Below the pieces are notes generated by a model. It was given only the letters and a program-made list of their open reading frames with translations. It had not been told where the DNA came from and searched no databases. A stretch of DNA of 59,971 nucleotides. It comes from a virus. Where the stretch lies: positions 1-59,971 of IMG/VR virus record IMGVR_UViG_3300025769_000114. One strand, given 5' to 3'. The translations under genes were made by a program, and so were the position numbers. This document shows positions 1 to 59,971 of the stretch, piece after piece (position 1 is the first letter of the stretch; each line of letters begins with the position of its first letter).

Positions 1-2897
1 CAATCACGACTAATGCGGATACTCATACCACTACTATTGCTGATGGTTCTACTGATCCCGGTAGGAGTCTTTTCCTTAAATACACTGGCACACTCGATTC
101 TGCTTGCACCATAACTATTGGCCCGAACACTGTTAGTAAGCTCTGGCTCATAGAGAATGCCACTTCTGGGTCACAGAACATCATCATTAAGCAAGGCTCT
201 GGCGCGACTGTCACAGTGCCCAACGGCCAGACCAAGGCTATCTACTCAGATGGTGCCGGATCAGGCGGCGCGATGGTTGATGCCTTTCAAGACCTGTCCA
301 TCCCAGATTTATTTGTAGATGATGACCTAACGGTAGGCGATGACCTAATTCTTTCCTCCGATGGCGCAATCTTGAAGTTTGGTGCTGACGCTGATACTAC
401 GCTGACTCACACTGATGGCTCTGGTCTGACGTTGAACTCTACGAACAAGATTATGTTCAATGATGCGAGTCAGTTTATCCAAGGATCGTCTGCAACGGTT
501 TTGTCGTTGGGTGCGACAGATGAGATTGACCTGACTGCTACTGCTATCGATGTGAATGGCACGATGGACGTAAGCGGTGCAATCACTTCTTCGGCTGGGG
601 CAACCATAACTGTTGCTGATAATAGTGCTGCTTTAACTCTTATTAGCACAGATGCAGATGCCGATGTCGGGCCAGTGTTCATATTGAAAAGAAACTCTGC
701 TAGTGCAGCAGATAATGATTTTCTTGGAAGGCAGCAGTTCGTTGGAAAAAATGATGCGGATGAAGAGTTTGTACTCACAGATATTTTAACAAGAATCACA
801 GATGCGTCTGATGGAACTGAGGATGCCAGATTTGATCTTAATACGATGGTTGCTGGTACGAGCAGAAACAGAATTACTGTTTCAGCGACAGAAACAATAA
901 TGAATGAAGGATCAGTAGACCTAGACTTCAGAGTGGAGTCAGACAACAACGCTAATATGTTTCTGGTTGACGCTGGGAATGACCGTATTCAGATTGCAAA
1001 TCTTTTACTGGGTGAGATTAGTTCTAATGTAGACATCATTCAATCAACGAGCAGTTCGGGTTTATTGGTAGACGTAACGGGCGACATTACTTTTGATGCA
1101 GATGGGGGTGATTTCAACTTCAAAGATGGCGGTACTACTCTGCTTAGTTTGAGTAACGCTGGCAGCAACAACGTACAGTTTTTAACAGGAATCAGTGATG
1201 GTGACCTTTTATTCAAGGGTGTAGATGGCGGCTCAGTAATCACAGCCCTGACCCTTGATATGTCAGAGGCAGGTATCGCCACATTCAACTCAGGCATCAA
1301 CATAGGAAACAGAGGTTCTGCTTCTGATCCCACGCTACAATCTGCAATAGACCCAGATACTGGTGTATTTTGGGGTGGTAGCAACATTCTTGGTTTTTCA
1401 AGCGGTGGCGCTGAACGACTGCGTGTAAGCAGTGAGGTAGTAGTTAACGAACCAAGTAATGACGTTGACTTCCGCGTTGAGTCTAATGCAGACGCAAACG
1501 CATTCTTCGTTAACGGCGGTGATGGAGTAGTTTCTTTTGGTGGTATGGGTGCTAACACCCGAAGCCCATCATCCGTAGAGCCTAAATTCCAAGCGAACTC
1601 ACTCACTCGCATGGACTCTTCAATATCTCTGTGCTGTAACTCAAATGACGCTCTTGCTTCTTTGCTCATGTTTAGCAAAACGCGATCAGCTAACCGTACT
1701 GGAGCAACTATTTGTCAAGCTGGCGATGCCGTAGGTGCAATTACATGGAACGCCGCTGATGGCAATGACATAGATCATGGTATTGCTGCGATTGATGCGG
1801 TGGTTGAGTCAGGCATTGGCGCTAACGATACTCCCGGTGCGATTCGTTTTTACACCAACAGCGGCACCACTGCTGCTACTGAACGATGGCGCATGACAGG
1901 GACCGGGGTGCTAGTTGGGGGTGGACAAACTCCAGCAGGACTAGCTGGCGACCCTGCTGATGCTAACTTTGCAGAAATTGGGCCGGGATACCTGAATCTA
2001 GCTAGGGACGATACTGCCGCCGCTGCACAGATATTGTTTGCAAAAAATGGCACCGCTGTTTCGTCAATTCAAACAAGCACTAACGGACTTATTCTTCAAG
2101 TGACGGATGGTCAAGGATCTGTTGTTGCGAATGATGCGGGTAATGCAAATACTGACTTCCGCATTGAGTCAAGTGGGTTTGCCAATCAATTTTACGTTGA
2201 TGCTGGAAATAACACCGTAGGGATTGGTCGTATAGCTAGTTCTGCCGTAGTTGATGTTGAATCAGCATCAAGTGGAACTCTCACTGCTTTGAGAATCAGA
2301 AACAGGGGTCAAGTAGCAGGATCAGCAGTCAAACAAGTGTTTTCTCTGAATAGGGACGCTAGTGATGTTGATTTTGAGGCAGGATCTATAAGTGTTCACA
2401 AAACACAAAATTGGACTGCAACATCGTCAACCATTGATTCCTACATGGTGTTTAACATCATGGAAAACGAAGTGTCACGCGAGGCTTTGAGGCTGACACA
2501 AGATAGGCAAGTTGTTATGCCCGGTGTCGCGGACGATACCACCTCAGATGCCGCCAATATAAACATCCGAGCTTCTGATGGTCTAGTGCGGCGTAGCACC
2601 TCAAGTCGCCGTTACAAAAACACAATCACCGACGCAACGCATGGTCTGACTGAACTACTTAATTTGCGGCCAGTAACGTACAAGGGCAATAACGATGGTG
2701 ACCGTTTATTTGGCGGTTTAATCGCAGAAGAAGTACATGAAGCCGGTTTAACGGAGTTTGTTCAGTACAATAGTGATGATGAGCCAGACGCTTTGGCATA
2801 CGGACATATGGTTTCTTTGTGCATCAAAGCAATCCAAGAGCAACAAGAACAAATTGAAGAGCTGAAAGCTGAAATAGCGACATTAAAGGGAGAATAG
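1..2897 (+). CDS. Tail fibre protein, allele A (5' end missing), S74 chaperone domain
   Basis: The reading frame is open from base 3, which corresponds to about codon 44 of the complete fibre at 56172-59609, so about 43 residues are missing. The body is a beta-rich repetitive fibre with three copies of a roughly 30-residue unit of the type DFRVES..ANMF.VDAG followed by V.IG. The C-terminus (about 90 residues) contains SSRRYKNTI, IAEEV and a final coiled coil, typical of the Peptidase_S74 / endosialidase-type intramolecular chaperone, which trimerises fibres and then cleaves itself off. Role inferred: host-receptor binding. It is followed 2 bases later by the 114-residue companion gene, as in allele B. 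It shares an almost identical N-terminus and one internal block with allele B, but the rest has diverged. Confidence 0.85.
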   Translation, partial: ITTNADTHTTTIADGSTDPGRSLFLKYTGTLDSACTITIGPNTVSKLWLIENATSGSQNIIIKQGSGATVTVPNGQTKAIYSDGAGSGGAMVDAFQDLSIPDLFVDDDLTVGDDLILSSDGAILKFGADADTTLTHTDGSGLTLNSTNKIMFNDASQFIQGSSATVLSLGATDEIDLTATAIDVNGTMDVSGAITSSAGATITVADNSAALTLISTDADADVGPVFILKRNSASAADNDFLGRQQFVGKNDADEEFVLTDILTRITDASDGTEDARFDLNTMVAGTSRNRITVSATETIMNEGSVDLDFRVESDNNANMFLVDAGNDRIQIANLLLGEISSNVDIIQSTSSSGLLVDVTGDITFDADGGDFNFKDGGTTLLSLSNAGSNNVQFLTGISDGDLLFKGVDGGSVITALTLDMSEAGIATFNSGINIGNRGSASDPTLQSAIDPDTGVFWGGSNILGFSSGGAERLRVSSEVVVNEPSNDVDFRVESNADANAFFVNGGDGVVSFGGMGANTRSPSSVEPKFQANSLTRMDSSISLCCNSNDALASLLMFSKTRSANRTGATICQAGDAVGAITWNAADGNDIDHGIAAIDAVVESGIGANDTPGAIRFYTNSGTTAATERWRMTGTGVLVGGGQTPAGLAGDPADANFAEIGPGYLNLARDDTAAAAQILFAKNGTAVSSIQTSTNGLILQVTDGQGSVVANDAGNANTDFRIESSGFANQFYVDAGNNTVGIGRIASSAVVDVESASSGTLTALRIRNRGQVAGSAVKQVFSLNRDASDVDFEAGSISVHKTQNWTATSSTIDSYMVFNIMENEVSREALRLTQDRQVVMPGVADDTTSDAANINIRASDGLVRRSTSSRRYKNTITDATHGLTELLNLRPVTYKGNNDGDRLFGGLIAEEVHEAGLTEFVQYNSDDEPDALAYGHMVSLCIKAIQEQQEQIEELKAEIATLKGE

Positions 2898-2898
2898 C

Positions 2899-3243
2899 AT
2901 GGCTATAAACACAACTTGGTCGGTTGGTAATTTGACCCGTGTAGACGCTGATGGTGGCGTCATTCAAGCAGTCTGGAGCCTAGTCGCAACAAGCGATGGC
3001 GAAGGTGGCGAAACTGCAACAGAAGGCGGTAAAAATCGTTTCACTTATGATGCGTCTGCTAGCGACTATATTGCTTATGACGATCTTACTGAAGCTGATG
3101 TGCTTGGCTGGATCTGGGAAGCCAACAAAGAAGGCGACGAAACCGCTGAAGAGTACAAGGCTCGCATTGAAGCGGAGCGTACCGCAAAGGTTCAAGCGCA
3201 GATTGATCGTAAAGCAACTCAAGCAACTGGAGTACCGTGGTAA
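2899..3243 (+). CDS. Small fibre-companion protein, copy A (114 aa)
   Basis: This acidic protein starts 2 bases after the fibre stop, behind the AAGGGAG ribosome site inside the fibre's last codons. It ends in a helical, charged tail (EEYKARIEAERTAKVQAQI) and GVPW. A near-identical copy at 59611-59955 follows the other fibre gene, so the pair travels as a cassette. It resembles short proteins often found downstream of marine phage tail fibres. Function is unknown; a fibre-assembly or fibre-tip role is only inference from position. Confidence 0.75.
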   Translation: MAINTTWSVGNLTRVDADGGVIQAVWSLVATSDGEGGETATEGGKNRFTYDASASDYIAYDDLTEADVLGWIWEANKEGDETAEEYKARIEAERTAKVQAQIDRKATQATGVPW

Positions 3244-3488
3244 TGAGTGAAGAACAAAAAATTGTCATAAACGACGAAGAGTACAACTTTGGTGATCTCA
3301 AGGTTGAGACTCAGGCGCACATTGCTAGAGTCGCAGAGATCCGTCGTGAAATCGCTGCACTGCAACAGCAGGTCGCAGAGCGTAACGTGTTACTGCAAGC
3401 CTATACCCAAAGCATCGCCGAAAGTGTTCAGACAGTAGAAGAGCCTGAGACTTCACAAGGTCTACCCGAAGGCTTCAAGGAACACTAA
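3243..3488 (+). CDS. Small coiled-coil protein, DUF6447-like (81 aa)
   Basis: The chosen ATG overlaps the previous stop (TAATG). An ATG six bases upstream is also possible. The sequence is IVINDEEYNFGDL, then a heptad-rich helix rich in Glu/Gln (HIARVAEIRREIAALQQQVA), resembling the DUF6447 family of phage proteins. Function is unknown. It opens the gene string that leads into the lysis cassette. Confidence 0.65.
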   Translation: MSEEQKIVINDEEYNFGDLKVETQAHIARVAEIRREIAALQQQVAERNVLLQAYTQSIAESVQTVEEPETSQGLPEGFKEH

Positions 3489-3649
3489 TGAGTTTGTTTG
3501 AAATCGTGACTACCCTAACCACATTGTCAGTCGTTGCGTCTGCTGTGTGCGCCGTTACGCCAACCCCAAAAGATGACGCATTTTTAGCAACCTATGTGTA
3601 TCCAGTGATTGAAGCTCTGGCACTTAATGTTGGTAAAGCTAAAGAATAA
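3488..3649 (+). CDS. Small single-TM protein (53 aa)
   Basis: Translation gives MSLFEIVTTLTTLSVVASAV, then CAVTPTPKDDAFLATY and a hydrophobic end. The N-terminal 23 residues look like a membrane segment or signal anchor. It starts on the A of the preceding stop, which is translational coupling. It may belong to the holin/spanin group because of its neighbours, but no family was recognised. Confidence 0.55.
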   Translation: MSLFEIVTTLTTLSVVASAVCAVTPTPKDDAFLATYVYPVIEALALNVGKAKE

Positions 3650-3651
3650 CT

Positions 3652-3894
3652 ATGTGCTATCTAGCGATGGCAGAGGAATGGGGCTTGGACAACGGTGATA
3701 AGGCATTGAATCAGATCTCTACTCACGAGCAAGTGTGTGAGCAGCGTTACCTGCGTATTGAAGAACGTCTTGCCAGTGGGTCTAAACGGTTTGATGAGCT
3801 TGAAGCAAAGATGGACACTGTATCCAACAGATTATGGTGGATCATCGGTTTAATTGTAGTGAGCATTTTAGTGCCACAGTTTTTAGGAGGTTGA
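3652..3894 (+). CDS. XhlA-like small membrane protein (holin accessory), 80 aa
   Basis: The N-terminal 55 residues are charged and helical, with a coiled coil around RYLRIEERLASGSKRFDELE. One C-terminal membrane segment follows (LWWIIGLIVVSILVPQFL). This layout matches haemolysin XhlA-type phage proteins that assist lysis. An internal ATG at 3667 (MAEEWGL) is an alternative start. It lies just upstream of another single-TM protein and within 2 kb of the holin and endolysin. Confidence 0.6.
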   Translation: MCYLAMAEEWGLDNGDKALNQISTHEQVCEQRYLRIEERLASGSKRFDELEAKMDTVSNRLWWIIGLIVVSILVPQFLGG

Positions 3895-3895
3895 T

Positions 3896-4201
3896 ATGTC
3901 AGAGGAAGGAATCCGAGTCCCAACATGGGCGCTGCCAGCATTTTTAGCTGTACTTTCGGGTGCCGTTGTATGGGGTGCTAGTCAAGCACAAGCACAGGCT
4001 ACACAAGAAGAAGTAGACCGTATTGAAGCTGCTGTCGTGAGTGTTGTTGAAGAGGCCCAAGCCACGGGAAAACTCGCAGCAGTCAATGCGACAAAGATCG
4101 AGGCTATCGTAGATTCATTGGCGGAACAAGCCGAGACAGCGAAAGCGTCAGATCAGAAGCTCCAGCAACTGATCGAAATAATGTTGAAGAATCAGAATTA
4201 G
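3896..4201 (+). CDS. Spanin-like single-TM helical protein (101 aa)
   Basis: A strong GGAGG site lies 6 bases before ATG. Residues 9-30 form one membrane segment (WALPAFLAVLSGAVVWGASQ), followed by about 70 residues of Ala/Glu/Gln helix. The topology (short cytoplasmic start, one TM, long periplasmic helix) is that of inner-membrane spanins or holin-associated proteins. No lipobox-bearing outer spanin was seen next to it, so the spanin call is inference. Confidence 0.5.
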   Translation: MSEEGIRVPTWALPAFLAVLSGAVVWGASQAQAQATQEEVDRIEAAVVSVVEEAQATGKLAAVNATKIEAIVDSLAEQAETAKASDQKLQQLIEIMLKNQN

Positions 4202-4251
4202 AGTACGACCCCGCCAACCCGAATCTGTTTTGCGATTTACGGGAGTGGCGA

Positions 4252-4476
4252 ATGTTAGAGCTAGTCGATCCTCCTGCATACCGTCATTGCCTTGCGCTGG
4301 CATGGTTACGATACAACCACCGCCAGTGTGGATATGGCGCTCAGATCTATATACAGAACACGATGCCGCGTGTTTTAGGCACAGCTCATCAGCTTGATGT
4401 AGAACTTCTTACTTGGGAACTTGTTAAGCCAAAAGCTGTGCGTGCTCAGGCTGTACAGAAAAAGCGGAGGCTGTGA
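4252..4476 (+). CDS. Hypothetical protein (74 aa)
   Basis: ATG is preceded by GGGAG at suitable distance. The frame stays open upstream to 4051 but has no other start codon, so this start is favoured. The protein has several Tyr/His residues and a basic C-terminus (KAVQKKRRL-like). No family recognised. It is coupled to the next gene through a GTGATG junction. Confidence 0.5.
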   Translation: MLELVDPPAYRHCLALAWLRYNHRQCGYGAQIYIQNTMPRVLGTAHQLDVELLTWELVKPKAVRAQAVQKKRRL

Positions 4477-4703
4477 TGGATGTCCCGCCAGTATTTCCGA
4501 ACAGCGTCAACGCACCATCAGAGGTGGTGGTCAAGGACAAGATACACAGGCTGCTGCGTTTAGATCAGATTAGCCGTACTCGCACTAATAAAGTAGAAGC
4601 GTTAACACAATACAGCGAGACGTATTACTACTATAAAAACGGTCAAGTTCTTTCCACCATTGTAAAGGTTCAAGACCAGTTTCAACTGGACATACGCGCA
4701 TGA
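4476..4703 (+). CDS. Hypothetical protein (75 aa)
   Basis: The start ATG overlaps the TGA of the previous gene and has GGAGG upstream. A GTG three bases earlier is the alternative. It is mixed alpha/beta, with a Tyr-rich YYYYKNGQVLSTI strand. No family recognised. It is part of the tightly packed string before the holin. Confidence 0.5.
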   Translation: MDVPPVFPNSVNAPSEVVVKDKIHRLLRLDQISRTRTNKVEALTQYSETYYYYKNGQVLSTIVKVQDQFQLDIRA

Positions 4704-4951
4704 CGATGATGATTTTTGTTTTGATTGTTCTTGAGCGTGGGCAACCCACGGGTGAGGAGTTGTACTTCCGAGAATTAACGTCGTGTTTGGAGTATTCCAA
4801 GGCGCTTAACGCGCAGTCTGTTGGTGCTATTAACGAGTTACTGAGTAACAACAGCTACTTCAAAACTTACTGCCGTGTGCGGGAGATACCTACCTCAGAA
4901 GCAGGCACCAAGATACTTTTCCGTGATCCGGCTAGAAAGGATGAAGGTTGA
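4700..4951 (+). CDS. Hypothetical protein (83 aa)
   Basis: ATG overlaps the preceding TGA by 4 bases (ATGA). The first 11 residues are hydrophobic (MTMMIFVLIVL), so it may be secreted or membrane-tethered. Two cysteines occur (SCLEY and YCRV). Proteins with this layout are common near lysis genes, but no function can be assigned. Confidence 0.5.
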   Translation: MTMMIFVLIVLERGQPTGEELYFRELTSCLEYSKALNAQSVGAINELLSNNSYFKTYCRVREIPTSEAGTKILFRDPARKDEG

Positions 4952-5274
4952 TGAGTCCGAAGAAATTAGAGCCTAAATCGCGGTATGCTCAGTACGACCT
5001 AGATGGAGACGGGGTCGTGAGCGATGAAGAATTGGCACGAAATCAAGAGCTTGTTGAGATTGAACTGCGTGAAGAAAAAGCAGACAGTCAACGAAGAATG
5101 GCTTGGGTTAGTCTTAGTAGTATGGTGGTTTTCGCTTTACTACCACTTCTGCCCTTCATACCTGAGTCTCGCTTGTCCACTTTGGCGTCTTTGAGCGATA
5201 TGTTGTTTCTCAGTCAGGCATCTATTGTGGGGCTATACTTTGGTGCTACAGCGTACATGGCAAAAGGGCGATGA
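4951..5274 (+). CDS. Membrane protein with an N-terminal EF-hand (107 aa)
   Basis: Start ATG overlaps the previous TGA, with AAGG upstream. Residues 16-27 make a canonical EF-hand loop (D16, D18, D20, G21, S24, E27) expected to bind Ca2+. Two membrane segments follow (WVSLSSMVVFALLPLLPF and MLFLSQASIVGLYFGATAY). Position between the small TM genes and the holin suggests a lysis or membrane role; Ca2+ sensing is inference. Confidence 0.6.
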   Translation: MSPKKLEPKSRYAQYDLDGDGVVSDEELARNQELVEIELREEKADSQRRMAWVSLSSMVVFALLPLLPFIPESRLSTLASLSDMLFLSQASIVGLYFGATAYMAKGR

Positions 5275-5402
5275 GCGATGAAAGGCGAGTTACATTGCGC
5301 TGTGCTGGTTGCAAAAAGCCGGGAGCAGTGATGGATTTTGTACACCTAAAAGTAAAACTACTTTGCGGCAAGTGTTTTGCCCGATATAGCGGGTGGGCGT
5401 AA
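5271..5402 (+). CDS. Tiny zinc-ribbon protein (43 aa)
   Basis: The ATG overlaps the preceding stop and the TAA overlaps the next ATG (TAATG), so it fills the gap exactly. Two CxxC pairs, CAGC and CGKC, spaced about 17 residues, predict one zinc-ribbon knuckle. Small zinc ribbons of this sort are frequent phage accessory proteins; the partner is unknown. Confidence 0.6.
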   Translation: MSDERRVTLRCAGCKKPGAVMDFVHLKVKLLCGKCFARYSGWA

Positions 5403-5785
5403 TGGGGATACTCGGATCACTCATAGGCCCAGCAACTCAGCTACTAGATAAGGTAATTGAAGACAAAGACGAAAAGAATCGTATTGCCTTTGAGTTGAGT
5501 ACCCTTGCAGAGCGTCATGCCCAAGAGCTTGCCAAAGGCCAGCTAGAAGTAAACAAGGTAGAGGCTGCCTCCAAGTCTTTGTTTGTGGCTGGGTGGCGAC
5601 CTTGTATCGGGTGGGTGTGCGCGTTGGGGCTTTTTTACAACACGATCCTTTCAAACATACTGGGCATCTGGGTAGAGGTGCCAGAGATAGACACCACGCT
5701 ACTTGTACCCGTTATGATGGGAATGTTGGGCTTAGGCGCGATGAGATCATACGAAAAGGTACAGGGCGTAAGCCGGGAGAGGTAA
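5402..5785 (+). CDS. Holin, GTA 3-TM family
   Basis: The favoured start is the ATG overlapping the preceding TAA. An upstream GTG at 5393 is less likely. After a charged amphipathic N-terminal helix of about 60 residues come hallmarks of the GTA_holin_3TM family: GWRPCIGWVCALGLFYN, a long hydrophobic core, and LGLGAMRSYEKVQG at the C-terminus. Holins of this family open the inner membrane at the set lysis time. The endolysin gene begins on its stop codon. Confidence 0.85.
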   Translation: MGILGSLIGPATQLLDKVIEDKDEKNRIAFELSTLAERHAQELAKGQLEVNKVEAASKSLFVAGWRPCIGWVCALGLFYNTILSNILGIWVEVPEIDTTLLVPVMMGMLGLGAMRSYEKVQGVSRER

Positions 5786-6207
5786 TGGGTATCCAGTTAA
5801 TAGGAATGTTGAAGCGCCATGAAGGTGTGCGTAGTCATGCATATAAGTGTTCAGAAAATATGATCACTGTAGGCGTTGGGCGCAACATAGACGAAAACGG
5901 TGGGCTTGGACTTTCTGATGATGAAATTGAGTATTTACTAGCCAATGACATAAGGCGTGTGCGTGATGAACTTGAGGACACTTACTTTTGGTTTGCTGCT
6001 CTTAACGAGGCACGAAAAGACGCGATGATTGATATTTGCTTTAATCTTGGTCTTACGCGACTGCGTGGTTTTGTGAAGGCTTTAGAGGCGATGTCCCGTG
6101 AGCAGTTTGACATAGCGGCTGATGAGTTCATGGATTCTAAGTGGAGTGAGCAGGTTGGTAGCAGGGCGGTAGAAGTTACTGAAATGATTAGAACTGGAGA
6201 GTATTAG
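5785..6207 (+). CDS. Endolysin, GH24 lysozyme (T4-lysozyme-like), 140 aa
   Basis: The ATG overlaps the holin TAA. Catalytic Glu13 sits in KRHEGVR and Thr28 in ITVGVGRNI, as in T4 lysozyme family GH24. The residue equivalent to T4 Asp20 is Cys22 (AYKC); Cys is a frequent, functional replacement in this family. No signal peptide or SAR segment is visible, so release depends on the holin. The later motif FNLGLTRLRGF matches the family's C-terminal lobe. Confidence 0.88.
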   Translation: MGIQLIGMLKRHEGVRSHAYKCSENMITVGVGRNIDENGGLGLSDDEIEYLLANDIRRVRDELEDTYFWFAALNEARKDAMIDICFNLGLTRLRGFVKALEAMSREQFDIAADEFMDSKWSEQVGSRAVEVTEMIRTGEY

Positions 6208-6209
6208 TA

Positions 6210-7988
6210 ATGGCATTGTTTAATACCACTTCTCAAGCGCCTCAACTTGGGTTTGCACCCTCTCCTACGCTTAGCGGATCGTTTACTCAAGCCCCTGTCC
6301 CTGTGGGGTACGGGCAAATGCAAGGTCAACCTACGCTATCTAGAAACCCTAACTATGGGGTTCCTTCTGGTATAGCAGCTTTACTGGGTGGCGCTAACCC
6401 TATGGGCGCCCCCCAACCAAGCGCAACATTGACCCCTCAGCAAGCGGTGGCGACGTTAACGCCGGGAAGAGCCGACCCAACATCCATGTCCCAGTTTGGG
6501 ACATCGTTTGGCCTTGGAGGCTCTAGCCCTGCAACCCCGCCGATGCCGGGAACAAATCCTTTTACTGGTCAGGCGTTTCAAACATTTGATCCAACAGAAG
6601 CCGCAAACATATTTACGCAAGGAAGGATTGCTGAAGAGCAAGCTGCTGCTCAGGCTTTTGCACAATCTGAAGCAGACAGGGTAGCGGCTGAACAAGCTGC
6701 CGCAGCACAAGCTGAGGCAGATAGAATAGCCGCAGAGCAAGCTGAAGCTGATCGTATTGCGGCAGAGCAAGCCGCCGCTGAAGCTGAAGCCGCAAGAACC
6801 CCTTATGATGACCCAGCATTAGAGCAGTTAAGGGCTGATGTCATAGCCCAAGGGCCAGAATCTTATGGCACCAAGCTTTACGAAGACCTTTTGAATGCGT
6901 TTGATACTTCAAACAGAACAGATCAAATTGTTGCTCAAAATAATGCAGCTTTAGAGCAGGCGCGAGCCGAGGCGGAGGCTTCTTCTTTAGCTCTTGCTGA
7001 AGCTCAAGCAGAGGCTGCTGCTGCAAAAGAGCAGTTGAGTGGTTTCTTTAATCCTCCCCAAGAAACAACGCCTGAGACAGAACCAGCAATACCTGCTATG
7101 TCGCCTGTTCCCGATGTTATGCCTCCTGCTGTAGCTCCCATACCCGCTATTGACTCACCAATAATGCAAATGGGCGCATTTAGCCCAGAAGCGAATATGG
7201 CAGGAATGTTTGACAGAGTTCTGCTACCGACAGAAATACCAGAGCCTGCTCCTTTACCAGAGCCGCCGTTAATTGAGAGGCCATCAGTCGTGCCATCTAG
7301 GCAGGACGTTATGAGGCCACCTCTACCGCCTCCACCGCCACCTCCTCCGGCTCCAGTTGCTCTTCCTCTTGAACCTGAGGCTGGACTTGGCGACAGGCTG
7401 CGTGGCATGGGCGGTATATTTGCTAATGCAGTTGCCCCCGGTGATGTAGGGTATGAGGACTTAGCATCAGCGGCTGCTCCAACAGGGGGAAGCCTTGCTA
7501 GTGTCGTACAAAGACCAGCGCCCACACCACGGCCAGTGCCGCTCGCGCCCCCGTTAAATCCAAACTCAAGGATTTCTGATATTGGCAAGCTTTTGGGTGG
7601 GGCTAGAGGTAGTGGCTCTTTGATGACCCAGCCTCAACCAACGCCAGCCGTACCCGTTGGTATAGACGCATTGCTTGGTGGCGGAAGAGGGGAGCCAGCA
7701 AATATCCCAATGCCAGCACCAATGCCAGCACCGTTGCCACCGCCTCCAGTGGTTGCTACGCCAGCTTTGAGGCAACCATTGCCGCTACCGCCTGTGACTA
7801 CTCCTGCGGAAGCAAGGGCGGCAGCAACGCCTAAACCTTTTGTAGCTCCTGATTTGTCAGCATTGCTTCCAGTAAAGCCGAGAACTCAAAAGGTCATTAA
7901 GCCTAAGAAAGGCAAGAAGAAAGTTCCTCAGCCTGATCAGAGATCTAGCAGGAAAAAACGCAGACGTAAGCAGAGAGGGCCGCGTTAA
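6210..7988 (+). CDS. Pro/Ala-rich virion-associated protein with LLGG repeats (592 aa)
   Basis: No known domain is recognised. Residues about 135-200 and 230-275 are Ala/Glu/Gln coiled coil with tandem AEADRIAAEQA units. The middle is proline-rich, with a polyproline run near 370. A short motif recurs: GIAALLGGA (about 54-62), DIGKLLGGA (about 454), GIDALLGGG (about 484) and a weaker LSALLPVK (about 550). The C-terminus is very basic (KKGKKKVP, RKKRRRKQR), possibly DNA-binding. It begins the long virion gene block just after the endolysin. Confidence 0.6.
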   Translation: MALFNTTSQAPQLGFAPSPTLSGSFTQAPVPVGYGQMQGQPTLSRNPNYGVPSGIAALLGGANPMGAPQPSATLTPQQAVATLTPGRADPTSMSQFGTSFGLGGSSPATPPMPGTNPFTGQAFQTFDPTEAANIFTQGRIAEEQAAAQAFAQSEADRVAAEQAAAAQAEADRIAAEQAEADRIAAEQAAAEAEAARTPYDDPALEQLRADVIAQGPESYGTKLYEDLLNAFDTSNRTDQIVAQNNAALEQARAEAEASSLALAEAQAEAAAAKEQLSGFFNPPQETTPETEPAIPAMSPVPDVMPPAVAPIPAIDSPIMQMGAFSPEANMAGMFDRVLLPTEIPEPAPLPEPPLIERPSVVPSRQDVMRPPLPPPPPPPPAPVALPLEPEAGLGDRLRGMGGIFANAVAPGDVGYEDLASAAAPTGGSLASVVQRPAPTPRPVPLAPPLNPNSRISDIGKLLGGARGSGSLMTQPQPTPAVPVGIDALLGGGRGEPANIPMPAPMPAPLPPPPVVATPALRQPLPLPPVTTPAEARAAATPKPFVAPDLSALLPVKPRTQKVIKPKKGKKKVPQPDQRSSRKKRRRKQRGPR

Positions 7989-7990
7989 AC

Positions 7991-9847
7991 ATGGCTCTCA
8001 GTAAAATCAAGTTTGCCCCCGGCGTAAACAAAGAAGGCACAGAGTATTCTGCTGACGCAGGATGGTTTGATGCTGACAAGATACGTTTTCGCCAAGGCAG
8101 AGTTGAAAAGATAGGGGGTTGGGAGAAGTACACAGATCAAAGCTTCCTTGGTGTCTGTCGGTCTTTACACAACTGGTCATCTTTAGAGTCCATAAACTAT
8201 CTGGGTGTGGGTACTAATCTAAAGTTCTATGTGGCTGAAGGCGCTGGGTACAACGACGTAACCCCAATAAGGCTTACCTCTGGCGCGGGTGATGCTACAT
8301 TTGCAGCAACAGACGGCTCTTCAACAATCACAGTTACAGAGAACGCTCATGGCGCGGTTGTTAATGACTTTGTTACTTTTAGTAGCGCAGCATCTCTTGG
8401 CGGGTTAATCACAGCCGCAGTCTTAAATCAGGAGTATCAGATTACTTCTGTGCCAACGACCAACACCTTTACGATTACGGCTAAGGACACAAACGGAACC
8501 GAGGTAGTCGCAAACTCTAGCGATACAGGTAACGGCGGTAGTTCTACTGTTGCGACTTATCAGATAAACACGGGCTTAAACACTTTCGTTCAAGGCACCG
8601 GATTTGGCGCAGGCACTTGGAGTTCTGGCGCTTGGGGCAGTTCTAGCAGCATATCTGCGGCTGGGCAGTTGCGCTTGTTTAGTCAAGACAACTTTGGCGA
8701 GGACTTGGTGTTCAATGCTAGAGGCGGTGGTATTTATTACTGGGACGAAAGCTCTGGTACAGGCACTAGAGCTATAGAGATTGGATCTCTTGCAGGGGCT
8801 TCAAACACGCCGACTATTGCCTTACAGGTTCTAGTTTCTGATATAGATCAGCACGTTATTGCTTTTGGCTCTAACCCGATTGGCTCATCAACTATTGACC
8901 CGTTATTAGTTAGGTTCTCTGATCAGGAGAATGCAGCAGATTGGACGCCAACAGCAACAAATACCGCTGGTGGTGTAAGGATAAACTCTGGATCAGAGAT
9001 CATTGGTGCCGTACAGACAAGGCAAGAGATACTTGTTTTTACAGATGTAAGTTTGCACTCAATGCGGTTTACTGGCGCTCCGTTTACCTTCCAGTTTTCA
9101 ACGCTAAGCACAGACATCTCTATGATCTCACCAAACGCGGCGGTTAACGCCAGAGGCTCTGTGTACTTCATGGATTCTGGTGGGTTCTATGTTTACAACG
9201 GCTCAGTGCAACCACTGCCTTGTAGCGTTAAAGAGCATGTGTTTACCAACCTGAACAAAGGTCAGGCGTTCAAGGTTTTTGCGGCAGAAAATAACGATTT
9301 TTCTGAAGTGATCTGGTTCTATCCTGTAGGCACCGATGACACTGAAATTACCAACTATGTGTCGTACAACTACGCTGAAAATCTTTGGGCTGTAGGCACT
9401 TTGGATCGTGGCGCTTGGATTGGTTATTCCAAGAACTCCAACCCTATTGCATCCAGCGTAAACACTGGGGTCACCGACGCAAACTACCTATACAACCATG
9501 AAATTGGTTTTGATGATGACGGTCAGGCAATGACGGCGTTTGTTGAGTCAGGTGATTTGGAGATAGGTGAAGGCGAGCGGTTTATGATGATTAGCAGGAT
9601 AATCCCTGACTTTAGCTTCCGTGGAGCTACATCAGATGCGTCTGTTGATTTCACAATCAAAGGCAGCAACTTCCCGCTAGAAACGCCCACAACCCAAGCA
9701 ACAGCTACAGTTACATCGTCAACTCAGCAGTCACACATACGCACAAGAGCAAGACATGCAATTGTTCGCATTGAAAGCAGCGGGTCTGGTTTTGGTTGGA
9801 GGCTTGGTGATCTTAGGTTTGATATGCGACAGGACGGTAGGCGCTAA
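7991..9847 (+). CDS. Tail/neck structural protein, P22 gp10-like or tail-tubular-like (618 aa)
   Basis: N-terminal KIKFAPGVNKEGT and FDADKIRFRQGRVEKIGGW are highly typical of a long beta-rich structural protein conserved in podovirus-like marine phages. The body repeats aromatic beta-strands compatible with a propeller-like fold. The 3' end overlaps the next ATG (TAATG). Relationship to the P22 gp10 / T7 gp12 tail-hub type is inference from size, fold impression and its place between portal-side and ejection proteins. Confidence 0.65.
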   Translation: MALSKIKFAPGVNKEGTEYSADAGWFDADKIRFRQGRVEKIGGWEKYTDQSFLGVCRSLHNWSSLESINYLGVGTNLKFYVAEGAGYNDVTPIRLTSGAGDATFAATDGSSTITVTENAHGAVVNDFVTFSSAASLGGLITAAVLNQEYQITSVPTTNTFTITAKDTNGTEVVANSSDTGNGGSSTVATYQINTGLNTFVQGTGFGAGTWSSGAWGSSSSISAAGQLRLFSQDNFGEDLVFNARGGGIYYWDESSGTGTRAIEIGSLAGASNTPTIALQVLVSDIDQHVIAFGSNPIGSSTIDPLLVRFSDQENAADWTPTATNTAGGVRINSGSEIIGAVQTRQEILVFTDVSLHSMRFTGAPFTFQFSTLSTDISMISPNAAVNARGSVYFMDSGGFYVYNGSVQPLPCSVKEHVFTNLNKGQAFKVFAAENNDFSEVIWFYPVGTDDTEITNYVSYNYAENLWAVGTLDRGAWIGYSKNSNPIASSVNTGVTDANYLYNHEIGFDDDGQAMTAFVESGDLEIGEGERFMMISRIIPDFSFRGATSDASVDFTIKGSNFPLETPTTQATATVTSSTQQSHIRTRARHAIVRIESSGSGFGWRLGDLRFDMRQDGRR

Positions 9848-10041
9848 TGGCAACAAGACAAAACCCACTACCTGTTCCAACGCCAGAGTATGATGTTAAC
9901 AACGAGGCGATTACTCGCAGAACCATAGAACAGGCGATGGATCAGATAGAAAACGATGTAAACCTAGCAAAGACCCAAGGCGACAAGTCTGGATCTTTAG
10001 CTATGCGTAGGTTCCAGTTCCTGCTTATGGGTGCATCGTGA
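9847..10041 (+). CDS. Small conserved virion-operon protein (64 aa)
   Basis: It starts on the previous stop codon. The sequence TRQNPLPVPTPEYD followed by a helix (ITRRTIEQAMDQIENDV) recurs in marine podovirus-like genomes next to the tail protein upstream. Function unknown; probably a minor structural or assembly factor. Confidence 0.6.
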   Translation: MATRQNPLPVPTPEYDVNNEAITRRTIEQAMDQIENDVNLAKTQGDKSGSLAMRRFQFLLMGAS

Positions 10042-10367
10042 CAGACGTTATCAAGGTGCTTGGTCAGGTTGATGTCAGCGCGACTACAACAACGACTTTG
10101 TACACAGCGCCCGACCTAACACAAACAACTGTTAGCTCATTGGTTATATGCAACCGTGGCGGTTCTGGCATCACGTTCAGAGTCAGTGTCCACGTTGGCG
10201 GTGCAACAGCCGATGACAAGCAGTTTATTTTTTACGACGAGGATCTTGCAGCAACCACCACGAGGACGGTTGTAATAGGCATTTGCCTCTCTCAAACAGA
10301 TGTGGTCAAGGTTTATTCCAGCGCCGCCAATGTAAGTTTTAACCTATTCGGGGTGGAGACAAGTTAA
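10038..10367 (+). CDS. Beta-sandwich minor structural protein (109 aa)
   Basis: A GTG start overlaps the preceding TGA (GTGA). The protein is Thr/Val-rich and predicted all-beta, with alternating strands such as VSSLVICNRGGSGITFRVSV, consistent with a small virion decoration or tail protein. The stop overlaps the next ATG. No precise family recognised. Confidence 0.6.
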   Translation: MTDVIKVLGQVDVSATTTTTLYTAPDLTQTTVSSLVICNRGGSGITFRVSVHVGGATADDKQFIFYDEDLAATTTRTVVIGICLSQTDVVKVYSSAANVSFNLFGVETS

Positions 10368-12325
10368 TGAACTATGTAAGAGGACAGCTACAGCAAGCGC
10401 CATTACAGCCACAAGCAGAACAGATGGCCCAGTATGGTCGCTACGGCGACAGTATGTTGGTTCACATGAATCCAGCAGAGGTGCAGGGCATCGCATCACT
10501 CACCCCCGGCGGTTTAACTACAAACCCTGTCACAGGTCAGCCAGAGGCGTTTGCCTTCCTTATCCCTATGCTGGCAAGCATGGCCGCTCCCGGCGCGTTT
10601 ACAGCCGCTGCTGGCGCTTTAGGCACAGGTGCGCTAGGAAGCACCTTGGCTGCAATAGGCGCTAACAGCGCCCTAGCAGGCGCTATAGGCTCAGGCCTTG
10701 CCACAACAGCCATGACTGGCGACCTCAAGAAGGGTATTGCTTCTGGCCTTATGGGCTACGGGGTAGGATCTGCTTTGGGTGCGGGTGCGGACGTTGCTAC
10801 AGGCGCTGATGCCACTGCTGCCGCTTTGGATACAGCCACTACTGAGGGCGCTAAGCTGGCTGCTGATGCTACAGCGTTGCAAGCCGCCGCTGTAGACCCT
10901 ACTTCGATAGAGGCGGCATCAAAAGCCGCAATTGATGCAACCAGCAATCAAGGTTTGCAGGATGCATTAAGCGACAGGCTTATATCCGAAAGAACCAGTG
11001 CTGGGTTTGGAGAAAGGCTTACGCAACCTTTTTCAAGTGGAGATGCACTAAAAGCTACAGCTAAAGGCCTTACGAAGCCTTCTGCAATCCTGCCAATGGC
11101 AATAGGCAGTGGTATGCAGGGCGACATAGAAATGCAGGAAGGCTACGAGCGCATGGCTCGTGAAGCTGAGCGTGAGCGCCAAGCGGAATCGGATAGAGCA
11201 TACGAACTTCTAGGCACCTCTCTTTCGCAGGTTGGTCAGGATTACAACATGGATGTATCTGGTGCTAACAGACGGTATTCAGCTTATGACGGCTACAACA
11301 TGGGTGGCATCGTATCTGTAAATCCACAAGAGTATCAGCGCCAGTTAGGTGAGGTTCAAAGACTTGGTCAAGCACCTGTCCGCATGGATATGGGCGGCCC
11401 TACAGGGGGGTTTAACCAAGATTATGTGCCTCCGAGTGTTAGGTTTGGCCTTGGATCTGCGGCGTCCCGTCAAGCTGGCCTTAGAGGCCCAGTGGCTAAA
11501 ACGGCAGAAGAGCTTGCAGAGGTTGGGTATCGGCCCGGATTTGGCCCTGAAATAAGCTATTTTAGGGAAAGAACTCCAGAAGCTGACACTACAGACACAA
11601 CAACCACAGACACTACAACGCCTCCAGTAGATGTGCCGTTTGATCCGGGTATGCGTGACGGCATCGGCTCTATGATGTCTGAGTCTGAGTACGACGCTTT
11701 GGTTGCTTTAGCTACAACGCCAAGGCGAGGTATGAGCAGGGCAAGCAAGAAGTATCAGGCTGCTGTTCAAGAGTATGAGGATCTTGGTCTGACTGGCGAC
11801 AAACAAAAAGACATGGGCGTATTTCAAACACCAGTGAACATGGATGAGTTGGCGTTTGATTACACTGAAACATACGCTATGCAAGAGGGTGGCTCGGTTC
11901 CTAGCGCAGATCCGTTAATAGAGCAGGCAATGATGGCAGTTCTTGGGCAGCTATCTGAAGATGAGGCTGAGATTGTCATAAAAAGATTCGTTGATGAGTA
12001 CGGGTCTGAGGCATTTCAAATGCTAAGAGAGCAGGTGCTGCAAGGCGTACAACCTAACTCGCAAACCGAAGGCCTTATTAAGGGCGAAGGTCGAGGTATG
12101 GATGACATGATTCCCGGAACTATTGGCGCTCAGCAGCCAGTAGCTGTTTCTCCCGGCGAGTACATCATCCCTGCTGATGTGGTATCTGCGGCTGGTGACG
12201 GCGACACAGATGCAGGCGCTAGACGTTTTGATCAGATGTTAGACGAAGTACGAATGCAAAAAACAGGTACAACGAAGCAGCCAGACCCGCTGGTTTCTAG
12301 TGCTGGAGGACTAATACCCGCATGA
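10367..12325 (+). CDS. Internal virion / ejection-type protein (652 aa)
   Basis: Residues about 55-180 are Gly/Ala-rich and hydrophobic (AAPGAFTAAAGALGTGALG), compatible with membrane insertion during DNA ejection. The C-terminal 100 residues carry GMDDMIPGTIGAQQPVAVSP, then GEYIIPADVV and GARRFDQMLDEVR, a conserved module of marine phage virion proteins. The middle has MGGIVS and MQEGGSV segments. It overlaps the next gene by 4 bases. The ejection role is inference from composition and context. Confidence 0.62.
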   Translation: MNYVRGQLQQAPLQPQAEQMAQYGRYGDSMLVHMNPAEVQGIASLTPGGLTTNPVTGQPEAFAFLIPMLASMAAPGAFTAAAGALGTGALGSTLAAIGANSALAGAIGSGLATTAMTGDLKKGIASGLMGYGVGSALGAGADVATGADATAAALDTATTEGAKLAADATALQAAAVDPTSIEAASKAAIDATSNQGLQDALSDRLISERTSAGFGERLTQPFSSGDALKATAKGLTKPSAILPMAIGSGMQGDIEMQEGYERMAREAERERQAESDRAYELLGTSLSQVGQDYNMDVSGANRRYSAYDGYNMGGIVSVNPQEYQRQLGEVQRLGQAPVRMDMGGPTGGFNQDYVPPSVRFGLGSAASRQAGLRGPVAKTAEELAEVGYRPGFGPEISYFRERTPEADTTDTTTTDTTTPPVDVPFDPGMRDGIGSMMSESEYDALVALATTPRRGMSRASKKYQAAVQEYEDLGLTGDKQKDMGVFQTPVNMDELAFDYTETYAMQEGGSVPSADPLIEQAMMAVLGQLSEDEAEIVIKRFVDEYGSEAFQMLREQVLQGVQPNSQTEGLIKGEGRGMDDMIPGTIGAQQPVAVSPGEYIIPADVVSAAGDGDTDAGARRFDQMLDEVRMQKTGTTKQPDPLVSSAGGLIPA

Positions 12326-12837
12326 ATCAACTATTAAGCTTTGACGAGTCAAGGGTTAGGGATATCTCTCGCGAACCAAAAGTTCGCAGCAAGTCAGCGC
12401 CGAGAGAAGTAACCCACGCCATAACTATGGTTCCACCAAACTATGTGGAAACTCTGTGGCCTGAGATAAGAGATCAGTTGCTCAAAGCTATTGCTAGGTC
12501 TAAGGGCCGATGGACGGAACGAGCGTTGTTTCACTCCGTTGTTTCGGGCAATCAGCACCTTTGGTTAGCGTTTGATTCAGAACACAAGATAAACGGAGTA
12601 GGCACTACAGAGCTTATGTCTTACCCCGGCAAAAAGATGCTCACAATACAGTTCTTGGGCGGCGACAAATTCAATGAATGGGTTTGGGACATGCTGGAAA
12701 GATTTACTGACTGGGCTAAAGATAATAACTGTGATGGCATAGAAGCTACTGCTAGGATGGGATTCTGGAAATGGCTTCAGCAAGACGGCTTTGAAAGGTC
12801 ATATGTCGTTTACGAAAGGAGTTTGAAGGATGAGTAA
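12322..12837 (+). CDS. GNAT-like acetyltransferase-fold virion protein (171 aa)
   Basis: The C-terminal half shows a GNAT-like pattern: beta-strand MLTIQFLGGDKF, helix with WDMLERFTDWAKDN, strand CDGIEATARMGFWKWLQQDGF. This resembles the T7 gp13-type internal virion protein and relatives, where the fold may be structural rather than catalytic. It sits between two internal-protein genes and overlaps both. Acetyltransferase activity is not claimed. Confidence 0.6.
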   Translation: MNQLLSFDESRVRDISREPKVRSKSAPREVTHAITMVPPNYVETLWPEIRDQLLKAIARSKGRWTERALFHSVVSGNQHLWLAFDSEHKINGVGTTELMSYPGKKMLTIQFLGGDKFNEWVWDMLERFTDWAKDNNCDGIEATARMGFWKWLQQDGFERSYVVYERSLKDE

Positions 12838-14962
12838 AGGCGGTGGTGGCGGCGGCGTCCAACAAAGCGAAAGCGTAGTAACTCAAACTAATTTACCAGA
12901 GTATGCCAAGCCTTTTTACGAGGAGATGCTTGGTCGTACAGTCTACGAAAGCACTCGTCCATACGAGACTTATCAGGGCACTAGAATAGCCGACTTTAAC
13001 CCGTTTGAAACTACAGCAATGACGGGCATGGCTGAGATGGCTGCTGCTGGCGCTCCACAGCAGATAAGGTCTGCAAGCGACATAGCTACCCAAATAGGCT
13101 TCCAGCCTACCAATATGGGCACAAACATAGCCGCTGGATTCAACCCTCAACAGCAGTTTTCAGGGTATCAAGCCGGGACTATTGGATCAGGATACACCGC
13201 CCCTACCGACGCATCACTCACACAAGGTTTTCAGGCTGGCACATTAGCTCCAACCTATGCACCCGGAACCATAGCGTCTGGTTATGTGCCACAAGCAAGA
13301 ACATCGGCATTTGCCCCTCAAACATCTACAAGCGGTTACACAGCGGAAGATGTAACGTCCGGCTATGAAGCAGGAACAGTTGGGCAAGGCTATCAAGCTA
13401 GAGAATTAGGTGTTGGCTACGAAGCTGGCGCTTTTGATCCGGGCTACGTTGCGCGTGAGCTAGGTCAAGACTACGCAGCAAGAGATTTGCAGTCTCAATA
13501 CACAGGGCAGGGCGATTTTGGCCCCGGTTTTCAAGCTGGAACAGTAGCTGACGCAGCTACTCTAGAAAGCTATATGAGTCCTTATCAGCAGCTTGTCACT
13601 GACATAGAGGCTAGAGAAGCGCAAAGAGCTTCAGATATACAGGCTGCAAACATATCGCAACAAGCAGCGCAGGCTGGCGGTCTGGGCGGCTATCGTGAAG
13701 CAATCATGCAGGCTGAGCGTGAAAGAAACCTTGGTCAGCAGCTTGCAGACATACAAGCTAAGGGCGGTCAGGCGGCGTTTGCTCAAGCACAGCAGGCGTT
13801 TGAGGCTGACAGAGCAGCAAGACTACAAGAGGCTCAGCTTGGACTGCAAACAGGGACACAAGCGCAGCAAGCCTTACAACAGGCAGAACAGCTAAGGCAA
13901 TCAGCGTTTGGCACCACTGAGCAGGCAAGACAAGCCCAGCAAAAAATGGCTATTGACTCGTTCAGGGTTGGTGAGCAAGCCAGACAGCAGGCTGCTCAGC
14001 TTGGTCTTTCCGCCCAGCAGCAGGAAGACGCAGCAAGACAAGCCCAAGAAAAGTTCTCGCAAAGCGCGTTTCAACAAACAGAGGCAGGCCGAAGGTCGCA
14101 ACAAGAACTTGACGTTCAAGCGTTTCAAGCTGGAGAACAGGCAAGACAACAGGCTGCTAAGCTTGGTCTTTCTGCCGATCAACAAGATGCTGCTGCTCGC
14201 CAAGCACAAGAGCAGTTACGGCAGGGCGCTTTTGGTCAGACTATGGAAGGGGCTGCTCAACAAGAGCAGTTCGCTCAGCGAGCATTTGAGGCTGGTGAAA
14301 AAGCAAGACAGACGGCAGCACAGCTAGGTCTTTCTGCTCAACAGCAACAAGAAGCGGCGAATCAGGCTGCTCAGCGGTTCCGTTCAGATGCGTTTGCAGA
14401 GAATCAAAGAGGCAGACTTGCTCAGCAACAAGAGGCTAGGGCTGTGTTTGAGGCTAGAGAAAGAGCCAAGCAACAGGCAGCACAGCTAGGGTTGTCGGCA
14501 GCAGAAACTCAAGAGCGCATGAGACAAGCCGAAAACCAAGCCGCTATGCAGGCTAGAGAGTTTAACGTCCGAACAGCGCAAGACAGAGCGCAACTAGGGT
14601 TGGCTGGGCTACAGGCTGATCAGGCTGGTAGGGGTCAGGCCTTGGATGCTGCAAGACTTCTTAGCTCGCTTGGTGGTCAAGAGCAGGCAATGGCTTTCGA
14701 CAGGTTGCGTAACTTGCAAGCCGCTGGTGAGATACAGCGTGGTTTGGATCAGCGTAGCCTTGATATGGGTTACCAAGACTTCTTGCGTCAGCAAGCGTTC
14801 CCAAGAGAGCAGATTGGATTCTTTAGCAATATGCTTCAAGGGCTACCTGTTACCCCCGGTAGCACTATGGCGAGTTATGGCGTACAGCCTTCAACAACTC
14901 AACAGCTTCTTGGCGCGGGTATCGGTGGCGTAGGCTTGTATAATGCCTTGGGCGGCAGGTAG
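12830..14962 (+). CDS. Repeat-rich coiled-coil internal virion protein (710 aa)
   Basis: The N-terminus is Gly-rich (KGGGGGGVQQSESVV). Residues about 100-240 carry roughly ten short GY.A or GF.AGT repeats of about 10 residues. Residues about 260-570 are Gln/Ala-rich coiled coil, with about four tandem units of roughly 50 residues built on GEQARQQAAQLGLSAQQQ. The C-terminal part has FPREQIGFFSNMLQGLP, a segment seen in related podovirus-like proteins. Likely a core or ejection protein; the long helices suit a trans-envelope channel. Confidence 0.65.
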   Translation: MSKGGGGGGVQQSESVVTQTNLPEYAKPFYEEMLGRTVYESTRPYETYQGTRIADFNPFETTAMTGMAEMAAAGAPQQIRSASDIATQIGFQPTNMGTNIAAGFNPQQQFSGYQAGTIGSGYTAPTDASLTQGFQAGTLAPTYAPGTIASGYVPQARTSAFAPQTSTSGYTAEDVTSGYEAGTVGQGYQARELGVGYEAGAFDPGYVARELGQDYAARDLQSQYTGQGDFGPGFQAGTVADAATLESYMSPYQQLVTDIEAREAQRASDIQAANISQQAAQAGGLGGYREAIMQAERERNLGQQLADIQAKGGQAAFAQAQQAFEADRAARLQEAQLGLQTGTQAQQALQQAEQLRQSAFGTTEQARQAQQKMAIDSFRVGEQARQQAAQLGLSAQQQEDAARQAQEKFSQSAFQQTEAGRRSQQELDVQAFQAGEQARQQAAKLGLSADQQDAAARQAQEQLRQGAFGQTMEGAAQQEQFAQRAFEAGEKARQTAAQLGLSAQQQQEAANQAAQRFRSDAFAENQRGRLAQQQEARAVFEARERAKQQAAQLGLSAAETQERMRQAENQAAMQAREFNVRTAQDRAQLGLAGLQADQAGRGQALDAARLLSSLGGQEQAMAFDRLRNLQAAGEIQRGLDQRSLDMGYQDFLRQQAFPREQIGFFSNMLQGLPVTPGSTMASYGVQPSTTQQLLGAGIGGVGLYNALGGR

Positions 14963-14971
14963 AGGATAGCA

Positions 14972-17140
14972 ATGCAAAACTTAATTCAGCTAGAAGATGA
15001 TGTAAAAGGCTTGCCTGATCAGGCTTTGCAGCAGTTAGCTCAAAGACCTAACCCGCAACTTCCCCAGTTCCTTGTTGTGAGCGAGATACAGCGCCGTAGC
15101 GACATGCGTAAGCGTTTTGAAGCAAGGCAACAACAGCCTCAAGGCACTGTTGCTCAGCAAATAGTTGCACCTCAGCAGCAGGGTATAGGCGCTATGGTGC
15201 CTCCGGGCCAGCAGCCTATGCCTCCAAGAATGCCCATGCAGCCCCCTATGCAGCAGCCTATGGCTCCACAAGGGATGTCCGGCGGTGGCGTAGTCCGCAT
15301 GGCGGCAGGTAGGCAAGCTACATTCCCTATGGATCAAACTCCGCCACAGTCATCTATTATTGGTCAGAGAATAAATAACCCGTTTAACATCAGGCAGTAT
15401 GACCAAGGATTTCTTGGTGAATCAGGCGAAGACTCAGGCTTTGTAAGCTTTGAAGACCCAATGTACGGAGTTCGCGCTGCTGACAGAGTGCTTACCACCT
15501 ACGGCACAAAGCGCGGAATCAACACCATCCGTGGTCTAATAAATAGGTTTGCTCCGCCATCAGAAAACGACACTAGGAATTACGTTAACTACATATCTGG
15601 TCAGCTTGGCATAGACCCTGACGCAGAGGTTGACCTTTCTGATCCTGAGATGAGAGCAAGAATCTTGTCGCCAATGGCTATGATGGAGTCTAGGTCTGAG
15701 TACAGCCCCGGCCAGATAACCGAAATGATTGAGATGGCTAATGCGCCTCGGCAAGAACTAAGGCCTCTTGTGCCAGACGTTCAGTTGCCAGAAATGAATA
15801 TACCTATGCCTCAACAACGAGAGACACGGGTGACCACCGAAGAGGTGTTTGATGCTCCAGTCCAACAAAGCGGCCCACAAAGCCTAGACGAGCTAATGAC
15901 CGCCACCTTTGGTGACAGACAGACCCCAGATGTTGCACCTCAAAGCCGTCAGGGGGCTGTATCAAGGCTTCCTGAGCTAGAGGGCGGATTACCACAAACA
16001 ATGCGACAACCCACTGGCAGCGAGCCGGGGGACGTTATACGGCTGGCTGAAGACACTAAGGTTGATCCGAAGGGCCTTATTACTACAGACAATCAGCCTG
16101 TAGGGGCAATCGTTGAAGATGCTTTGAAAGCGCAGCCAAAAGATAAGGTAAGACCTGCTGCAACCGATATATCGGCGTCTTTAGCCTTGCTTGAGCAATC
16201 TGCACAGGCGATTGGAGATCCCAGCACTGCTGTGACGGAAAGAATGAGGCTGTTGACCACTCCGCAACAAGTGCCTGCGGCTCAAGCCGCCTCTGACACT
16301 GGGGACATATCAATTCTTGGCGGGTTGATTACAGGAAAGCGCAAGTCTCCAGAGGAGATGGCTAGGATACAAGCTGAAAGGGACGCCACTACGAAAAGGA
16401 TGCTTGAGGCTCAGGCAGCATCTGATGAAGAAAAACCCAGAGAAACAAGACGGGCAAGAAGGTTAAGACAACGAGGCAATAACCCCACCACTGTTGTAGA
16501 AGAAAAAGCTGCTGAGCAATCTGCTGCCGCAGAAACCGATGTTGAAAGAGGTGAAATAAAAGAAGAGATCGTCAATCAGCAACCAGTTGATGACATCAGT
16601 CAAACAGCGCAAACAACACAACAACAGGCTGATCAATACATAGCAGACGCTAGAAAAGCCCGTCAAGAGGGGCTGATTACCAAAGAAGATTTAGCCAAGA
16701 AAGAAGCTTTAGGCGCTGCATTGATACAGCTTGGTGCGGGTATTGCCAAGGGTGACTTCGCAGAAGGCCTTTCTAAGGCTGGCGTTGCTGCACAGGATGT
16801 GCGTGAAAAAGCTCGTGACAGGGCTGTAAGGTCTGATTATTACGAGTACTTGAAGACCAAACCTTCCACAACGGGTCTTACCGCTTCAGGTCAAAATTAT
16901 CAGCGGCTGTTAAAAACCGTAAACACAGAGCTAGAAAAAGAATTTGGCAAAATAAACATAAACATGATGCCTGAAGACATTCAGTTGCAGTATGCAGCTA
17001 GGCGTGAGCAATTATTGCGTGAACTCGCCCCTCAATTTCAGTTAGGTGATGCTGATATTGGGCCATCACTCGTTGATCCAGTGCAAGCGGCAACGCAAAG
17101 TGCCACTCCGGGTGGCATAAACTTCGGGGATATGCAGTAA
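14972..17140 (+). CDS. Virion protein with muramidase-like domain (722 aa)
   Basis: Residues about 130-225 contain NNPFNIR (135-141), FVSFEDPMYGVRAADR, TIRGLINRFAPPSEND and VNYISGQLGI, the signature of virion-associated lysozyme-like domains found in phage internal proteins. These open the peptidoglycan locally during DNA entry. The N-terminus is Pro/Gln/Met-rich and the C-terminal half is helical and charged. It lies between the coiled-coil internal protein and the giant protein. Catalytic residues cannot be fixed from sequence alone. Confidence 0.65.
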   Translation: MQNLIQLEDDVKGLPDQALQQLAQRPNPQLPQFLVVSEIQRRSDMRKRFEARQQQPQGTVAQQIVAPQQQGIGAMVPPGQQPMPPRMPMQPPMQQPMAPQGMSGGGVVRMAAGRQATFPMDQTPPQSSIIGQRINNPFNIRQYDQGFLGESGEDSGFVSFEDPMYGVRAADRVLTTYGTKRGINTIRGLINRFAPPSENDTRNYVNYISGQLGIDPDAEVDLSDPEMRARILSPMAMMESRSEYSPGQITEMIEMANAPRQELRPLVPDVQLPEMNIPMPQQRETRVTTEEVFDAPVQQSGPQSLDELMTATFGDRQTPDVAPQSRQGAVSRLPELEGGLPQTMRQPTGSEPGDVIRLAEDTKVDPKGLITTDNQPVGAIVEDALKAQPKDKVRPAATDISASLALLEQSAQAIGDPSTAVTERMRLLTTPQQVPAAQAASDTGDISILGGLITGKRKSPEEMARIQAERDATTKRMLEAQAASDEEKPRETRRARRLRQRGNNPTTVVEEKAAEQSAAAETDVERGEIKEEIVNQQPVDDISQTAQTTQQQADQYIADARKARQEGLITKEDLAKKEALGAALIQLGAGIAKGDFAEGLSKAGVAAQDVREKARDRAVRSDYYEYLKTKPSTTGLTASGQNYQRLLKTVNTELEKEFGKININMMPEDIQLQYAARREQLLRELAPQFQLGDADIGPSLVDPVQAATQSATPGGINFGDMQ

Positions 17141-17144
17141 AGAG

Positions 17145-20100
17145 ATGGATGTAACTCTTCCAAATGGGCTTGTTGTATACGGCGTTCCTGAAGGAACAAG
17201 CAAAAAAGATCTTGCCGAAAAGCTTATAAGAAACAACATAGCAACCGCTGATGAGCTAGGCTTTGATCCGTTTGAGGATGAAAGGACTGCATCAGGCCAA
17301 GCTTTTGAGACTGCTAAAGGGATAGGCCGTGGCTTTGCCAATGCGTTCTTGTCTGCTGGTGAAGGTCTAGCTGAGCTTGCTGATGCTGGCACCAACGCGA
17401 TAGGCCTTGAGGAGTTAATAGATAGTGGCGATGAGAATGATCTAGTACGCGCTGCTAGGGAAGGCCGTGCCGCAGTTGATGAAGCGATGGGCGCTGATCT
17501 CGCGTACAGGGATCAGTGGCTCACTAAGTTTGGCGAAGGCGTGGGTTCGTTTGCCTCGTTCTTTACCCCTGCCGGAGCAATAAAGCTTGCAGGCATGGCA
17601 GGCAAGGGCATATCCGCAGCAAAAGCAGCAAAGGTTGCTGAGATTGGCGCTACCGGGGCTTTGGCCGTAGGCACAGGTGCTGGTGATCAAGCTCAAAGAA
17701 TACAAGCGGCCCGTGATTCAGGTCTAGAAGTGTCGGAAGACGAAGAAGACTTGTCTGTTTTGCTTGGTGGTGGCGTTGGTTTATCTGAGCTTATTGTTCC
17801 TCAAAGATTATTAAACAGGCTTAGAGGTCTTGAGGCTGGTAACAAACTGCCTTCAGGCATAAAAGAAAGACTTTCTTCTGCTCTTAGAACGGGCAGCGTG
17901 GAGGGTATACAGGAAGTTGCTGCAAGTATTGCTCAAGACGGTATTGAGCGAGGTGTATACAACGAAGCTTTGGAAATAAATGGCGGCAGCTTGATGGATG
18001 ATTTCACCATCGGCGGCGCTGTTGGTGCGGGTGCAGATCTTGTTATTAATGCTGTGGCTGGTAGACGCAACAAGGGAGCCTTCCAAGCCGCAGAAGAGGC
18101 TGAGGGCAAGCTTAGAGAGGATTTGCAAGACGCTCAGGACGCAAGGCAGCGTCTTCTCTCTGGTGACTTAGCTATACAAGAAAGAATAGACGCTGAAGCA
18201 GCACTTGACCGCCAAGCTGCAAATGAAGCTCGCAGGGCCGCTGGTGAGGCACCGATAGACCCATCCCAAATAGCGCCTCCTACAGGCAGGGCGCTTACAT
18301 CTAAGTTAAAGACCCCATCAAGGATTGTTTCTGTAACCGCGCCTAATGGCGAGTCATTTCAAGCAGAAGAAAAGACCAGAGTAAGGAACAAGGGAAAGCC
18401 CACAGAATCCGTCACGACTTACATAGAAGCTCCCGGCGGCGGTGAAGTAATAACCTCAGTCAATGGTGTACCGCAACAATCTGGATTCCAAATCACCACA
18501 GTTGCACAGCCTACTGAGGGCATACAGCGTCGATATCCCAAGCAACCAATGCTTGCATACGCACAATCAATTCGCCAAACAATGGGCGACAACTTCCCAT
18601 CAGCCGACAACACGTTCACTGTTAAGTTGCCAGAAGATTTTGGTGGTGTAGGCGCTAGTACCACACAGCTTGACGCTCAAGGCGTCCCTGTATTTACAGT
18701 GCAAGACAGCAACGGTCAGCAATACGGTGTGCCTTTACAGAACTCTGAAGATGCATTTGCTCTTGCTGGGTTCCTTAACGATGAAATGATCAATGACAAC
18801 GTGTTCTCTGGTGGAGACGCGGTGATCACATCATCACCAGAATCATACGACGCCGATCAAGAATCCTCGTTGCAGGCCTACAACTTTGCTGCAAACCATC
18901 CTGACTCAAATACATATAGTTCTGTTGCCGTAGACAGCGCAGCTGAGACAACGCAAGACCGTGGCTTTGATGAAACAGCCGACGTTAAGGTGTTAATGCA
19001 GGACAGGGTTGGCCCTACTAAGATGACAGCATCTCAGCGCATAAACGCTAAGCGTCTGCGTCAAGGGCTGCCAGTAACAAACACGTTTACTATTCAAGAA
19101 GTAAGAAGCGTCCTCAAAGAAGACCAGCTATACAATCTTAGCGATACACGGGTGAATGGCTTACCTGAGACTGAAACGTACAGGGCTGGCCTAAGTAAGA
19201 ACAACAACCCGATAGTGAAGAGCAGTGCTGGTGAGATTCTGCAAGGCAGGCCTCTGACCACCCTAGAAAAAGACGCTGCAATCAAAGCAAACCCGAAGAA
19301 GAAGCCGCCTAAGCTTGTTAAGTTCAAGACAGAAGCCGACGCTAGGGTCTATGCAAACCAACTCAACAATCGCACAGGCAAAGCCGCTGTTGAGAAGGGT
19401 GTCATGCGTAATGTTGACGCCAACTTCCAAGAGATGGAGCAGCTTCTCAAAGCTAAGAACATTACATCAAAAGTAGGCTCTCCTGAGATCAAGTATCTTG
19501 CAGGCAGAATACTAGGCAAGAAGACCATCAAGTCGGTAAACGATTTGTCATTGGCTGAGTCTAGGTTGTTGTATCAAAAGCTCAGATCGTTGCCACGTTT
19601 TGACAAGCCGACAAAGCTTCCTACCTTCAAGCTTCCCAAGTACACAGGCGCTCAGTTCCGCGCGGCATCAAAGACGCTGCAAGAAAACCCCAATGCAGGC
19701 GAGGTTGTTCTTGCTAATGCCACTGGTATCAACCCAACAACACAGCAAGGTGCTGCCGCTCTAAGCGATCTAAAGGCAGACCTAGCCAAGCAAGGTGTAC
19801 AGGCTGCTCCAGCCGTTGAAGCGGAGCCTGTTGTGGAGCAAGAAGCCGAGGTATTGGCGCTGCCTGCGCCAGCGGTAAATGTTGACCGATTACGCAAAGC
19901 TATTACTAAAACAATGAAAGGCTTTGGTCTGAAGGATGTGGGGCTAAGCCTTGATTACGCCCTAAGAACGGCGGTCAAAGACGCTAATGGGAACCTAGTC
20001 TACGGCATACGGCCCCGTCAAGGCGGTGATATAGACAGCATGGTTGTTGGTGGCGAGTCAGTAACTCTAGACCCCAGTCGTGAAAAAACTCAACTTGTGA

Positions 20101-23100
20101 GGTCTGATGAGATTGATCCAGAGGGCAGGGCTGAGGCGTATTACGACCCGACTATAAACACTATTTTCTTGTCAATAGACAAAGTCATGGCTGATCCCTC
20201 TATGACCGAGGCTCAAGTAGAGGCTGCGCTGCTTGAGATACTAGATCACGAAATGATTCACGCCATGCGTAAGCTTGATTTGTTCACGAACAAAGAGTGG
20301 AGCTTGCTTTCTAGGGCTGCTGCAAACAAAAAGATGCCAGACGGCAAGACGTTCCTGAAATGGGCACAAGACAATTACTCAGACTTATCGCCCGTTGATC
20401 AAGTAGAGGAGTCTGTTGCCGAGTTAGTAAGGGCTGCAAGAAAAGATCCCAAGTTGCTTCAGGGCAAGCCCCGATCCTTAGTTGAGCGTATAGCTAGATT
20501 CTTCAGGAACATGGTATCCAGCCTCAAGGGCGAGGAGTTCAACACGTTCAGCGAGGTCATAGGTGGCATAGAGTCTGGAGCGATTGGCGCTAGAGAGCGC
20601 GGCCAGATACGCACGCTTGCTCAGACACAGAAGAGAGCATCCAGAAGGTTAAAGACCCTGCAAGATAAAGGCGCTGTTGTCACCACAGGCGAGGACGCAG
20701 AGCGCCCCGTGCCCACAGCAACGGGGCAAACCATTGCTGACTTTGACGAAGCCCCAGCCTCTTCTAGGGTGCCAATAGAGGCTGAGATGGGTATCAACGT
20801 CAGAACTGATGGAGATACTAATTATGCCGAGTTGATTGTCAGCGGTCAGAAAAAATACGAGACACGCGACAAAGACTCGCTGCGCCCCTATGTGGGTAAG
20901 CGTATTGGCATAGTGGAGACAGGCTCTGGCCCTGCAAAACTTGTTGGTTACGCTACTGTGGGGGAGCCTATTGAGGTAGGCGAAGCAGAATTTGCCGATT
21001 CAAGAGATCAACATCTCGTGCCTGAAGGCAGCAAGTTTGATATCAAGCCGGGGCAGTCAAAGTTTCTTTACGAAATGATTGATCCTGAGCAGTTAGCACA
21101 ACCTATTGATGCGTCAGCGACTAAGGGCATCGTTGCTAGAAATATCTCACAACTTGGCGGTGAAGCCGCTCCTGCAACAGATCCTGATTTTGCAGAATCC
21201 CCCGTGTTTTCTAGGGAGGAGGGCTTAACAAACGAACAGGTCAGAGCTTACATTGATTCTTCTCCAATCACTCAGCAGTTTCTAGATCCAAAAGAAGTAG
21301 ATCAGCAATTCCGTGACGCTGTAGACCCAGCATCAAGATCTACCGTTGTAATGATGACTCCTAATGAGTTCTTAAACTTGGCGATGACGGGAACTGAGTT
21401 TTCTAAAACTGAGCGAGTTCAGGAGATGTTTGATGCTGGAGAAAGATTCCAGCCCAACTTTCTTCAGTTCAAGGCTAACAGGCGAGGCGCTGCGACCATT
21501 GCAGGCCATGAGGGAAGGCACAGGTCTAGGCTTTACAGGGATCAGGGATATGGCGATACGTTAATGCCTGTCACCCTAACGTCCATCGGTGGCGAAGCTG
21601 GCGAGTTACGGTTCGGTGAAAAAGATGCAAGACCAAGAGTTTTGTACAAAGAAGATGACAGGCGTTTAGTAGGCCTGACAAGCGAATCTAGAGTACGCGA
21701 CCCTGATGAAAAGCTCCGCGCCTTAGAACCATTTCAGTTGGAGTTTCCAAAAACAATACCTTTTGACCTTGAAGGATTTGCAGAGGACGGCACTCCTGTC
21801 TTCAAGACAAAGCCACTGCTTGCTGACAAAGATTATGATGGCCCAGTTTTTTCTAGAAGACCGCTAAGCCCTATGGGCGAGGCGGAACGCCTTGGTATGA
21901 CAAATACCGATCTGTTACCAACTAGTGAAGAGTTGGAGCAGATGAAGAACAACACCTACAAGCCTGAAAAGAAAAGGACACTTGCTGAAGCGGCACAGTT
22001 CCTACAGGACAGGTGGGAGGCTGCTACGGGTAGAACGGAGCCTTTTGAGTACACAGAAGAAAACATTGGCATCTTGTCTGACATGCTTGCCACAGAGGCA
22101 ATGGTTGCCCTAGAAAAAGACGGCAATGCTATTGGCTGGTATGACCGAAAGATTAAGGCCGCAAAAGAAGTGATGAAGGTTGTCGAGCCTAGAATAATGC
22201 AGTCGCCTGAGACGGAGGCCGTATTTGACTTTGTTCTGGCTGTTACATCAAACGGGCAGGCCGTGGTGGACAACTTTGAAATGGCTACGGACATGTTCCG
22301 TTTCTACATGGATAAAGGCAGGCTTCCAAAAAACAAAAAAGAATTTAACAAGGGTGGTGAGCGTAACAACGCAATGCTTGAGGCGTTCAACTTCCACAAC
22401 GCTTACGAAGCAAGCGGTCAGAACATGCGTGTTGCCGACTTCTTAGACGCTGACTTTACAGTTAACGAGCTAAGGGATATGGCTAAGGCGTTCAACAACG
22501 AGGTTGGATTTGAGGCCATTAAGGTTCCGGGCGCTGAGGGCGTTGATGTTCAAGTCAAAGGAAGCTACATCCTTGGGCCAAAGATAGGTCAGGGTTTTTA
22601 CCAGAACATTCGCGGTAACTATGATCCGCTTACTATGGATATTTGGTGGATGCGTATGTGGAACCGCGCTGTGGGACGCCCATTCGCTGCTCCACCAGAC
22701 TTAGCTAAGGCTCGCGGTGAATTGATCCCAATGATCGACAAGGTTGGCGGTCTTCCGAGGACAATTATAAAGGACGCCCTAGAGGGTTCTGACCAGCCCT
22801 ACAGCGAGATCGTTAAAGACCCGTACCTGTTTGATGAGTTCATACAGTCTGTAGAGCGCAGGTATCAGCGTTACTTCAAGGACTATAAGAAGGAGCATGG
22901 GGTTAACCATGTAAAGCCTGAGATATTCAAGAAGACAGGCACGTTTGTTAAGAACCTGAAAAAGCAACTACAAGCCACGCCTAAAAGCGGATCAGAGCGT
23001 CAATACATGCGCGAGGTTACGGCTGCTGCTAGAGAGCGCCTGTCTGAAGCTGGGTATGACATAACCACCGCCGACTTCCAAGCGTTGATGTGGTATCCTG

Positions 23101-26100
23101 AAAAGCAATTATTCAGAGCGTTAGGCGTTCAACCCGGACGGGGATCAGACAACGACTACTTAGACGCTGCTGAAATACTGGCCGAAAAAGAGGGAGTACC
23201 CCGTGGACAAGTTGAAAAAGCACTCAGGGACGCAGACAGACAGCGAGCCGTCGATAGTCGGTCAGGTGCCAGAGGGCAAGATGGATCTGTTCGTCAAGAT
23301 GATTCAGGATTCGATGCGGAAGAAAGCCCAGCGTTCAGCAGAAGGCCAGAAAACCTAGCTAAAGAAGTAATCGGTCAAAGTGAAGTTGACCGTGTAGTAG
23401 AGGATAACTTACAGGTAGCCGAAAACAGGCCAGTAAGCACAGTTCCTCGCTTCAACCCCGGCGCAGACCCATACGCTCAAGCTGTTGCAGCTAACCCCGA
23501 CAAAGGTCAGGAAGTTCCAGCGAGCGAAATGCCAGCCTTTTCTAGAGCAAACGCCCCAATAATTAATCCACTAGATCAAGCTGCTGTAGACAATGTGGTC
23601 GCAGAGCTACCTACAAACACGCCGGGGCAGACCTACTTAAACGTCTTGGATCAAGGCCCAATAGCACTCAGCCTGACTCGACTCAAACAAAAAGCAATCA
23701 ACAGGTACGCACAACTTGAAAATTATCAGGGCGCGCTTGGTAATTTATTAGCTGATTCCTCGTCAATAGCTGCCGCGCTCATGGCTGACAGATCAAACGC
23801 CATCACTGCTGCGGCATTGCAGTACGGTGTTCCGGTCTACACAGGCGGCATGACTAAGATTGTTGACTTTGAACACACCAACAGTCGAGGCGAAACCCAA
23901 AAGATTGGCGGTCTTATTGACCTCATGTCTATGCTGTACACAAAAGAGCATGGATCTTTGGAGCAGTTAGCTCAGGCTTACTCAATAGCTAAAAGGGCTG
24001 AGAGGCTAAAAGCGAAGGGTATTGATGTACCCGGAACCCCGGCAGACCACGCAGCAAACATAGCTACAGCCGAGTCATTCTTGGATGAGAACGGCAACTC
24101 AATTATTAAGGACTGGTACGACGCTTGGCAGGACTACAACGGTTACACCGTTCAGTTCTTGCAAGACACAGGTGTTGTTGACCCAGAGACTGCTGAGATG
24201 TGGCGGGATCAGTCTGACTACATACCGTTTTATCGCCAAGTAGAAGGCGCTGAAACGCCAAATGCGCCGAATATATTCGGAGGATTAACTGGCAGCGCAG
24301 ACCTAAAAGCCATCAAGGGCAGCAAGAAAGAGATCAACGTGCCCATGTTGGAAGCCATATCAATGAACCTTAATGCGGCCATAAGCATGGGCATGAAGAA
24401 TGTCGCCCAGCAACGCATTGTCAGGGACATGAGAAATCTTGGTCTTGCAAGAGAGGTTAAGCCGGGGCAAAGAACCACTGGCGAGGCTGTTGTTACGTTC
24501 AAGGTAGACGGCAACCGACGCAACTTCATCATTGATGACCCGTTAATATATGAGTCGTTAACTGTTGAACCCGCTGGTGGGTTTGAGCAGTTTATATCTA
24601 AGACTGCTGGAGTCCCTGCACGATTCCTTAGAGAGATGGTCACCCGCGAGCCGGGGTTTGTTATAGCCAACATGCTCAGAGACTCATTGTCTGCATTTGT
24701 AACTTCAGGATCTAAGTTTACGCCCGTCATTGACACTATTTTTGGCTACGCAGAAGGCATGGAAAAGCTTGAGCGGACTGGCGTTGTAGGCGGTTATGAC
24801 TACAAGAATGACCCAGAAAACATTGGCGAGTACGCAGGGAAGATCCTGCAAAAAAGAAACAAGAACGTAAAACAGAGAGATCCTATCTCTAAACTCTTCA
24901 TTGGTGCTTGGGATGTGATGGGCCAAGCGACCACAAGGTCTGACGCCGCAACGAGAAACGCGGTCTATAAAGATGTCCTCGCTCGCACTGGCAACGAAGC
25001 TGAGGCAAGCTTTCAAGCAATGGAGGTTCTTAACTTCGGGCGTCGAGGCAGCAACGTTGGAATGCGTATACTTACAGCCACAATCCCATTCCTAAACGCA
25101 AGGCTTCAAGGATTGGACGTTCTATACCGAGGCCTATCAGGGAAGAGCAGTGCAAACAGAGAGCTTTCTAGGGGTCAAGCAGCTAGGAGTGCGTTCGCAA
25201 GAGGCTCGCTGATAGCCGCCAGTACAGCTATTTACTACGCAATGTTTAGCGATGATGAGCAGTACAAAGAACAGACAGAAGAAGTAAAAGATAATTACTG
25301 GATTATACCTACAGCGTCTGGTGTACCAGTACGAGTGCCGATCCCGTTTGAAGTTGGGTTGTTGTTTAAGACTTTGCCAGAGCGCATCATAGACTCATAC
25401 AACGAAGGCACTACACCCAGAGAAGCCCAGCAATCTGTTCAGCGAGCCGTATTTGGAACACTTGGCATTCAGCCACCGCAAGCGATCACGCCACTCATAG
25501 AAGCTTACATGAACTACGACCTGTACACTGGCCGACCTGTTACTCCAGTGTTCATAGAGGGCAACTTAGATCCACAATTCCAAGAGCTTGCATCCACCAG
25601 TGAGATCGCCAAGAACATGTCGAAGGTCGTTGGTATTAGTCCGATAAAAATAGATCACCTAATGAACGGATACGGCGGAACAATAGGTATGTACTTCTTA
25701 GGCGGCCTTGATTACGTGCTAAGAGACAGCTATGTGCAAGGTGACAACAGGGCTGTTCTTGCGGGTAAAGATGTTTCTCAGTACCCAATTATCAGACGGT
25801 TCTTTGGCTCAGAGTTCGGCGGTGGTGCAAAAGAAGACTTCTACGAGATGTGGGACTACATTAAGCGCGTAGAGCAAACAACTAAAAAGCTTTATGAAGA
25901 CGGCAGGACTGATGAGCTTGAGAGTTATCTCGTTAATAACAGACAGTTCTTGGGGCTGAAGTCTCAATTGCAGCCTACTGCAACGGCGCTATCCGACCTG
26001 CGGAATCAAAGAAGGACGATATTAAAAGCGGATCTAACAGCGGCGCAAAAGCAAGAGGCCATAAAGCTGATAAACGAACAAGAGCGTTACTACTTACAGA

Positions 26101-26180
26101 TTGTTCCTCAGCTTGAAAGATACATTCAGCTACCCACCATCGCTGAAAAAGTCGCAGACAGGCTATCGTCGCTTCTGTAG
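17145..26180 (+). CDS. Giant polyvalent internal protein (3011 aa)
   Basis: One uninterrupted 9-kb gene. Visible parts: N-terminal LPNGLVVYGVPEGTSKKDLA; membrane-like Ala/Gly segments near 130-200; a zincin-type HEMIH at 1035-1039, followed by an Asp/Glu-rich helix; an ASCH-like domain at about 1215-1320; an HEGRHR motif at 1455-1460; a long helical domain at 1600-2050; and a C-terminal region (about 2400-3011) resembling phage LPD38 polyvalent-protein domains. Four [VA]FSR sites (ending at 1357, 1571, 2066 and 2134) separate modules. It is probably packaged and ejected into the host as a multi-effector. Activities are inferred from motifs. It converges with, and overlaps by 18 bases, the minus-strand gene at 26163. 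Confidence 0.72.
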   Translation: MDVTLPNGLVVYGVPEGTSKKDLAEKLIRNNIATADELGFDPFEDERTASGQAFETAKGIGRGFANAFLSAGEGLAELADAGTNAIGLEELIDSGDENDLVRAAREGRAAVDEAMGADLAYRDQWLTKFGEGVGSFASFFTPAGAIKLAGMAGKGISAAKAAKVAEIGATGALAVGTGAGDQAQRIQAARDSGLEVSEDEEDLSVLLGGGVGLSELIVPQRLLNRLRGLEAGNKLPSGIKERLSSALRTGSVEGIQEVAASIAQDGIERGVYNEALEINGGSLMDDFTIGGAVGAGADLVINAVAGRRNKGAFQAAEEAEGKLREDLQDAQDARQRLLSGDLAIQERIDAEAALDRQAANEARRAAGEAPIDPSQIAPPTGRALTSKLKTPSRIVSVTAPNGESFQAEEKTRVRNKGKPTESVTTYIEAPGGGEVITSVNGVPQQSGFQITTVAQPTEGIQRRYPKQPMLAYAQSIRQTMGDNFPSADNTFTVKLPEDFGGVGASTTQLDAQGVPVFTVQDSNGQQYGVPLQNSEDAFALAGFLNDEMINDNVFSGGDAVITSSPESYDADQESSLQAYNFAANHPDSNTYSSVAVDSAAETTQDRGFDETADVKVLMQDRVGPTKMTASQRINAKRLRQGLPVTNTFTIQEVRSVLKEDQLYNLSDTRVNGLPETETYRAGLSKNNNPIVKSSAGEILQGRPLTTLEKDAAIKANPKKKPPKLVKFKTEADARVYANQLNNRTGKAAVEKGVMRNVDANFQEMEQLLKAKNITSKVGSPEIKYLAGRILGKKTIKSVNDLSLAESRLLYQKLRSLPRFDKPTKLPTFKLPKYTGAQFRAASKTLQENPNAGEVVLANATGINPTTQQGAAALSDLKADLAKQGVQAAPAVEAEPVVEQEAEVLALPAPAVNVDRLRKAITKTMKGFGLKDVGLSLDYALRTAVKDANGNLVYGIRPRQGGDIDSMVVGGESVTLDPSREKTQLVRSDEIDPEGRAEAYYDPTINTIFLSIDKVMADPSMTEAQVEAALLEILDHEMIHAMRKLDLFTNKEWSLLSRAAANKKMPDGKTFLKWAQDNYSDLSPVDQVEESVAELVRAARKDPKLLQGKPRSLVERIARFFRNMVSSLKGEEFNTFSEVIGGIESGAIGARERGQIRTLAQTQKRASRRLKTLQDKGAVVTTGEDAERPVPTATGQTIADFDEAPASSRVPIEAEMGINVRTDGDTNYAELIVSGQKKYETRDKDSLRPYVGKRIGIVETGSGPAKLVGYATVGEPIEVGEAEFADSRDQHLVPEGSKFDIKPGQSKFLYEMIDPEQLAQPIDASATKGIVARNISQLGGEAAPATDPDFAESPVFSREEGLTNEQVRAYIDSSPITQQFLDPKEVDQQFRDAVDPASRSTVVMMTPNEFLNLAMTGTEFSKTERVQEMFDAGERFQPNFLQFKANRRGAATIAGHEGRHRSRLYRDQGYGDTLMPVTLTSIGGEAGELRFGEKDARPRVLYKEDDRRLVGLTSESRVRDPDEKLRALEPFQLEFPKTIPFDLEGFAEDGTPVFKTKPLLADKDYDGPVFSRRPLSPMGEAERLGMTNTDLLPTSEELEQMKNNTYKPEKKRTLAEAAQFLQDRWEAATGRTEPFEYTEENIGILSDMLATEAMVALEKDGNAIGWYDRKIKAAKEVMKVVEPRIMQSPETEAVFDFVLAVTSNGQAVVDNFEMATDMFRFYMDKGRLPKNKKEFNKGGERNNAMLEAFNFHNAYEASGQNMRVADFLDADFTVNELRDMAKAFNNEVGFEAIKVPGAEGVDVQVKGSYILGPKIGQGFYQNIRGNYDPLTMDIWWMRMWNRAVGRPFAAPPDLAKARGELIPMIDKVGGLPRTIIKDALEGSDQPYSEIVKDPYLFDEFIQSVERRYQRYFKDYKKEHGVNHVKPEIFKKTGTFVKNLKKQLQATPKSGSERQYMREVTAAARERLSEAGYDITTADFQALMWYPEKQLFRALGVQPGRGSDNDYLDAAEILAEKEGVPRGQVEKALRDADRQRAVDSRSGARGQDGSVRQDDSGFDAEESPAFSRRPENLAKEVIGQSEVDRVVEDNLQVAENRPVSTVPRFNPGADPYAQAVAANPDKGQEVPASEMPAFSRANAPIINPLDQAAVDNVVAELPTNTPGQTYLNVLDQGPIALSLTRLKQKAINRYAQLENYQGALGNLLADSSSIAAALMADRSNAITAAALQYGVPVYTGGMTKIVDFEHTNSRGETQKIGGLIDLMSMLYTKEHGSLEQLAQAYSIAKRAERLKAKGIDVPGTPADHAANIATAESFLDENGNSIIKDWYDAWQDYNGYTVQFLQDTGVVDPETAEMWRDQSDYIPFYRQVEGAETPNAPNIFGGLTGSADLKAIKGSKKEINVPMLEAISMNLNAAISMGMKNVAQQRIVRDMRNLGLAREVKPGQRTTGEAVVTFKVDGNRRNFIIDDPLIYESLTVEPAGGFEQFISKTAGVPARFLREMVTREPGFVIANMLRDSLSAFVTSGSKFTPVIDTIFGYAEGMEKLERTGVVGGYDYKNDPENIGEYAGKILQKRNKNVKQRDPISKLFIGAWDVMGQATTRSDAATRNAVYKDVLARTGNEAEASFQAMEVLNFGRRGSNVGMRILTATIPFLNARLQGLDVLYRGLSGKSSANRELSRGQAARSAFARGSLIAASTAIYYAMFSDDEQYKEQTEEVKDNYWIIPTASGVPVRVPIPFEVGLLFKTLPERIIDSYNEGTTPREAQQSVQRAVFGTLGIQPPQAITPLIEAYMNYDLYTGRPVTPVFIEGNLDPQFQELASTSEIAKNMSKVVGISPIKIDHLMNGYGGTIGMYFLGGLDYVLRDSYVQGDNRAVLAGKDVSQYPIIRRFFGSEFGGGAKEDFYEMWDYIKRVEQTTKKLYEDGRTDELESYLVNNRQFLGLKSQLQPTATALSDLRNQRRTILKADLTAAQKQEAIKLINEQERYYLQIVPQLERYIQLPTIAEKVADRLSSLL

Positions 26181-26351
26181 CTTGTTCAGCTTGTCTGTTT
26201 TGGTGTGCAGCTTCTGACCTGCTCGGACATTTGCTCGCACAGTGAAGGTTTTGCTAAGACTATTATTTTCATCTGTGATCTTTCCAAACGGCACCTTTTC
26301 AATCTTGCCGCCACGGGCTAGGAATTCTTCTACGGTTTCTTTATCGTCCAT
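26163..26351 (-). CDS. Hypothetical protein (62 aa)
   Basis: Last gene of the recombination operon. EEFLARGGKIEKVPFG is a recurrent N-terminal pattern in very small phage proteins, and the C-terminus is basic. Its 3' end overlaps the giant plus-strand gene tail to tail by 18 bases, and no terminator is visible between them. Function unknown. Confidence 0.55.
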   Translation of the reverse strand: MDDKETVEEFLARGGKIEKVPFGKITDENNSLSKTFTVRANVRAGQKLHTKTDKLNKLQKRR

Positions 26352-26621
26352 CTAAACCCCCAAGTACTTGTACCACTTGCCTTCACCCTCAACATCAATC
26401 AGGCAGTAACGCTGACGCACGTTATAGATAGTCTGCACTGGCACCCCGACCTCACCAGCTATGTGCCTTGGCTGAACGCCGTTTTTTTGCAACAGAAGTA
26501 TCCGCATGATCTGGGACTCCTTTACTGGTGGACGCCTGTCTTCGGGTAAATTGTTCTTTTTAGGCTTAGGCTTCTTCATGTAAGCCTCTTGCGATCTTAT
26601 TGCTTGTACGAATTTATTCAT
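26352..26621 (-). CDS. Helix-turn-helix DNA-binding protein (89 aa)
   Basis: The start MNKFVQ was chosen because GAGG lies 5 bases before it; a longer in-frame reading to 26675 would run into the structured RNA. Residues about 40-75 (ESQIMRILLLQKNGVQPRHI then AGEVGVPVQTIYNVRQRY) form a clear HTH of the resolvase/homeodomain-like type, with a basic segment before it. It is a candidate for the regulator of the TAGG-N6-CCTA operators, but this is inference. Its leader carries the tandem pseudoknots. Confidence 0.7.
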   Translation of the reverse strand: MNKFVQAIRSQEAYMKKPKPKKNNLPEDRRPPVKESQIMRILLLQKNGVQPRHIAGEVGVPVQTIYNVRQRYCLIDVEGEGKWYKYLGV

Positions 26622-26636
26622 TGTTACCTCGTTAAA

Positions 26637-26671
26637 GTCCCGCCTTCGATCACCCTGACGGGGAAGGGTTA
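26637..26671 (-). promoter_or_regulatory. Pseudoknot RNA motif, copy 1 (next to HTH gene start)
   Basis: On the minus strand, a 4-bp stem ACCC/GGGU (26666-26669 with 26652-26655) encloses a loop whose CCCGUC can pair with downstream GGCGGG (26639-26644), forming an H-type pseudoknot. The invariant linker ends in CGAAGG. It ends about 16 bases before the start codon of the HTH gene, so folding could mask or expose its ribosome site. The pairing is seen in sequence; function is inference. Confidence 0.5.
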
Positions 26672-26943
26672 CCAAGCAGCCTTACTTGAAGGAATTACAC
26701 AAGCGTAGCTGCCGATCTTATTAGCCCCGCCTTCGGCTCCACCGGACGGGAACGGTGATGGAGGGTGTGATGAATACCCTGAGCCAATTCAAATTCAGTT
26801 GTGGCAGATGACCCGATTGGTGGTGACTCGGCTAGTCAACCGCCGCTGCGATCCACACTTCATCGGGCCTCTTTGTATTGCGGGAGATCAAAATCCCATG
26901 TTGGAGAGACTGATGCTGCCACTCACCTGCCCTTTTCTCGCAG
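26672..26943. other. Non-coding gap in recombination operon
   Basis: The gap between the PD-(D/E)XK gene stop and the HTH gene holds the two pseudoknot motifs and, between them, a GCAGC/GCUGC stem with an inner CCUU/AAGG hairpin. A 64-codon minus-strand frame (26832-27026) overlaps the neighbouring gene and lacks a convincing start. No tRNA cloverleaf was found. Confidence 0.45.
26720..26757 (-). promoter_or_regulatory. Pseudoknot RNA motif, copy 2
   Basis: Same layout as the copy near 26650. Stem CACCG/CGGUG (26753-26757 with 26740-26744) differs in sequence but still pairs, while the loop (UUCCCGUC) and the downstream partner (CGAAGGCGGG) are conserved. Compensatory change in the stem with a constant loop supports a real RNA fold. 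The two copies are about 86 bases apart. Confidence 0.5.
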
Positions 26944-27360
26944 TTATAAATCCTTAAACCTTTCAATATCGTAGTACACCACTGGCTCCATGTCTTGGTT
27001 GTCACTGCGGTCAACGCGCCCACCAAAACCGACGCCGTTTGGTTTTTCCTTGAAGTTGATCCACCCAGCCTGATCCTTCCATTTCACAATCAATATGCAA
27101 GGAACCCCAGTTGCATCGGTCAAAGCCTTAGCCGCCATGACCTTTGATACCGATATCATGTAGGTTTCGTAGACATCCTTCCGTACCTTTCGGCACTTGA
27201 TCTCAGCGAACAAAACAATATCTGGCCCTCGCCTGAAGCTAATGTCTATTGGGTACTTTGGCGGATTCCTTACCCATTGCATGTTGTGCTTGCTCGCAAA
27301 CAAGCCAGCAACGTGAGACTCGTATTCGATATCCTCATCGGTTTCGTATGTAGGCCTCAT
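26944..27360 (-). CDS. PD-(D/E)XK nuclease-fold protein (138 aa)
   Basis: The core pattern is E14 (EYESHVAGLFA helix), D39 (YPIDIS), then E53-I-K55 after a beta strand (DIVLFAEIKCRK), matching the D...ExK active site of the restriction-endonuclease fold. Size and context fit a small VRR/Hjc-like structure-specific nuclease. It follows the NinB-like gene, so a role in processing recombination or replication intermediates is likely. Confidence 0.62.
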   Translation of the reverse strand: MRPTYETDEDIEYESHVAGLFASKHNMQWVRNPPKYPIDISFRRGPDIVLFAEIKCRKVRKDVYETYMISVSKVMAAKALTDATGVPCILIVKWKDQAGWINFKEKPNGVGFGGRVDRSDNQDMEPVVYYDIERFKDL

Positions 27361-27761
27361 CTTGGCGTTGGGATCTTAAACCCCATCTCCGCTGCGGTAT
27401 TGATCAGGTTATCTATTAACCGTGCATATGTTGTTACGCTGGTTTCACCACTACGCTTCACAGCCCTGCGTCTAGGCCCAAACCGAGTCTGCACCTCTTC
27501 ACTGCCGAATGTTATGCACAGCATCTCCTCATGCATCTCATCGGGTGTCATGCCGCAGTGATCTGCAAAGCTGTTACACCATTTGCGGTAATAGCTTTCT
27601 TGATTCCTGCTCCTGCTCTTTTGCACAGGCTTAAGCTCAATCACCAAGCCCTTCTTGCACTTCAAGAACAACTCCATGATCTCAGTGCTGCGGTTGGGAA
27701 CTAGGGCGCATATCGGCCCCAGTATCTCCCCAACACCAGCGCCTTTAATATCAAGACGCAT
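27357..27761 (-). CDS. NinB-like recombination protein (134 aa)
   Basis: The start MRLDIKG (27761) has AAGGG upstream; in-frame starts at 27785 and 27779 are alternatives. The sequence KSRSRNQESYYRKWCNSFAD, then TPDEMHEEM, then ETSVTTYARLIDNLINTAAE follows the order of NinB/NinB-like proteins, which bind single-stranded DNA in phage recombination. The surrounding operon (annealase, exonuclease, SSB) supports this. Confidence 0.6.
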   Translation of the reverse strand: MRLDIKGAGVGEILGPICALVPNRSTEIMELFLKCKKGLVIELKPVQKSRSRNQESYYRKWCNSFADHCGMTPDEMHEEMLCITFGSEEVQTRFGPRRRAVKRSGETSVTTYARLIDNLINTAAEMGFKIPTPR

Positions 27762-28038
27762 CGACCAAGAACCCTTCATCGTCAACTACAGGCGCTATAA
27801 CATCCTTGTGCGCTTCCACAAGCTTATCTATTACCTCCTCAACACGATCTAAGGCCTCAGCTAGATCCTCGGCGTTACTTTCACGAACCAGAGTCTCACC
27901 AAGGTGCAATAGTGCCGCCCTATAATTGGGATGGTAGGTTTTAGACCTCCACTTGCCGCCCATGAACGACTGCACTATCCAGTTCAAAGGATCAGAAATG
28001 ATCCTAGTTTCTTCATCAATCTTTACCACTATTGGCAT
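27751..28038 (-). CDS. Hypothetical protein (95 aa)
   Basis: AAGGAG lies before the ATG. The first half is beta-like (VKIDEETRIISDPLNWIVQS), and the second is a long acidic helix (LAEALDRVEEVIDKLVEAH). It overlaps the NinB-like start by 11 bases. No family recognised; operon membership suggests a recombination or nucleotide role. Confidence 0.55.
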   Translation of the reverse strand: MPIVVKIDEETRIISDPLNWIVQSFMGGKWRSKTYHPNYRAALLHLGETLVRESNAEDLAEALDRVEEVIDKLVEAHKDVIAPVVDDEGFLVDAS

Positions 28039-28048
28039 CGTTTACTCC

Positions 28049-28363
28049 TTAAAACGGTATGTCTTCGTCAAAATCAATCGGATCAGCCTGTTGCTGCGGA
28101 GCCTCTTCCTTGGGCGCTTTGTAGACCTCAGTACCGAGCCACTTGTACTCGGAGCCAGTCTGCTTCGCCACTCGGTTCCACATGCCCACATCAATCTTCA
28201 TCTTAAAATCAGGATCTGGACTCGCCTGATTCTCCTTGTACATTTCCAAGAGAAGCTTTAACTGCTCTGGGGTGATGTAGATGTGCCCCCGAAAGTCTGG
28301 GTGCTTTTCGTTCTTTTTGTTGTGAGGCCACAAACCGCCTTCGCCTTTTGGATAACTAGCCAT
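28049..28363 (-). CDS. SSB-like single-stranded DNA-binding protein (104 aa)
   Basis: The C-terminal tip DFDEDIPF is the acidic SSB-type tail that recruits partner proteins. It follows a Gln/Pro linker. The N-terminal 75 residues (FRGHIYITPEQLKLLLEMY, KMKIDVGMWNRV, YKWLGTEVY) fit a compact OB-fold-like domain. It overlaps the annealase gene by 8 bases, consistent with an annealase-SSB pair. Confidence 0.65.
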   Translation of the reverse strand: MASYPKGEGGLWPHNKKNEKHPDFRGHIYITPEQLKLLLEMYKENQASPDPDFKMKIDVGMWNRVAKQTGSEYKWLGTEVYKAPKEEAPQQQADPIDFDEDIPF

Positions 28364-29084
28364 TAGCTTTTTCCTTGCTGTTAAGTTCGTCCTGCTTCGC
28401 CTTCATAGCAGCCGCAAGTCTGTCGTAGGATTTAGGGAACTTGGATTGAATGTGGTCAACGGCTTTTTTGTTTGCCTCCCACATGCTACGCAGCCCCTTC
28501 TTAGTTTCGACCATGCCCTCAACTGTTGAGATCATCATGTCTACCCAGCCATCCGCTTGCTCAGCATTGAAGGCAAGATAAAACTCTTCTTCTTCTGCAT
28601 CACCAGCGTCTGCCTTTGGTTCTGGTTTCTTTTTGGGCGGCTGCTTGGCCTTAGGCTTTTGTTCAGCCACAGGTTGTTCAGCCTCAGTGTCATCCCATGT
28701 ATCTTCCGGCTGCACCTGACCTTGGAAGATGTGAAAGCCAAGTCCGAACATAGCAATCGTCTTAACTAGACAGCGCATTTTGGTGTCGCTGATATCACGG
28801 GCGCTAGGGTTAGGGATGGCTTGGTTTTTGTAGTTCATCACAGGCAACCACATATGACGGGCGTGGCCTTCGATAGCTACTGTGCAGTGAATAGTTTGCG
28901 ATCCGTCACCGTGGATCTCAATCTCGCCAAACTCGTAGTGGGCCGTGGGGTAATGCATCATCAACAACCGCCATGCCTCATTCCAAGGTAGGTACGTTAG
29001 TCCGTTCTTTTGCTTGGCGGACTCACCACATTTAACTGGGTAAAGGGTATCCCAGATATCGCGTAGCGATACGTTAGTTTCCAT
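28356..29084 (-). CDS. Single-strand annealing protein, Sak/DUF1071 family (242 aa)
   Basis: Residues 25-125 carry LTYLPWNEAWRLLM, NPSARDISDTKMRCLVKTIA and MFGLGFHIF, hallmarks of DUF1071 (Sak-like, Rad52 superfamily) annealases. The middle is a Lys/Pro/Glu linker and the C-terminus is helical. It likely pairs with the exonuclease at 29562 and the SSB-like protein to make a phage recombination system. A GCAGGAGTGCAA leader lies directly before the ATG. Confidence 0.8.
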   Translation of the reverse strand: METNVSLRDIWDTLYPVKCGESAKQKNGLTYLPWNEAWRLLMMHYPTAHYEFGEIEIHGDGSQTIHCTVAIEGHARHMWLPVMNYKNQAIPNPSARDISDTKMRCLVKTIAMFGLGFHIFQGQVQPEDTWDDTEAEQPVAEQKPKAKQPPKKKPEPKADAGDAEEEEFYLAFNAEQADGWVDMMISTVEGMVETKKGLRSMWEANKKAVDHIQSKFPKSYDRLAAAMKAKQDELNSKEKANG

Positions 29085-29097
29085 ATTGCACTCCTGC
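29085..29097 (-). promoter_or_regulatory. Shared translation leader GCAGGAGTGCAAT, copy 1
   Basis: This is the ribosome site of the annealase gene. It is the same 13-base string as before the gene starting at 30725, and is conserved well beyond the core AGGAG, suggesting selection on the whole leader. Confidence 0.55.
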
Positions 29098-29103
29098 TAT
29101 GGG

Positions 29104-29388
29104 TTAGTTTTGAGAACTGAATGGGTCTTTTTTGAACCCCGTAAATTTGTTTCGGTAATACTTCTTTGGGACGCTATAGAACTCTTCTAGAGCGGCCTCA
29201 ATCAGCATTGCTATTTCAATCGGCTCCAGCGCGTAAAACTGCGCCATCGGAAAGCCTGTTATGAAGCCCTTGGCCCAAGTGAACGAGGCTTGCCCGTTGT
29301 TGGTGGACATCTTCAGTGCTGGTATCTGCGTTATCTGGAACACAGCGACCATCTTTTCATAGGTTTCTTTGTCAGTCCCGATCATCAT
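29104..29388 (-). CDS. Hypothetical protein (94 aa)
   Basis: GAGGAAG precedes ATGATG; either ATG may be used. It is mixed alpha/beta with FITGFPMAQFYALEPIEIA and a basic C-terminus. No family recognised. It lies between the exonuclease and annealase genes. Confidence 0.5.
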   Translation of the reverse strand: MMIGTDKETYEKMVAVFQITQIPALKMSTNNGQASFTWAKGFITGFPMAQFYALEPIEIAMLIEAALEEFYSVPKKYYRNKFTGFKKDPFSSQN

Positions 29389-29602
29389 CTTCCTCCACTA
29401 ATCTGGGCTTTTTGTGCAAAAACGTCTCGCACCAATGCATGATTTCATACACAGCTTCAGTCACTAGCTCTGGCTCAATCGGCTCAATCACAGTTGAAAG
29501 AGTTCCGGTTTCTGAGTCATAGCTGAAGTGCATGTGCAGCTCGCCTTTATCCGTTTCCACATCAAGTCTCCAGTTGATTTTGATCACACCACCTCGCAAC
29601 AC
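29372..29602 (-). CDS. Hypothetical protein (76 aa)
   Basis: It overlaps the exonuclease 3' end. The long start is a GTG at 29602; a GTG at 29587, with GAGGT just before it, is a good alternative. An N-terminal beta region (INWRLDVETDKGELHMHFSY) is followed by an acidic helix and a basic/acidic end. Function unknown. Confidence 0.5.
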   Translation of the reverse strand: MLRGGVIKINWRLDVETDKGELHMHFSYDSETGTLSTVIEPIEPELVTEAVYEIMHWCETFLHKKPRLVEEDDDRD

Positions 29603-30440
29603 GACACCAATCTTGAGCGCACCGAGTAGACTCGCCTACCCGCTCTTCGATCAAGTGGTCTTTGCCAAGTGATTTGATGTAGGCTTCGGCCTCATCCCTT
29701 GACGTTAGGACGCGCACAGCCCGTTTACGGCCTTTTTTATTCACAGCATAGGTGGTTGGCTTCTCCCAACGCTCGGCTCCTGTGCAGGGCGGTAACACGC
29801 CTCCAGTCATGTGGTCAAACTCAGCTTGTTGATGCAGCAGCACCCGATCCAGCATGTACTGGTCTGTCTCCTCGACGCTCCACATCGGTATCTCTACCAT
29901 ATGGATTGGCGAGTCTGGATAGTCTGGCTCCATCTGAGCTTTACGCCGCTGCCAATCACGCAGTATCGCTATAATCCTTAACCCTTTGACTGGTAAATCC
30001 TTAGCAGACCTCACAAGCCAAGCATATGCGTTAAGTTGATTGTGCCATTCGGTTTTGTCGTGAATGACAGACCAGACAGAAGTCACCTTGTAGTCACTTA
30101 CCAGTACGCCATCGTCGTGCAGTTCCTGCAAGTCAATCGCGCCACTGATCGTCCAACCCTCCACCTCAGCATACAGCCGCTCCTCTGATACAACGCCCAC
30201 AGCAGTGGTGTCCTCGACAGCCTTCTCAAACATGCCGTGAACACTAGTGCCGAAGCGTGACCAGAGAAAATCGACCACATCCTGAGACATCTCGTCTTCA
30301 TGCTCGCGCTGCAAAATGGCTACCCTTGGGCTGTCTATCAACTGAGTCACTGACCTGTTGGACTTGCCTTTTGTGTAATCATCCTGCGTTAAAGCGTTTA
30401 CAACGATCTGCGGAAGGTTGAAATGATTCGTTATCTTCAC
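29562..30440 (-). CDS. Cas4/RecB-like PD-(D/E)XK exonuclease (292 aa)
   Basis: GTG start. Catalytic pattern: H68 in GTSVHGMFE, D103 in GAIDLQE, then D116-Y-K118 in VSDYKVT, as in RecB/Cas4-type nucleases. C-terminal C274, C279 and C285, with C219 further upstream, could bind an Fe-S cluster as in Cas4/AddB. It likely resects DNA ends for the annealase in the same operon. Confidence 0.75.
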   Translation of the reverse strand: MKITNHFNLPQIVVNALTQDDYTKGKSNRSVTQLIDSPRVAILQREHEDEMSQDVVDFLWSRFGTSVHGMFEKAVEDTTAVGVVSEERLYAEVEGWTISGAIDLQELHDDGVLVSDYKVTSVWSVIHDKTEWHNQLNAYAWLVRSAKDLPVKGLRIIAILRDWQRRKAQMEPDYPDSPIHMVEIPMWSVEETDQYMLDRVLLHQQAEFDHMTGGVLPPCTGAERWEKPTTYAVNKKGRKRAVRVLTSRDEAEAYIKSLGKDHLIEERVGESTRCAQDWCRVARWCDQNQLET

Positions 30441-30443
30441 TGG

Positions 30444-30725
30444 CTACTCAGCGTATTCGCACATGCTGATTCTGGAGTAGCCGCCCTTCTCTTCCTTACA
30501 GTTTTTCACCTTGTAAGAGATGGAAGCTTCCTTTGGCACGGTTTTGCGAAACTGAACCGCATAATTGTGAACACAGCGCACTACACTTGCCTTGCCCAGA
30601 CCTTCGTAGTCGTAAGGCACATCAAAATGCTGACCATGTTTTAGTTGCTTAATTGTTTCCATAAACTCAACCCGAAGCATGTACTCCTTCGATAGCGGTT
30701 TAGGCGCTTCTTCAATTTTGAACAT
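30444..30725 (-). CDS. Hypothetical protein (93 aa), paralogue-like to next upstream gene
   Basis: The start MFKIEEA is supported by the GCAGGAGTGCAAT leader directly before ATG; the longer frame to 30923 overlaps the upstream gene and lacks such a site. MLRVEFMETIKQLKHGQHFDV and the C-terminal GGYSRISMCEY resemble the layout of the 105-residue protein upstream, suggesting an old duplication. Possible small DNA-binding protein; function unknown. Confidence 0.55.
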   Translation of the reverse strand: MFKIEEAPKPLSKEYMLRVEFMETIKQLKHGQHFDVPYDYEGLGKASVVRCVHNYAVQFRKTVPKEASISYKVKNCKEEKGGYSRISMCEYAE

Positions 30726-30738
30726 ATTGCACTCCTGC
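30726..30738 (-). promoter_or_regulatory. Shared translation leader GCAGGAGTGCAAT, copy 2
   Basis: Thirteen bases directly before the ATG are identical to 29085-29097 before the annealase gene. The first twelve are also found before the primase-helicase ATG at 31860-31871. It includes the AGGAG ribosome site. Confidence 0.55.
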
Positions 30739-30747
30739 GTTTGTTCA

Positions 30748-31065
30748 TTAGGCGACTCGGTACACCCTGAGTCCACTTCGCCCTGAGTGGGGGTCTTCGT
30801 ATTTCCTGACAGAAAATTTCGTATCCATCGAAACATGAGAGCTTTCATCCTGTTGCAGTCTGCGTATTGCTGATCTGATTGCGTTGGTCTTTGCCTTGCG
30901 GTGATTTTCGTTATCAGTCGCAATAAAGAATGATTGGTTAACCCTCATCTGGCTGATGATTTCTTTGAAGTTGCTGGGAAGACTTTCGCCCGTACCCATC
31001 CGGTTGTCTTTTGGTAAGGGGACATTGTCCTCCAATACCAACAAACTGTCGTTTTGAATTGTCAT
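30748..31065 (-). CDS. Hypothetical protein, possible DNA-binding (105 aa)
   Basis: GGAG lies 9 bases before the ATG. LPSNFKEIISQMRVNQSFFI, then IRSAIRRLQQ, then GRSGLRVYRV are patterns of small phage proteins of unknown function, with a basic helix that may contact DNA. The start codon lies in a TCATAA-G-TTATGA palindrome (31062-31074). It is the first well-supported gene of the minus-strand recombination operon. Confidence 0.5.
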   Translation of the reverse strand: MTIQNDSLLVLEDNVPLPKDNRMGTGESLPSNFKEIISQMRVNQSFFIATDNENHRKAKTNAIRSAIRRLQQDESSHVSMDTKFSVRKYEDPHSGRSGLRVYRVA

Positions 31066-31120
31066 AAGTTATGACTCCAGTTTCCTCTAGTTCTTGTAAG
31101 AAATTTTTTAATTTAGCCAT
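30938..31120 (-). CDS. Possible short leader protein (60 aa), doubtful
   Basis: The frame MAKLKNFLQELEETGVITYD is open but overlaps the 105-residue gene by 128 bases in another frame and has no ribosome site. Only the first 25 residues look protein-like. It could be a leader peptide opening the operon, or chance. Confidence 0.25.
   Translation of the reverse strand: MAKLKNFLQELEETGVITYDNSKRQFVGIGGQCPLTKRQPDGYGRKSSQQLQRNHQPDEG
31062..31074. promoter_or_regulatory. Palindrome TCATAA-G-TTATGA at divergent gene starts
   Basis: A perfect 6+6 inverted repeat overlaps the start codon of the minus-strand 105-residue gene and lies 80 bases from the divergent RusA start. It is operator-like in form; no regulator is known. 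Confidence 0.35.
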
Positions 31121-31154
31121 GAGTCCAACAAGTGTGTGTTAAAGTGAAAGCCGA

Positions 31155-31544
31155 ATGTATCAGGAACGCAATACGTTGACAACAGTAGACTTGAAAATAT
31201 ATGGTGAACCCGCGTCGAAAGCGAACAGCAGAAAGCTTGTGACAATACGCGGTAGACCAGCGTTTATCAAAAGCAAGAAAGCTAGAGACTATGTAGCTAT
31301 GTTTGACAAGCAGTGCCCCGTCTTACAGGAATTGTTGGAAGGGGATTTGTCGGTAACAATAACTATTTTTTACGCAACAAGAAGACCTGACCTAGATGAA
31401 AGTGTAATCTTAGATTGTATGCAAGATAAGATTTACAAAAACGATAGGCAGGTCAAAGAGAAGCATATTTTCTGGGGACTAGATCGTGATAACCCAAGAG
31501 CAGAAATTACGGTTACAGAGAAAAATGATCTTGCAGACAGTTAA
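31155..31544 (+). CDS. RusA-like Holliday-junction resolvase (129 aa)
   Basis: RRPDLDESVILDCMQDKIYK followed by NDRQVKEKHI gives the RusA acidic set (D79, D81, D97), with PRAEITV at the C-terminal strand. N-terminal LKIYGEPASKANSRK also matches the family. RusA cuts four-way junctions, resolving replication or recombination branches before packaging. It starts a plus-strand operon divergent from the recombination operon. Confidence 0.82.
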   Translation: MYQERNTLTTVDLKIYGEPASKANSRKLVTIRGRPAFIKSKKARDYVAMFDKQCPVLQELLEGDLSVTITIFYATRRPDLDESVILDCMQDKIYKNDRQVKEKHIFWGLDRDNPRAEITVTEKNDLADS

Positions 31545-31758
31545 GGACTTAGACGGCAGCAGCGCCCGTGAGCGTATTGACGCCATCAAATTCTTTTACG
31601 ATGAAAAGCAAGCAGCAGGGATACGGGTAGAACACCCGCTTGAGTTGAGACGCAAGGCTCTTGATGCGGCGAGGCTTGATGGGGTGCAGAGAACAAGAGC
31701 CGTCAATGACTTAGTAGAAGAGATAGAGGAGGAATTCCTTAGGAATATGCCTACTTAG
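31525..31758 (+). CDS. Hypothetical helical protein (77 aa)
   Basis: The ATG at 31525 is inside the RusA 3' end; a GTG at 31486 is the alternative. The protein is helical and charged (SSARERIDAIKFFYDEKQAA, LRRKALDAARLDG). Its stop lies inside the first operator repeats, so it may be co-regulated with the next gene. Function unknown. Confidence 0.5.
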   Translation: MILQTVKDLDGSSARERIDAIKFFYDEKQAAGIRVEHPLELRRKALDAARLDGVQRTRAVNDLVEEIEEEFLRNMPT

Positions 31759-31824
31759 GCATCTTCCTAATTATTTTTAAGGTAATTTCTAAGCTAAGCA
31801 TTTGCTTGGCTTGGCATATTCCTA
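31740..31824. promoter_or_regulatory. Operator array 1, TAGG-N6-CCTA (3 sites)
   Basis: Inverted-repeat sites are TAGGAATATGCCTA (31740-31753), TAGGCATCTTCCTA (31756-31769) and TTGGCATATTCCTA (31811-31824). Spacer length is constant at 6 and the core is AT-rich. The array lies directly upstream of the primase-helicase. The same sites occur six times before the terminase large subunit. A phage-encoded regulator is likely. Confidence 0.65.
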
Positions 31825-31859
31825 AGACAACCTGACGGTTGATTTTAACCACAGCAAAA

Positions 31860-31871
31860 GCAGGAGTGCAA
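31860..31871 (+). promoter_or_regulatory. Shared translation leader GCAGGAGTGCAA, copy 3
   Basis: Twelve bases directly before the primase-helicase ATG match the leaders of two minus-strand early genes. It contains AGGAG and decides the start at 31872 over an in-frame ATG at 31839. Confidence 0.55.
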
Positions 31872-33629
31872 ATGCTAAATCGAGAAGACTTGGATTCAAT
31901 CCTAGTCCAGTACACCGAGGACACAAGAATTGTCTGCCCATCATGCGGCAGCAGCAGAAAGAAAAAAGGACAGAAAACTCTCAGCCTAACGATGGACGGT
32001 AACACCACGCTGTACTACTGCCACCATTGCGGGATAACAGGCAAGACCAAGCATCCTGACTACCGAGAGCCAGCGCCTAAGATCAGGGCAATATCTGTTC
32101 CCAAGACAACCAACAAAGAATTGATCAGCGAATATCTTTCGGGGCGGGGTATCAACCCAACACTGGCAGACAAGTATTCAGTGGTGAATGGTAAAAAATT
32201 CTTCCACGGCCACGGCGAACAAAGCGCCATCGGTTTTGTCTACGGCAACAAAGAAGCCGTGAAGTGGCGAAGCATAGAATCCAAAGCGTTCACTCAAGAC
32301 GGGGCGGCGAGAACCCTGTGGGGTGTTGAGCATATCTCGGACGATGCGACAGTCCTTGTGATTGTCGAGGGCGAAATGGATTTACTGGCGTGTGCCACAG
32401 CAGGGATCGACTACTGCGTTAGCGTTCCCAACGGCGCACCGATCAAAGTCTCAGATAAGAAGCCAAGCCCAGAGGAGGACAATAAGTTTTCTTATGTCTG
32501 GGCGGCAAAGGATTTGATTGAGCGGGTAGATAGAGTGGTCATTGCTGTTGATGGCGATGACGCTGGCGTTGCTCTTGCTGAAGAACTGGCGAGAAGAATC
32601 GGAAGGGCTAAGTGCTGGGCTGTTGACTGGCCTGATGAATGCAAAGATGCAAACGATGTTCTGCAAAAGCTTGGGCCAGAGGCGCTCGCTTCTGCGATAG
32701 ATCAGGCAGCGGCTATGCCGTTGGAGGGCGTTTATTCTGCGGATGACTATGCGCTAGACATTGCCAACCTCTACGACAAGGGACTGGTGGGCGGTCTGTC
32801 TACTGGGCTGGCGTCTGTGGATAAGCTGTTTACTGTGGTGCCGGGGCAATTGTCTGTGGTCACTGGTTTGCCGGGATCTGGCAAGTCAGAGTTTATTGAC
32901 CAGATAATGGTTAATCTAGCGCAGTCTGAGGGGTGGCGGTTTGCTGTTGCCAGCTTTGAGAATCCGCCTCCGCTGCACATTGCCAAGCTCAGCGAGAAGT
33001 ATGTGGGCAAGCCGTTCTTTGAAGGGATGCCTGACAGAATGAGCAGGGTTGAGTCGGTGTCTGCGATGAAATGGGTCAACGATCACTTCCTGTTCTTAGA
33101 GCAGCGCGGCGGCGAGGCTGCGACCATCGACAGTATCTTAGACCGAGCTAGGCAAGCTGTTATGAGACTAGGCATCAGAGGCTTAGTCATTGACCCGTAC
33201 AATTACATCTCACAAAGCAAGTCGGTGGATAACGAGCATCAGGGCATCAACGAAATGCTCACTCGGCTTGTTGCTTTTGCCAGAGCCAATCAGATACACA
33301 TTTGGTTTATTGCTCACCCAGCCAAAATGCCAACCAATCCTGACGGCACAACAGCAGTGCCAAAAGGAATGAACATCTCAGGCAGCGCAGCATTCTTTGC
33401 TAAGGCTGACTTGGGGATCACGGTACACCTCAGTCCTGAGAAGGCCAGCGAAATACATGTCTGGAAGGTTAGGTTCAAGTGGATTGGAGCAACGGGCGGC
33501 ACCGTCTTAGATTATGACATACCGACTGGGCGCTATAGCGAATTGAAGCTAGAGGACATGCCTGATCCATTTACCGCTAGGGTTCCAGACTGGCATGAGA
33601 CAGACGATGACTGGGACATTGAAACCTAA
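31872..33629 (+). CDS. Primase-helicase, T7 gp4/Twinkle-like (585 aa)
   Basis: An N-terminal zinc ribbon (C22, C25, C50, C53) is followed by a TOPRIM domain with E167 in VIVEGEMD and D227/D229 in IAVDGDDAG, then a RecA-type DnaB-like helicase with Walker A GLPGSGKS at 332-339. It primes and unwinds the phage genome. Length is normal for the bifunctional T7 gp4 type. The phage has no visible DNA polymerase, so it probably hands over to the host replisome. Confidence 0.88.
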   Translation: MLNREDLDSILVQYTEDTRIVCPSCGSSRKKKGQKTLSLTMDGNTTLYYCHHCGITGKTKHPDYREPAPKIRAISVPKTTNKELISEYLSGRGINPTLADKYSVVNGKKFFHGHGEQSAIGFVYGNKEAVKWRSIESKAFTQDGAARTLWGVEHISDDATVLVIVEGEMDLLACATAGIDYCVSVPNGAPIKVSDKKPSPEEDNKFSYVWAAKDLIERVDRVVIAVDGDDAGVALAEELARRIGRAKCWAVDWPDECKDANDVLQKLGPEALASAIDQAAAMPLEGVYSADDYALDIANLYDKGLVGGLSTGLASVDKLFTVVPGQLSVVTGLPGSGKSEFIDQIMVNLAQSEGWRFAVASFENPPPLHIAKLSEKYVGKPFFEGMPDRMSRVESVSAMKWVNDHFLFLEQRGGEAATIDSILDRARQAVMRLGIRGLVIDPYNYISQSKSVDNEHQGINEMLTRLVAFARANQIHIWFIAHPAKMPTNPDGTTAVPKGMNISGSAAFFAKADLGITVHLSPEKASEIHVWKVRFKWIGATGGTVLDYDIPTGRYSELKLEDMPDPFTARVPDWHETDDDWDIET

Positions 33630-34041
33630 GCAGGTCAACGACATAGGAACGGCGGCACTACACCGCCGTCATGTCATCAGCTTGGAGCAAGCCGACAGTG
33701 GTGTTGGCCGCGCTCGCATCAATGACCAGATGTTTATTGACAAGTTATTACTTAAAAAAGCAATCACAATTCGGCACCACCAAGCGGCAGAGCGAATACT
33801 TTCGCAAGCTGTTCAGGCGGGTGTTTATCTGAAATCGCCAGACATGACCTCCACGTTTGGCGGCAGCGGTCACAGCAACCGTAACGACAGGCTGCTCATG
33901 CTCAGCAGAACCTTCCGAAAAATTACAAAAGAATTTGGGGAGCCAGCCGCCACCCTCACCTACCTGATGATAGTAGAAGACCAGCCCACCGACTCGCAGT
34001 CAGATATCGACACGCTTATATCAGTCCTAGAGTTTGTATAA
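33607..34041 (+). CDS. Hypothetical protein (144 aa), primase operon
   Basis: The start MTGTLKPKQ lies inside the primase-helicase 3' end; an in-frame ATG 12 bases upstream is also possible. It is basic and helical (INDQMFIDKLLLKKAITIRH, HQAAERILSQAVQAG). Position suggests a replication accessory or loader-type role, but no family was recognised. Confidence 0.5.
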   Translation: MTGTLKPKQVNDIGTAALHRRHVISLEQADSGVGRARINDQMFIDKLLLKKAITIRHHQAAERILSQAVQAGVYLKSPDMTSTFGGSGHSNRNDRLLMLSRTFRKITKEFGEPAATLTYLMIVEDQPTDSQSDIDTLISVLEFV

Positions 34042-34153
34042 GAAAACCAACCTGTTGTCTTGAGTACCCACAGTCGCGTTGTTGGCATGTTTTGTCTGGG
34101 CAGCCGACCCCTCGAAAAATCCTCTGAAAGCCTTATGTTTATTGGGGTTACGA

Positions 34154-34179
34154 TTACGCAAAAATGCGTAAATTTTTTA
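34154..34179 (+). terminator. Rho-independent terminator of the primase operon
   Basis: Perfect 7-bp hairpin TTACGCA / TGCGTAA with an AAAA loop, followed by ATTTTTT, 112 bases after the last plus-strand gene. Confidence 0.7.
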
Positions 34180-34242
34180 TGGTTGGGTAAAAGGGTTTAC
34201 TGATTGGGTAGGGATGTAGGATTGCAGGACGCAAGCCTTATC

Positions 34243-34258
34243 TATTGACTGGTCAATA
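34243..34258. repeat. Palindrome TATTGAC-TG-GTCAATA
   Basis: A perfect 7+7 inverted repeat in the convergent intergenic region between the primase operon and the minus-strand operon. The 2-base spacer suits a protein-binding site better than a hairpin. Role unknown. Confidence 0.4.
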
Positions 34259-34272
34259 AAAGGGAAGGGGGG

Positions 34273-34307
34273 AACCCCTAACCAAGCGGGGGCGCTTGGC
34301 TGGGGTT
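34273..34307 (-). terminator. Strong hairpin, probable terminator of the minus-strand accessory operon
   Basis: The inner stem CCAAGCG/CGCTTGG (7 bp, loop GGGG) is extended by AACCCC/GGGGTT over a small internal loop. On the minus strand it is followed by C/T-rich sequence (CCCTTTTATT). It lies 52 bases beyond the last minus-strand gene. Confidence 0.6.
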
Positions 34308-34358
34308 ATGAAAACGCAGGAGTCCGATAAGTAGAACGTAAAATGCTTTAGCGGTCAA

Positions 34359-34496
34359 CTACGGACATTCGGGACATAACAAGTACATACGGCCATCATC
34401 GTCCTGCTCTTCGTGCATCTCAGCACCGCAGTCATCGCAGATGTCGGCGTCGAACTCGTAAGGGTTATGGAAAGAACTATCGGGGCGCTCAATCAT
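34359..34496 (-). CDS. Tiny zinc-ribbon protein (45 aa)
   Basis: The ATG overlaps the TGA of the upstream gene (TGATG). Two cysteine knuckles, CDDC and CPEC, about 18 residues apart predict a zinc ribbon; the rest is very acidic (EEQDDDGR). It is the last gene of the minus-strand operon, followed by the hairpin at 34273-34307. Function unknown. Confidence 0.6.
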   Translation of the reverse strand: MIERPDSSFHNPYEFDADICDDCGAEMHEEQDDDGRMYLLCPECP

Positions 34497-34729
34497 CAGT
34501 GAAGCTCCCCGTCTGGGCAGGTGCATTCCTCATCCTGCTTTACCAGAAAGTCGCAATAATCAGACGCTGCCTGTACACAAACCAGCGATGCCTCTTGCGG
34601 ACTGTCTACGCCATAAGCCGCCATGATGATGCCCATGATCACAGACATCTGCCACGGGCCTTCTATCTCGCTAGGCAGTGCCGACATGATTGATTGCTTC
34701 ACTTTTTCAAACTCTTCTTGTGAGTTCAT
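34496..34729 (-). CDS. Hypothetical acidic protein (77 aa)
   Basis: GGGAG lies before the ATG. It is helical (EEFEKVKQSIMSALPSEI), with a hydrophobic middle (SVIMGIIMAAYG) and three C-terminal Cys (YC, CTC). It is coupled at both ends to neighbours. No family recognised. Confidence 0.55.
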   Translation of the reverse strand: MNSQEEFEKVKQSIMSALPSEIEGPWQMSVIMGIIMAAYGVDSPQEASLVCVQAASDYCDFLVKQDEECTCPDGELH

Positions 34730-34730
34730 A

Positions 34731-35129
34731 TTATCTCCCTGTGTTGATTTTGCTTAGCTCTTCTTTTGTTGCGGGGCGGTATCCCATTTCCTCTTCTGTA
34801 TAGAGGTCGAAAACAGAAGGTATGGAATCATCTGCGTTCCAGCAATCAAGGCAGCGGCCTTGTAAGGTGTGCTTAGGGTTGGCGTAATCAGATGGAATCC
34901 GCACCCCGCACTTTTTACATACAGGCACTTGCAAGACGCTATCCTCTTCAGCCTCATCAGTGCCTGAAACAAACCAAAACGGAACGAACAACAGCATCGT
35001 TGCCATCGGGAAAGATATTGCAGGGTATAGCCCAACGCCTTCGCGCATGTACTCAAACCCTAGAAACGCCATAGCTCCAGAGAGCGCAGCGCAAGACAAC
35101 GAAACCGACACCGTGATATATGGGTGCAT
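34731..35129 (-). CDS. Membrane-anchored zinc-ribbon protein (132 aa)
   Basis: GGAG is placed 8 bases before the ATG. Two membrane segments (VSVSLSCAALSGAMAFLGF and ISFPMATMLLFVPFWFVSG) are followed by a cytoplasmic zinc ribbon (CKKC ... CLDC) and an acidic tail (DLYTEEEMGYRPATKEEL). The anchor-plus-zinc layout suggests a membrane-bound host-interaction protein; no homologue was recognised. Confidence 0.55.
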   Translation of the reverse strand: MHPYITVSVSLSCAALSGAMAFLGFEYMREGVGLYPAISFPMATMLLFVPFWFVSGTDEAEEDSVLQVPVCKKCGVRIPSDYANPKHTLQGRCLDCWNADDSIPSVFDLYTEEEMGYRPATKEELSKINTGR

Positions 35130-35423
35130 GTCTATTCTCCAACAAATAATTAAATGAATGCCAAGGCTTTACTGGGACTTATTGGTTTGGCCCATGAGGT
35201 CGCATCTCTGTCGCTCACCACAGGTTGGTCTTCCCTGTGCGTGCCCTGCACCATACCCGTACCCATACCCGCGCATCGTGCAAGGTGACTCGCGGCGGTG
35301 GGTTTGCATTACTTCAATGTTCTATCTCCCGTAATGATGCGGATTGCATCGGAGTGCCTACCAAGGCAGACACTGCGCTGAAATCAGAGAGCAGTTTTGC
35401 ATCGTACTCAGGATGGTTCGCGG
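35130..35423. other. Gap without a well-supported gene
   Basis: Only a 35-codon minus-strand frame (35169-35276, starting MRGYGYGYGAG) is present, without a ribosome site. No clear terminator, tRNA or repeat was found. It may be a long leader of the 132-residue gene. Confidence 0.35.
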
Positions 35424-35654
35424 CTACTGCCGCTGTTGGAAGTTATGTACCAGCACCATCATGAACTGGCCGTTAGTGAGTTTGTATGGCAGATCTTTTT
35501 CGTACTCAGCTTTTGCCTCGCGAAACGCCGCTGCACATTCATCTTTCACTAACAGGCTGTGGCCTGTTTCATCGGCGTTCTTGGGTGGCCTACCGCGTCC
35601 ACGGCTCAAGGGCAGTTCACCCCTAGTGCCATCAGCATTTATTTTCACGTTCAT
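35424..35654 (-). CDS. AT-hook-like small protein (76 aa)
   Basis: The start MNVKINAD (35654) has GGAG upstream; an ATG at 35672 is alternative but lacks a ribosome site. The segment RGRGRPPKN is an AT-hook-like minor-groove motif. The C-terminal helix-rich part (DECAAAFREAKAEYEKDLPY) could dimerise. A DNA-binding regulator is plausible. Confidence 0.55.
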   Translation of the reverse strand: MNVKINADGTRGELPLSRGRGRPPKNADETGHSLLVKDECAAAFREAKAEYEKDLPYKLTNGQFMMVLVHNFQQRQ

Positions 35655-35683
35655 ATCTACGCTCTCCGTCATTTTGATGTTAA

Positions 35684-35697
35684 GGGGCCGAAGCCCC
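35684..35697 (-). terminator. UUCG-tetraloop hairpin after the VWA gene
   Basis: GGGGC-UUCG-GCCCC followed by UUAA, overlapping the VWA gene stop codon. It has the same stem and loop as the hairpin at 37942-37955. With a short U-run, it may be a weak terminator or a 3'-end stabiliser. Confidence 0.55.
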
Positions 35698-37028
35698 TAG
35701 GTTACTTTGATGATTTCACCAAAAGGCTCACAGCCTCGCCACATAGGGTCGCGGTCAGTGGTTGCCCAGAACACCGGATAGTCAGGCATGGTGAAGTCGT
35801 GCCGTGCATTAGGCCCAACCTCGCCCCAGCCATCGGTGAAGTAGATCATCGCGCATGGTTCGATATCGTTGCGCTCAACATAGTTGAACGGTGGATTGAA
35901 CTCAGTACCGCCGAACTCAGGAATCTTGAGCGTTAGCTCTTCATGCCTGTCGAACTCCTCGACACCGCACACTACATCGTGGCAGTAAATGACCACAGTC
36001 TTGATAGGCTGCACCTCGTCAATGATGTCCTGCACATGCCCAGCATTCATATCCAACTCTTCCTGAGTCATGGAGTAGCTGACATCCTGCACCACAACCA
36101 ACTCACCGTTAGGCTCGCGGTTTTGCGTGGGCAGTATCAAGCCTTGCGATAGCAGCCGACGATTGGGTCGAGCATAGGTATGCTCAGACAAAACGAACTG
36201 ATCAAACGCAGACTTGAGGTGCTGGTGCCAAGGCACCGGATCACCAGAGAATCCGCTGATGATCTGGTCAACACTCGCGCCTCGACCAGAGCCACTGTCG
36301 CGGATCTTCTCATGGGCCTTAGCAGCCTCAAACACTTGCGAAGCGATCTCGCGCTCAGCTTCAGCCTTAGCGGCCTCAGACATACCCTGCCCATCGTCAC
36401 CAGCAGCCTCCCATACCTCGCCCCAAGGCGCGTCAGGATCAGCAGGGCCATCACCAGCAGCGGAGCCACTGTCGCCCTCACCGTCGCCCTCAGCGCCGCC
36501 AGAGCTAGGCTGGTCGCCGTCTTGGGTGCCGTTGTCGCCAGCCTGTGCCTGACCTTCGCCATCGTCGCACTGCTCGCCCTCGCCTTCATCGTTGCTGGGC
36601 TGGTCACCCTCAGACTGAGGCTGTGGCTTGCTGATAATTGTGTAGATCTGCTCAGCAGACATACCAATGTAGTCGGTGCTGTAGAGGCCACCGAAAACAT
36701 CGAACCCGTCACGCACTAGCGCGTAGTTGATTGCGTAGTCGGCAGCTTCGTTCCACAGCTTGTGGTCACGGTTACCCTTGCGTAGGTGATGGAACCCATC
36801 AACGTGCATCACCTCGTGGGCAATCACGGTCATGATGAACCGCACACCGTGTTCCTTTTCCTGCCCGACAACCCACTGCTCATTGAAGTGGATAGCCTTG
36901 CCATCGGTTGCCATCGTCGCAGTCTTGGTGCTGGGGATCAGCTCCAGTTGATATGCGCGGAAGGCAAAGTAGGGGAAGGTTTTCAGAAGGCGCTTGCGCG
37001 CCTCTAGAATGATCTGCATAGCATCCAT
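35697..37028 (-). CDS. VWA-domain putative metallopeptidase, DUF2201-like (443 aa)
   Basis: The start MDAMQIIL has GGAG 8 bases upstream; a longer frame to 37094 overlaps the previous gene. HEVMH at 71-75 with E94 is a zincin motif. The middle (about 140-240) is a Gly/Asp/Gln-rich acidic linker. The C-terminus is a VWA-like domain with MIDAS residues D315, S317, S319, T375 and D399. This joint architecture is the DUF2201 type and works with MoxR-like ATPases. The partner ATPase is two genes upstream. Phage N4-like genomes also carry AAA/VWA pairs, of unclear role. Confidence 0.78.
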   Translation of the reverse strand: MDAMQIILEARKRLLKTFPYFAFRAYQLELIPSTKTATMATDGKAIHFNEQWVVGQEKEHGVRFIMTVIAHEVMHVDGFHHLRKGNRDHKLWNEAADYAINYALVRDGFDVFGGLYSTDYIGMSAEQIYTIISKPQPQSEGDQPSNDEGEGEQCDDGEGQAQAGDNGTQDGDQPSSGGAEGDGEGDSGSAAGDGPADPDAPWGEVWEAAGDDGQGMSEAAKAEAEREIASQVFEAAKAHEKIRDSGSGRGASVDQIISGFSGDPVPWHQHLKSAFDQFVLSEHTYARPNRRLLSQGLILPTQNREPNGELVVVQDVSYSMTQEELDMNAGHVQDIIDEVQPIKTVVIYCHDVVCGVEEFDRHEELTLKIPEFGGTEFNPPFNYVERNDIEPCAMIYFTDGWGEVGPNARHDFTMPDYPVFWATTDRDPMWRGCEPFGEIIKVT

Positions 37029-37041
37029 AACTATTACTCCG

Positions 37042-37923
37042 TTAATCCCATAGGCCAGTGAGGTTATCCACAATGGACTTGGCAGTGTCAGCAACAGCCT
37101 TGCGCTCAGTCTTGGACTCGCGCAGCTTGGCTGGGTCTAGGTCTGCAAGCTTGGTCAGCAGGGCGTTGCCAGCTTGGGTCAGCTTGGGGTCACCCGTGAT
37201 GTTAAGGCTGGGCAGCACAGCAGCCAGTTCCTCAATCTTTTCGACAGTGTTGTCGGTGAACTTGCTCGCACGCTTGGCACCGTCAGCCTTGATGCCGTGA
37301 CGCTCTAAGCCGTCGATCAGAGCCTGTAAGGTATCGACTACACGCTCATGCACAGACTCAGCAGCAGCCTCGACGCGCTGAGTGATACGGGCCTCGGTGT
37401 CGGCCTTTATCTTGGCAATCTTTTCTGCGGGTAGGTTGACTCTGATATCGCCAGAATCAGGCATAGCGCGAAGCTCATAGCTGAACTGGTACTTGCTAAT
37501 GATGTACTCAGGCGAGGGGTAGTCGTTAATGTCGAAAGACAAGCCGGAGTTGATTGCAGCATCTTTAAGAATTTTAGGCCACTCGCGCACGACCTCGCGC
37601 TTTAGCTCTTCTGCATAGTCAACTTTCTTGATCCACTCAGCCTCAAAGGTTTCGATGTTCTCGACAGGCATAAGCCTGACCCCATCTTCCCAAGGTACGC
37701 TCAGCGGGTTGAGGACTGTATTGCGTAGTTGCCCAACAATCCTACTCAAAGCTTTGATTGGCGCGGCCTCTAAAAGCCGTCGTGTAACGGTGAAGCTTTT
37801 CGGGTTGCCCTGTTGGCGAGCGGCCACATCAGCAGACAGTTCTGCGTCTCTTGTTTTGTTAGCGAACTTGGTGATTGTTGCTGTAACCAGCATTGCGTTG
37901 TTTTGGATCTTATCCATAGTCAT
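37042..37923 (-). CDS. Helical protein of the MoxR-VWA cluster (293 aa)
   Basis: The start MTMDKIQ (37923) has GGAG just upstream; the frame continues to 38094 inside the ATPase gene without a site. The protein is mostly alpha-helical, with a central alpha/beta part (RLMPVENIETFEAEWIKKVD) and a basic C-terminal helix pair. It lies between the ATPase and VWA genes and is likely the third part of their complex. No specific family can be confirmed. Confidence 0.6.
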   Translation of the reverse strand: MTMDKIQNNAMLVTATITKFANKTRDAELSADVAARQQGNPKSFTVTRRLLEAAPIKALSRIVGQLRNTVLNPLSVPWEDGVRLMPVENIETFEAEWIKKVDYAEELKREVVREWPKILKDAAINSGLSFDINDYPSPEYIISKYQFSYELRAMPDSGDIRVNLPAEKIAKIKADTEARITQRVEAAAESVHERVVDTLQALIDGLERHGIKADGAKRASKFTDNTVEKIEELAAVLPSLNITGDPKLTQAGNALLTKLADLDPAKLRESKTERKAVADTAKSIVDNLTGLWD

Positions 37924-37941
37924 TGACTCCGAAATAGTAAA

Positions 37942-37955
37942 GGGGCCGAAGCCCC
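37942..37955 (-). terminator. UUCG-tetraloop hairpin between ATPase and helical-protein genes
   Basis: GGGGC-UUCG-GCCCC followed by UUUA on the minus strand, 8 bases beyond the ATPase stop and upstream of the next gene's ribosome site. It could be a partial terminator that sets stoichiometry, or mRNA end protection. Confidence 0.55.
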
Positions 37956-37963
37956 GTTGGGGT

Positions 37964-39055
37964 TTAGCGAGTGGCCTTGTGGGCCACATACTCAGGGGTT
38001 GATAGCAGGTCTGCATCGCGGCGCGTTGCCAGCGCCCAGAACACCTCGACCAGTTCTTCGTTGATGCGCTTGAGAACAACCACTGCATTGCCAAGGTTGT
38101 CAGTGGTCACCCGTGCAGCCAGCGCAGCGGTCACTGCATACTGAGTAGTGATCTCATTCGGCAGCGGCACGTTGTGCGGATCTGACAGAAACAAGTTGAT
38201 GTCTGGCAGGTTACGCATGGTGCGGACAAACGCCATAAACTCAGCGGCAGCGCCGAATCCTACGGCACCCTCAATGGCGATCTGCTCAAGATCAGCAGGT
38301 AAATCGTCACTGAGAATGTCAGACACTGATTGCCAGCCGCGAGGTGTAGCGATAGCCACCCTGTCTTTAGGTGTGCCGCCATCGGGGAACTCGTGAATGA
38401 GTCCGGCCTGATCACCTGATGCCTCACCGCGAAACTTCAGGAACGCAACCACAAGCGGGTTAGCGCCAGTGTCTGCAAGGTAGTCGCTGGTCTCAGCAGC
38501 GGACGGCACAACATCCAAGTGATACTTGAATCTTGTACTTACGGCAGCGTCGATGCGGCCAGACACACCAGCACCGTCATTGGGTCGATTAGATGCAGCG
38601 ATAACAAACCAGCCCTTGGGCAGGATGTAGTCGCCAAGCCGACCATCGTTTAGTAGCTGGTAAGACGCGAATTGCGCTGATTGAGTGCCAAGCATTAGCT
38701 CATCCATAAGCAAGCAGCCCTCTGGGCCGTCGCGCTCCACGTTGGGTAGCCATGATGGCGTAGACCATTCGGTTGTGGATGCTTCGCCGTCGCCGCTGAT
38801 GTACGGGACACCGCGAGTATCGACTGCATCCAACTGTGACAGGCGTACATCAATCAGGCCTATCGGTCTGTCGAGAGTCTTGGAAAGCTTTTCCATAGCC
38901 TGACGGACGATTGAGGACTTAGCTGCCGCGTAGATGCCCCACAGAAATATAGGCAACTGGCGCTTGTCGCTAGACAGTTGAGAGGTCGCATGTGCGAGTA
39001 TTAGTTGTGCAGCCTGTGAAGGGCTGACTTTCGGTGCGTTTATTGATTTAGTCAT
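37964..39055 (-). CDS. MoxR-like AAA+ ATPase with degenerate P-loop (363 aa)
   Basis: LWGIYAAAKSSIVRQ is at the Walker A place (G40 to S47), but both inner Gly are Ala (GIYAAAKS instead of GPPGxGKS). Walker B LLMDEL (D118, E119) and sensor-1 asparagine N156 in AASNRPND are intact, as is the arginine-containing GRIDAAVSTRF. This places it in the MoxR/CobS-like AAA+ group, chaperones that act with VWA proteins. Upstream 5' UTR begins at the cleavage site of the hammerhead at 39091-39151. Confidence 0.78.
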   Translation of the reverse strand: MTKSINAPKVSPSQAAQLILAHATSQLSSDKRQLPIFLWGIYAAAKSSIVRQAMEKLSKTLDRPIGLIDVRLSQLDAVDTRGVPYISGDGEASTTEWSTPSWLPNVERDGPEGCLLMDELMLGTQSAQFASYQLLNDGRLGDYILPKGWFVIAASNRPNDGAGVSGRIDAAVSTRFKYHLDVVPSAAETSDYLADTGANPLVVAFLKFRGEASGDQAGLIHEFPDGGTPKDRVAIATPRGWQSVSDILSDDLPADLEQIAIEGAVGFGAAAEFMAFVRTMRNLPDINLFLSDPHNVPLPNEITTQYAVTAALAARVTTDNLGNAVVVLKRINEELVEVFWALATRRDADLLSTPEYVAHKATR

Positions 39056-39090
39056 AACTAGTCAATGCTCCAAAGTTAAGGTTGTTGGTT

Positions 39091-39151
39091 ATCCAAGACC
39101 GCCCAGAGGGCGGTTTCACGCTGGTCACCAGCCAGCACTCGTCAGTTGGAT
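39091..39151 (-). ncRNA. Type I hammerhead ribozyme 1
   Basis: Minus-strand parts in order: stem I 5' strand AUCCAA (39146-39151), core CUGACGA (39139-39145), stem II GUGCUGG/CCAGCGU, core GAAA (39114-39117), stem III CCGCCC/GGGCGG with UCU loop (39099-39113), cleavage triplet GUC ending at 39097, and stem I 3' strand UUGGAU (39091-39096). Predicted cleavage lies between 39097 and 39096. The first two base pairs of stem II are G-U and U-G wobbles, which could slow cleavage. It sits between the 69-residue gene and the ATPase gene. Confidence 0.87.
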
Positions 39152-39360
39152 TAGGTCTCTAGGGTTGCAGCAGGGTCGAACTTCCATTGATCTGCAAGCT
39201 TGTAATAGAGGCGAGCAAACTGTTTGCGCTTTGCAATGTTGAACGATGGAGTCTCAACATGGGGGTTGCGGTCTCCATCCGCCTTTGCCAGCGCCTCAAG
39301 CAAATCCAATACCTCAGATCGGGCTTGTTCTTGCGGTGTGTGTCCGTACTTGTTTCTCAT
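39151..39360 (-). CDS. Hypothetical protein (69 aa) between the two ribozymes
   Basis: GGAG lies before the ATG. It is a helical basic protein (SEVLDLLEALAKAD, KRKQFARLYYKLADQWKF). Its TAA stop is immediately at the first base of hammerhead 1, so ribosomes ending here would cover the ribozyme's 5' strand. No family recognised. Confidence 0.58.
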   Translation of the reverse strand: MRNKYGHTPQEQARSEVLDLLEALAKADGDRNPHVETPSFNIAKRKQFARLYYKLADQWKFDPAATLET

Positions 39361-39385
39361 TGGTTATGCTCCGTAGTTGGAATGG

Positions 39386-39610
39386 TTAGTCAGAACCCCA
39401 AGGTCTGGCGTTCAGCTTTTTAAGTCGGGCACCAGACACCGTGGCATCCATGACGGCACCTGACCAAGCACGATTGGTTAGCTCTACCAAATGCTCGCCG
39501 TTGTGGCCTTTCCAGAATGCGGTGCCTGTTGTTACCCATGTCTGATGCTTGAGTCCTTTAACTGGCACAACCACATCGGTGTCCACTCTTATCTGTTGCT
39601 TTTCGTTCAT
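39386..39610 (-). CDS. Hypothetical protein (74 aa) downstream of hammerhead 2
   Basis: ATG is preceded by GAGGATAAAG. The mRNA made by hammerhead 2 cleavage would carry a 24-base 5' UTR with this site. The protein is beta-rich (VDTDVVVPVKGLKHQTWV) with a basic C-terminal region (GARLKKLNARPWG). Function unknown. Confidence 0.58.
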   Translation of the reverse strand: MNEKQQIRVDTDVVVPVKGLKHQTWVTTGTAFWKGHNGEHLVELTNRAWSGAVMDATVSGARLKKLNARPWGSD

Positions 39611-39626
39611 CTTTATCCTCAGTCGG

Positions 39627-39693
39627 TTTTCCAAGACCGTGCCTCCTACACGGTTTCACGCCACTAACCAAGCGGCACTCATCAGTTGGAAAA
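39627..39693 (-). ncRNA. Type I hammerhead ribozyme 2
   Basis: Minus-strand parts in order: stem I 5' strand UUUUCCAA (39686-39693), core CUGAUGA (39679-39685), stem II GUGCCGC/GUGGCGU, core GAAA (39654-39657), stem III CCGUG/CACGG with UAGGAGG loop (39637-39653), cleavage triplet GUC ending at 39635, and stem I 3' strand UUGGAAAA (39627-39634), a perfect 8-bp stem I. Compared with hammerhead 1, stems II and III differ by compensatory changes while the core is conserved. Predicted cut is between 39635 and 39634. Confidence 0.9.
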
Positions 39694-39933
39694 GGTTAGG
39701 TTATCGGTGAACAGCTTGAGTTCTGCGTGTTCCCAGCGGTCTAGCCAATCGACCTGAGCCTTAACCTGCGGCCAGCGCAGGGTGTGGCCTGTCTGCTTTT
39801 CGTAGTCGGCAAGTATCTGATCGGACAACTTGCCAATGCTCAGAATCCATTGCAGCCGTTCACGGTTGCTCAGGTTGGTGCGGTCTAGGTTCTGCTTGAT
39901 GTCATCAATGTCTGAGTTGTACTGCTCAATCAT
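39682..39933 (-). CDS. Hypothetical protein (83 aa) upstream of hammerhead 2
   Basis: The start overlaps the upstream stop. It is helical and acidic (DIDDIKQNLDRTNLSNRERL, QVDWLDRWEHAELKLF). Its TGA stop codon is inside the CUGAUGA core of hammerhead 2, so translation termination and ribozyme folding compete for the same bases. No family recognised. Confidence 0.58.
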   Translation of the reverse strand: MIEQYNSDIDDIKQNLDRTNLSNRERLQWILSIGKLSDQILADYEKQTGHTLRWPQVKAQVDWLDRWEHAELKLFTDNLTFSN

Positions 39934-40328
39934 TTGGTGAGTCCCTCGTTGATTGCATAGTCGGCAGCTTGGTTGTATTGACGCATCTGCATATGCGCCC
40001 GATGCGCTGCTTCGTGCTTTTCAATGAAATCAACGGCAGCGATCATCTGCTTGGTCGCGTTCTCAAGCTCGCGGCGAGGCATGTATGACTCAAGCTCTAA
40101 AGCTTTGTCGTGCCATATCTCCTCTTGACGCAGATGGATTCTCCGCTTGGCAGCCATTGCACTGGTGTCCTGATCTCCCGCCCACTCAGCGGAGTCAACG
40201 TGGAAATCGACACGGCGTTGTGCCTTCACCCAATCAACGACGGTGCGCTGATGCTTGGGGTTGATAGCCTTGATTGCGTTCGCAACGGCCAAGTAATCAT
40301 CTATTTTTGGTTGCTGTTGTTTGGTCAT
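39930..40328 (-). CDS. Hypothetical His-rich helical protein (132 aa)
   Basis: A strong GGAGG lies upstream, within the previous gene. The protein is helical, with AVDFIEKHEAAHRAHMQMRQ, a zincin-like arrangement of His and Glu (EAAHRAH) that may bind metal, and YNQAADYAINEGL near the end, a segment like NEAADYAINYAL of the VWA metallopeptidase at 35697. A metal-binding or truncated peptidase-like role is a guess. Confidence 0.55.
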   Translation of the reverse strand: MTKQQQPKIDDYLAVANAIKAINPKHQRTVVDWVKAQRRVDFHVDSAEWAGDQDTSAMAAKRRIHLRQEEIWHDKALELESYMPRRELENATKQMIAAVDFIEKHEAAHRAHMQMRQYNQAADYAINEGLTK

Positions 40329-40330
40329 GG

Positions 40331-40477
40331 CTAGAAGCCTCCCATTGAGATAGCGCCGTGGGCGCGGGTTGTTGTTTTGATCTTGGCAACGATTGCACGC
40401 TTGCGTTCGATCAGTCGGTTAAGGAATAGGCGGCGGCGATTGTGTCGCAGTACCCGTTGTCGTTCTTGGTGTGTCAT
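40331..40477 (-). CDS. Small highly basic protein (48 aa)
   Basis: GGAG is 7 bases before the ATG; the stop lies in the next gene's ribosome site. The sequence is rich in Arg/Lys (RQRVLRHNRRRLFLNRLIER) and ends GAISMGGF, so it probably binds nucleic acid. It is the first supported gene after a long structured leader. Confidence 0.55.
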   Translation of the reverse strand: MTHQERQRVLRHNRRRLFLNRLIERKRAIVAKIKTTTRAHGAISMGGF

Positions 40478-40707
40478 CACTCACTCCATAGTTCAGTTCA
40501 TCAATAGCCACTCAGTAAGTGGTCATTGGTGAGCCGAAGCTCTGCCGCATCCCAGCTCGTTGGGCATTGTCAGGATCAAAGGCCGACTGAGTAGCATTGC
40601 CCTGTACAGGGACGAGCCTCACCCAGCCGTTCAACCTCAGACCTTCACCAATGCTTTAGTTCTGGCTGCTGCGGCAAACAGCGCGTGTCTTGGTCTGCAT
40701 GTGTGAC

Positions 40708-40728
40708 TGCCCATTGATTGTCGGTACG
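40708..40728. repeat. 21-bp direct repeat, unit 1
   Basis: TGCCCATTGATTGTCGGTAC followed by G, identical to 40794-40814, start-to-start distance 86 bases. Confidence 0.7.
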
Positions 40729-40793
40729 GCACACTGCTCGCCTCTCACGCCCCAGAACATTTCCCCGTCTGGTAGGTGCATCCGATGCCGCAT

Positions 40794-40814
40794 TGCCCAT
40801 TGATTGTCGGTACG
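40794..40814. repeat. 21-bp direct repeat, unit 2
   Basis: Exact copy of 40708-40728; flanked by GGTGCATCCG on both sides (40774 region and 40817 region), so the duplication unit may be longer. Confidence 0.7.
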
Positions 40815-40871
40815 AGCGGTGCATCCGGTGGATGGCGGGATTGGGTACGGCTCCCCGTCGCCGTTGAGTGG

Positions 40872-40901
40872 ATTATACGCACAGGTGAACGCAGTACGCA
40901 A
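40872..40901 (-). promoter_or_regulatory. Candidate promoter of the accessory operon
   Basis: On the minus strand TATAAT (40872-40877) lies 18 bases after TTGCGT (40896-40901), a weak -35 with a perfect -10. It would start transcription near 40865, making a leader of about 390 bases before the 48-residue gene. Confidence 0.35.
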
Positions 40902-42014
40902 TACTCAGTAACCAATAAATGTTTAACGGTTGTAGATACAACGAATGGCTCAGAGAAAAATTACAGGGGCGTTGATGCAGGCCACGAGCAAAGTCGATTT
41001 GACTATTAGATGAAACGCGCACGCGAATAGCAGATAGCAGTACTCAATACAAGTATTGACAAGCAAATAAGTAGCAAATAGTCAGTAACGAGTAGAAAGT
41101 ACTTAGTAATCAACAACTTAGATACGAATTCCCGTCTAAGCGTTTTTCACGATGAACTGGTGCATATGTATGGCTTAGGCAAAACAGGCCTTAGAACGCA
41201 ATTCTGGGCGTCCTATCGGCAAGTGCGAAATGTCAAGCTTTATCTATGTACTGGTTACTGGGTACTGGTGGCAGACGGCCAAGCTGGGCGGCGGTATGAT
41301 TCCGGCAAACAGGCAGCACGGTATCGGAACATGGGCAAACCCAAGTCAGGACTCACAGCTAAACAGCGGCACTTTGCATTGGCATTGGGCAGCGGTGCAG
41401 GCATGACATTAAGTGATGCATACAGGGAGGCATACGATTGCAAGAATATGAGCGCGGCAGCCATCAGGACGGAAGCCAGCAGGCTTGCAGCGAACCCTGC
41501 CATTACCCTATTGATTGAGCAGCAAAGGGAGCGGACTCAGCGTGCAGCATCGGCCTCTGAGGTCGGAGACCGTGACCGTGTTTTACAGCGCCTGCGGCAG
41601 TGGATGGATGATGCCGAGCCTACCGATACAAACAAGCTGAAGGCTGCACAGCTACTTGGTCAGACCGTGGGCATGTTCAAGGATGTGGTAGAGACCAACA
41701 GCGGTGACCGTGCCAGCACCGAGGTAGCCGCCGAGATAGAACGACGCTTGGCAACACTGCAAGCAGCAGCCGAGCCTAAGCCTAAGCCTGACAGTCTGCA
41801 CTAGTGGCAACAGTACACCATACGCAAACGGTTACAGTACGCTGCACACAATACGCTAACCGTTGTACACCCCCTGCCTCTCAGCGAAATTGTCTATCAT
41901 TTTGCATACCCCTACCCCCCCTATAGCCAGTTGCGTGCCACCGTCTATATACATAGTAAAACGCTCAAATAATTACCTAAAAAATATATAGTCCGTAAAC
42001 AGTACGCAGTACAC
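40891..42014. repeat. Dispersed CAGTAC repeats, iteron-like
   Basis: Units with CAGTAC plus a nearby ATAC lie at 40891-40912, 41037-41050, 41811-41829, 41834-41856, with a variant at 41999-42014. They flank the terminase small subunit gene. A palindrome TCAATAC-AA-GTATTGA lies at 41044-41059, and an 8+8 inverted repeat AACGGTTA/TAACCGTT at 41827-41864. The gap 40902-41330 holds no other feature. Origin or packaging-region role is inference. Confidence 0.4.
41331..41804 (+). CDS. Terminase small subunit (157 aa)
   Basis: The start MGKPKSGLTAKQRHFAL is chosen because homology-like sequence begins here; the frame is open to 41160 but that part looks non-coding. SDAYREAYDCKNMSAAAIRT, then EASRLAANPAITLLIEQQRE is the typical HTH-plus-helix pattern of Terminase_2-type small subunits, which recognise pac/cos DNA. 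It is followed by the operator/promoter region and terL. Confidence 0.75.
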   Translation: MGKPKSGLTAKQRHFALALGSGAGMTLSDAYREAYDCKNMSAAAIRTEASRLAANPAITLLIEQQRERTQRAASASEVGDRDRVLQRLRQWMDDAEPTDTNKLKAAQLLGQTVGMFKDVVETNSGDRASTEVAAEIERRLATLQAAAEPKPKPDSLH

Positions 42015-42099
42015 TTCCTTTTTTTGCAGGGAAATGCCCTAGGAATCCTAGTGCCTAAAAATTTTTCACAAAAAATTCAAGCCGGGTCTTGCCTCATCC

Positions 42100-42126
42100 T
42101 TGTCAAGTGTGTAACTTCTGTATAAT
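42100..42126 (+). promoter_or_regulatory. Candidate sigma70-type promoter for the late operon
   Basis: TTGTCA (42100-42105), 15-base spacer, TATAAT (42121-42126). The spacer is short but the -10 is perfect. It lies just upstream of the six operator sites, so a bound regulator would cover the start of transcription. Confidence 0.45.
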
Positions 42127-42141
42127 CAGTTATTCCTCTCT

Positions 42142-42273
42142 TAGGAATATGCCTAGGTAGGCATGTGCCGATTAGGCAAATGCCGATTAAGTAGATCCGT
42201 AAGTTTTTTTATATGGATTACTAAGTAGGTAGATTCCTAGGCTAGTCATATTCCTAAGCTAGGTATATTCCTA
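42142..42273. promoter_or_regulatory. Operator array 2, TAGG-N6-CCTA (6 sites)
   Basis: Sites are at 42142-42155, 42158-42171, 42173-42186, 42226-42239, 42243-42256 and 42260-42273. Examples: TAGGAATATGCCTA, TAGGCATGTGCCGA, TAGGTATATTCCTA. Half sites and the 6-base spacer are constant. Spacing of 15-17 bases places neighbours about 1.5 turns apart. The last site ends 10 bases before the terL start. The region 41805-42141 upstream has the CAGTAC repeats and TAGG/CCTA fragments. Confidence 0.7.
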
Positions 42274-42283
42274 AGGGAGTTTT

Positions 42284-43795
42284 ATGTCGGTTCTTGACAG
42301 AGTAGACCCCAAACTTCTAAAGCAGATACCCAATCTTCCTGAGCATGAGCAGAGGGAGATACTTGCTCTCATAGAAGAGCTAGAAGAGGCTGAGGGTAAA
42401 GAGCAAGCCCGTGAAGGGTTTATGCCGTTTATTAAACGTGTGTGGCCTGCTTTCATTGAAGGGCGTCATCATAAGATCATGGGCGCTGCTTTTGAGCGGG
42501 TTGCCCGTGGTGAGTTGAAGCGGCTCATTATCAATATGCCGCCAAGGCACACTAAGTCTGAGTTTGCATCGTACTTACTCCCTGCTTGGTTTCTGGGTAA
42601 CTTCCCAGAGAAGAAGATCATTCAGACCGCACACACTGCTGAATTATCAGTGGGGTTTGGTCGTAAGGTTCGTAACCTAGTAGACAGTGATGATTACAAG
42701 AGCGTTTTCCCGAATCTAGGGTTACGCGCTGATTCAAAGGCTGCTGGACGGTGGAGTACTACTCAGGGCGGCGAATACTTCGCTATCGGTGTTGGCGGTG
42801 CTGTGACTGGTAAGGGCGCGGATCTTTTGATCATTGATGACCCTCACAGTGAGCAAGAAGGCCAAAGTGCCGATCCGGGCGTGTTTGATAAGGTTTACGA
42901 ATGGTATACCTCTGGGCCTAGACAGCGTCTACAGCCGGGAGGCGCGATCATTGTTGTAATGACACGCTGGCACAAGCGGGATCTTACTGGGCAGATCATC
43001 AAGTCTTCTGTTCAGCGGTCTGGTACAGATGAATGGGAGGTTATTGAGTTCCCTGCAATCATGCCGTCAGGCAAGTCGCTATGGCCTGAGTTCTGGCCTT
43101 TACCTGAGCTAGAGTCGCTTAGAAACGAATTACCAGCGCCCAAGTGGAACGCACAGTACCAACAGAACCCCACATCAGAAGAGGGCGCGTTGGTTAAGCG
43201 TGAATGGTGGCGCGAATGGGACAGTGATGTTCCGCCAGCTTGTGAGTTTATTATTCAGTCTTGGGATACGGCATTCCTCAAGACTCAGCGTTCAGACTTC
43301 TCAGCCTGTACAACGTGGGGCGTTTTTTACCACCCAGACGATACGGGCACTATGCAGGCAAACATAATCCTGCTGGACGCGCACAAAGAACGCCTAGAGT
43401 TCCCTGAGCTTAAAAAGAAAGCTTTTGAGTTATACGGCTACTGGGAACCAGATGCTTGTATCGTTGAAGCTAAAGCGGCAGGTACGCCGTTGATCTTTGA
43501 GTTACGGGCTATGGGCATCCCTGTTGCGGAATACACGCCGTCTAGGGGTAACGATAAGATTAGCCGTGTAAACGCGGTATCGGATCTATTTGCCTCTGGT
43601 AACGTGTGGCGGCCTAATACTAGGTTTGCAGAAGAGGTTGTAGAAGAGTTTGCATCGTTCCCTGCTGGTGAGCATGATGACCTTGTAGACTCATCTACAC
43701 AGGCGTTACTGCGGTTCAGACAGGGTGGGTTCTTACGATTACTCAGTGATGAAGAGGATGAGCCTTTTTATCCAAGAAAGGCCAGTTATTATTAA
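42284..43795 (+). CDS. terL: Terminase large subunit (503 aa)
   Basis: GGGAG lies before the ATG. ATPase: Walker A-like MPPRHTKS (85-92) and Walker B LLIIDDP (ending 187). Nuclease (RNase H fold): D329 in QSWDTAF, E396 in IVEAKAAG, D466/D467 in EHDDLVDS. This motor cuts concatemers and pumps DNA into the prohead through the portal encoded downstream. Full length. The stop overlaps the next ATG. Confidence 0.95.
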   Translation: MSVLDRVDPKLLKQIPNLPEHEQREILALIEELEEAEGKEQAREGFMPFIKRVWPAFIEGRHHKIMGAAFERVARGELKRLIINMPPRHTKSEFASYLLPAWFLGNFPEKKIIQTAHTAELSVGFGRKVRNLVDSDDYKSVFPNLGLRADSKAAGRWSTTQGGEYFAIGVGGAVTGKGADLLIIDDPHSEQEGQSADPGVFDKVYEWYTSGPRQRLQPGGAIIVVMTRWHKRDLTGQIIKSSVQRSGTDEWEVIEFPAIMPSGKSLWPEFWPLPELESLRNELPAPKWNAQYQQNPTSEEGALVKREWWREWDSDVPPACEFIIQSWDTAFLKTQRSDFSACTTWGVFYHPDDTGTMQANIILLDAHKERLEFPELKKKAFELYGYWEPDACIVEAKAAGTPLIFELRAMGIPVAEYTPSRGNDKISRVNAVSDLFASGNVWRPNTRFAEEVVEEFASFPAGEHDDLVDSSTQALLRFRQGGFLRLLSDEEDEPFYPRKASYY

Positions 43796-44487
43796 TGCCA
43801 TATCTCCAAAGTAACATCCCGTACTTTAAGTGCTGGGTGAGAAAAGAGTACACGCATAACCATACGAAATATCATGGAGAGTTCCTTCATGCTATGGCGA
43901 TTGCGGTAACTACAATGCCTACAAGATGCTTGAGCTTTCAGGTTATCTTCACTGGGGCGGAAACCTACGACACTGATGAGCCGAATGTTCATGGTGGCGC
44001 AATGTGGGCAAGAATGCCGATAACGGCACTAGTTGCCGATACACCGTATGAAGAATGGCCTGAGCCGATGCCAGTGTGGGCTGCACAGCCTTGGGACTGT
44101 AGTTCTAGGGATCACAGCGTGTATGTGCTGGACAGGGCGACACCGTGTCCTTGGCTGGCAAAGATAGACGGCCAGTTCTACCCTGCAAAGTATTACTTCA
44201 CGGTAGATTACACCAACAACGAGATTGCAGATGACCCTGCTCAGCATAAGCAGAGCCATGTCATGGAGCTACTTGATGCTGGCCCGTACACGGGAAACAT
44301 CGTAGCTTTGCCGAATAATCGTGTTAGGGTGACTCACCCAGCGTGGTTTGAGACAGGAGAAGGTGCGCCTGACTTCAGGCCATCTCAACACATTCATTAC
44401 AGCAAATCAGACTTAGATTACACCTTAGACGTAAATCAGGTCTTTGATAACTTATATGCAGGAGACTCGCATGAAGATGAAGAGTAA
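43795..44487 (+). CDS. Conserved terminase-portal linker protein (230 aa)
   Basis: It starts on the terL stop. N-terminal LQSNIPYFKCWVRKEYTHNH and the Trp/Pro-rich middle (PYEEWPEPMPVWAAQPWDC) are typical of a protein found next to terL in marine phages. It is mainly beta, without a known catalytic motif. Possibly a packaging or head protein; function unknown. Confidence 0.65.
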   Translation: MPYLQSNIPYFKCWVRKEYTHNHTKYHGEFLHAMAIAVTTMPTRCLSFQVIFTGAETYDTDEPNVHGGAMWARMPITALVADTPYEEWPEPMPVWAAQPWDCSSRDHSVYVLDRATPCPWLAKIDGQFYPAKYYFTVDYTNNEIADDPAQHKQSHVMELLDAGPYTGNIVALPNNRVRVTHPAWFETGEGAPDFRPSQHIHYSKSDLDYTLDVNQVFDNLYAGDSHEDEE

Positions 44488-44746
44488 AGGTTATAACCGA
44501 GGTGGTAAGACCAAGATGGGTATGGCTGGCGGCAAGAAAACCAAAATGGGTTACGCTGGCGGTAAGAAAACTAAACTGCCTATGGTTGAAAAGGATGGAA
44601 CGATGGTTCCGTTTTTTGCTGCTGATGGCAAAGGCAAAATGAAAGCTGGCGGCATGGTTCCTAAGACCAAGGGCTACTTCAAGGGTGGCAAGACCATGCA
44701 AAGCAAGATGGCTACCAAGGGCGGCAAGCGCGGCGGCAAAGGCTAA
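44471..44746 (+). CDS. Gly/Lys repeat protein (91 aa)
   Basis: GGAG lies 6 bases before the ATG, overlapping the previous gene's end. It contains tandem GGKKTKMG-type repeats, a short non-repetitive centre (MVEKDGTMVPFFAADG), and a GGK-rich end. Net charge is strongly positive, so it probably binds DNA or packs with it in the head. The stop overlaps the portal ATG. Confidence 0.6.
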   Translation: MKMKSKGYNRGGKTKMGMAGGKKTKMGYAGGKKTKLPMVEKDGTMVPFFAADGKGKMKAGGMVPKTKGYFKGGKTMQSKMATKGGKRGGKG

Positions 44747-47220
44747 TGGCCGTAGATCGACCATTGCAGACCCCAACCTCTCTTATGCCGGGGATGGAGG
44801 AAGAAGCACTTGAGATAGAGATCGTTGACCCTGAATCCGTATCTATTGCGGCGGGTGGTGAAACCATTTTTGAGTTTGACGAAGACGATCTAGGCCAAAT
44901 GCAGATACCGCATGACGCCAATCTTGCTGAGTTTATTGAAGATGGCGATCTAAACGCGATTGCAAGTGATCTTGTGGGCGCTTTTCGCGCTGATAAAGAC
45001 AGTCGATCTGATTGGGAGCGATCCTATATCGAAGGGTTAGACCTTCTTGGGCTGAAACATGAGGAAAGAACCACCCCTTGGGATGGCGCTTGTGGTGTTT
45101 TCCACCCTTTGCTGACTGAATCTGTAATTAGATTCCAGTCCCAAGCCATTCAAGAGTTGTTTCCAGCGAGCGGCCCTGTAAAAACATCTATTGTCGGCAA
45201 AATAGATGACGAAAAAGAAAAGCAAGCACACCGAGTTCAAGACTATTTGAACTATATGCTTACTGAAAAGATGACCGAGTACCGTTCTGAGACAGAGCGG
45301 ATGCTTTTTTCTCTGCCTTTGGCGGGTAGCGCGTTTAGAAAAGTGTATTTTGACCCCTCAATGGGCCGCCCTTGCAGCATGTTTGTGCCTGCGGAGGAGT
45401 TTGTTGTCAGTTATGGCGCTTCTGATCTAGAAACTTGTGAGCGTGCGACTCACATAATGAAAAAAACCAGCAATGAAATCCGAAAATTGCAGATTTCCGG
45501 GTTTTATGCAGACGTTGACTTGGGCGAACCGTCTCCATCGTCAACAGATTCAGACAGAATCAAAGACAAATACAACGAATTAACGGGTGATGAGCCAAGT
45601 TACGACAGTGACAGCAGGCATACCCTCCTTGAGATGATGGTTGATCTTGATCTTGAGGGTTTTGAGGACATGGAGGGTGGAGAGCCTACGGGAATCGCCC
45701 TGCCATACGTCGTTACAATAGATTTATCGTCTAGAACCGTCCTTTCAATCAGAAGAAACTGGTATGAAGAGGATGAGCGTAAGCTGAAGCGCCAGCATTT
45801 TGTGCATTATCAGTATATGCCGGGGCTTGGGTTCTACGGGTTCGGTTTAATTCACATGATTGGCGGGTTGGCTAAGTCTGCAACGTCTTTGTTGCGCCAA
45901 CTTGTGGACGCTGGCACGTTAGCAAACCTTCCGGGCGGCTTAAAATCTAGAGGATTGCGGATTAAAGGCGATGACACGCCAATTATGCCGGGAGAGTTCC
46001 GAGATGTGGACGTTCCGGGCGGCACAATCCAAGATAATATCCGATTTTTGCCCTACAAAGAGCCAAGCACGGTGTTGTATCAGCTTATGGGCGATATTGT
46101 AGAGGAAGGACGCCGTTTTGCCTCGGCTGCTGACGTAAAAGCGGCAGATATGAACGCAGAAGCGCCTGTCGGCACCACATTGGCGATCATGGAACGGTCA
46201 ATGAAGGTGATGAGCGCGGTTCAAGCGCGGTTACACGCCTCTATGCGTACTGAGCTACGGCTTTTGTCGAATGTAGTAAAGGACTTTGGCCCTCAAGAGT
46301 ACCCATACGACGAAGAAGGCCCAGCGTTAACACGCGAAGATTTTGATGACCGTGTGGACATCATACCTGTCAGTGATCCAAACGCAGGAACGATGGCTCA
46401 AAGGATTATGCAGTATCAGGCTGCGCTTCAGTTGGCTCAACAATCGCCTGATATGTACGATATGCCGCTCCTGCACAGGCAGATGCTTGAGATACTGAAC
46501 ATTAGGGATGCAGACAAGATTGTGCCTGTAGAGGGCGATATGCAGCCTACAGACCCAGTTTCAGAGAACATGAACATAATTAACGGCGAACCCCTTAAGG
46601 CGTTTATCTACCAAGACCATGAGGCGCATATACTGGCCCACAAGTCTTTAATAGAAGACCCCAAGATTATGGAGATCATGTCAAAGAGTCCCAATGCCAA
46701 GCAGGCAGGGGCTTCTCTCGCTGCACACATACAAGAACACTTGGCGTTCCAATACAGGATGGAGATCGAAAAGCAGCTTGGTGTTGAGTTGCCGCCGCCT
46801 GATACCCCATTACCGGAAGATATTGAGTATCGTATATCTAGACTGGTGGCTCCTGCGGCTGAACAGCTTACAGGTAGAAACCAGCAAGAGGCACAAGCCA
46901 AGCAAGCGCAACAGCAAGCGCAAGATCCTATCGTGCAAATGCAGCAGAAAGAACTACAGATCAAAGAGTTGCAAGCGCAAACCAAGGCGCAAGCCGAAAT
47001 GGCTAAAATACAGCTTGATATGCAGAAAGCTGCGGACAACTCTCAGATACAAAGACAGAGACTTGATCAGGAAAACCGCATAGCTCAAGCCAAGCTTGCG
47101 GCAAGTATCTCTGAAAACAACTCACGCGAAGAATTAGAACAGCGGCGCATTACATCCAAGGAACAGCTAGAAGGCTTTAAGATTGGACAAGAAATAGCTA
47201 AGGACTTGCAGGGTGAATAG
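44746..47220 (+). CDS. Portal protein, P22 gp1-like (824 aa)
   Basis: Length and features fit P22-type portals: N-terminal DWERSYIEGLDLLGLKHEER, TPWDGACGVFHPLLTESVIR, mixed alpha/beta core, a long central helix region with ADMNAEAPVGTTLAIMERSM, and a C-terminal Gln-rich coiled coil of about 110 residues that may form a barrel, as in P22. It forms the dodecameric DNA channel of the capsid. Confidence 0.85.
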   Translation: MAVDRPLQTPTSLMPGMEEEALEIEIVDPESVSIAAGGETIFEFDEDDLGQMQIPHDANLAEFIEDGDLNAIASDLVGAFRADKDSRSDWERSYIEGLDLLGLKHEERTTPWDGACGVFHPLLTESVIRFQSQAIQELFPASGPVKTSIVGKIDDEKEKQAHRVQDYLNYMLTEKMTEYRSETERMLFSLPLAGSAFRKVYFDPSMGRPCSMFVPAEEFVVSYGASDLETCERATHIMKKTSNEIRKLQISGFYADVDLGEPSPSSTDSDRIKDKYNELTGDEPSYDSDSRHTLLEMMVDLDLEGFEDMEGGEPTGIALPYVVTIDLSSRTVLSIRRNWYEEDERKLKRQHFVHYQYMPGLGFYGFGLIHMIGGLAKSATSLLRQLVDAGTLANLPGGLKSRGLRIKGDDTPIMPGEFRDVDVPGGTIQDNIRFLPYKEPSTVLYQLMGDIVEEGRRFASAADVKAADMNAEAPVGTTLAIMERSMKVMSAVQARLHASMRTELRLLSNVVKDFGPQEYPYDEEGPALTREDFDDRVDIIPVSDPNAGTMAQRIMQYQAALQLAQQSPDMYDMPLLHRQMLEILNIRDADKIVPVEGDMQPTDPVSENMNIINGEPLKAFIYQDHEAHILAHKSLIEDPKIMEIMSKSPNAKQAGASLAAHIQEHLAFQYRMEIEKQLGVELPPPDTPLPEDIEYRISRLVAPAAEQLTGRNQQEAQAKQAQQQAQDPIVQMQQKELQIKELQAQTKAQAEMAKIQLDMQKAADNSQIQRQRLDQENRIAQAKLAASISENNSREELEQRRITSKEQLEGFKIGQEIAKDLQGE

Positions 47221-47422
47221 TGTATCCTCTGTGAACAGCTTTGAGTATTACAGGCAAGCATTGCGTAATCAGATGAACGAGTACGCAGACCACATTAGTG
47301 GTGGCGCGTGTAAAGATTATAGTGAATACTCAAAATGTGTCGGAATCATTGAAGGCTTAGCAATAGCGGAGCGAGAGCTTCTGGATATGCAGGCTAAAGC
47401 TGAGGAAGATTACTCCGCATAA
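47213..47422 (+). CDS. Hypothetical small protein (69 aa)
   Basis: A GTG start inside the portal stop region, with AAGGA upstream; a GTG at 47231 is alternative. It is helical, with two Cys (GGACKDY and SKCVG). Small proteins at this place are frequent in podovirus-like genomes. Function unknown. Confidence 0.5.
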   Translation: MNSVSSVNSFEYYRQALRNQMNEYADHISGGACKDYSEYSKCVGIIEGLAIAERELLDMQAKAEEDYSA

Positions 47423-47470
47423 GCGGTGCAAGCGACTCTGGACGCTTTTTTCCAGTGCAAAGGAAAACTA

Positions 47471-47866
47471 ATGAGCGAATCATTAGCAATAAACGATGAC
47501 GCGAGTTCGCAAGAAGACGAACAGTCACGCAAAGCAAAGCAATTGCCTCAACCGAGAGGCTATAAAATACTTATTGCTTTACCTGAACCCGAAGAGAAGA
47601 CGGCTGGTGGCATAATCAAAGCCACTGAAACGCTGCACAATGAAGAAATAGGGTCAATTGTAGGCATGGTCTTGGCTTTAGGCCCGGACGCTTACAGCGA
47701 CTCACAGCGATTCCCGTCTGGCCCATCCTGTAAGGAGGGTGACTTCATATTAATGCGGTCTTATTCTGGAACCAGATTTAAGGTTCACGACAAAGAGTTC
47801 CGCTTGATTAACGACGATAGTGTTGAAGCTGTTGTAGAAGATCCACGGGGGATTGTGAAGGTATGA
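47471..47866 (+). CDS. GroES-like co-chaperonin (131 aa)
   Basis: ATG with AAGGA upstream. PRGYKILIALPEPEEKTAGG, then IGSIVGMVLALGPDAY, then CKEGDFILMRSYSGTRF and DDSVEAVVE reproduce the strands and mobile-loop region of Cpn10/GroES. Phage co-chaperonins such as T4 gp31 replace host GroES so GroEL can fold the capsid protein. Scaffold and capsid genes follow directly. Confidence 0.8.
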   Translation: MSESLAINDDASSQEDEQSRKAKQLPQPRGYKILIALPEPEEKTAGGIIKATETLHNEEIGSIVGMVLALGPDAYSDSQRFPSGPSCKEGDFILMRSYSGTRFKVHDKEFRLINDDSVEAVVEDPRGIVKV

Positions 47867-48915
47867 GTGAAATGCAAGAAGCGGTGGAGACTCAAGAGTC
47901 CTCTGCCGAAGAGAAGTTTTTTGGTGTCAAGACAACTATTGGCCGATCTCAAGATAACGAAGAGGCTGATTCTGGTTCGGATTTAGAGCTAGAGATTGTT
48001 GATGACCGCCCGGAAGAAGATCGTCGCGCACCCAAAGTAGAGTCATCTGCTGATGATTCCGATGACGATGAGCTTTCAGGTTACAGTGAGCGTGTACAAA
48101 AACGTATAAACAAGCTTCGATACGAGCAAAACGAAGAGCGCAGGCAACGCGAAGCGGCTGAGCGCCTAAGAGAAGAAGCTGTAAGTTACGCTCAAGCAGT
48201 TACCGCAAAGAACAAAGAATACGAATCTTTGATAAATCGCGGTGAAGCAGCGTTGATAAGCCAGATAAAAGATAAGGCTCAGTTGGCCCTTGAGACTGCA
48301 AGAGAGCAGTACAAGAAGGCTTACGAAGAGGGCGACACAGATAATGTTGTTGCTGCCCAAGAAAATCTTATGAGGGCGCAATCAGAACTTACCGAAGCAG
48401 GTAAGTACGAGCAGGCGTTAGCTAAAAAGCCTGTTAGTGTGCCGGAAGATGCGTACCAACAGCAGGTTTATCAACAGCAACTAGCAAGGGAGCAACAGTT
48501 TGCCCAGCAGCAAGCTCAGCCACAGGTTGAGCCGCAAGCTCAAGAGTGGGCGAGAAACAACCCTTGGTTTATGCGCGATGGTTATGAAGAAATGACCAGC
48601 ACCGCATATGGTGTTCATACAGCTTTAGTTAAAAAAGGTGTGGCACCTAACTCAACGGAATACTTTGAAACCATAGACGCTACCATGCGTCAACGGTATC
48701 CAGACTTTGACTGGCAGGATTCAAGCGATACAGATGGCCGTAGCGCGTCCGTGACTGCTAGTCAGCCTTCGTCGGTGGTGGCACCCTCCTCTAGGAGTAA
48801 CGGTGCTAAACCGCGCAAAATACGGTTAACGGCCAGCCAGATTGCTCTCGCCAAGCGTATCGGGCTTACCAATGAACAGTACGCAATGCAGCTCATCAAG
48901 GAGGGCAAACAGTGA
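47863..48915 (+). CDS. Scaffolding protein (350 aa)
   Basis: Very acidic N-terminus (about 85 residues) then long coiled coil (YSERVQKRINKLRYEQNEER), a Gln-rich linker, a conserved WARNNPWFMRDGYEEMTSTA block, and a basic C-terminus (KPRKIRLTASQIALAKRIGL) for contact with the capsid shell. Composition, position before the capsid gene and length match podovirus scaffolds. It overlaps both neighbours by 4 bases. Confidence 0.75.
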   Translation: MSEMQEAVETQESSAEEKFFGVKTTIGRSQDNEEADSGSDLELEIVDDRPEEDRRAPKVESSADDSDDDELSGYSERVQKRINKLRYEQNEERRQREAAERLREEAVSYAQAVTAKNKEYESLINRGEAALISQIKDKAQLALETAREQYKKAYEEGDTDNVVAAQENLMRAQSELTEAGKYEQALAKKPVSVPEDAYQQQVYQQQLAREQQFAQQQAQPQVEPQAQEWARNNPWFMRDGYEEMTSTAYGVHTALVKKGVAPNSTEYFETIDATMRQRYPDFDWQDSSDTDGRSASVTASQPSSVVAPSSRSNGAKPRKIRLTASQIALAKRIGLTNEQYAMQLIKEGKQ

Positions 48916-49367
48916 CTGAAGAGCGCACCCCAAGAGAAAACGAGACGCGAGAAGCGTCTGCAAGACCTAGTGATTCATGGATTCCAGCTTCCATCCTGCC
49001 TGACCCGAAGCCTCAAGATGGCTGGGTTTTTCGGTGGGTTAGAACTAAAACCCTTGGTGAATCAGATAATGTTCATGTGTCTAGAATGTTTCGGGAAGGT
49101 TGGACGCCTGTAAAGGCAGAGGATCATCCTGAGCTTATGCTTTCCTCTGATATTGGATCTCAGTTTGAGGGCAATATAGAGGTTGGCGGTTTGCTTCTAT
49201 GCAAGGCTGACAAGGCCAGAATGGATGCTCGTACTAAGCACTTTGAACAGGTAGCTGATAATCAAATGCAATCCGTGGACAATAATTTCTTGCGCGAAAA
49301 CGACCCTCGTATGCCGCTGCTCAATCCAGAGCGAAGCACACGGGTGTCTTCATTTGGTAAGGACTAA
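48912..49367 (+). CDS. Capsid-operon accessory protein (151 aa)
   Basis: GTG start overlapping the scaffold TGA. PQDGWVFRWVRTKTLGESDN, then GWTPVKAEDHPEL, is a pattern repeated in proteins between scaffold and capsid genes of marine phages. Probably a head-assembly factor. No enzymatic motif. Confidence 0.6.
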   Translation: MTEERTPRENETREASARPSDSWIPASILPDPKPQDGWVFRWVRTKTLGESDNVHVSRMFREGWTPVKAEDHPELMLSSDIGSQFEGNIEVGGLLLCKADKARMDARTKHFEQVADNQMQSVDNNFLRENDPRMPLLNPERSTRVSSFGKD

Positions 49368-49408
49368 CCTCTGGCAAGGGGTTGGTTGATTAACTTGAGG
49401 AGGCCACT

Positions 49409-49996
49409 ATGGCTACCGTTGCAACCCCTATGGGTGCTGAACCAGTTGATACCTTAAGTGCGAGCGGCTCGTTTACGGGCAAGGTTCGTCACATTAAGAT
49501 CGCCAACGCTTATGGAACTGCTATTTTTTATGGCGATTTCGTAAAGTTGGTTGCTGCTGGCACCGTTGAAAAAGCCGCTGTAACAACCTCTGTTGTTGCT
49601 GGCACCGTTGGCATCTTTGTAGGCTGCGCTTACACTGATCCCAGCACAAACCAGATGACATTTAACCAACAATTCCCAGCATCAACTGCTGCTGACGACA
49701 TTGTTGCTTATGTCGTTGACGATCCTAAGTTGTTGTTCCGTATGCAAGGTGACGAATCTATTGCTCAAACCGGATTAGGAAACAACATCTCAGCAGTTAA
49801 CACTGCGGGATCAACCTCCATCGGACGAAGCAAGAACGCCCTAGACGGCGGCTCTATCGCTACGACCAATACATTACCACTGCGTGTCGTTGATTTCGTA
49901 GATGGCCCAACCAGCACTGTAGGTGATGCATTCACAGATTGTATCGTTACCTACTTGCCTTTGAGCCACGCTTACGAAACCAAGCTCGGCGTTTAA
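49409..49996 (+). CDS. Head decoration-like structural protein (195 aa)
   Basis: Strong GAGGAGG upstream. It is beta-rich and small-residue-rich (GTAIFYGDFVKLVAAGTVEK), with PLRVVDFVDGP near the end, as in capsid-associated proteins encoded before the major capsid protein. Likely decoration or capsid stabilisation. Confidence 0.65.
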   Translation: MATVATPMGAEPVDTLSASGSFTGKVRHIKIANAYGTAIFYGDFVKLVAAGTVEKAAVTTSVVAGTVGIFVGCAYTDPSTNQMTFNQQFPASTAADDIVAYVVDDPKLLFRMQGDESIAQTGLGNNISAVNTAGSTSIGRSKNALDGGSIATTNTLPLRVVDFVDGPTSTVGDAFTDCIVTYLPLSHAYETKLGV

Positions 49997-50009
49997 GGAG
50001 AACTAGGCA

Positions 50010-50918
50010 ATGGCAATTTCAAGAGCGCAAATGCTTAAAGAACTCCTGCCGGGGCTTAACGCCTTATTTGGTTTGGAGTACGAAAAATACGAAGACGAAC
50101 ACACTCTCATTTATGAGACTGAAAGTTCTGATCGTTCTTTTGAGGAAGAAGTGAAGTTGAGCGGCTTTGGTGCTGCTCCCGTTAAAGCTGAGGGTTCTGC
50201 AATCTCTTACGATTCAGCGCAAGAAAGCTATACGGCTCGCTATAATCACGAGACGATTGCGATGGGCTTCGCCATCACCGAGGAAGCGATGGAAGACAAT
50301 CTTTACGATTCTCTTTCTGCTCGCTACACCAAAGCTTTGGCACGGGCTATGGCCTATACCAAGCAAGTTAAAGCAGCGAATCCGCTTAACAATGGTTTCA
50401 CCAGCTTCCAATCTGGAGATGGTGTTACGTTGTTCAACGCTTCGCACCCATTAGTTAACGGTGGAACAAACTCTAACCGTCCATCTACTGGTGCTGACTT
50501 GAACGAAACATCGCTTGAGCAAGCAATCATTGAGATTGCAGCGTTCACCGATGAGCGTGGTCTGCTTATCGCAGCCCGTCCTCGTAGCTTGGTTGTTCCT
50601 CCTGCACTGATGTTTACAGCAGATCGTCTGCTTGAAACCACTCAGCGCGTTGGTACTGCTGACAACGACATCAACGCTATCCGCAATATGGGTGCAATCC
50701 CCGGCGGATATGCTGTTAATCACTATTTGACTGACAGCAATGCCTTCTTCATCATGACTGATGTACCGAATGGCATGAAGATGTTTGAGCGTACCGCTCT
50801 AGAAACGAGCATGGACGGAGACTTCGATACGGGTAACGTGAGATATAAAGCTCGCGAACGCTATTCCTTCGGGGTAAGCGACCCACTCGGAATTTACGGA
50901 TCTCCCGGCTCTAGCTAG
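50010..50918 (+). CDS. Major capsid protein, HK97 fold (302 aa)
   Basis: AAGGAG lies upstream. N-terminal MAISRAQMLKELLPGLNALF, then GFAITEEAMEDNLYDSLSAR and a C-terminal KARERYSFGVSDPLGIYG are typical of a compact HK97-fold capsid family related to Mu gpT-like heads. A strong terminator follows directly, consistent with high expression from a defined transcript. Confidence 0.85.
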   Translation: MAISRAQMLKELLPGLNALFGLEYEKYEDEHTLIYETESSDRSFEEEVKLSGFGAAPVKAEGSAISYDSAQESYTARYNHETIAMGFAITEEAMEDNLYDSLSARYTKALARAMAYTKQVKAANPLNNGFTSFQSGDGVTLFNASHPLVNGGTNSNRPSTGADLNETSLEQAIIEIAAFTDERGLLIAARPRSLVVPPALMFTADRLLETTQRVGTADNDINAIRNMGAIPGGYAVNHYLTDSNAFFIMTDVPNGMKMFERTALETSMDGDFDTGNVRYKARERYSFGVSDPLGIYGSPGSS

Positions 50919-50932
50919 AGTGACGTAACTTT

Positions 50933-50967
50933 GAACAGGGCTGCTTTCGAGTGGCCCTTGTTCTTTT
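50933..50967 (+). terminator. Terminator after the major capsid gene
   Basis: Stem GAACAGGGC / GCCCTTGTTC with one bulged base and an 12-base loop, followed by TTTT. It lies 14 bases after the capsid stop. Confidence 0.7.
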
Positions 50968-50977
50968 CCTGACTAAT

Positions 50978-50993
50978 TGTTTCACATGAAACA
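50978..50993. promoter_or_regulatory. parS-like palindrome
   Basis: TGTTTCACATGAAACA matches the bacterial ParB-binding parS site (TGTTTCACGTGAAACA) in 15 of 16 positions. It lies between the capsid terminator and the next ribosome site. The phage shows no parA/parB, so any ParB would be the host's. Confidence 0.5.
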
Positions 50994-51021
50994 TTTAGAC
51001 TAACCCAGACAGGAGACTACA

Positions 51022-51528
51022 ATGGGTACTACGACTTTCACGGGTGCAGTTCGTTCTGAAAGCACCTTCAAAACTGTAAGCAAAGACAGCACTTCTGGTG
51101 CTATTACTGAAGTTGCAACTATCGGTGACGGCCCCGTTAGCCTTGCTGATGGCAACGTAACCTTAACTAACGCCACTCACAGCGGACGAATACTGCTGGT
51201 TCCAGATGGCGGACAAGACAACACCTATACCTTACCAGCGCCTATTGCTGGATCTGTGTTTAGGTTTGTTTACGCTGGCGGTGCCGCTGACGCAACTGAT
51301 GCGCTTATCGTTACCCCCGGAAACACTAATTTTTACATTGGTGGTGTTACTTTCCTTGATACTGACAACGAAGTTAGTGCAGTTTTTTCTGATGGCAACT
51401 CAAATAGCAGCATTCAGTTAAACGTACCTGCTGGCTTTGATGTAACGATTATTGGTTTGAACACAACCAATTATCAGATCTTCGGCACTGTTACGGGCGC
51501 AACTGCACCTGCATTTGCTGATCAGTAA
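51022..51528 (+). CDS. Small beta-rich virion protein (168 aa)
   Basis: GGAG is upstream. It is Thr/Gly/Ala-rich, predicted all-beta (HSGRILLVPDGGQDNTYTL, FDVTIIGLNTTNYQIFG), in keeping with a head-decoration or fibre-base protein. Thr-rich composition resembles the fibre N-terminus but without detectable identity. Confidence 0.6.
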   Translation: MGTTTFTGAVRSESTFKTVSKDSTSGAITEVATIGDGPVSLADGNVTLTNATHSGRILLVPDGGQDNTYTLPAPIAGSVFRFVYAGGAADATDALIVTPGNTNFYIGGVTFLDTDNEVSAVFSDGNSNSSIQLNVPAGFDVTIIGLNTTNYQIFGTVTGATAPAFADQ

Positions 51529-51540
51529 TAGGAGGTTAGC

Positions 51541-51945
51541 ATGGCCGATGCAGTAGCAACTCAAACCATTGAGGATGGTGGTAGCACCGCCATTTTCAGG
51601 TTTACAAATGTCAGCGATGGCAGTGGCGAAAGCGCGGTCACAAAGATCGACGTATCAGCCCTTACTGCTGACCCTATGACTGGCGCGGCTTGTACCTCTG
51701 TTGTCATCCAGAAGATCTACTACTCATGCATCGGTATGGGCGTAAAGATTTTTTTTGATGCAACTACTGATGTGCTTGCTTGGCAGCTAAACGCGGATTG
51801 GTCTGATACGCTTGATTTCACTGACTTCAGCGGCATTCCAGATACAGAGGCGAGCGGCACTACAGGTGATATTAAATTCACCACAGTAGGTCATTCTAGC
51901 GGCGATGTGTATAACATCGTTATGCAGGTTCGCAAAAGATACTAG
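51541..51945 (+). CDS. Small beta-rich virion protein (134 aa)
   Basis: GGAGG just before the ATG. It is all-beta (GGSTAIFRFTNVSDGSGESA, GDVYNIVMQVRKRY). Likely a minor head protein beside the capsid gene. No family recognised with certainty. Confidence 0.6.
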   Translation: MADAVATQTIEDGGSTAIFRFTNVSDGSGESAVTKIDVSALTADPMTGAACTSVVIQKIYYSCIGMGVKIFFDATTDVLAWQLNADWSDTLDFTDFSGIPDTEASGTTGDIKFTTVGHSSGDVYNIVMQVRKRY

Positions 51946-51953
51946 TAGTAGCT

Positions 51954-52178
51954 GTGGCTAGAAACTACAAAGAAGAATACAAGGATTTCCATTCAAAGCC
52001 TGATCAGAAGAAACGTCGTGCGGGGCGCAACGCTGCAAGACGCAAGATGACTGCGGCTGGCAAGGTTAAGAAGGGTGACGGCAAAGACGTTCACCATAAG
52101 GATGGAAATGCCTTGAACAATAAAAAGAAAAATCTTCGGGTAGAGTCTAGATCAAAGAATAGGGCTAGAAAGAAATGA
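51954..52178 (+). CDS. HNH-like small basic protein (74 aa)
   Basis: GTG start. DVHHKDGNALNNKKKNLRV is the compact HNH motif (HH...N...N) seen in small phage proteins, here in a Lys/Arg-rich chain. The HNH residues look complete, but the protein is shorter than free-standing endonucleases and lies inside the head operon, so it may help DNA packaging or be structural. Confidence 0.7.
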   Translation: MARNYKEEYKDFHSKPDQKKRRAGRNAARRKMTAAGKVKKGDGKDVHHKDGNALNNKKKNLRVESRSKNRARKK

Positions 52179-52507
52179 GCTTAACTGATGCTGAAAAAAA
52201 CAGGCTGAAAAAGGTTGGGCTTACAGGTCTTAACAAGCCTAAAAGAACCCCAAGCCATCCATCCAAAAAGGCTGTTGTTGCAGTGCGTGACGGCAGCAAA
52301 ATGAAGATTATTCGCTTTGGTGACCAGAAGATGGGTCACAACTATAGCGCAGAGGCTCGTAAGAGCTTCAAGGCCAGACACGGCAAGAACATTGCTAAAG
52401 GAAAAACCAGTGCTGCCTATTGGGCAAACAAGGTTTTTTGGAGCGGTAAGGGTGGAAGCAAGAAGTCTCCTCCGAAATCCCAGAAGCAGAAGTTTGGCAA
52501 GAAGTAA
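52175..52507 (+). CDS. DUF6321-like basic protein (110 aa)
   Basis: The ATG overlaps the preceding stop (ATGA). KKVGLTGLNKPKRTPSHPSK, MKIIRFGDQ, ARKSFKARHGKNIAKGKTSA and AAYWANKVFW correspond to DUF6321. Lys-rich ends suggest DNA contact. Common in head operons of marine phages. Confidence 0.7.
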   Translation: MSLTDAEKNRLKKVGLTGLNKPKRTPSHPSKKAVVAVRDGSKMKIIRFGDQKMGHNYSAEARKSFKARHGKNIAKGKTSAAYWANKVFWSGKGGSKKSPPKSQKQKFGKK

Positions 52508-52605
52508 TGGCTATTAGTCGAGCGCAAATGGGCAAGCAAATAAAGAACGCCCCCGCCAAAAAGAAGCGGGTATCCAAGAAGAAGACAAAGGCTAGGAGGC
52601 CGTAA
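52507..52605 (+). CDS. Tiny basic protein (32 aa)
   Basis: The start overlaps the preceding TAA and the stop overlaps the next ATG, so the 99 bases are filled exactly. MAISRAQMGKQIKNAP then a Lys/Arg-rich tail. The first eight residues equal those of the major capsid protein (MAISRAQM), which may mark a shared signal or chance reuse. Probably nucleic-acid-binding. Confidence 0.55.
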   Translation: MAISRAQMGKQIKNAPAKKKRVSKKKTKARRP

Positions 52606-53297
52606 TGGCTGTAAGCGGTACATATGCGTTTAACTTAGACCTTTCTGACGCTATGGAAGAGGCGTTTGAACGCGCAGGCCTTGAGCTTCGTAGCGGTTAT
52701 GATTATAGGACTGCTCGCAGAAGCATAAACTTGCTGATGCTTGAGTGGCAAAACCGAGGCCTTAATCTTTGGACGGTCAAGGAAGGGACGCAAGCGTTAA
52801 CCTCTGGGACTTCGGCGTATGCTTTAGATGCAAAGGTTTTTGACATCATAGAGGCGTTTGTTCGCGTCAACGCTGGCAACACCTCTACGCAGCAAGATCA
52901 AACATTGACTAGGATATCTGTAAGCCAGTACGCCCATCTTTCAAACAAGCTTTCTGAAAGCAAACCTTTGCAGTATCAGATCGACAAAGCGCCGTCGCAG
53001 ATCACCGTGAACCTCTGGCCCGTTCCAGACAAATCCACCTATACGCTGGTTTATTATTATTTGGAGCGTATAGACGATGCCGGATCTCCAGCATCAAACA
53101 ACATGGACGTACCTGCTAGGTTCCTTCCCTGCTTGGTTGCTGGTCTTGCGTATCAGTTAACCTTGAAGTTTCCAACGGCAAGTGATCGCTCTGCTGTCTT
53201 GAAAGCCGATTACGAGGAGCAATGGAATCTAGCCGCCGATGCAGACAGGGAGAAGGCCTCTCTGTATGTTGCTCCGTTTATGTCGAGCAGTTTGTAG
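52605..53297 (+). CDS. Head-tail adaptor protein (230 aa)
   Basis: GAGG upstream. The N-terminal helices (MEEAFERAGLELRSGYDYRT, then RRSINLLMLEWQNRGLNLWT) and C-terminal FLPCLVAGLAYQLTLKFP fit T7 gp11/P22 gp4-type adaptors that close the portal and carry the tail. Size is right. Confidence 0.72.
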   Translation: MAVSGTYAFNLDLSDAMEEAFERAGLELRSGYDYRTARRSINLLMLEWQNRGLNLWTVKEGTQALTSGTSAYALDAKVFDIIEAFVRVNAGNTSTQQDQTLTRISVSQYAHLSNKLSESKPLQYQIDKAPSQITVNLWPVPDKSTYTLVYYYLERIDDAGSPASNNMDVPARFLPCLVAGLAYQLTLKFPTASDRSAVLKADYEEQWNLAADADREKASLYVAPFMSSSL

Positions 53298-53298
53298 T

Positions 53299-53616
53299 AT
53301 GAGTGCCTTTGCCAGCGGCAAGCACGCTTTTGGCTTTTGCGACCTAACAGGGTTTAGGTATCCTCTAAAAGACCTTGTTCCGCAAATAGTTAACGGCAGG
53401 CCGACAGGCTTATTGGTTGGTAAAGATGTTAACAGCCCCGACCAGCCTCAGTTAAAGCTCGGACGCATCAGAATGGATGATCCCCAAGCTTTGAGGAACC
53501 CAAGGCCAGATCAGGGCTTGGATGAAAGTAGAATCCTGTCTTCGTTTGATCCAGTGGGTCAGGTTGGATTGGAGATGTTTGGCAGCATTGGCACAGTAAC
53601 AGTGAGTACAGGTTAA
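53299..53616 (+). CDS. Conserved virion-operon protein, degenerate zinc ribbon (105 aa)
   Basis: The start MSAFASGKHAFG lies just after the adaptor stop; a longer frame from 53239 overlaps it. FCDLTGFRYPLKDLV, NGRPTGLLVGKDV, then QALRNPRPDQGL follow a widespread family whose members usually have CxxC knuckles. Here only one Cys remains (C14). Probably structural. Confidence 0.62.
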   Translation: MSAFASGKHAFGFCDLTGFRYPLKDLVPQIVNGRPTGLLVGKDVNSPDQPQLKLGRIRMDDPQALRNPRPDQGLDESRILSSFDPVGQVGLEMFGSIGTVTVSTG

Positions 53617-54254
53617 TGGCTTTTACATTTACAACGCTAAAAAGCGCCATACAAGATTATCTAGAAACGACAGAAACTACTTTCGTTAATGATCTGCCCA
53701 CAATTATTACTCAGGCAGAGGAGCGAATACTCAAGTCGGTTCAGTTGCCAGACTTTAGGAAGAACGCTAACGGCACGACCACTCAGTCAAACCCTTATTT
53801 GTCTGTGCCGTCTGATTTCTTAGCAACGTACTCACTGTCAATAGACAACAGCGGGTATGAGTTCTTGATTAGAAAAGACGTAAACTTTATCCGCGAGGCG
53901 TATCCTGTTGCTTCAACCACAGGTGTGCCGAAGCATTATGCATTATTCAATGAGCAGTCGTTTATTTTAGGGCCAACACCTAATGGCAATTACGCGGCAG
54001 AGATACATTACTTTTACAAGCCTGAGTCAATAACGGTTTCTAGTGACGGCACAAGTTGGCTAGGCACCAATGCTGAAAATGCACTTCTCTACGGTTGCTT
54101 GGTTGAGGCGTATACATTCTTGAAGGGCGAGCCTGATCTTCTTCAGTTGTACTCAACCAGATACAACGAAGCATTAGAAGAGTTGAAGTCTTTGGGCGAA
54201 GGGTATAACACTACAGACAGTTACAGGTCAGGCGCTGTGAGGGCGGCTAGATAA
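53616..54254 (+). CDS. Tail-adaptor-like protein (212 aa)
   Basis: ATG overlaps the preceding stop. TFTTLKSAIQDYLETTETTF, ITQAEERILKSVQLPDFRKN and LLYGCLVEAYTFLKGEPDLL recur in marine podovirus-like connectors. It likely acts with the adaptor at 52605 in the neck. Confidence 0.65.
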   Translation: MAFTFTTLKSAIQDYLETTETTFVNDLPTIITQAEERILKSVQLPDFRKNANGTTTQSNPYLSVPSDFLATYSLSIDNSGYEFLIRKDVNFIREAYPVASTTGVPKHYALFNEQSFILGPTPNGNYAAEIHYFYKPESITVSSDGTSWLGTNAENALLYGCLVEAYTFLKGEPDLLQLYSTRYNEALEELKSLGEGYNTTDSYRSGAVRAAR

Positions 54255-54544
54255 TGTTGATTCAAGCGCCAACCCTTGAGATAGGTGAGGTTTCTGTTTC
54301 TACCACAAACAACAAGGGCCATAGTCCTGAGTTCTGGGCTGAGTCTGCGGCAAACAGAATTGTAAGTGTTGGTGGTGATTGCCATCCAGTCATAGCAGAG
54401 CAAGCAAGGGCGTTTAAGGAATCAGTCTTAAAGGTTGTTGAGTACTATATTAAGCAGGCAATACAGAGTGACAGAACAACTCTTATTGGTGAGCTTGAAG
54501 CACAAGGCCAGAGTGAAATGGCTGAAATTATTAGGAGATTGTAA
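54254..54544 (+). CDS. Small conserved protein (96 aa)
   Basis: It starts on the previous stop. HSPEFWAESAANRIVSVGGD, then HPVIAEQARAF, then a C-terminal helix matches short proteins seen in many marine phage neck-tail operons. The His/Trp pattern is conserved but function is unknown. Confidence 0.6.
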   Translation: MLIQAPTLEIGEVSVSTTNNKGHSPEFWAESAANRIVSVGGDCHPVIAEQARAFKESVLKVVEYYIKQAIQSDRTTLIGELEAQGQSEMAEIIRRL

Positions 54545-54975
54545 TGAGCATCACGACAGCTATGTGTACTAGCTTCAAGAAAGAGCTAATGGAAGCAAAG
54601 CACAACTTTTTGAACTCTGGAGGCAACACCTTCAATCTTGCGCTGTACACAAGCAGTGCAACCTTGAATGCCAGCACAACGGCGTATTCAACCTCAAACG
54701 AGGTGAGCGGCACCAACTACACAGCGAAAGGCGCGTCTTTGACTCGCGTAGACCCAACCACATCAGGCACTACGGCTTTCACAGACTTTGCAGACCTGAC
54801 ATTCAGCAATGCAACGATCACTGCGAATGGGGCGCTCATATTCAATGATTCAGCCTCTGGTGATCCGGCGGTTTGCACGTTAGCTTTCGGTGGTGACAAG
54901 ACCAGTACAGCAGGGGATTTTACGATTCAGTTCCCTACGGCAGACGCTTCAAACGCGATAATAAGGATTGCATAA
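54544..54975 (+). CDS. Beta-rich tail/virion protein (143 aa)
   Basis: AGGAG upstream. MCTSFKKELMEAKHNF helix, then a Thr/Ser/Ala beta domain with NLALYTSSATLNASTTAY and FTDFADLTFSNATITANGAL. This is a frequent minor tail or structural protein in phages of this kind. Confidence 0.65.
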   Translation: MSITTAMCTSFKKELMEAKHNFLNSGGNTFNLALYTSSATLNASTTAYSTSNEVSGTNYTAKGASLTRVDPTTSGTTAFTDFADLTFSNATITANGALIFNDSASGDPAVCTLAFGGDKTSTAGDFTIQFPTADASNAIIRIA

Positions 54976-55218
54976 ATGCCAGCCGCTAAAAAACCAGTAA
55001 GGAAGGTCGCTAAGAAACCCGTGGCAATGAAGTCGGGTAAAAAGACTAAATCACGGGTTAATGAAGCTGGCAACTACACCAAGCCGACCATGCGTAAGCG
55101 TTTGTTTAACAAGATAAAAGCTGGCAGCAAGGGTGGAAAGCCGGGGCAATGGTCAGCGCGTAAAGCGCAAATGCTTGCGTCTGAATACAAAAAAGCTGGC
55201 GGCGGATATAAAGACTAA
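54976..55218 (+). CDS. DUF5872-like basic protein (80 aa)
   Basis: No gap to the previous gene. Lys-rich N-terminus (AAKKPVRKVAKKPVAMK), then YTKPTMRKRLFNKIKAGSKG, and GKPGQWSARKAQMLASEYKK, the DUF5872 signature. Probably DNA-binding; the fold is also found in other phages and bacteria. Confidence 0.68.
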   Translation: MPAAKKPVRKVAKKPVAMKSGKKTKSRVNEAGNYTKPTMRKRLFNKIKAGSKGGKPGQWSARKAQMLASEYKKAGGGYKD

Positions 55219-55472
55219 TGCCGCTCAAGAAGTCCCAGAAAAGCCTTAAAAAGTGGACTAAGCAAGAATGGGGTACCAAGTCGGGTAAGCCTTCAACCCA
55301 AGGCAAAAAGGCTACAGGGGAAAGGTATCTTCCCAAAAAAGCCCGTCAGGCTTTGTCAGACAAGGAATACGCTGCTACTACAAGGAAGAAGAGGGCCGAT
55401 ACAAAGAAAGGCAAGCAGCACTCCAAGCAGCCCAAAAAGATAGCCAAGAAGACAGCAAGGCACAGGAAATAG
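55218..55472 (+). CDS. Second DUF5872-related basic protein (84 aa)
   Basis: ATG overlaps the previous stop. KKWTKQEWGTKSGKPSTQGK, then TGERYLPKKARQALSDKEYA, is a familiar motif that in other genomes is often near or fused to DUF5872. Strongly basic C-terminus (KQPKKIAKKTARHRK). Confidence 0.65.
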   Translation: MPLKKSQKSLKKWTKQEWGTKSGKPSTQGKKATGERYLPKKARQALSDKEYAATTRKKRADTKKGKQHSKQPKKIAKKTARHRK

Positions 55473-55475
55473 CGT

Positions 55476-56171
55476 GTGGCAATTGTTAATGGCTGGGGCA
55501 GAGGGACTTGGGGCGAAGGCGCGTGGAACGAGCCTGATGTTGTCGAGCCTACGGGTGTCGCTGGCACAGGGGCTGTCACGACAGTTACCGTTGACGCAGA
55601 AGCAAACACCTCTGTCACAGGCGTTTCTGGAACGTCAGCAGTCGGCACAGTCACTACGTCAGCAGCCGCTGATGTATCGGTTACAGGCGTTTCTTCAACA
55701 GGGTCTGTTGGCTCGGTTACGGTCACGGGTGAGTCAAACGTCACATCGCCTAGCGTCTCTGGCACAGGGGCTGTCACAACGGTCACTGTTGATGCAGAGG
55801 CCAACGCATCGGTTACCGGAGTTTCTGCAACAGGTTCAACAGGCACGGTTACAGCCACTGGTACAGCGGTTATCAGCCCCACGGGTGTTGCTGGCACAAC
55901 TGCTATCGGCACCATATCGGTATCTTGTGACAACAACCTTAGCGTCACAGGGGTTTTTGCAACTGCGAGCGTCGGTGATGTATCGGTCACGGGCGGTTCA
56001 ATCATTGTGCCTACTGGCGTTAGCGGCACTGGCGCAACTAATACGTCAAATGTATGGGGTCTTGTTGACAACAGCCAAACGCCTAGCTGGTCAACCATAT
56101 CAACAAGCCAAACACCTAGTTGGTCAGAAATATCAACAAGTCAAACACCAAATTGGGAAGAGGTAGCTTAA
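55476..56171 (+). CDS. Repetitive beta structural protein before tail fibre (231 aa)
   Basis: GTG start. N-terminal VNGWGRGTWGEGAWNE is a Trp/Gly head seen in such proteins. Then about seven tandem units of 20-25 residues with VTGVSGTG.VGTVTV, and three C-terminal units of SQTPSWS.I. Perhaps a fibre-base or head fibre. The repetitive bases keep two other frames open here, which are rejected. Confidence 0.65.
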   Translation: MAIVNGWGRGTWGEGAWNEPDVVEPTGVAGTGAVTTVTVDAEANTSVTGVSGTSAVGTVTTSAAADVSVTGVSSTGSVGSVTVTGESNVTSPSVSGTGAVTTVTVDAEANASVTGVSATGSTGTVTATGTAVISPTGVAGTTAIGTISVSCDNNLSVTGVFATASVGDVSVTGGSIIVPTGVSGTGATNTSNVWGLVDNSQTPSWSTISTSQTPSWSEISTSQTPNWEEVA

Positions 56172-59100
56172 ATGGCAACTTATGTAAACGATTTACGGCT
56201 CAAAGAGATTGCCACCGGAGACGAGGCAGGCACATGGGGCACGAGCACAAATACTAACCTCGAATTAATTGCTGAGGCATTTTCATTTGGCACAGAAGCA
56301 ATCACGACTAATGCGGATACTCATACCACTACTATTGCTGATGGTTCTACTGATCCCGGTAGGAGTCTTTTCCTTAAATACACTGGCACACTCGATTCTG
56401 CTTGCACCATAACTATTGGCCCGAATACCGTCTCGAAGCTGTGGCTTATTGAGAATGCCACTTCCGGGTCACAGAACATCATCATTAAGCAAGGCTCTGG
56501 CGCGACGGTCACAGTCCCGAATGGCCAAACCAAAGCCATCTACTCTGACGGTGCCGGCTCTGGCGGCGCGATGGTTGATGCGTTTACTGGTCTATCTGTT
56601 CCCTCCTTGTTTGTTTCAGGCGACCTAGACGTTGATGGCACCACTAACCTAGATGTCGTGGACATTGATGGTGCTGTGGATATGGCTTCTACGCTGCAAG
56701 TTACAGGAAATTTAACTTTAGGGGCTGATGTTATCGCCTCTGATTTTGACGTTGATGCAAGTGGTGACATCAATCTTGATGCTGGTGGCGGCGATTGGCG
56801 ATTAAAAGATGACGGGACAACAATTGCTACAATTTCTAATGTGTCAGGTGATTTGCAGTTTCTTCTTGGTCAAGATCAGGACTACAAATTTCAAATTGAT
56901 GATAGCGGAACAGGTCAAGCCACAGCACTACTTTTAGACGGATCAGAGTCGGGAGCGGCTACGTTCAATTCTAGTGTGACTATTCCTACAATTGCTTATG
57001 TAGGAACATCTATTGTCCACCAAGGCGATGCCAATACGTCTCTAGATTTTGGAACTGATACGCAAACATTTTATGCAGGTGGTACGCGAACGCTTGATTT
57101 AGCCTCTGGAAGTGTAGTGATAAACGAAGGGGGTGCAGACGCTGACTTCCGCGTTGAGGCTGTCGGCAACGCTAATATGTTGGTTGTAGATGCTGGTAGT
57201 GCTCATGTAAACATTGGAACTGCTACAGATTACGATGCTGTGCTTAATGTCTTATCAACAGACAACGGTAAAACTTTGTCATTGGTTAGCACTGATACAG
57301 ATGCAAATGCTGGCCCTGTTCTCGCTCTCACAAGACAGTCCTCAAGTTCTGCTGCTGATGGCGACGTATTAGGACGGGTAGACTTTGAGGGTTTGAATGA
57401 CGCAAATCAACAAGTCGCTTATGGACGGATGCAAACCTTTATACGAGATGCGTCTGATGGCACTGAAGATGGCACTGTACAAATCAACCATATTATTGCC
57501 GGTACGGAGCGGGTTGCTCTTGAGCTTGATAACGATGAGTACGTTTTCAACAATGCAGGTATAGACATAGATTTCCGCGTTGAGTCAACTGGCAACGCTA
57601 ATATGTTATATGTCGATGCGGGTTCAAATTTCGTTGGGATAAATACTTCGTCCCCGAATGCACCTCTCCATGTGCAAATGTCGCATACATCAACAACTGT
57701 GGCTGATGCAAGCAGCAATATGACGTTGAACCTGGCTAATAGTGGGGTAGGAAACGGTGTTTATAACGCCATCAAGTTCAGTGGCAACCAGCAAGACATG
57801 TACCTCATGTCGTTCAACAATAGTACTCAAGCCGACAGAAGGTTAGGTTTTTTTGTAGGTTCTACTGCCGGAGATGCGGCCACGGACGAAAGGCTATCTA
57901 TAAACGGGAATGGAAGCGTTGGAATAGGTACAACTGACGGTGATGTTACAAACGATGGTACTGCCGCAAGAACGTATGTCGGGATTATTGGTACAGCTAA
58001 TAGAGGCAGATTAAACATTGGAACTACCGCTTCTAATGGTGCAGACGCAGGAACTTTAGCGTTTACAAACGGCACAAACTCGCTAGTTGAATTAGTGGTT
58101 GATACACACTCTGGCGTACAAAATGCTGGGGATTTCACCCTAGACGTAACTGGCGACATTACTTTTGATGCAGATGGAGGTGATTTCAACTTCAAGGATG
58201 GCGGTACTACTCTGTTGAGTTTGAGTAACGCTGGCAGCAACAACGTACAGTTTTTAACAGGGATTAGTGATGGCGACCTTCTATTTAAGGGTGTAGATGG
58301 TGGTTCAGTAGTCACAGCCCTTACCCTTGATATGTCAGATGGTGGTACAGCTATATTTGGTAGCTGGCAAAAAATGGCTGACAACAACAGAATCGTTTTT
58401 GGTGCTGGTTCTGACTTGTCTATTTACTCAGATGGTACAGATGGCAAAGTTTTAGTTTCTGGGAATTTAGATTTTGATGTTTCTGGAAATATAAAACTTG
58501 ATGCTGATGATGCTGGTGAAATTAGGTTTTTGGATGGAGGCACACAATACGCAACAATTAAAAAAGACGGTAACAGTGCACTATTCCAATCTATCGTAGC
58601 TGATGGCGATTTTTTAATACAAGGCATTGATGGATCATCTTTTGTCACAGCCGCATCATTTGATATGTCAGAAGGGGGAGCGGCTACTTTTCGTGGAAAT
58701 ATGACCATGAATGGTATTGCTGGCACATCTCCGATCTTAAAGTTAGTCAACAACGACACAGAAGACGTTAACACTGGGCGAGAAAGCTCTGTGCGCTTTA
58801 GTGGATTTAGGTCGGGTGGCGAAGCTGTAGACAACGCTCAAATTTCTGGCAACCACACTAGCAGCGCAGATGATGACAAAGGTGGGTTGTTCTTTTATAC
58901 CAACAGTGGCTCTGGGTTGGGCGAAAGAATGAGGATTACTGACAGTGAAATAATTATTAATGAAGACCACAACGATCAAAATTTCCGTGTTGAGTCAGAT
59001 GGCAACTCTACTATGCTGTTTGTTGACGGAGGAGATAACAGAGTAGGGATTGGAACAAGCACATTTACCGCTGTTTCAAGTACCTGTAACGCGATGCACG

Positions 59101-59609
59101 TTGCTGGTGGGTCATCAGATGCAGTGACGCCAGTAATGATGATTTCTGATGCAGATGGGTCAGTAGAAGGAAACTCTACGATATTGGAGTGTCTGTTTTC
59201 TGGCGACAACACCTTCAGTTCAGCGATGTATGTCAAGTTTACTGACTCTGGAGGCACTCAGGGTTCTATTTCTGGTACAGGTGATGGAACGGTTACTTAC
59301 AACACATCCTCAGATGAACGTCTCAAGCAGAGCATCCAAGACACTGATTCTAAGTGGGATCTAGTCAAGTCTTTGCAGGTCAGAGATTACGAGTGGAAAA
59401 AGTCTGGCAAACAAGAAACAGGCTTTATCGCACAAGAATTACATGACAAATGGGCGCAGCCAGTCAAGGTTGGTGGAGAAGATGTAGAAGTAGATCCTTG
59501 GTCTGTTGATTATGGGAAGCTCACGCCTATCCTTACAAAAGCCTTGCAAGAAGCGATGGAAAAAATAGAACATCTGGAATCTGAAATAGCAAAACTCAAA
59601 GGAGAATAG
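56172..59609 (+). CDS. Tail fibre protein, allele B, complete (1145 aa), S74 chaperone
   Basis: The N-terminal about 110 residues (YVNDLRLKEIATGDEAGTWG, then NTNLELIAEAFSF) form the virion-anchor domain, shared with allele A. The shaft is repetitive beta with three DFRVE..GNANML.VDAG units. The C-terminus has NTSSDERLKQSIQD, GFIAQELHDKW, YGKLTPILTKALQEAM and a final coiled coil, the Peptidase_S74 chaperone with its likely self-cleavage Ser in the SSDERLK segment. It determines host binding. Confidence 0.88.
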   Translation: MATYVNDLRLKEIATGDEAGTWGTSTNTNLELIAEAFSFGTEAITTNADTHTTTIADGSTDPGRSLFLKYTGTLDSACTITIGPNTVSKLWLIENATSGSQNIIIKQGSGATVTVPNGQTKAIYSDGAGSGGAMVDAFTGLSVPSLFVSGDLDVDGTTNLDVVDIDGAVDMASTLQVTGNLTLGADVIASDFDVDASGDINLDAGGGDWRLKDDGTTIATISNVSGDLQFLLGQDQDYKFQIDDSGTGQATALLLDGSESGAATFNSSVTIPTIAYVGTSIVHQGDANTSLDFGTDTQTFYAGGTRTLDLASGSVVINEGGADADFRVEAVGNANMLVVDAGSAHVNIGTATDYDAVLNVLSTDNGKTLSLVSTDTDANAGPVLALTRQSSSSAADGDVLGRVDFEGLNDANQQVAYGRMQTFIRDASDGTEDGTVQINHIIAGTERVALELDNDEYVFNNAGIDIDFRVESTGNANMLYVDAGSNFVGINTSSPNAPLHVQMSHTSTTVADASSNMTLNLANSGVGNGVYNAIKFSGNQQDMYLMSFNNSTQADRRLGFFVGSTAGDAATDERLSINGNGSVGIGTTDGDVTNDGTAARTYVGIIGTANRGRLNIGTTASNGADAGTLAFTNGTNSLVELVVDTHSGVQNAGDFTLDVTGDITFDADGGDFNFKDGGTTLLSLSNAGSNNVQFLTGISDGDLLFKGVDGGSVVTALTLDMSDGGTAIFGSWQKMADNNRIVFGAGSDLSIYSDGTDGKVLVSGNLDFDVSGNIKLDADDAGEIRFLDGGTQYATIKKDGNSALFQSIVADGDFLIQGIDGSSFVTAASFDMSEGGAATFRGNMTMNGIAGTSPILKLVNNDTEDVNTGRESSVRFSGFRSGGEAVDNAQISGNHTSSADDDKGGLFFYTNSGSGLGERMRITDSEIIINEDHNDQNFRVESDGNSTMLFVDGGDNRVGIGTSTFTAVSSTCNAMHVAGGSSDAVTPVMMISDADGSVEGNSTILECLFSGDNTFSSAMYVKFTDSGGTQGSISGTGDGTVTYNTSSDERLKQSIQDTDSKWDLVKSLQVRDYEWKKSGKQETGFIAQELHDKWAQPVKVGGEDVEVDPWSVDYGKLTPILTKALQEAMEKIEHLESEIAKLKGE

Positions 59610-59610
59610 C

Positions 59611-59955
59611 ATGGCTATTAACACAACTTGGTCGGTCAGTAACATGACCCATGTAGACGCTGATGGTGGCGTCATTCTGGCTTACTGGAGCCTAGTCGCT
59701 GTGAGCGATGGCGAAGGTGGCGAAACTGCAACAGAAGGCGGTAAGGCTCGCTTCACCTACGATGCGTCGAGCAGCGATTACATTGCTTATGACGATCTTA
59801 CTGAAGCTGATGTGCTTGGCTGGATCTGGGAAGCCAACAAAGAAGGCGACGAAACTGCTGCTGAGTACAAGGCTCGCATTGAAGCGGAGCGTACTGCAAA
59901 GGTTCAAGCGCAGATTGATCGTAAAGCAACTCAAGCAACTGGAGTACCGTGGTAA
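59611..59955 (+). CDS. Small fibre-companion protein, copy B (114 aa)
   Basis: Very close copy of 2899-3243: same length, same start context, with differences mainly in the N-terminal half (for example VSNMTHVDADGGVILAYWSL), and an identical DNA end from 59896 on. It pairs with fibre allele B. Function unknown. Confidence 0.75.
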   Translation: MAINTTWSVSNMTHVDADGGVILAYWSLVAVSDGEGGETATEGGKARFTYDASSSDYIAYDDLTEADVLGWIWEANKEGDETAAEYKARIEAERTAKVQAQIDRKATQATGVPW

Positions 59956-59971
59956 TGAGTGAAGAACAAAA
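59955..59971 (+). CDS. Start of the small coiled-coil gene, cut by window end
   Basis: The last 17 bases repeat the first bases of the gene at 3243 (ATGAGTGAAGAACAAAA) after the same TAATG junction. This indicates that the sequence re-enters the region at 3.2 kb. Confidence 0.6.

What the first reader, a model, noticed from the sequence alone, without database searches (positions are those of the whole stretch)
39091..39693. Two complete type I hammerhead ribozymes in one phage operon
Both minus-strand elements have every hammerhead part in order: stem I, CUGANGA, stem II, GAAA, stem III, GUC cleavage site, stem I. Between the two copies stem II (U-A to C-G, G-C to C-G) and stem III differ by compensatory changes while the core stays constant, which is strong evidence for function. 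Hammerheads are known in phages and metagenomes, but a pair at successive gene joints of an operon, bracketing two small genes and preceding a MoxR-VWA module, suggests programmed cutting of a polycistronic mRNA. Expected products begin at 39634 and 39096, 24 and 41 bases before start codons. The G-U/U-G pairs opening stem II are the only weak point.
Basis: partly seen in the sequence, partly recalled or inferred. Interest (0 to 1): 0.95.

Follow-up and report, generated by a model that had tools for sequence, protein, structure and literature searches.

The report
Self-cutting RNAs between phage genes
This marine phage carries two well-supported self-cutting RNA elements (hammerhead ribozymes) at gene joints; relatives show that one of them sits in front of the phage's MoxR gene even in phages whose MoxR is only 25-29% alike, so a long-suspected but unproven job, cutting long phage messages into single-gene ones, becomes directly testable.

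Summary
Rfam finds nothing above its cut-off, but relatives settle it. In 13 relatives sharing the odd G-U/U-G base of stem II, all 260 pair cells are standard and nine pairs have changes on both sides. A scan that ignored stems I and III gave 11 of 12 distinct viral matches forming both, against 0 of 9 cellular ones.

The bracketed pair is not the conserved unit. One hammerhead always stands before moxR (9 of 9 window-lineage loci read gene by gene) while the genes before it are swapped. Phages with MoxR 25-29% identical also have one 50-82 bases before moxR in 39 of 62 loci (0 of 1240 shuffles). Across 202 phage hammerheads, 180 lie between two same-strand genes (random sites 11.5%).

Best reading: the ribozyme makes the 5' end of the downstream gene's mRNA. 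Cleavage itself is untested. Clustered hammerheads in prophages were reported in 2011, so this is a new member of a known kind; I found no report of the moxR linkage or of ribozyme-supplied stop codons.

The parts
39625..39690 (-). Hammerhead ribozyme 1, type I with pseudoknot; cleavage expected between 39635 and 39634
   Evidence: sequence; fold z -2.9; model R1 67.5 bits (member of the training set); covariation
39087..39150 (-). Hammerhead ribozyme 2, type I with pseudoknot, directly before moxR; cleavage expected between 39097 and 39096
   Evidence: sequence; RF00163 23.2 bits below cut-off; fold z -3.1; covariation; constant before moxR in relatives
39667..39669 (-). Loop II GGU of ribozyme 1, pairs with ACC 39627-39625 (pseudoknot)
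   Evidence: 117 of 117 pseudoknot cells paired in 39 ribozymes, five different pair sets; 0 of 20000 shuffles as high
39127..39129 (-). Loop II GGU of ribozyme 2, pairs with ACC 39089-39087 (pseudoknot)
   Evidence: as above
39682..39684 (-). Stop codon UGA of the 83-aa gene, which is the invariant UGA of the ribozyme 1 core; last codons UCC AAC lie in stem I
   Evidence: unrelated genes in L006, L023, L206 and L026 end in the same SN-stop
39682..39933 (-). 83-aa gene of unknown function, upstream of ribozyme 1
   Evidence: no family; homologues in L002, L003, L009, L010
39386..39610 (-). 74-aa gene of unknown function between the ribozymes (ATG 39610, 24 bases after the cleavage site)
   Evidence: no family; identical protein in L005-L008
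39151..39360 (-). 69-aa gene of unknown function; its stop codon (39153-39151) touches ribozyme 2
   Evidence: no family
37964..39055 (-). MoxR-like AAA ATPase, 363 aa, ATG 41 bases after the cleavage site
   Evidence: phrog_1297 E 2.5e-55
37042..37917 (-). Middle gene of the operon, about 290 aa; start codon inferred
   Evidence: a gene of similar size holds the same place in L270
35697..37028 (-). Metallopeptidase/VWA-like protein (DUF2201), last gene of the MoxR-VWA operon
   Evidence: PF13203 5.2e-30, PF09967 4.7e-12

Best explanation
Both elements are pseudoknotted type I hammerhead ribozymes at gene joints of one minus-strand operon. Once transcribed, each folds and cuts the message after the C of GGUC. 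The upstream piece ends in the stem III hairpin with a 2',3'-cyclic phosphate; the downstream piece starts with a 5'-OH and a short leader (24 or 41 bases) that carries the next gene's ribosome site. The ribozyme acts chiefly as a portable 5'-end maker for the gene after it, above all moxR: it gives moxR the same mRNA start whatever small gene stands before it, while that accessory region is exchanged between phages. Shown here: structure, covariation, position, linkage to the downstream gene. Inferred: cleavage, effect on mRNA stability and translation, benefit to the phage.
For: Covariation: 99.8% of 609 cells paired and 11 pairs changed on both sides in 35 ribozymes; 100% of 260 cells in the 13 with this lineage's stem II. 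These rows were picked by a finder that asks for stems, but the pseudoknot was not asked for and still pairs in 117 of 117 cells. A retrieval that ignored stems I and III gave both in 11 of 12 distinct viral and 0 of 9 distinct cellular matches. Position: 180 of 202 phage hammerheads lie between two sense genes (random sites 11.5%); the next ATG is a median 31 bases after the cleavage site; a Shine-Dalgarno-like motif in 172 of 197. Linkage: homology blocks between contigs start at the ribozyme's 5' edge and run into the downstream gene for 49 of 213 elements outside this lineage, but end at its 3' edge coming from the upstream gene for only 15. moxR: a ribozyme before it in all 9 window-lineage loci read gene by gene, with six different genes upstream; in 39 of 62 distant MoxR loci, 0 of 1240 shuffles, 13 of 132 other genes in the same loci; same operon order in L270. 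In that distant clade the released leader begins with a hairpin (fold z -1.5 to -5.0 in 21 leaders).
Against: No cleavage data. Rfam's curated models do not call the elements, though canonical relatives are missed too. The invariant G-U/U-G pairs add one pair to stem II compared with canonical relatives, and adding a stem II pair slowed another pseudoknotted hammerhead (PMC3088659). The moxR link is not universal: 23 of 62 distant loci and four cultured phages with moxR (Acinetobacter XC38, Enterobacter EcP1, Vibrio D456, cyanophage S-TIM61) have none. Loci are not independent samples. The released leaders in the window itself hold only a weak hairpin.
Confidence: 0.68

Rival explanations
1. 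The ribozymes are kept mainly as exchange joints: conserved stretches at which small gene cassettes recombine between phages, with mRNA cutting making any new junction harmless.
For: Homology between relatives begins exactly at the first ribozyme base (query positions 910 and 1451). L002's single ribozyme has ribozyme 1 on its left and ribozyme 2's downstream flank on its right, with the two genes between missing. The 74-aa gene is 100% identical in protein in L006 while MoxR is 78% identical. The 5' edge carries 0.59 block starts per element against 0.14 per ordinary gene junction.
Against: Only the 5' edge is enriched, not the 3' edge, and stems are kept by compensatory change rather than by identity, which a mere homology arm would not need. 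Homology naturally appears to end at a conserved element.
Confidence: 0.15
2. Translation-coupled switch: ribosomes ending on the upstream gene, whose stop codon lies in or at the ribozyme, hold it unfolded, so cutting reports on upstream translation and sets the balance between linked and separate messages.
For: The upstream stop is the core UGA in 33 and inside stem I in 44 of 185 cases, and 6-15 bases upstream in 82. In the window the 83-aa gene stops on the core UGA and the 69-aa gene's stop directly abuts ribozyme 2.
Against: The stop-in-stem count is partly built in, because one scan pattern contained CTAACTGA. Compact phage genomes put stops close to any intergenic element.
Confidence: 0.1
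3. RNA circles or a mobile RNA element: two like ribozymes release a unit that is closed into a circle, as in retrozymes.
For: Two like hammerheads lie 540 bases apart and flank two genes.
Against: Several relatives have a single copy; the flanked genes differ and none resembles a mobility gene; spliced or circular products were looked for and not found in similar prophage arrays (PMC3088659).
Confidence: 0.03
4. Catalytically dead structured elements, such as 3' hairpins protecting mRNA, or degenerate hammerheads.
For: Non-canonical base of stem II; below the Rfam cut-off.
Against: Every catalytic core base is invariant while stems vary, although the core was required by the searches; a protecting hairpin would not need the core or the pseudoknot.
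Confidence: 0.04

Closest known systems
Pseudoknotted type I hammerhead ribozymes and clustered prophage hammerheads (Perreault et al. 2011, PMC3088659)
   Same: Same core, same stem order, loop II to stem I flank pseudoknot, several copies on one strand flanking small phage genes; the mRNA-cutting idea and cleavage of three such arrays in vitro were reported there.
   Different: Stem II here opens with G-U/U-G and is one pair longer; the setting is a marine phage MoxR-VWA operon; the link to moxR, the stop codon inside the core and the conservation with the downstream gene are not mentioned there.
Hammerhead ribozymes enriched near Mu-like phage genes and near other ribozymes (cited in PMC10085705)
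   Same: Phage setting and clustering; that paper says the biological reason is unknown.
   Different: A MoxR-VWA operon in a tailed phage; no Mu-like genes were noticed around it.
HHphage of haloviruses HF1 and HF2 (PMC3088659)
   Same: A hammerhead 13 bases before the start codon of a phage gene, in an operon.
   Different: Structural variant; helicase gene; archaeal virus.
Theta ribozymes of gut phages (HDV-like, PMC10879173)
   Same: Self-cleaving RNAs used in phage genomes, probably for RNA processing.
   Different: Different fold, next to tRNAs, not at mRNA joints.
MoxR/VWA gene pair of N4-like phages (gp24/gp25)
   Same: Same two protein families, adjacent.
   Different: No hammerhead in the four cultured phages with MoxR that were checked, two of them N4-like.

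Membership tests
Hammerhead ribozyme, type I | Core CUGANGA, GAAA and UH at the cleavage site | tested here: met
   invariant in 35 relatives except the N
Hammerhead ribozyme, type I | Three stems around the core, ends in stem I, loops on II and III | tested here: met
Hammerhead ribozyme, type I | Tertiary contact between loop II and the stem I side | tested here: met
   pseudoknot covaries: GGU/ACC, AGU/ACU, AGC/GCU, GAU/AUC, GGU/ACU; shown by pairing only, not by structure
Hammerhead ribozyme, type I | G10.1-C11.1 pair at the base of stem II (usual, not strictly required) | tested here: inconclusive
   G-U in both copies and 13 of 13 close relatives; G-C in 206 of 220 phage hammerheads; G-C with a bulged U in L003 and in one copy each of L023 and L206
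Hammerhead ribozyme, type I | Score above Rfam gathering cut-off (a library threshold, not a biological criterion) | tested here: not met
   23.2 against 34 bits, and 15.3 against 52 bits; canonical type I relatives in the same library also missed
Hammerhead ribozyme, type I | Self-cleavage to 2',3'-cyclic phosphate and 5'-OH | not testable with these tools
   needs the bench
Clustered phage hammerheads | Several same-strand hammerheads flanking small phage genes | tested here: met
   two in the window; 56 of 179 loci have at least two, mostly 300-1200 bases apart
Retrozyme-like circular RNA | Flanking ribozymes on a repeat unit that forms circles | not testable with these tools
   no RNA data; several relatives lack the pair

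The most novel reading that the evidence does not exclude
Tailed phages hold a conserved ribozyme-gene pairing: a type I hammerhead that makes the 5' end of the moxR mRNA in MoxR-VWA operons of highly diverged phages, within a wider scheme in which operons are built from exchangeable small-gene cassettes headed by ribozymes whose 5' half also supplies the stop codon of whatever gene comes before.
Probability: 0.45. Interest if true: 0.75.

Novelty: new member of a known kind. Interest (0 to 1): 0.6.

Why it matters
What hammerheads do in phages has been open since 2011; a later paper still says the biological reason for their gene associations is unknown (PMC10085705). A ribozyme kept in front of one gene family across phages with 25-29% identical proteins, at a short distance from the start codon and with the upstream gene free to change, points to a specific and testable job: making the 5' end of that gene's mRNA.

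Tried and rejected
Rfam at gathering cut-off: no hit in the window; kept as a caveat, because canonical relatives were missed as well. Copies elsewhere in the window: model R1 gave only 14-15 bit hits at 21397-21472 and 38829-38889, E 0.2-0.3, taken as chance. Annotated phage collection: no relative by DNA; finder and model found nothing in the first 50 kb of HTVC027P and DSL-LC04. Cellular genomes: the lineage pattern gave 9 matches, none folding. UUGG/CCAA hairpin on the released leader as a refolding switch: possible but weak (-3.0 and -1.5 kcal/mol, no better than shuffles); not claimed. Defence function for the small genes: no padloc match except a marginal one for the 132-aa gene. A promoter before moxR: no sigma-70-like site on the minus strand of 34200-41400, which fits one transcript but is weak evidence.

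Full report
WHAT IS THERE. On the minus strand the two elements read (stem letters lower case, core upper case) uccaa CUGAUGA gugccgc uugguua guggcgu GAA accgug uaggagg cacggu C | uugga aaACC and uccaa CUGACGA gugcugg cugguga ccagcgu GAA accgccc ucu gggcggu C | uugga uaACC. Both fold better than shuffles. The bare core pattern occurs by chance now and then; the full shared motif does not. Rfam calls neither at its cut-off, but it also misses canonical type I relatives.

RELATIVES. A search with the MoxR protein and a DNA pattern scan found relatives in IMG/VR. The scan pattern fixed only CUGANGAGUGC...GCGUGAAAC...GUC and said nothing about stems I and III; 11 of 12 distinct viral matches form both stems, and none of 9 distinct matches in the cellular genome collection does. 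In the 13 relatives with this lineage's stem II all 260 cells are standard pairs and nine pairs have changes on both sides; sliding the partners gives 32-43% paired and no such pair. In 35 phage hammerheads with a long stem II, 99.8% of cells are paired and 11 pairs have changes on both sides. The pseudoknot between loop II and the three bases after stem I was not used to select sequences; it pairs in 117 of 117 cells with five different pair sets. Such a contact was found critical for fast cleavage by Perreault et al. (PMC3088659).

THE WEAK POINT. G-U/U-G at the base of stem II is shared by the lineage (the scan pattern asked for it), but at the same locus L003 and one copy each of L023 and L206 have GUGC/GCC (a bulged U with G-C below it), and the other L206 copy is canonical GGC/GCC. 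The wobble form is therefore a lineage variant with one extra weak pair. Because one added stem II pair slowed another pseudoknotted hammerhead (PMC3088659), activity of this form needs a test.

CONTEXT. The operon runs 132-aa gene, 83-aa gene, ribozyme 1, 74-aa gene, 69-aa gene, ribozyme 2, moxR, middle gene, metallopeptidase/VWA gene. Terminase, portal, capsid, tail-fibre and primase/helicase genes mark a tailed phage; its terminase is about 55-59% identical to those of Pelagibacter phage HTVC027P and phage DSL-LC04. Gene order between a conserved 49-aa gene and moxR varies. L002 and L003: long gene, 83, ribozyme, moxR. L004: 63, ribozyme, moxR. L005-L008: a different gene, ribozyme, 74, ribozyme, moxR. 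L009: 139, 83, 63, ribozyme, moxR. L010: 128-like, 83, ribozyme, moxR. L023: 128, ribozyme, 38, 58, 55 or 75, ribozyme, moxR. L206: 66, 55, ribozyme, 38, ribozyme, moxR. One ribozyme always precedes moxR, after six different genes. Homology with the window resumes exactly at the first ribozyme base. L002's ribozyme joins ribozyme 1's body to ribozyme 2's downstream flank, as expected from a crossover between the two or from the reverse event. In several unrelated genes the last codons UCC AAC and the stop UGA lie in the ribozyme.

GENERALITY. 56 of 179 loci have two or more, always on one strand, up to nine in one contig. Of 202 with enough flank, 180 lie between two sense genes (11.5% for random sites), the next ATG is a median 31 bases after the cleavage site, and the upstream stop is usually within 15 bases of the core or inside the ribozyme. 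Homologous blocks start at ribozyme 5' edges far more often than at ordinary gene junctions (0.59 against 0.14 per element). Outside this lineage 49 of 213 elements are shared together with the downstream gene but only 15 with the upstream gene. The ribozyme thus seems to belong to the gene after it.

MOXR. The largest protein family directly downstream is MoxR, including six loci from the pattern scan, which made no use of MoxR, whose MoxR is 25-29% identical to a window-lineage MoxR, L206. Searches with two of these gave 62 loci with usable flank; 39 have a hammerhead 50-82 bases before moxR, against 13 of 132 other genes of at least 120 aa in the same loci and 0 of 1240 shuffled upstream regions. 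L270 has the same operon order: ribozyme, MoxR, 330-aa gene, VWA-type gene. There the released leader starts with a stable hairpin in most of 21 cases. The link is not universal: 23 of the 62, and four cultured phages with moxR, show none.

MECHANISM. Shown: structure, covariation, position, linkage. Inferred from hammerhead chemistry: cleavage leaves a 5'-OH leader with a ribosome site on the downstream message and a hairpin with a cyclic phosphate on the upstream one. Inferred as purpose: a fixed 5' end for moxR independent of the variable genes before it. Exchange joints and translation-coupled switching are compatible additions, listed as rivals. My probabilities: genuine type I hammerheads 0.95; cleave in the cell 0.8; main role 5'-end making for the downstream gene 0.68.

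PRIOR ART. Perreault et al. 2011 reported clustered hammerheads flanking prophage genes, suggested processing of long phage transcripts, and showed cleavage of three arrays in vitro and one in E. coli. I found no paper joining hammerhead ribozymes with MoxR, and no mention of stop codons or recombination in that paper; the library holds open-licence papers only. Hence new member of a known kind, with an association that I did not find described and that can be tested.

LIMITS.

Noticed in passing
window 37964-39055: The MoxR of the window and of L002 has a degenerate Walker A (GIYAAAKSS) where L003 and more distant relatives keep G-Y-G-V-G-K-S; ATP binding may be altered or lost.
   Followed up: partly
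window 50967-51024: Sub-threshold Rfam match to Mu-gpT-DE RNA (27.9 bits, cut-off 49, E 0.026) directly after the capsid-like gene 50010-50918.
   Followed up: no
L127, L133, L210, L174, L034: Arrays of five to nine type I hammerheads on one strand of a viral contig, mostly 300-1200 bases apart.
   Followed up: partly
L234:2465-3418, L126:301-1857: Hammerheads directly before an anti-restriction protein (phrog_7245) and before a phage RNA polymerase (phrog_414); an ardA link was noted in PMC3088659.
   Followed up: no
L194:1084-1147: A type II hammerhead above the Rfam cut-off in the same contig as a type I element.
   Followed up: no
L278, L284, L319, L326 upstream of moxR: Hammerhead variants whose stem II starts with a U-U mismatch (CUGAUGA UUAGC...GCUAU GAAA), and L293-L296, L324 with an extra U after CUGANGA; possible further natural variants at the base of stem II.
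   Followed up: partly
window 17145-26180: A 3011-aa open reading frame, by far the largest in the window, not identified.
   Followed up: no
L009 around 4690: The 83-aa gene homologue is not followed by a ribozyme here and its frame runs on past the usual SN-stop (ends TNGA), as if the ribozyme had been lost with the junction.
   Followed up: no

Follow-up and report, generated by a model that had tools for sequence, protein, structure and literature searches.

Several hammerhead ribozymes associated with phages have been found to be active both in vitro and in E. coli, and the processing of polycistronic phage RNA has been proposed for them, in the portions of Perreault et al. (2011; PMC3088659) considered here. 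The same portions of that report describe a pseudoknot as necessary for fast cleavage in several hammerheads, and a mapped 5' end near the cleavage site of the HHphage ribozyme of haloviruses HF1 and HF2, which suggests activity in vivo. The function of phage hammerheads is an acknowledged open question (PMC6155905).

The window, which is the whole 59,971-base stretch of viral DNA that was analysed, contains exactly two type I hammerheads according to its sequence, its ORFs and a structural descriptor scan, and both lie on the minus strand. HH2 occupies positions 39627..39693, with stem I formed by 39693-39686 and 39634-39627, the catalytic core CUGAUGA at 39685-39679, stem II and its loop at 39678-39658, the GAA at 39657-39655, and stem III and its loop at 39654-39636. 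C17 is position 39635, and cleavage is predicted between 39635 and 39634. HH1, at 39091..39151, has the same organization: stem I at 39151-39146 and 39096-39091, the core CUGACGA at 39145-39139, stem II and its loop at 39138-39118, the GAA at 39117-39115, stem III and its loop at 39114-39098, and C17 at 39097, with predicted cleavage between 39097 and 39096. A pseudoknot of four base pairs is predicted in each copy, from the sequence and from covariation over the 201 clusters described below. In HH2 it joins the 3' strand AACC (39625..39628) to the loop II sequence GGUU (39669-39666), and in HH1 the 3' strand ACCA (39086..39089) to UGGU in loop II (39130-39127).

Both copies possess the CUGANGA and GAAA core strands, three stems in type I order, and a GUC cleavage triplet (of the NUH type) that closes stem III. 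Both also lie between phage genes of the same strand, in a family whose members are often repeated along one transcript, as in the locations reported in 2011. In core and topology they match Rfam families RF00163 (Hammerhead_1) and RF02275 (HH9), but their scores fall below the gathering thresholds: the best score for HH1 is 23.2 bits with RF00163 (cut-off 34), and for HH2 15.3 bits with RF02275 (cut-off 52). A scan at gathering score thus recovers neither, and neither can be placed in the curated sets of these families. Weak Rfam matches to other RNA families elsewhere in the window were judged to be due to chance.

The order of genes on the minus strand is a 132-aa gene, an 83-aa gene, HH2, a 74-aa gene, a 69-aa gene, HH1, a gene for a MoxR-like AAA ATPase, a gene for a protein of 320-350 aa, and a gene for a DUF2201/VWA protein. 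The 83-aa gene (39682..39933, ending in FSN) terminates in TTT TCC AAC TGA, with AAC TGA extending from the end of stem I through the first four bases of the HH2 core. Its TGA stop (39684-39682) therefore constitutes bases 2-4 of that core, and since the core reads C-UGA-UGA, a second stop follows in the same frame. The stop of the 69-aa gene (39151..39360) is a TAA (39153-39151), and stem I of HH1 opens with the final A of this codon. Both overlaps had been claimed in an earlier, sequence-only reading of this DNA, and the coordinates bear them out to the base. Downstream of the predicted cuts, the 74-aa gene (39386..39610) follows a 24-nt leader and the ATPase gene (37964..39055; phrog_1297) a 41-nt leader, both genes again being on the minus strand.

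The three small ORFs have homologues in other loci recovered in the survey below. Homologues of the 83-aa gene are 83-87% identical in loci L120 and L126, with changes concentrated at third codon positions, and further homologues are present in L020 and L125. The 74-aa protein is identical in L122, where the DNA differs only at third positions, and the 69-aa protein has homologues at 35-56% identity that are found in other phages either directly after hammerheads or farther away. Judged by this pattern of conservation, all three are real genes. The ATPase, the 320-350 aa protein and the DUF2201/VWA protein form a set downstream of HH1 (35697-39055); the PHROGs name for the VWA family, "HNH endonuclease", is probably a misnomer. 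Just upstream of the minus-strand gene block, between 40700 and 40815, TGCCCATTGATTGTCGGTACG occurs twice about 80 nt apart and is possibly a regulatory repeat. The terminase encoded in the window shares 54-59% identity with its counterparts in Pelagibacter phages HTVC027P and HTVC023P and in phage 023Pt_psg01. With the structural descriptor, no hammerhead was detected in the first 50 kb of these nearest isolates by terminase (HTVC027P, 023Pt_psg01, DSL-LC04 and HTVC023P), and a BLAST search of isolate phages with the ribozyme itself gave no useful match.

Related loci were collected from IMG/VR with an exact pattern carrying the CCAA/TTGG stem I (at least 119 loci) and with two additional patterns carrying other stem I sequences (at least 120 and at least 99 loci). 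The structural descriptor was applied to 365 loci and identified 375 hammerheads; reading the same DNA (3.2 Mb) backwards gave none. Among bacterial genome contigs there were 20 pattern matches, none of which passed the descriptor. Clustering resulted in 201 non-redundant clusters, 191 of them with a callable upstream gene (gene calls being heuristic), and the position of each stop was expressed as the offset of its first base from the core C.

Stops are strongly concentrated at the 5' edge of the ribozyme. In 94 of the 191 clusters the stop lies 6-10 nt ahead of the core (41 at -8, 24 at -7, 18 at -9, 9 at -10 and 2 at -6), and in 29 it is the core UGA itself (+1). The offsets -8, -7 and -9 alone comprise 43% of clusters, a peak that is sharper than any spacing based on start codons or Shine-Dalgarno sequences in the same loci. 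It is unchanged when the codon model is omitted or when stricter gene scores are required, and it is present in all three scan sets with their different stem I sequences. A stop at -10 to -6 is found at 76 of 151 hammerheads, versus 12 of 534 non-hammerhead CTGANGA sites in the same loci. More broadly, 147 of the 191 stops are between -18 and +20, and only 8 are deeper than the core UGA. An A-rich stretch at -8 to -6 was considered as a possible conserved UAA within the ribozyme motif, but it is mostly accounted for by the stop of the gene itself.

The expectation that relatives would share the overlap of stop and core seen at HH2 is thus borne out for docking in general, which is widespread, but not for the exact overlap, which varies. 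A ribozyme far from any stop does occur, as the nearest called stop is more than 30 nt away in 34 of the 201 clusters and a further 10 have no called gene, although some of these clusters probably represent overlooked small genes.

The reading frame of the upstream gene is also biased. Genes read in phase with the core UGA are in excess (82 clusters, versus 47 and 28 for the other two frames; p 6e-7), but only weakly so without the +1 class (p 0.018). In the remaining two frames, stops precede stem I or, in rare cases, fall within stem II. UGA is an invariant part of the core and must terminate any gene that enters in phase with it, so that a stop within the core needs no regulatory explanation.

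The downstream side of the joint is similarly well defined. Loop II covaries with a segment beginning 1-2 nt past the 3' strand of stem I (examples are UGGU/ACCA and UAGUU/AACUA), and pairings of at least four bases between loop II and this 3' flank are found in 89 of 201 clusters, compared with a mean of 53 and a maximum of 68 in 500 shuffles. This covariation agrees with the pseudoknot as described in the portions of Perreault et al. (PMC3088659) considered here. Pairing of loop II with the 5' flank, on the side of the stop codon, does not exceed the level of the shuffles, and the stop is therefore not a pseudoknot strand. Just beyond the pseudoknot strand lies the Shine-Dalgarno sequence, at a median of 14 nt after a 5-bp stem I and most commonly in the window of 9-13 nt. 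The intergenic space consequently consists of a stop, a ribozyme and a ribosome-binding site with almost nothing between them.

A comparison of homologous loci indicates that docking is kept while its exact form changes. The core UGA serves as the stop of the 83-aa gene in L120, L126 and L020 as well as in the window, and in L122-L124 an unrelated gene also stops in the core UGA of HH2. In L125, the 83-aa orthologue is joined to another gene with no ribozyme following it, a one-base change having shifted its end. At the joint upstream of the MoxR-like ATPase, the stop is found at -8, -12 or +1 among homologues.

The same loci (L120, L122-L124, L125 and L126, compared with window positions 38800-40500) exhibit gene exchange or deletion exactly at hammerhead borders. 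The alignment of L120 with the window continues through HH2 and is taken up again at HH1, the intervening block being precisely what L120 is missing; this locus has the appearance of having arisen by recombination between HH2 and HH1. In L122, a block containing HH2 and the 74-aa gene is 97% identical to the window and the aligned segment from HH1 to the ATPase gene 88% identical, with a different gene upstream. Across all loci, of 63 pairs with good downstream homology, 56 lose their upstream homology at a point 4-17 nt ahead of the core, and among pairs with good upstream homology, 20 of 31 downstream breaks lie no more than about 40 nt past the cleavage site. This break-point signal is partly expected, given that the loci were picked by their ribozyme motif and that viable gene swaps fall at gene ends. 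Hammerheads that share a contig are always on the same strand and mostly one to a few genes apart, and they resemble each other more than hammerheads from different contigs do (0.71 versus 0.64, p 3e-13). One IMG/VR contig (L057, 6757-12021) contains six hammerheads with the same GTTCAA stem I, several of which have their called stop more than 100 nt upstream.

Hammerheads of this kind are also present in isolated phages. The Bruynoghevirus genomes PaP4 (at 1725), LUZ24 (at 392) and PaP3 (at 424) each carry a pseudoknotted type I hammerhead at the stop of an ORF of about 27 aa, which is annotated as gp5 in LUZ24 and orf67 in PaP3 and was missed in the PaP4 record. By the submitters' own annotation, gp5 ends in a TGA at -8 of the hammerhead core and orf67 in a TAA at -9. 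About 89 related records of LUZ24/PaP3-type phages exist, and in these phages the docking rule can be tested on laboratory Pseudomonas aeruginosa. A hammerhead passing the descriptor was also found in the crAss-like phage cr272_1 (Crassvirales, from pig faeces; loci L331 and L372), where the nearest called upstream stop is 81 nt away.

The observed anatomy, docking statistics, pseudoknot covariation and cassette swapping probably reflect a compact, exchangeable ribozyme module at gene junctions, which cuts polycistronic phage mRNA just after a stop codon and has no spacer between stop, ribozyme and ribosome-binding site. In such a module, the upstream stop would be followed directly by a pseudoknot-stabilised type I hammerhead and then by the Shine-Dalgarno sequence and start of the next gene. 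The ribozyme would fold in the long minus-strand transcript once its 3' half had been made and would cut about 50-60 nt past the stop. The upstream mRNA would keep its whole ORF and stop and gain a hairpin-rich 3' end with a 2',3'-cyclic phosphate, and the downstream mRNA would begin with a short 5'-OH leader and a ribosome-binding site. The ribozyme sequences themselves may serve as homologous joints for the exchange or deletion of neighboring gene cassettes. Cleavage in vivo and processing as the function of these elements are what we infer from this arrangement, and three proposals may account for the docking: a compact genome needs nothing between stop and ribozyme; a stop placed before the cut prevents nonstop mRNA and bars elongating ribosomes from running through; and the invariant core supplies a UGA to genes in that frame.

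It is possible, though less probable, that docking is compaction without any functional consequence, with spacers deleted and a core that happens to hold a UGA. Both flanks of the ribozyme are compact, and phage genes are packed in general, many pairs in the control overlapping or sitting a few nt apart. However, ordinary gene pairs reach only 27% in their best 5-nt spacing window, so that the peak around -8, which is sharper than simple compaction elsewhere and than the start- and Shine-Dalgarno-based spacings of the same loci, may reflect an extra constraint. Docking also survives turnover of the stop codon, as seen in the TGA of LUZ24 and the TAA of PaP3. That the ribozymes are coincidental motifs and their overlap with stops trivial is extremely improbable: the failure to reach Rfam gathering scores would fit this explanation, but the clean control on reversed DNA, the pseudoknot covariation and the conservation across unrelated phages all contradict it. 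The remaining explanations assign a role to the ribosome. According to one, which is rather unlikely, translation promotes ribozyme folding by clearing competing upstream RNA, an effect of the kind proposed for group I introns, while the docked stop bars ribosomes from entering. The rarity of stops deeper than the core UGA and the over-representation of the frame with the in-phase UGA, as expected of a useful back-up stop, are consistent with this proposal, as is a thermodynamic model, calculated with no pseudoknot, in which 100 nt of RNA upstream disrupt HH1 stem I; this last prediction also counts against the preferred junction module. (Such folding gives a low stem I probability in most copies because the pseudoknot is outside the model, and its absolute values were not used.) Group I introns with an in-frame stop just after the 5' splice site offer a parallel, and are a precedent for either sign of ribosome effect (PMC3073962). 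Against it, a ribosome terminating at -8 would still lie over the core and would be fully excluded only by a stop placed around -18 or farther upstream; outside the +1 class there is only a weak frame bias; and the upstream sequence is already permissive, so that little chaperoning would be needed.

The sequence-only reading had proposed the opposite effect, namely that a terminating ribosome on the docked stop holds the 5' strand of the ribozyme, such that translation sets cleavage, mRNA processing and downstream expression. A ribosome with a stop codon in its A site covers about 13 nt downstream, as judged by toeprinting. The part of the proposal that concerns coverage is supported by modelling: the footprint would reach stem I and/or the core in the 147 clusters with stops between -18 and +20, and when the footprint is blocked in silico, stem I no longer forms, nor does stem II in the case of HH2. 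The folding of a phage T4 group I intron is likewise affected by translation and by a stop near the 5' splice site (PMC3073962). A dedicated switch, however, is unlikely. It would call for a conserved alternative structure or a conserved stop/core geometry, whereas the geometry varies (+1, -8 and -12 at homologous joints; -8 in LUZ24 and -9 in PaP3), no ribozyme follows the 83-aa orthologue of L125, and the upstream coding sequence interferes with ribozyme folding less than expected by chance, where an evolved competing structure would do the reverse. Folding into the ribozyme costs 1.9 kcal/mol when the native 90 nt precede it and 2.8 kcal/mol when these are codon-shuffled (n = 144, p 9e-7), and 1.7 versus 3.1 kcal/mol when the native sequence is compared with 3' ends of other ORFs from the same contigs at equal GC (n = 96, p 2e-7). 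The variable N of the core exhibits no selection for a termination context, since U, which would create a strong or tandem stop signal, is not enriched (14 of 29 core-stop clusters versus 78 of 172 others, p 0.84). Downstream starts are well past the cleavage site and have their own ribosome-binding sites, and no translational coupling is evident. Translation termination takes about seconds. Cleavage by pseudoknotted hammerheads proceeds at about 1 per min, or at more than 1.2 per min, in the measurements given in the portions of Perreault et al. considered here (PMC3088659), and translational control would therefore be graded. On these models, a terminating ribosome probably hinders ribozyme folding somewhat, as a graded side effect. 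It is correspondingly doubtful that stop-docked hammerheads are, phage-wide, translation-coupled processing sites at which the terminating ribosome would time ribozyme folding and tune the separation and life of mRNAs. If they were, the modulation of cleavage by translation would tie RNA processing to termination in a natural system.

The preferred reading, a compact and exchangeable junction module, provides a measurable rule, with about two thirds of stops located either at the 5' edge of the ribozyme or within its core and gene swapping at the same edge, from which specific tests of phage hammerhead function follow. It also places docked ribozymes in well-studied laboratory phages (LUZ24 and PaP3), where mRNA ends can be mapped. 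The ribozyme itself is of a known kind. The claim that its association with stop codons is undescribed held up, in that no link to stop codons was found in the literature on phage hammerheads searched on this point, and the docking rule appears to be new. The phage and prophage hammerheads of Perreault et al. (2011; PMC3088659) are the closest relatives: type I, II and III ribozymes located between phage genes, often several per transcript and with changing neighbors, which possess a pseudoknot between stems I and II and for which processing into single-gene mRNAs was proposed. The text of that report does not mention stop codons, and the portions considered here contain no docking statistic, frame bias or analysis of cassette breakpoints. 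The HF1/HF2 HHphage ribozyme is similarly located just upstream of the start of an early gene, but it has a variant core and belongs to an archaeal virus, and its relation to an upstream stop is not reported in those portions (PMC3088659). The promoter-stem-loop (PeSL) cassettes of T4-like phages (Arbiol 2010; Comeau 2014; both as summarized in PMC4503421) are also repeated intergenic regulatory motifs that mediate the shuffling of small genes, but in that summary they are promoter-terminator motifs and not ribozymes. Finally, the T4 td intron and other group I introns (PMC3073962) are catalytic RNAs with a stop at the 5' edge, in which the position of the ribosome influences folding. They splice within a gene and the effect of the ribosome on them is experimental, whereas the hammerheads in the window are known from sequence and would cleave between genes.

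Follow-up and report, generated by a model that had tools for sequence, protein, structure and literature searches.

Two dense arrays of one short palindrome mark two operons in the viral DNA analysed here (a stretch of 59,971 nucleotides, the window). One array fills the interval between a promoter and terL, the first gene of the late operon, while the other lies about 10 kb away, directly before the gene for a primase-helicase. We consider it about 70% probable, from comparative sequence, that both arrays are cooperative operators of one sequence-specific regulator, probably phage-encoded, which would control the replication and late operons. In particular, we infer that the regulator targets DNA rather than RNA, represses rather than activates and belongs to the phage rather than to the host. 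The position of the sites in gene leaders, the second array, the cooperative spacing and the matched turnover of the motif in relatives lead us to a regulator that would hold back both operons. Since the terL array shares its motif with the primase array, this would be a two-operon switch and not control of terL alone. A preliminary description of this DNA had suggested cooperative binding that blocks the start or elongation of transcription; for clustered, phased sites in a leader, a cooperative DNA-binding regulator that would block initiation or early elongation is still the best reading, but its scope is two operons.

Two arrays and a late promoter

The 14-bp palindrome has the consensus TAGGNATATNCCTA, and six copies with 0-2 mismatches each lie within 42142-42273 (table 1). 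Their start-to-start distances are 16, 15, 53, 17 and 17 bp, and 10 bp separate the end of site 6 from the ATG of terL at 42284. All six inverted repeats of the preliminary description were recovered in this way, as were the spacing it had given (mostly 15-17 bases, with one gap of 53) and its 10 bases between the last site and terL. The ribosome-binding site AAGGGAG (42273-42279) abuts site 6. It had also been suggested that the sites may bind in two groups of three: two groups are indeed present, but the weak seventh site at 42188 lies in phase, 15 bp past the third, so that the layout becomes 4+3 with a 38-bp gap. This seventh site, like the second array (31740-31824), had been omitted from the description. 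A fourth left-hand site was called in the relatives L005 and G007 too. In the terL array, the midpoints of site pairs 1-6, 2-5 and 3-4 agree within 2 bp.

Table 1. Positions of the sites, genes and promoter discussed in the text (window coordinates, except for the last row).
Feature	Position	Strand	Basis or remark
DUF7303-like small protein, candidate regulator, first gene of leftward early operon	30748..31065	-	sub-cut-off Pfam match
gpX, small gene between RusA and primase array, candidate regulator	31486..31758	+	last codons within array site 1
Second array, TAGGNATATNCCTA motif	31740..31824	.	sites 31740, 31756, 31811; weak sites 31778, 31795
Primase-helicase gene	31872..33629	+	phrog_239 DNA primase/helicase, E 3.5e-86
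Late promoter, TTGTCA 42100-42105, 15-bp spacer, TATAAT 42121-42126	42100..42126	+	sequence and recurrence in relatives
Operator-like site 1, TAGGAATATGCCTA	42142..42155	.	0 mismatches to TAGGNATATNCCTA
Operator-like site 2, TAGGCATGTGCCGA	42158..42171	.	2 mismatches to TAGGNATATNCCTA
Operator-like site 3, TAGGCAAATGCCGA	42173..42186	.	2 mismatches to TAGGNATATNCCTA
Weak in-phase seventh site, TAAGTAGATCCGTA	42188..42201	.	3 mismatches; 15 bp after site 3
Array centre, T-run TTTTTTT and ATCC/GGAT inverted repeat reaching into weak site	42202..42225	.	sequence
Operator-like site 4, TAGGTAGATTCCTA	42226..42239	.	1 mismatch to TAGGNATATNCCTA
Operator-like site 5, TAGTCATATTCCTA	42243..42256	.	1 mismatch to TAGGNATATNCCTA
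Operator-like site 6, TAGGTATATTCCTA	42260..42273	.	0 mismatches; ends at ribosome-binding site
terL, first late-operon gene	42284..43795	+	tblastn to annotated terminase large subunits, 55% identity to HTVC027P
XRE/cI-type HTH gene	G024:6188-6901 (L193)		directly behind CTGTTAnTAACAG array

Such a concentration of sites far exceeds chance. Matches to TAGGNATATNCCTA with at most one mismatch number seven in the window against 0.05 expected from dinucleotide shuffles, and none of 100 shuffles reached seven. All seven fall within the two arrays (four before terL, three at 31740-31824), and no strong site was found elsewhere in the window. When palindromes were sought de novo in the 320 bp that precede terL, the score was 14.0, compared with a shuffle maximum of 6.0.

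The TTGTCA/TATAAT promoter that had been noted upstream of the terL array is present, and most related lineages have the arrangement TTGTCA, exactly 15 bp, TAnnAT before terL or before the first gene of the late operon. A generic promoter scan omitted it because the scan allows only 16-18 bp spacers. Judged by the usual distance from a -10 element, transcription would begin near 42133, placing the first site near +9. That is, the putative operators would begin about 9 bp past the predicted start and occupy the rest of the leader as far as the ribosome-binding site.

Several other features accompany this region. A noncoding block in the terS-terL interval (41905-42075) shows strong conservation across lineages, unlike the array that follows, which turns over; the block contains a C-run, TATATACATAGTAAAAC, CTAGGAnTCC and AAAAAATTTT, and its AT-rich part, AAAAAAATTCTGCAAAA, lies directly 5' of terL in HTVC027P and psg01. 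This block is possibly a cos/pac or terminator element. Upstream of terS, a direct repeat CCCATTGATTGTCGGTACG is found at 40710-40728 and 40796-40814.

Relatives also keep the primase array, each lineage with its own motif. The first operator-like site of this array doubles as the last codons of gpX in the TAGG and TAAGTAG lineages. Between this array and the start codon of the primase gene (31825-31860), a small stable hairpin (AACCTGACGGTT) is followed by ATTTTAA, and L103-L105 have the same arrangement at the equivalent position (hairpin CCCCTTCGGGG in L103). Immediately 5' of the primase array, or of the gene itself, G017-G025 carry an A-run and then a hairpin, which is terminator-like for leftward transcription.

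Conserved places and changing motifs in relatives

Relatives were viral contigs, mostly fragments; searches with TerL and primase gave 160 loci, to which a second primase query added more. We applied the palindrome finder independently to two 320-bp regions, one preceding terL and the other preceding the primase gene, each with dinucleotide-shuffle controls. Both arrays hold their position in related contigs while the palindrome itself varies between lineages (e.g. TAAGTAGnCTACTTA, TAGKACnGTMCTA, AGAACGTTCT, CGATAGCTATCG and others).

Within one genome, the separate searches of the two arrays returned identical or closely similar motifs, and they did so in several specificity classes. These classes, whose names were assigned partly by eye from the de novo output and which come from related rather than independent sequences, comprise a TAGG-type motif (G000, G002, G031, G007 and G010), TAAGTAGnCTACTTA (G011 and G013), TAGGACnGTCCTA (G018 and G019) and CGTATATATACG (G023). 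Close variants make up the pairs of G001 (TCGAAAGCTTTCGA and CGATAGCTATCG) and G022 (TAGGACnGTCCTA and TAGTACnGTACTA), and a weaker pair related to TAAGTAG was found in G015. Arrays of AGAACGTTCT stand before the primase gene in L231-L239 and are matched before terL in G035, where terL runs from 13186 on the minus strand with sites at 13203, 13219 and 13306, and where the primase array has sites at 24682 and 24697. G034 has a single exact site at each of the two places. A primase array is lacking in G024 and G025, and G016 has a late array with none just before the primase gene.

The motif class follows overall relatedness. TerL identity fully separates genome pairs with the same motif from pairs with different motifs, and for this reason we dropped the proposal that the motif class goes with the early module rather than the structural module; the data show gradual drift and not module exchange. 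Conservation of the repeats in homologous phages, proposed earlier as a check, therefore has a divided answer: position and layout are kept, but the motif is kept only among close relatives (TerL identity of at least 95%). No comparable array was found in the named relatives HTVC027P, psg01 and DSL-LC04 (TerL identity 55-59%), and none was seen on inspection of the region upstream of the MinM2 primase. The terS-terL region of HTVC027P (L165) has runs of a 7-bp repeat around AAGCTTG at 16497-16618 and 17394-17730.

The anatomy of the arrays is similarly regular. The usual array consists of two clusters, from 2+2 to 4+3 sites, with a start-to-start spacing within clusters of mostly 13-18 bp that is nearly constant inside a lineage. 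In relatives the centre of the array is a T-run or a small stem-loop. Across 13 primase-array centres of one group, the longest stem has a mean of 6.5 bp, compared with 3.1 bp in shuffles, and the stems differ in sequence (e.g. ATCAACT/AGTTGAT, CCCAACT/AGTTGGG and TTTTTCTC/GAGAAAAA). In the relative L006/G002 (TerL 98-99% identical), a left site has been lost and a right site gained with the 17-bp phase retained. L029 has a plain tandem array.

Proposed operators and the alternatives

In the mechanism that we propose, dimers would occupy neighbouring 14-bp palindromes spaced 15-17 bp apart, the two clusters could be bridged across the array centre, and the bound regulator would halt RNA polymerase during initiation or directly afterwards. 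Repression at this stage is the likeliest mode, with an elongation roadblock or activation being less economical readings of the same site layout. By binding the second array too, the putative regulator would switch the replication and the late (packaging and structural) operons together. Regulator and operators would evolve together, such that specificity differs by lineage and the two arrays of a genome stay matched; the matched turnover points to one fast-evolving phage switch protein. Two kinds of observation sit uneasily with operators: a central stem-loop whose stems change is not explained by operators alone, and G016 has its late array without one just before the primase gene.

An RNA element is an unlikely alternative. 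The terL leader (42136-42276) folds as one long hairpin (z -6.75) covering the ribosome-binding site, with AAGGGAG paired to CUCUCUU, and the leaders of several other lineages fold likewise. Here, the long leader hairpin or a bound central stem-loop would hide the ribosome-binding site or control elongation, with the palindromes as its arms, and the central stem-loops, kept while their stem sequences change, would suit this. However, partner sites pair no better than non-partner sites once the palindrome itself is considered (0.776 versus 0.758, p = 0.09), and with this failed test of arm co-variation we rejected the long RNA hairpin as a conserved feature even though the folds exist. Moreover, the long fold is lost or weakened in L006/G002 while the phased sites stay, the L029 array is plain tandem, and conservation extends to the positions at the palindrome centre, which an RNA site would place in a hairpin loop. 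A search of Rfam with 31400-42400 gave three sub-threshold matches only. Because the arms show no co-variation past that of the palindrome itself, RNA is the weaker rival, and this result, L006/G002 and L029 together favour DNA operators; the regulator acting on RNA that had been offered as an alternative is accordingly not favoured. The kept central stem-loop with changed stems would still allow the mechanism an RNA or cruciform component.

The arrays could also be replication origins, i.e. two iteron arrays with an AT-rich centre whose initiator has lineage-specific recognition. In lambda, the iterons of ori are bound with the specificity of the O protein, lambdoid iterons show motif turnover, and SPP1 has two sites, oriL and oriR. 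The palindromic repeats, the AT-rich neighbour (a T-rich or hairpin centre), the lineage-specific motifs, the two sites per genome (as in SPP1) and the primase-helicase gene beside one array are all in keeping with this. Yet both arrays lie in gene leaders, in every lineage examined the terL array stands between a conserved late promoter and the first late gene, and no skew extreme or switch occurs at either array in the window, which makes origins quite improbable.

A packaging site, in which the small terminase subunit would bind the late array in the terS-terL interval, is the least credible alternative and was rejected as the main reading. The location between terS and terL speaks for it, as does the likeness to P1 pac, where recognition elements form two groups around a centre. 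Unlike in P1, the same motif is arrayed a second time 10 kb away, before the primase gene, and the late array follows the late promoter and not the terminase genes: it stays with the promoter even in G018 and G023, whose late operons begin with a gene other than terL. Alignments between lineages before terL are good up to the promoter and are lost behind it.

The putative regulator and comparable systems

Among the candidates for the regulator, the DUF7303-like protein and a 94-aa protein (29104-29388) are found in every genome with a primase array, as far as the contigs reach, and neither family occurs in G024 or G025. Each genome has two or three paralogous DUF7303-like small proteins, with whose genes the leftward early operon begins (30444-31065 and the corresponding region of relatives). 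Two further proteins are nearly as widespread, with exceptions: gpX is missing from G032, where the array is present, and the 33595-34041 protein is missing from G015 and G032. No recognized DNA-binding domain was found in these conserved candidates (DUF7303-like, 94-aa, gpX and 33595 proteins), and Pfam and PDB searches with gpX and the DUF7303-like family gave no useful match. An HTH_23 protein (26352-26675) and an AT-hook protein (35424-35672) were rejected as the regulator, since tblastn confines both to near relatives.

HTH_3 scored above the cut-off in only one of 26 records, the distant relative G024; the window and most relatives gave no such gene. No tyrosine integrase was found in nine records (which may be fragments). 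In G024, a CTGTTAnTAACAG array in the terS-terL interval lies directly before an XRE/cI-type HTH gene (HTH_3, E 2e-8), an independent sign that such arrays serve DNA-binding repressors. This gene also bears on the very unlikely case that the same operator system answers to a host-encoded regulator whose specificity follows the host. That the search found no obvious phage regulator would fit a host protein, and the motif classes, which follow phage phylogeny, possibly reflect host range. On the other hand, G024 has its own XRE gene behind its array, and the matched turnover of exactly two arrays better fits a phage-encoded partner.

In behaviour, the nearest known system is the repressor and stoperators of cluster A mycobacteriophages (L5, Bxb1), in which 13-bp directional sites are distributed genome-wide, the repressor is identified and the phages are capable of lysogeny (PMC6550527). 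Stoperator motifs vary from lineage to lineage, drifting with relatedness (PMC6550527). As in cluster A, each genome studied here has many copies of one short site and presumably one regulator, the motif drifts between related phages, and sites may lie downstream of promoters. Unlike in cluster A, the sites are palindromes, the strong ones are confined to two dense arrays rather than being directional and scattered, the regulators are candidates only, and a tyrosine integrase was not found.

Lambda cI binds as cooperative dimers to adjacent palindromic operators at a phage promoter. The present arrays resemble those of cI and other multi-operator repressors in having adjacent palindromic operator-like sites at a phage promoter, with cooperative dimers predicted here. 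They differ in that the sites lie in the leader, number five to seven per array and form two arrays, in a window with no HTH_3 gene. As expected of multi-operator repressors in general, copies of one site lie at a few operon leaders and exceed chance. The best explanation of these sequence patterns is that the arrays work like a multi-operator phage repressor system, for which we claim no membership of a named family; no description of such arrays was found in the literature searched.

To our knowledge, regulation is unknown in most uncultivated phages. Here, comparative sequence alone defines a two-operon regulon, several motif specificity classes and a conserved late promoter, and this definition enables a directed search for the regulator. 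More speculatively, it is possible that one rapidly evolving regulator of a new family acts throughout a clade of uncultivated phages and, through two matched arrays (each of two operator clusters round a nucleic-acid hairpin), determines the order of replication and late expression; its specificity would change as that of immunity repressors does and could also exclude co-infecting relatives. If the proposed switch is real, phages without a detected integrase or cI-type repressor would offer, in the matched turnover of their motifs, a natural series for the joint change of a regulator and its sites.
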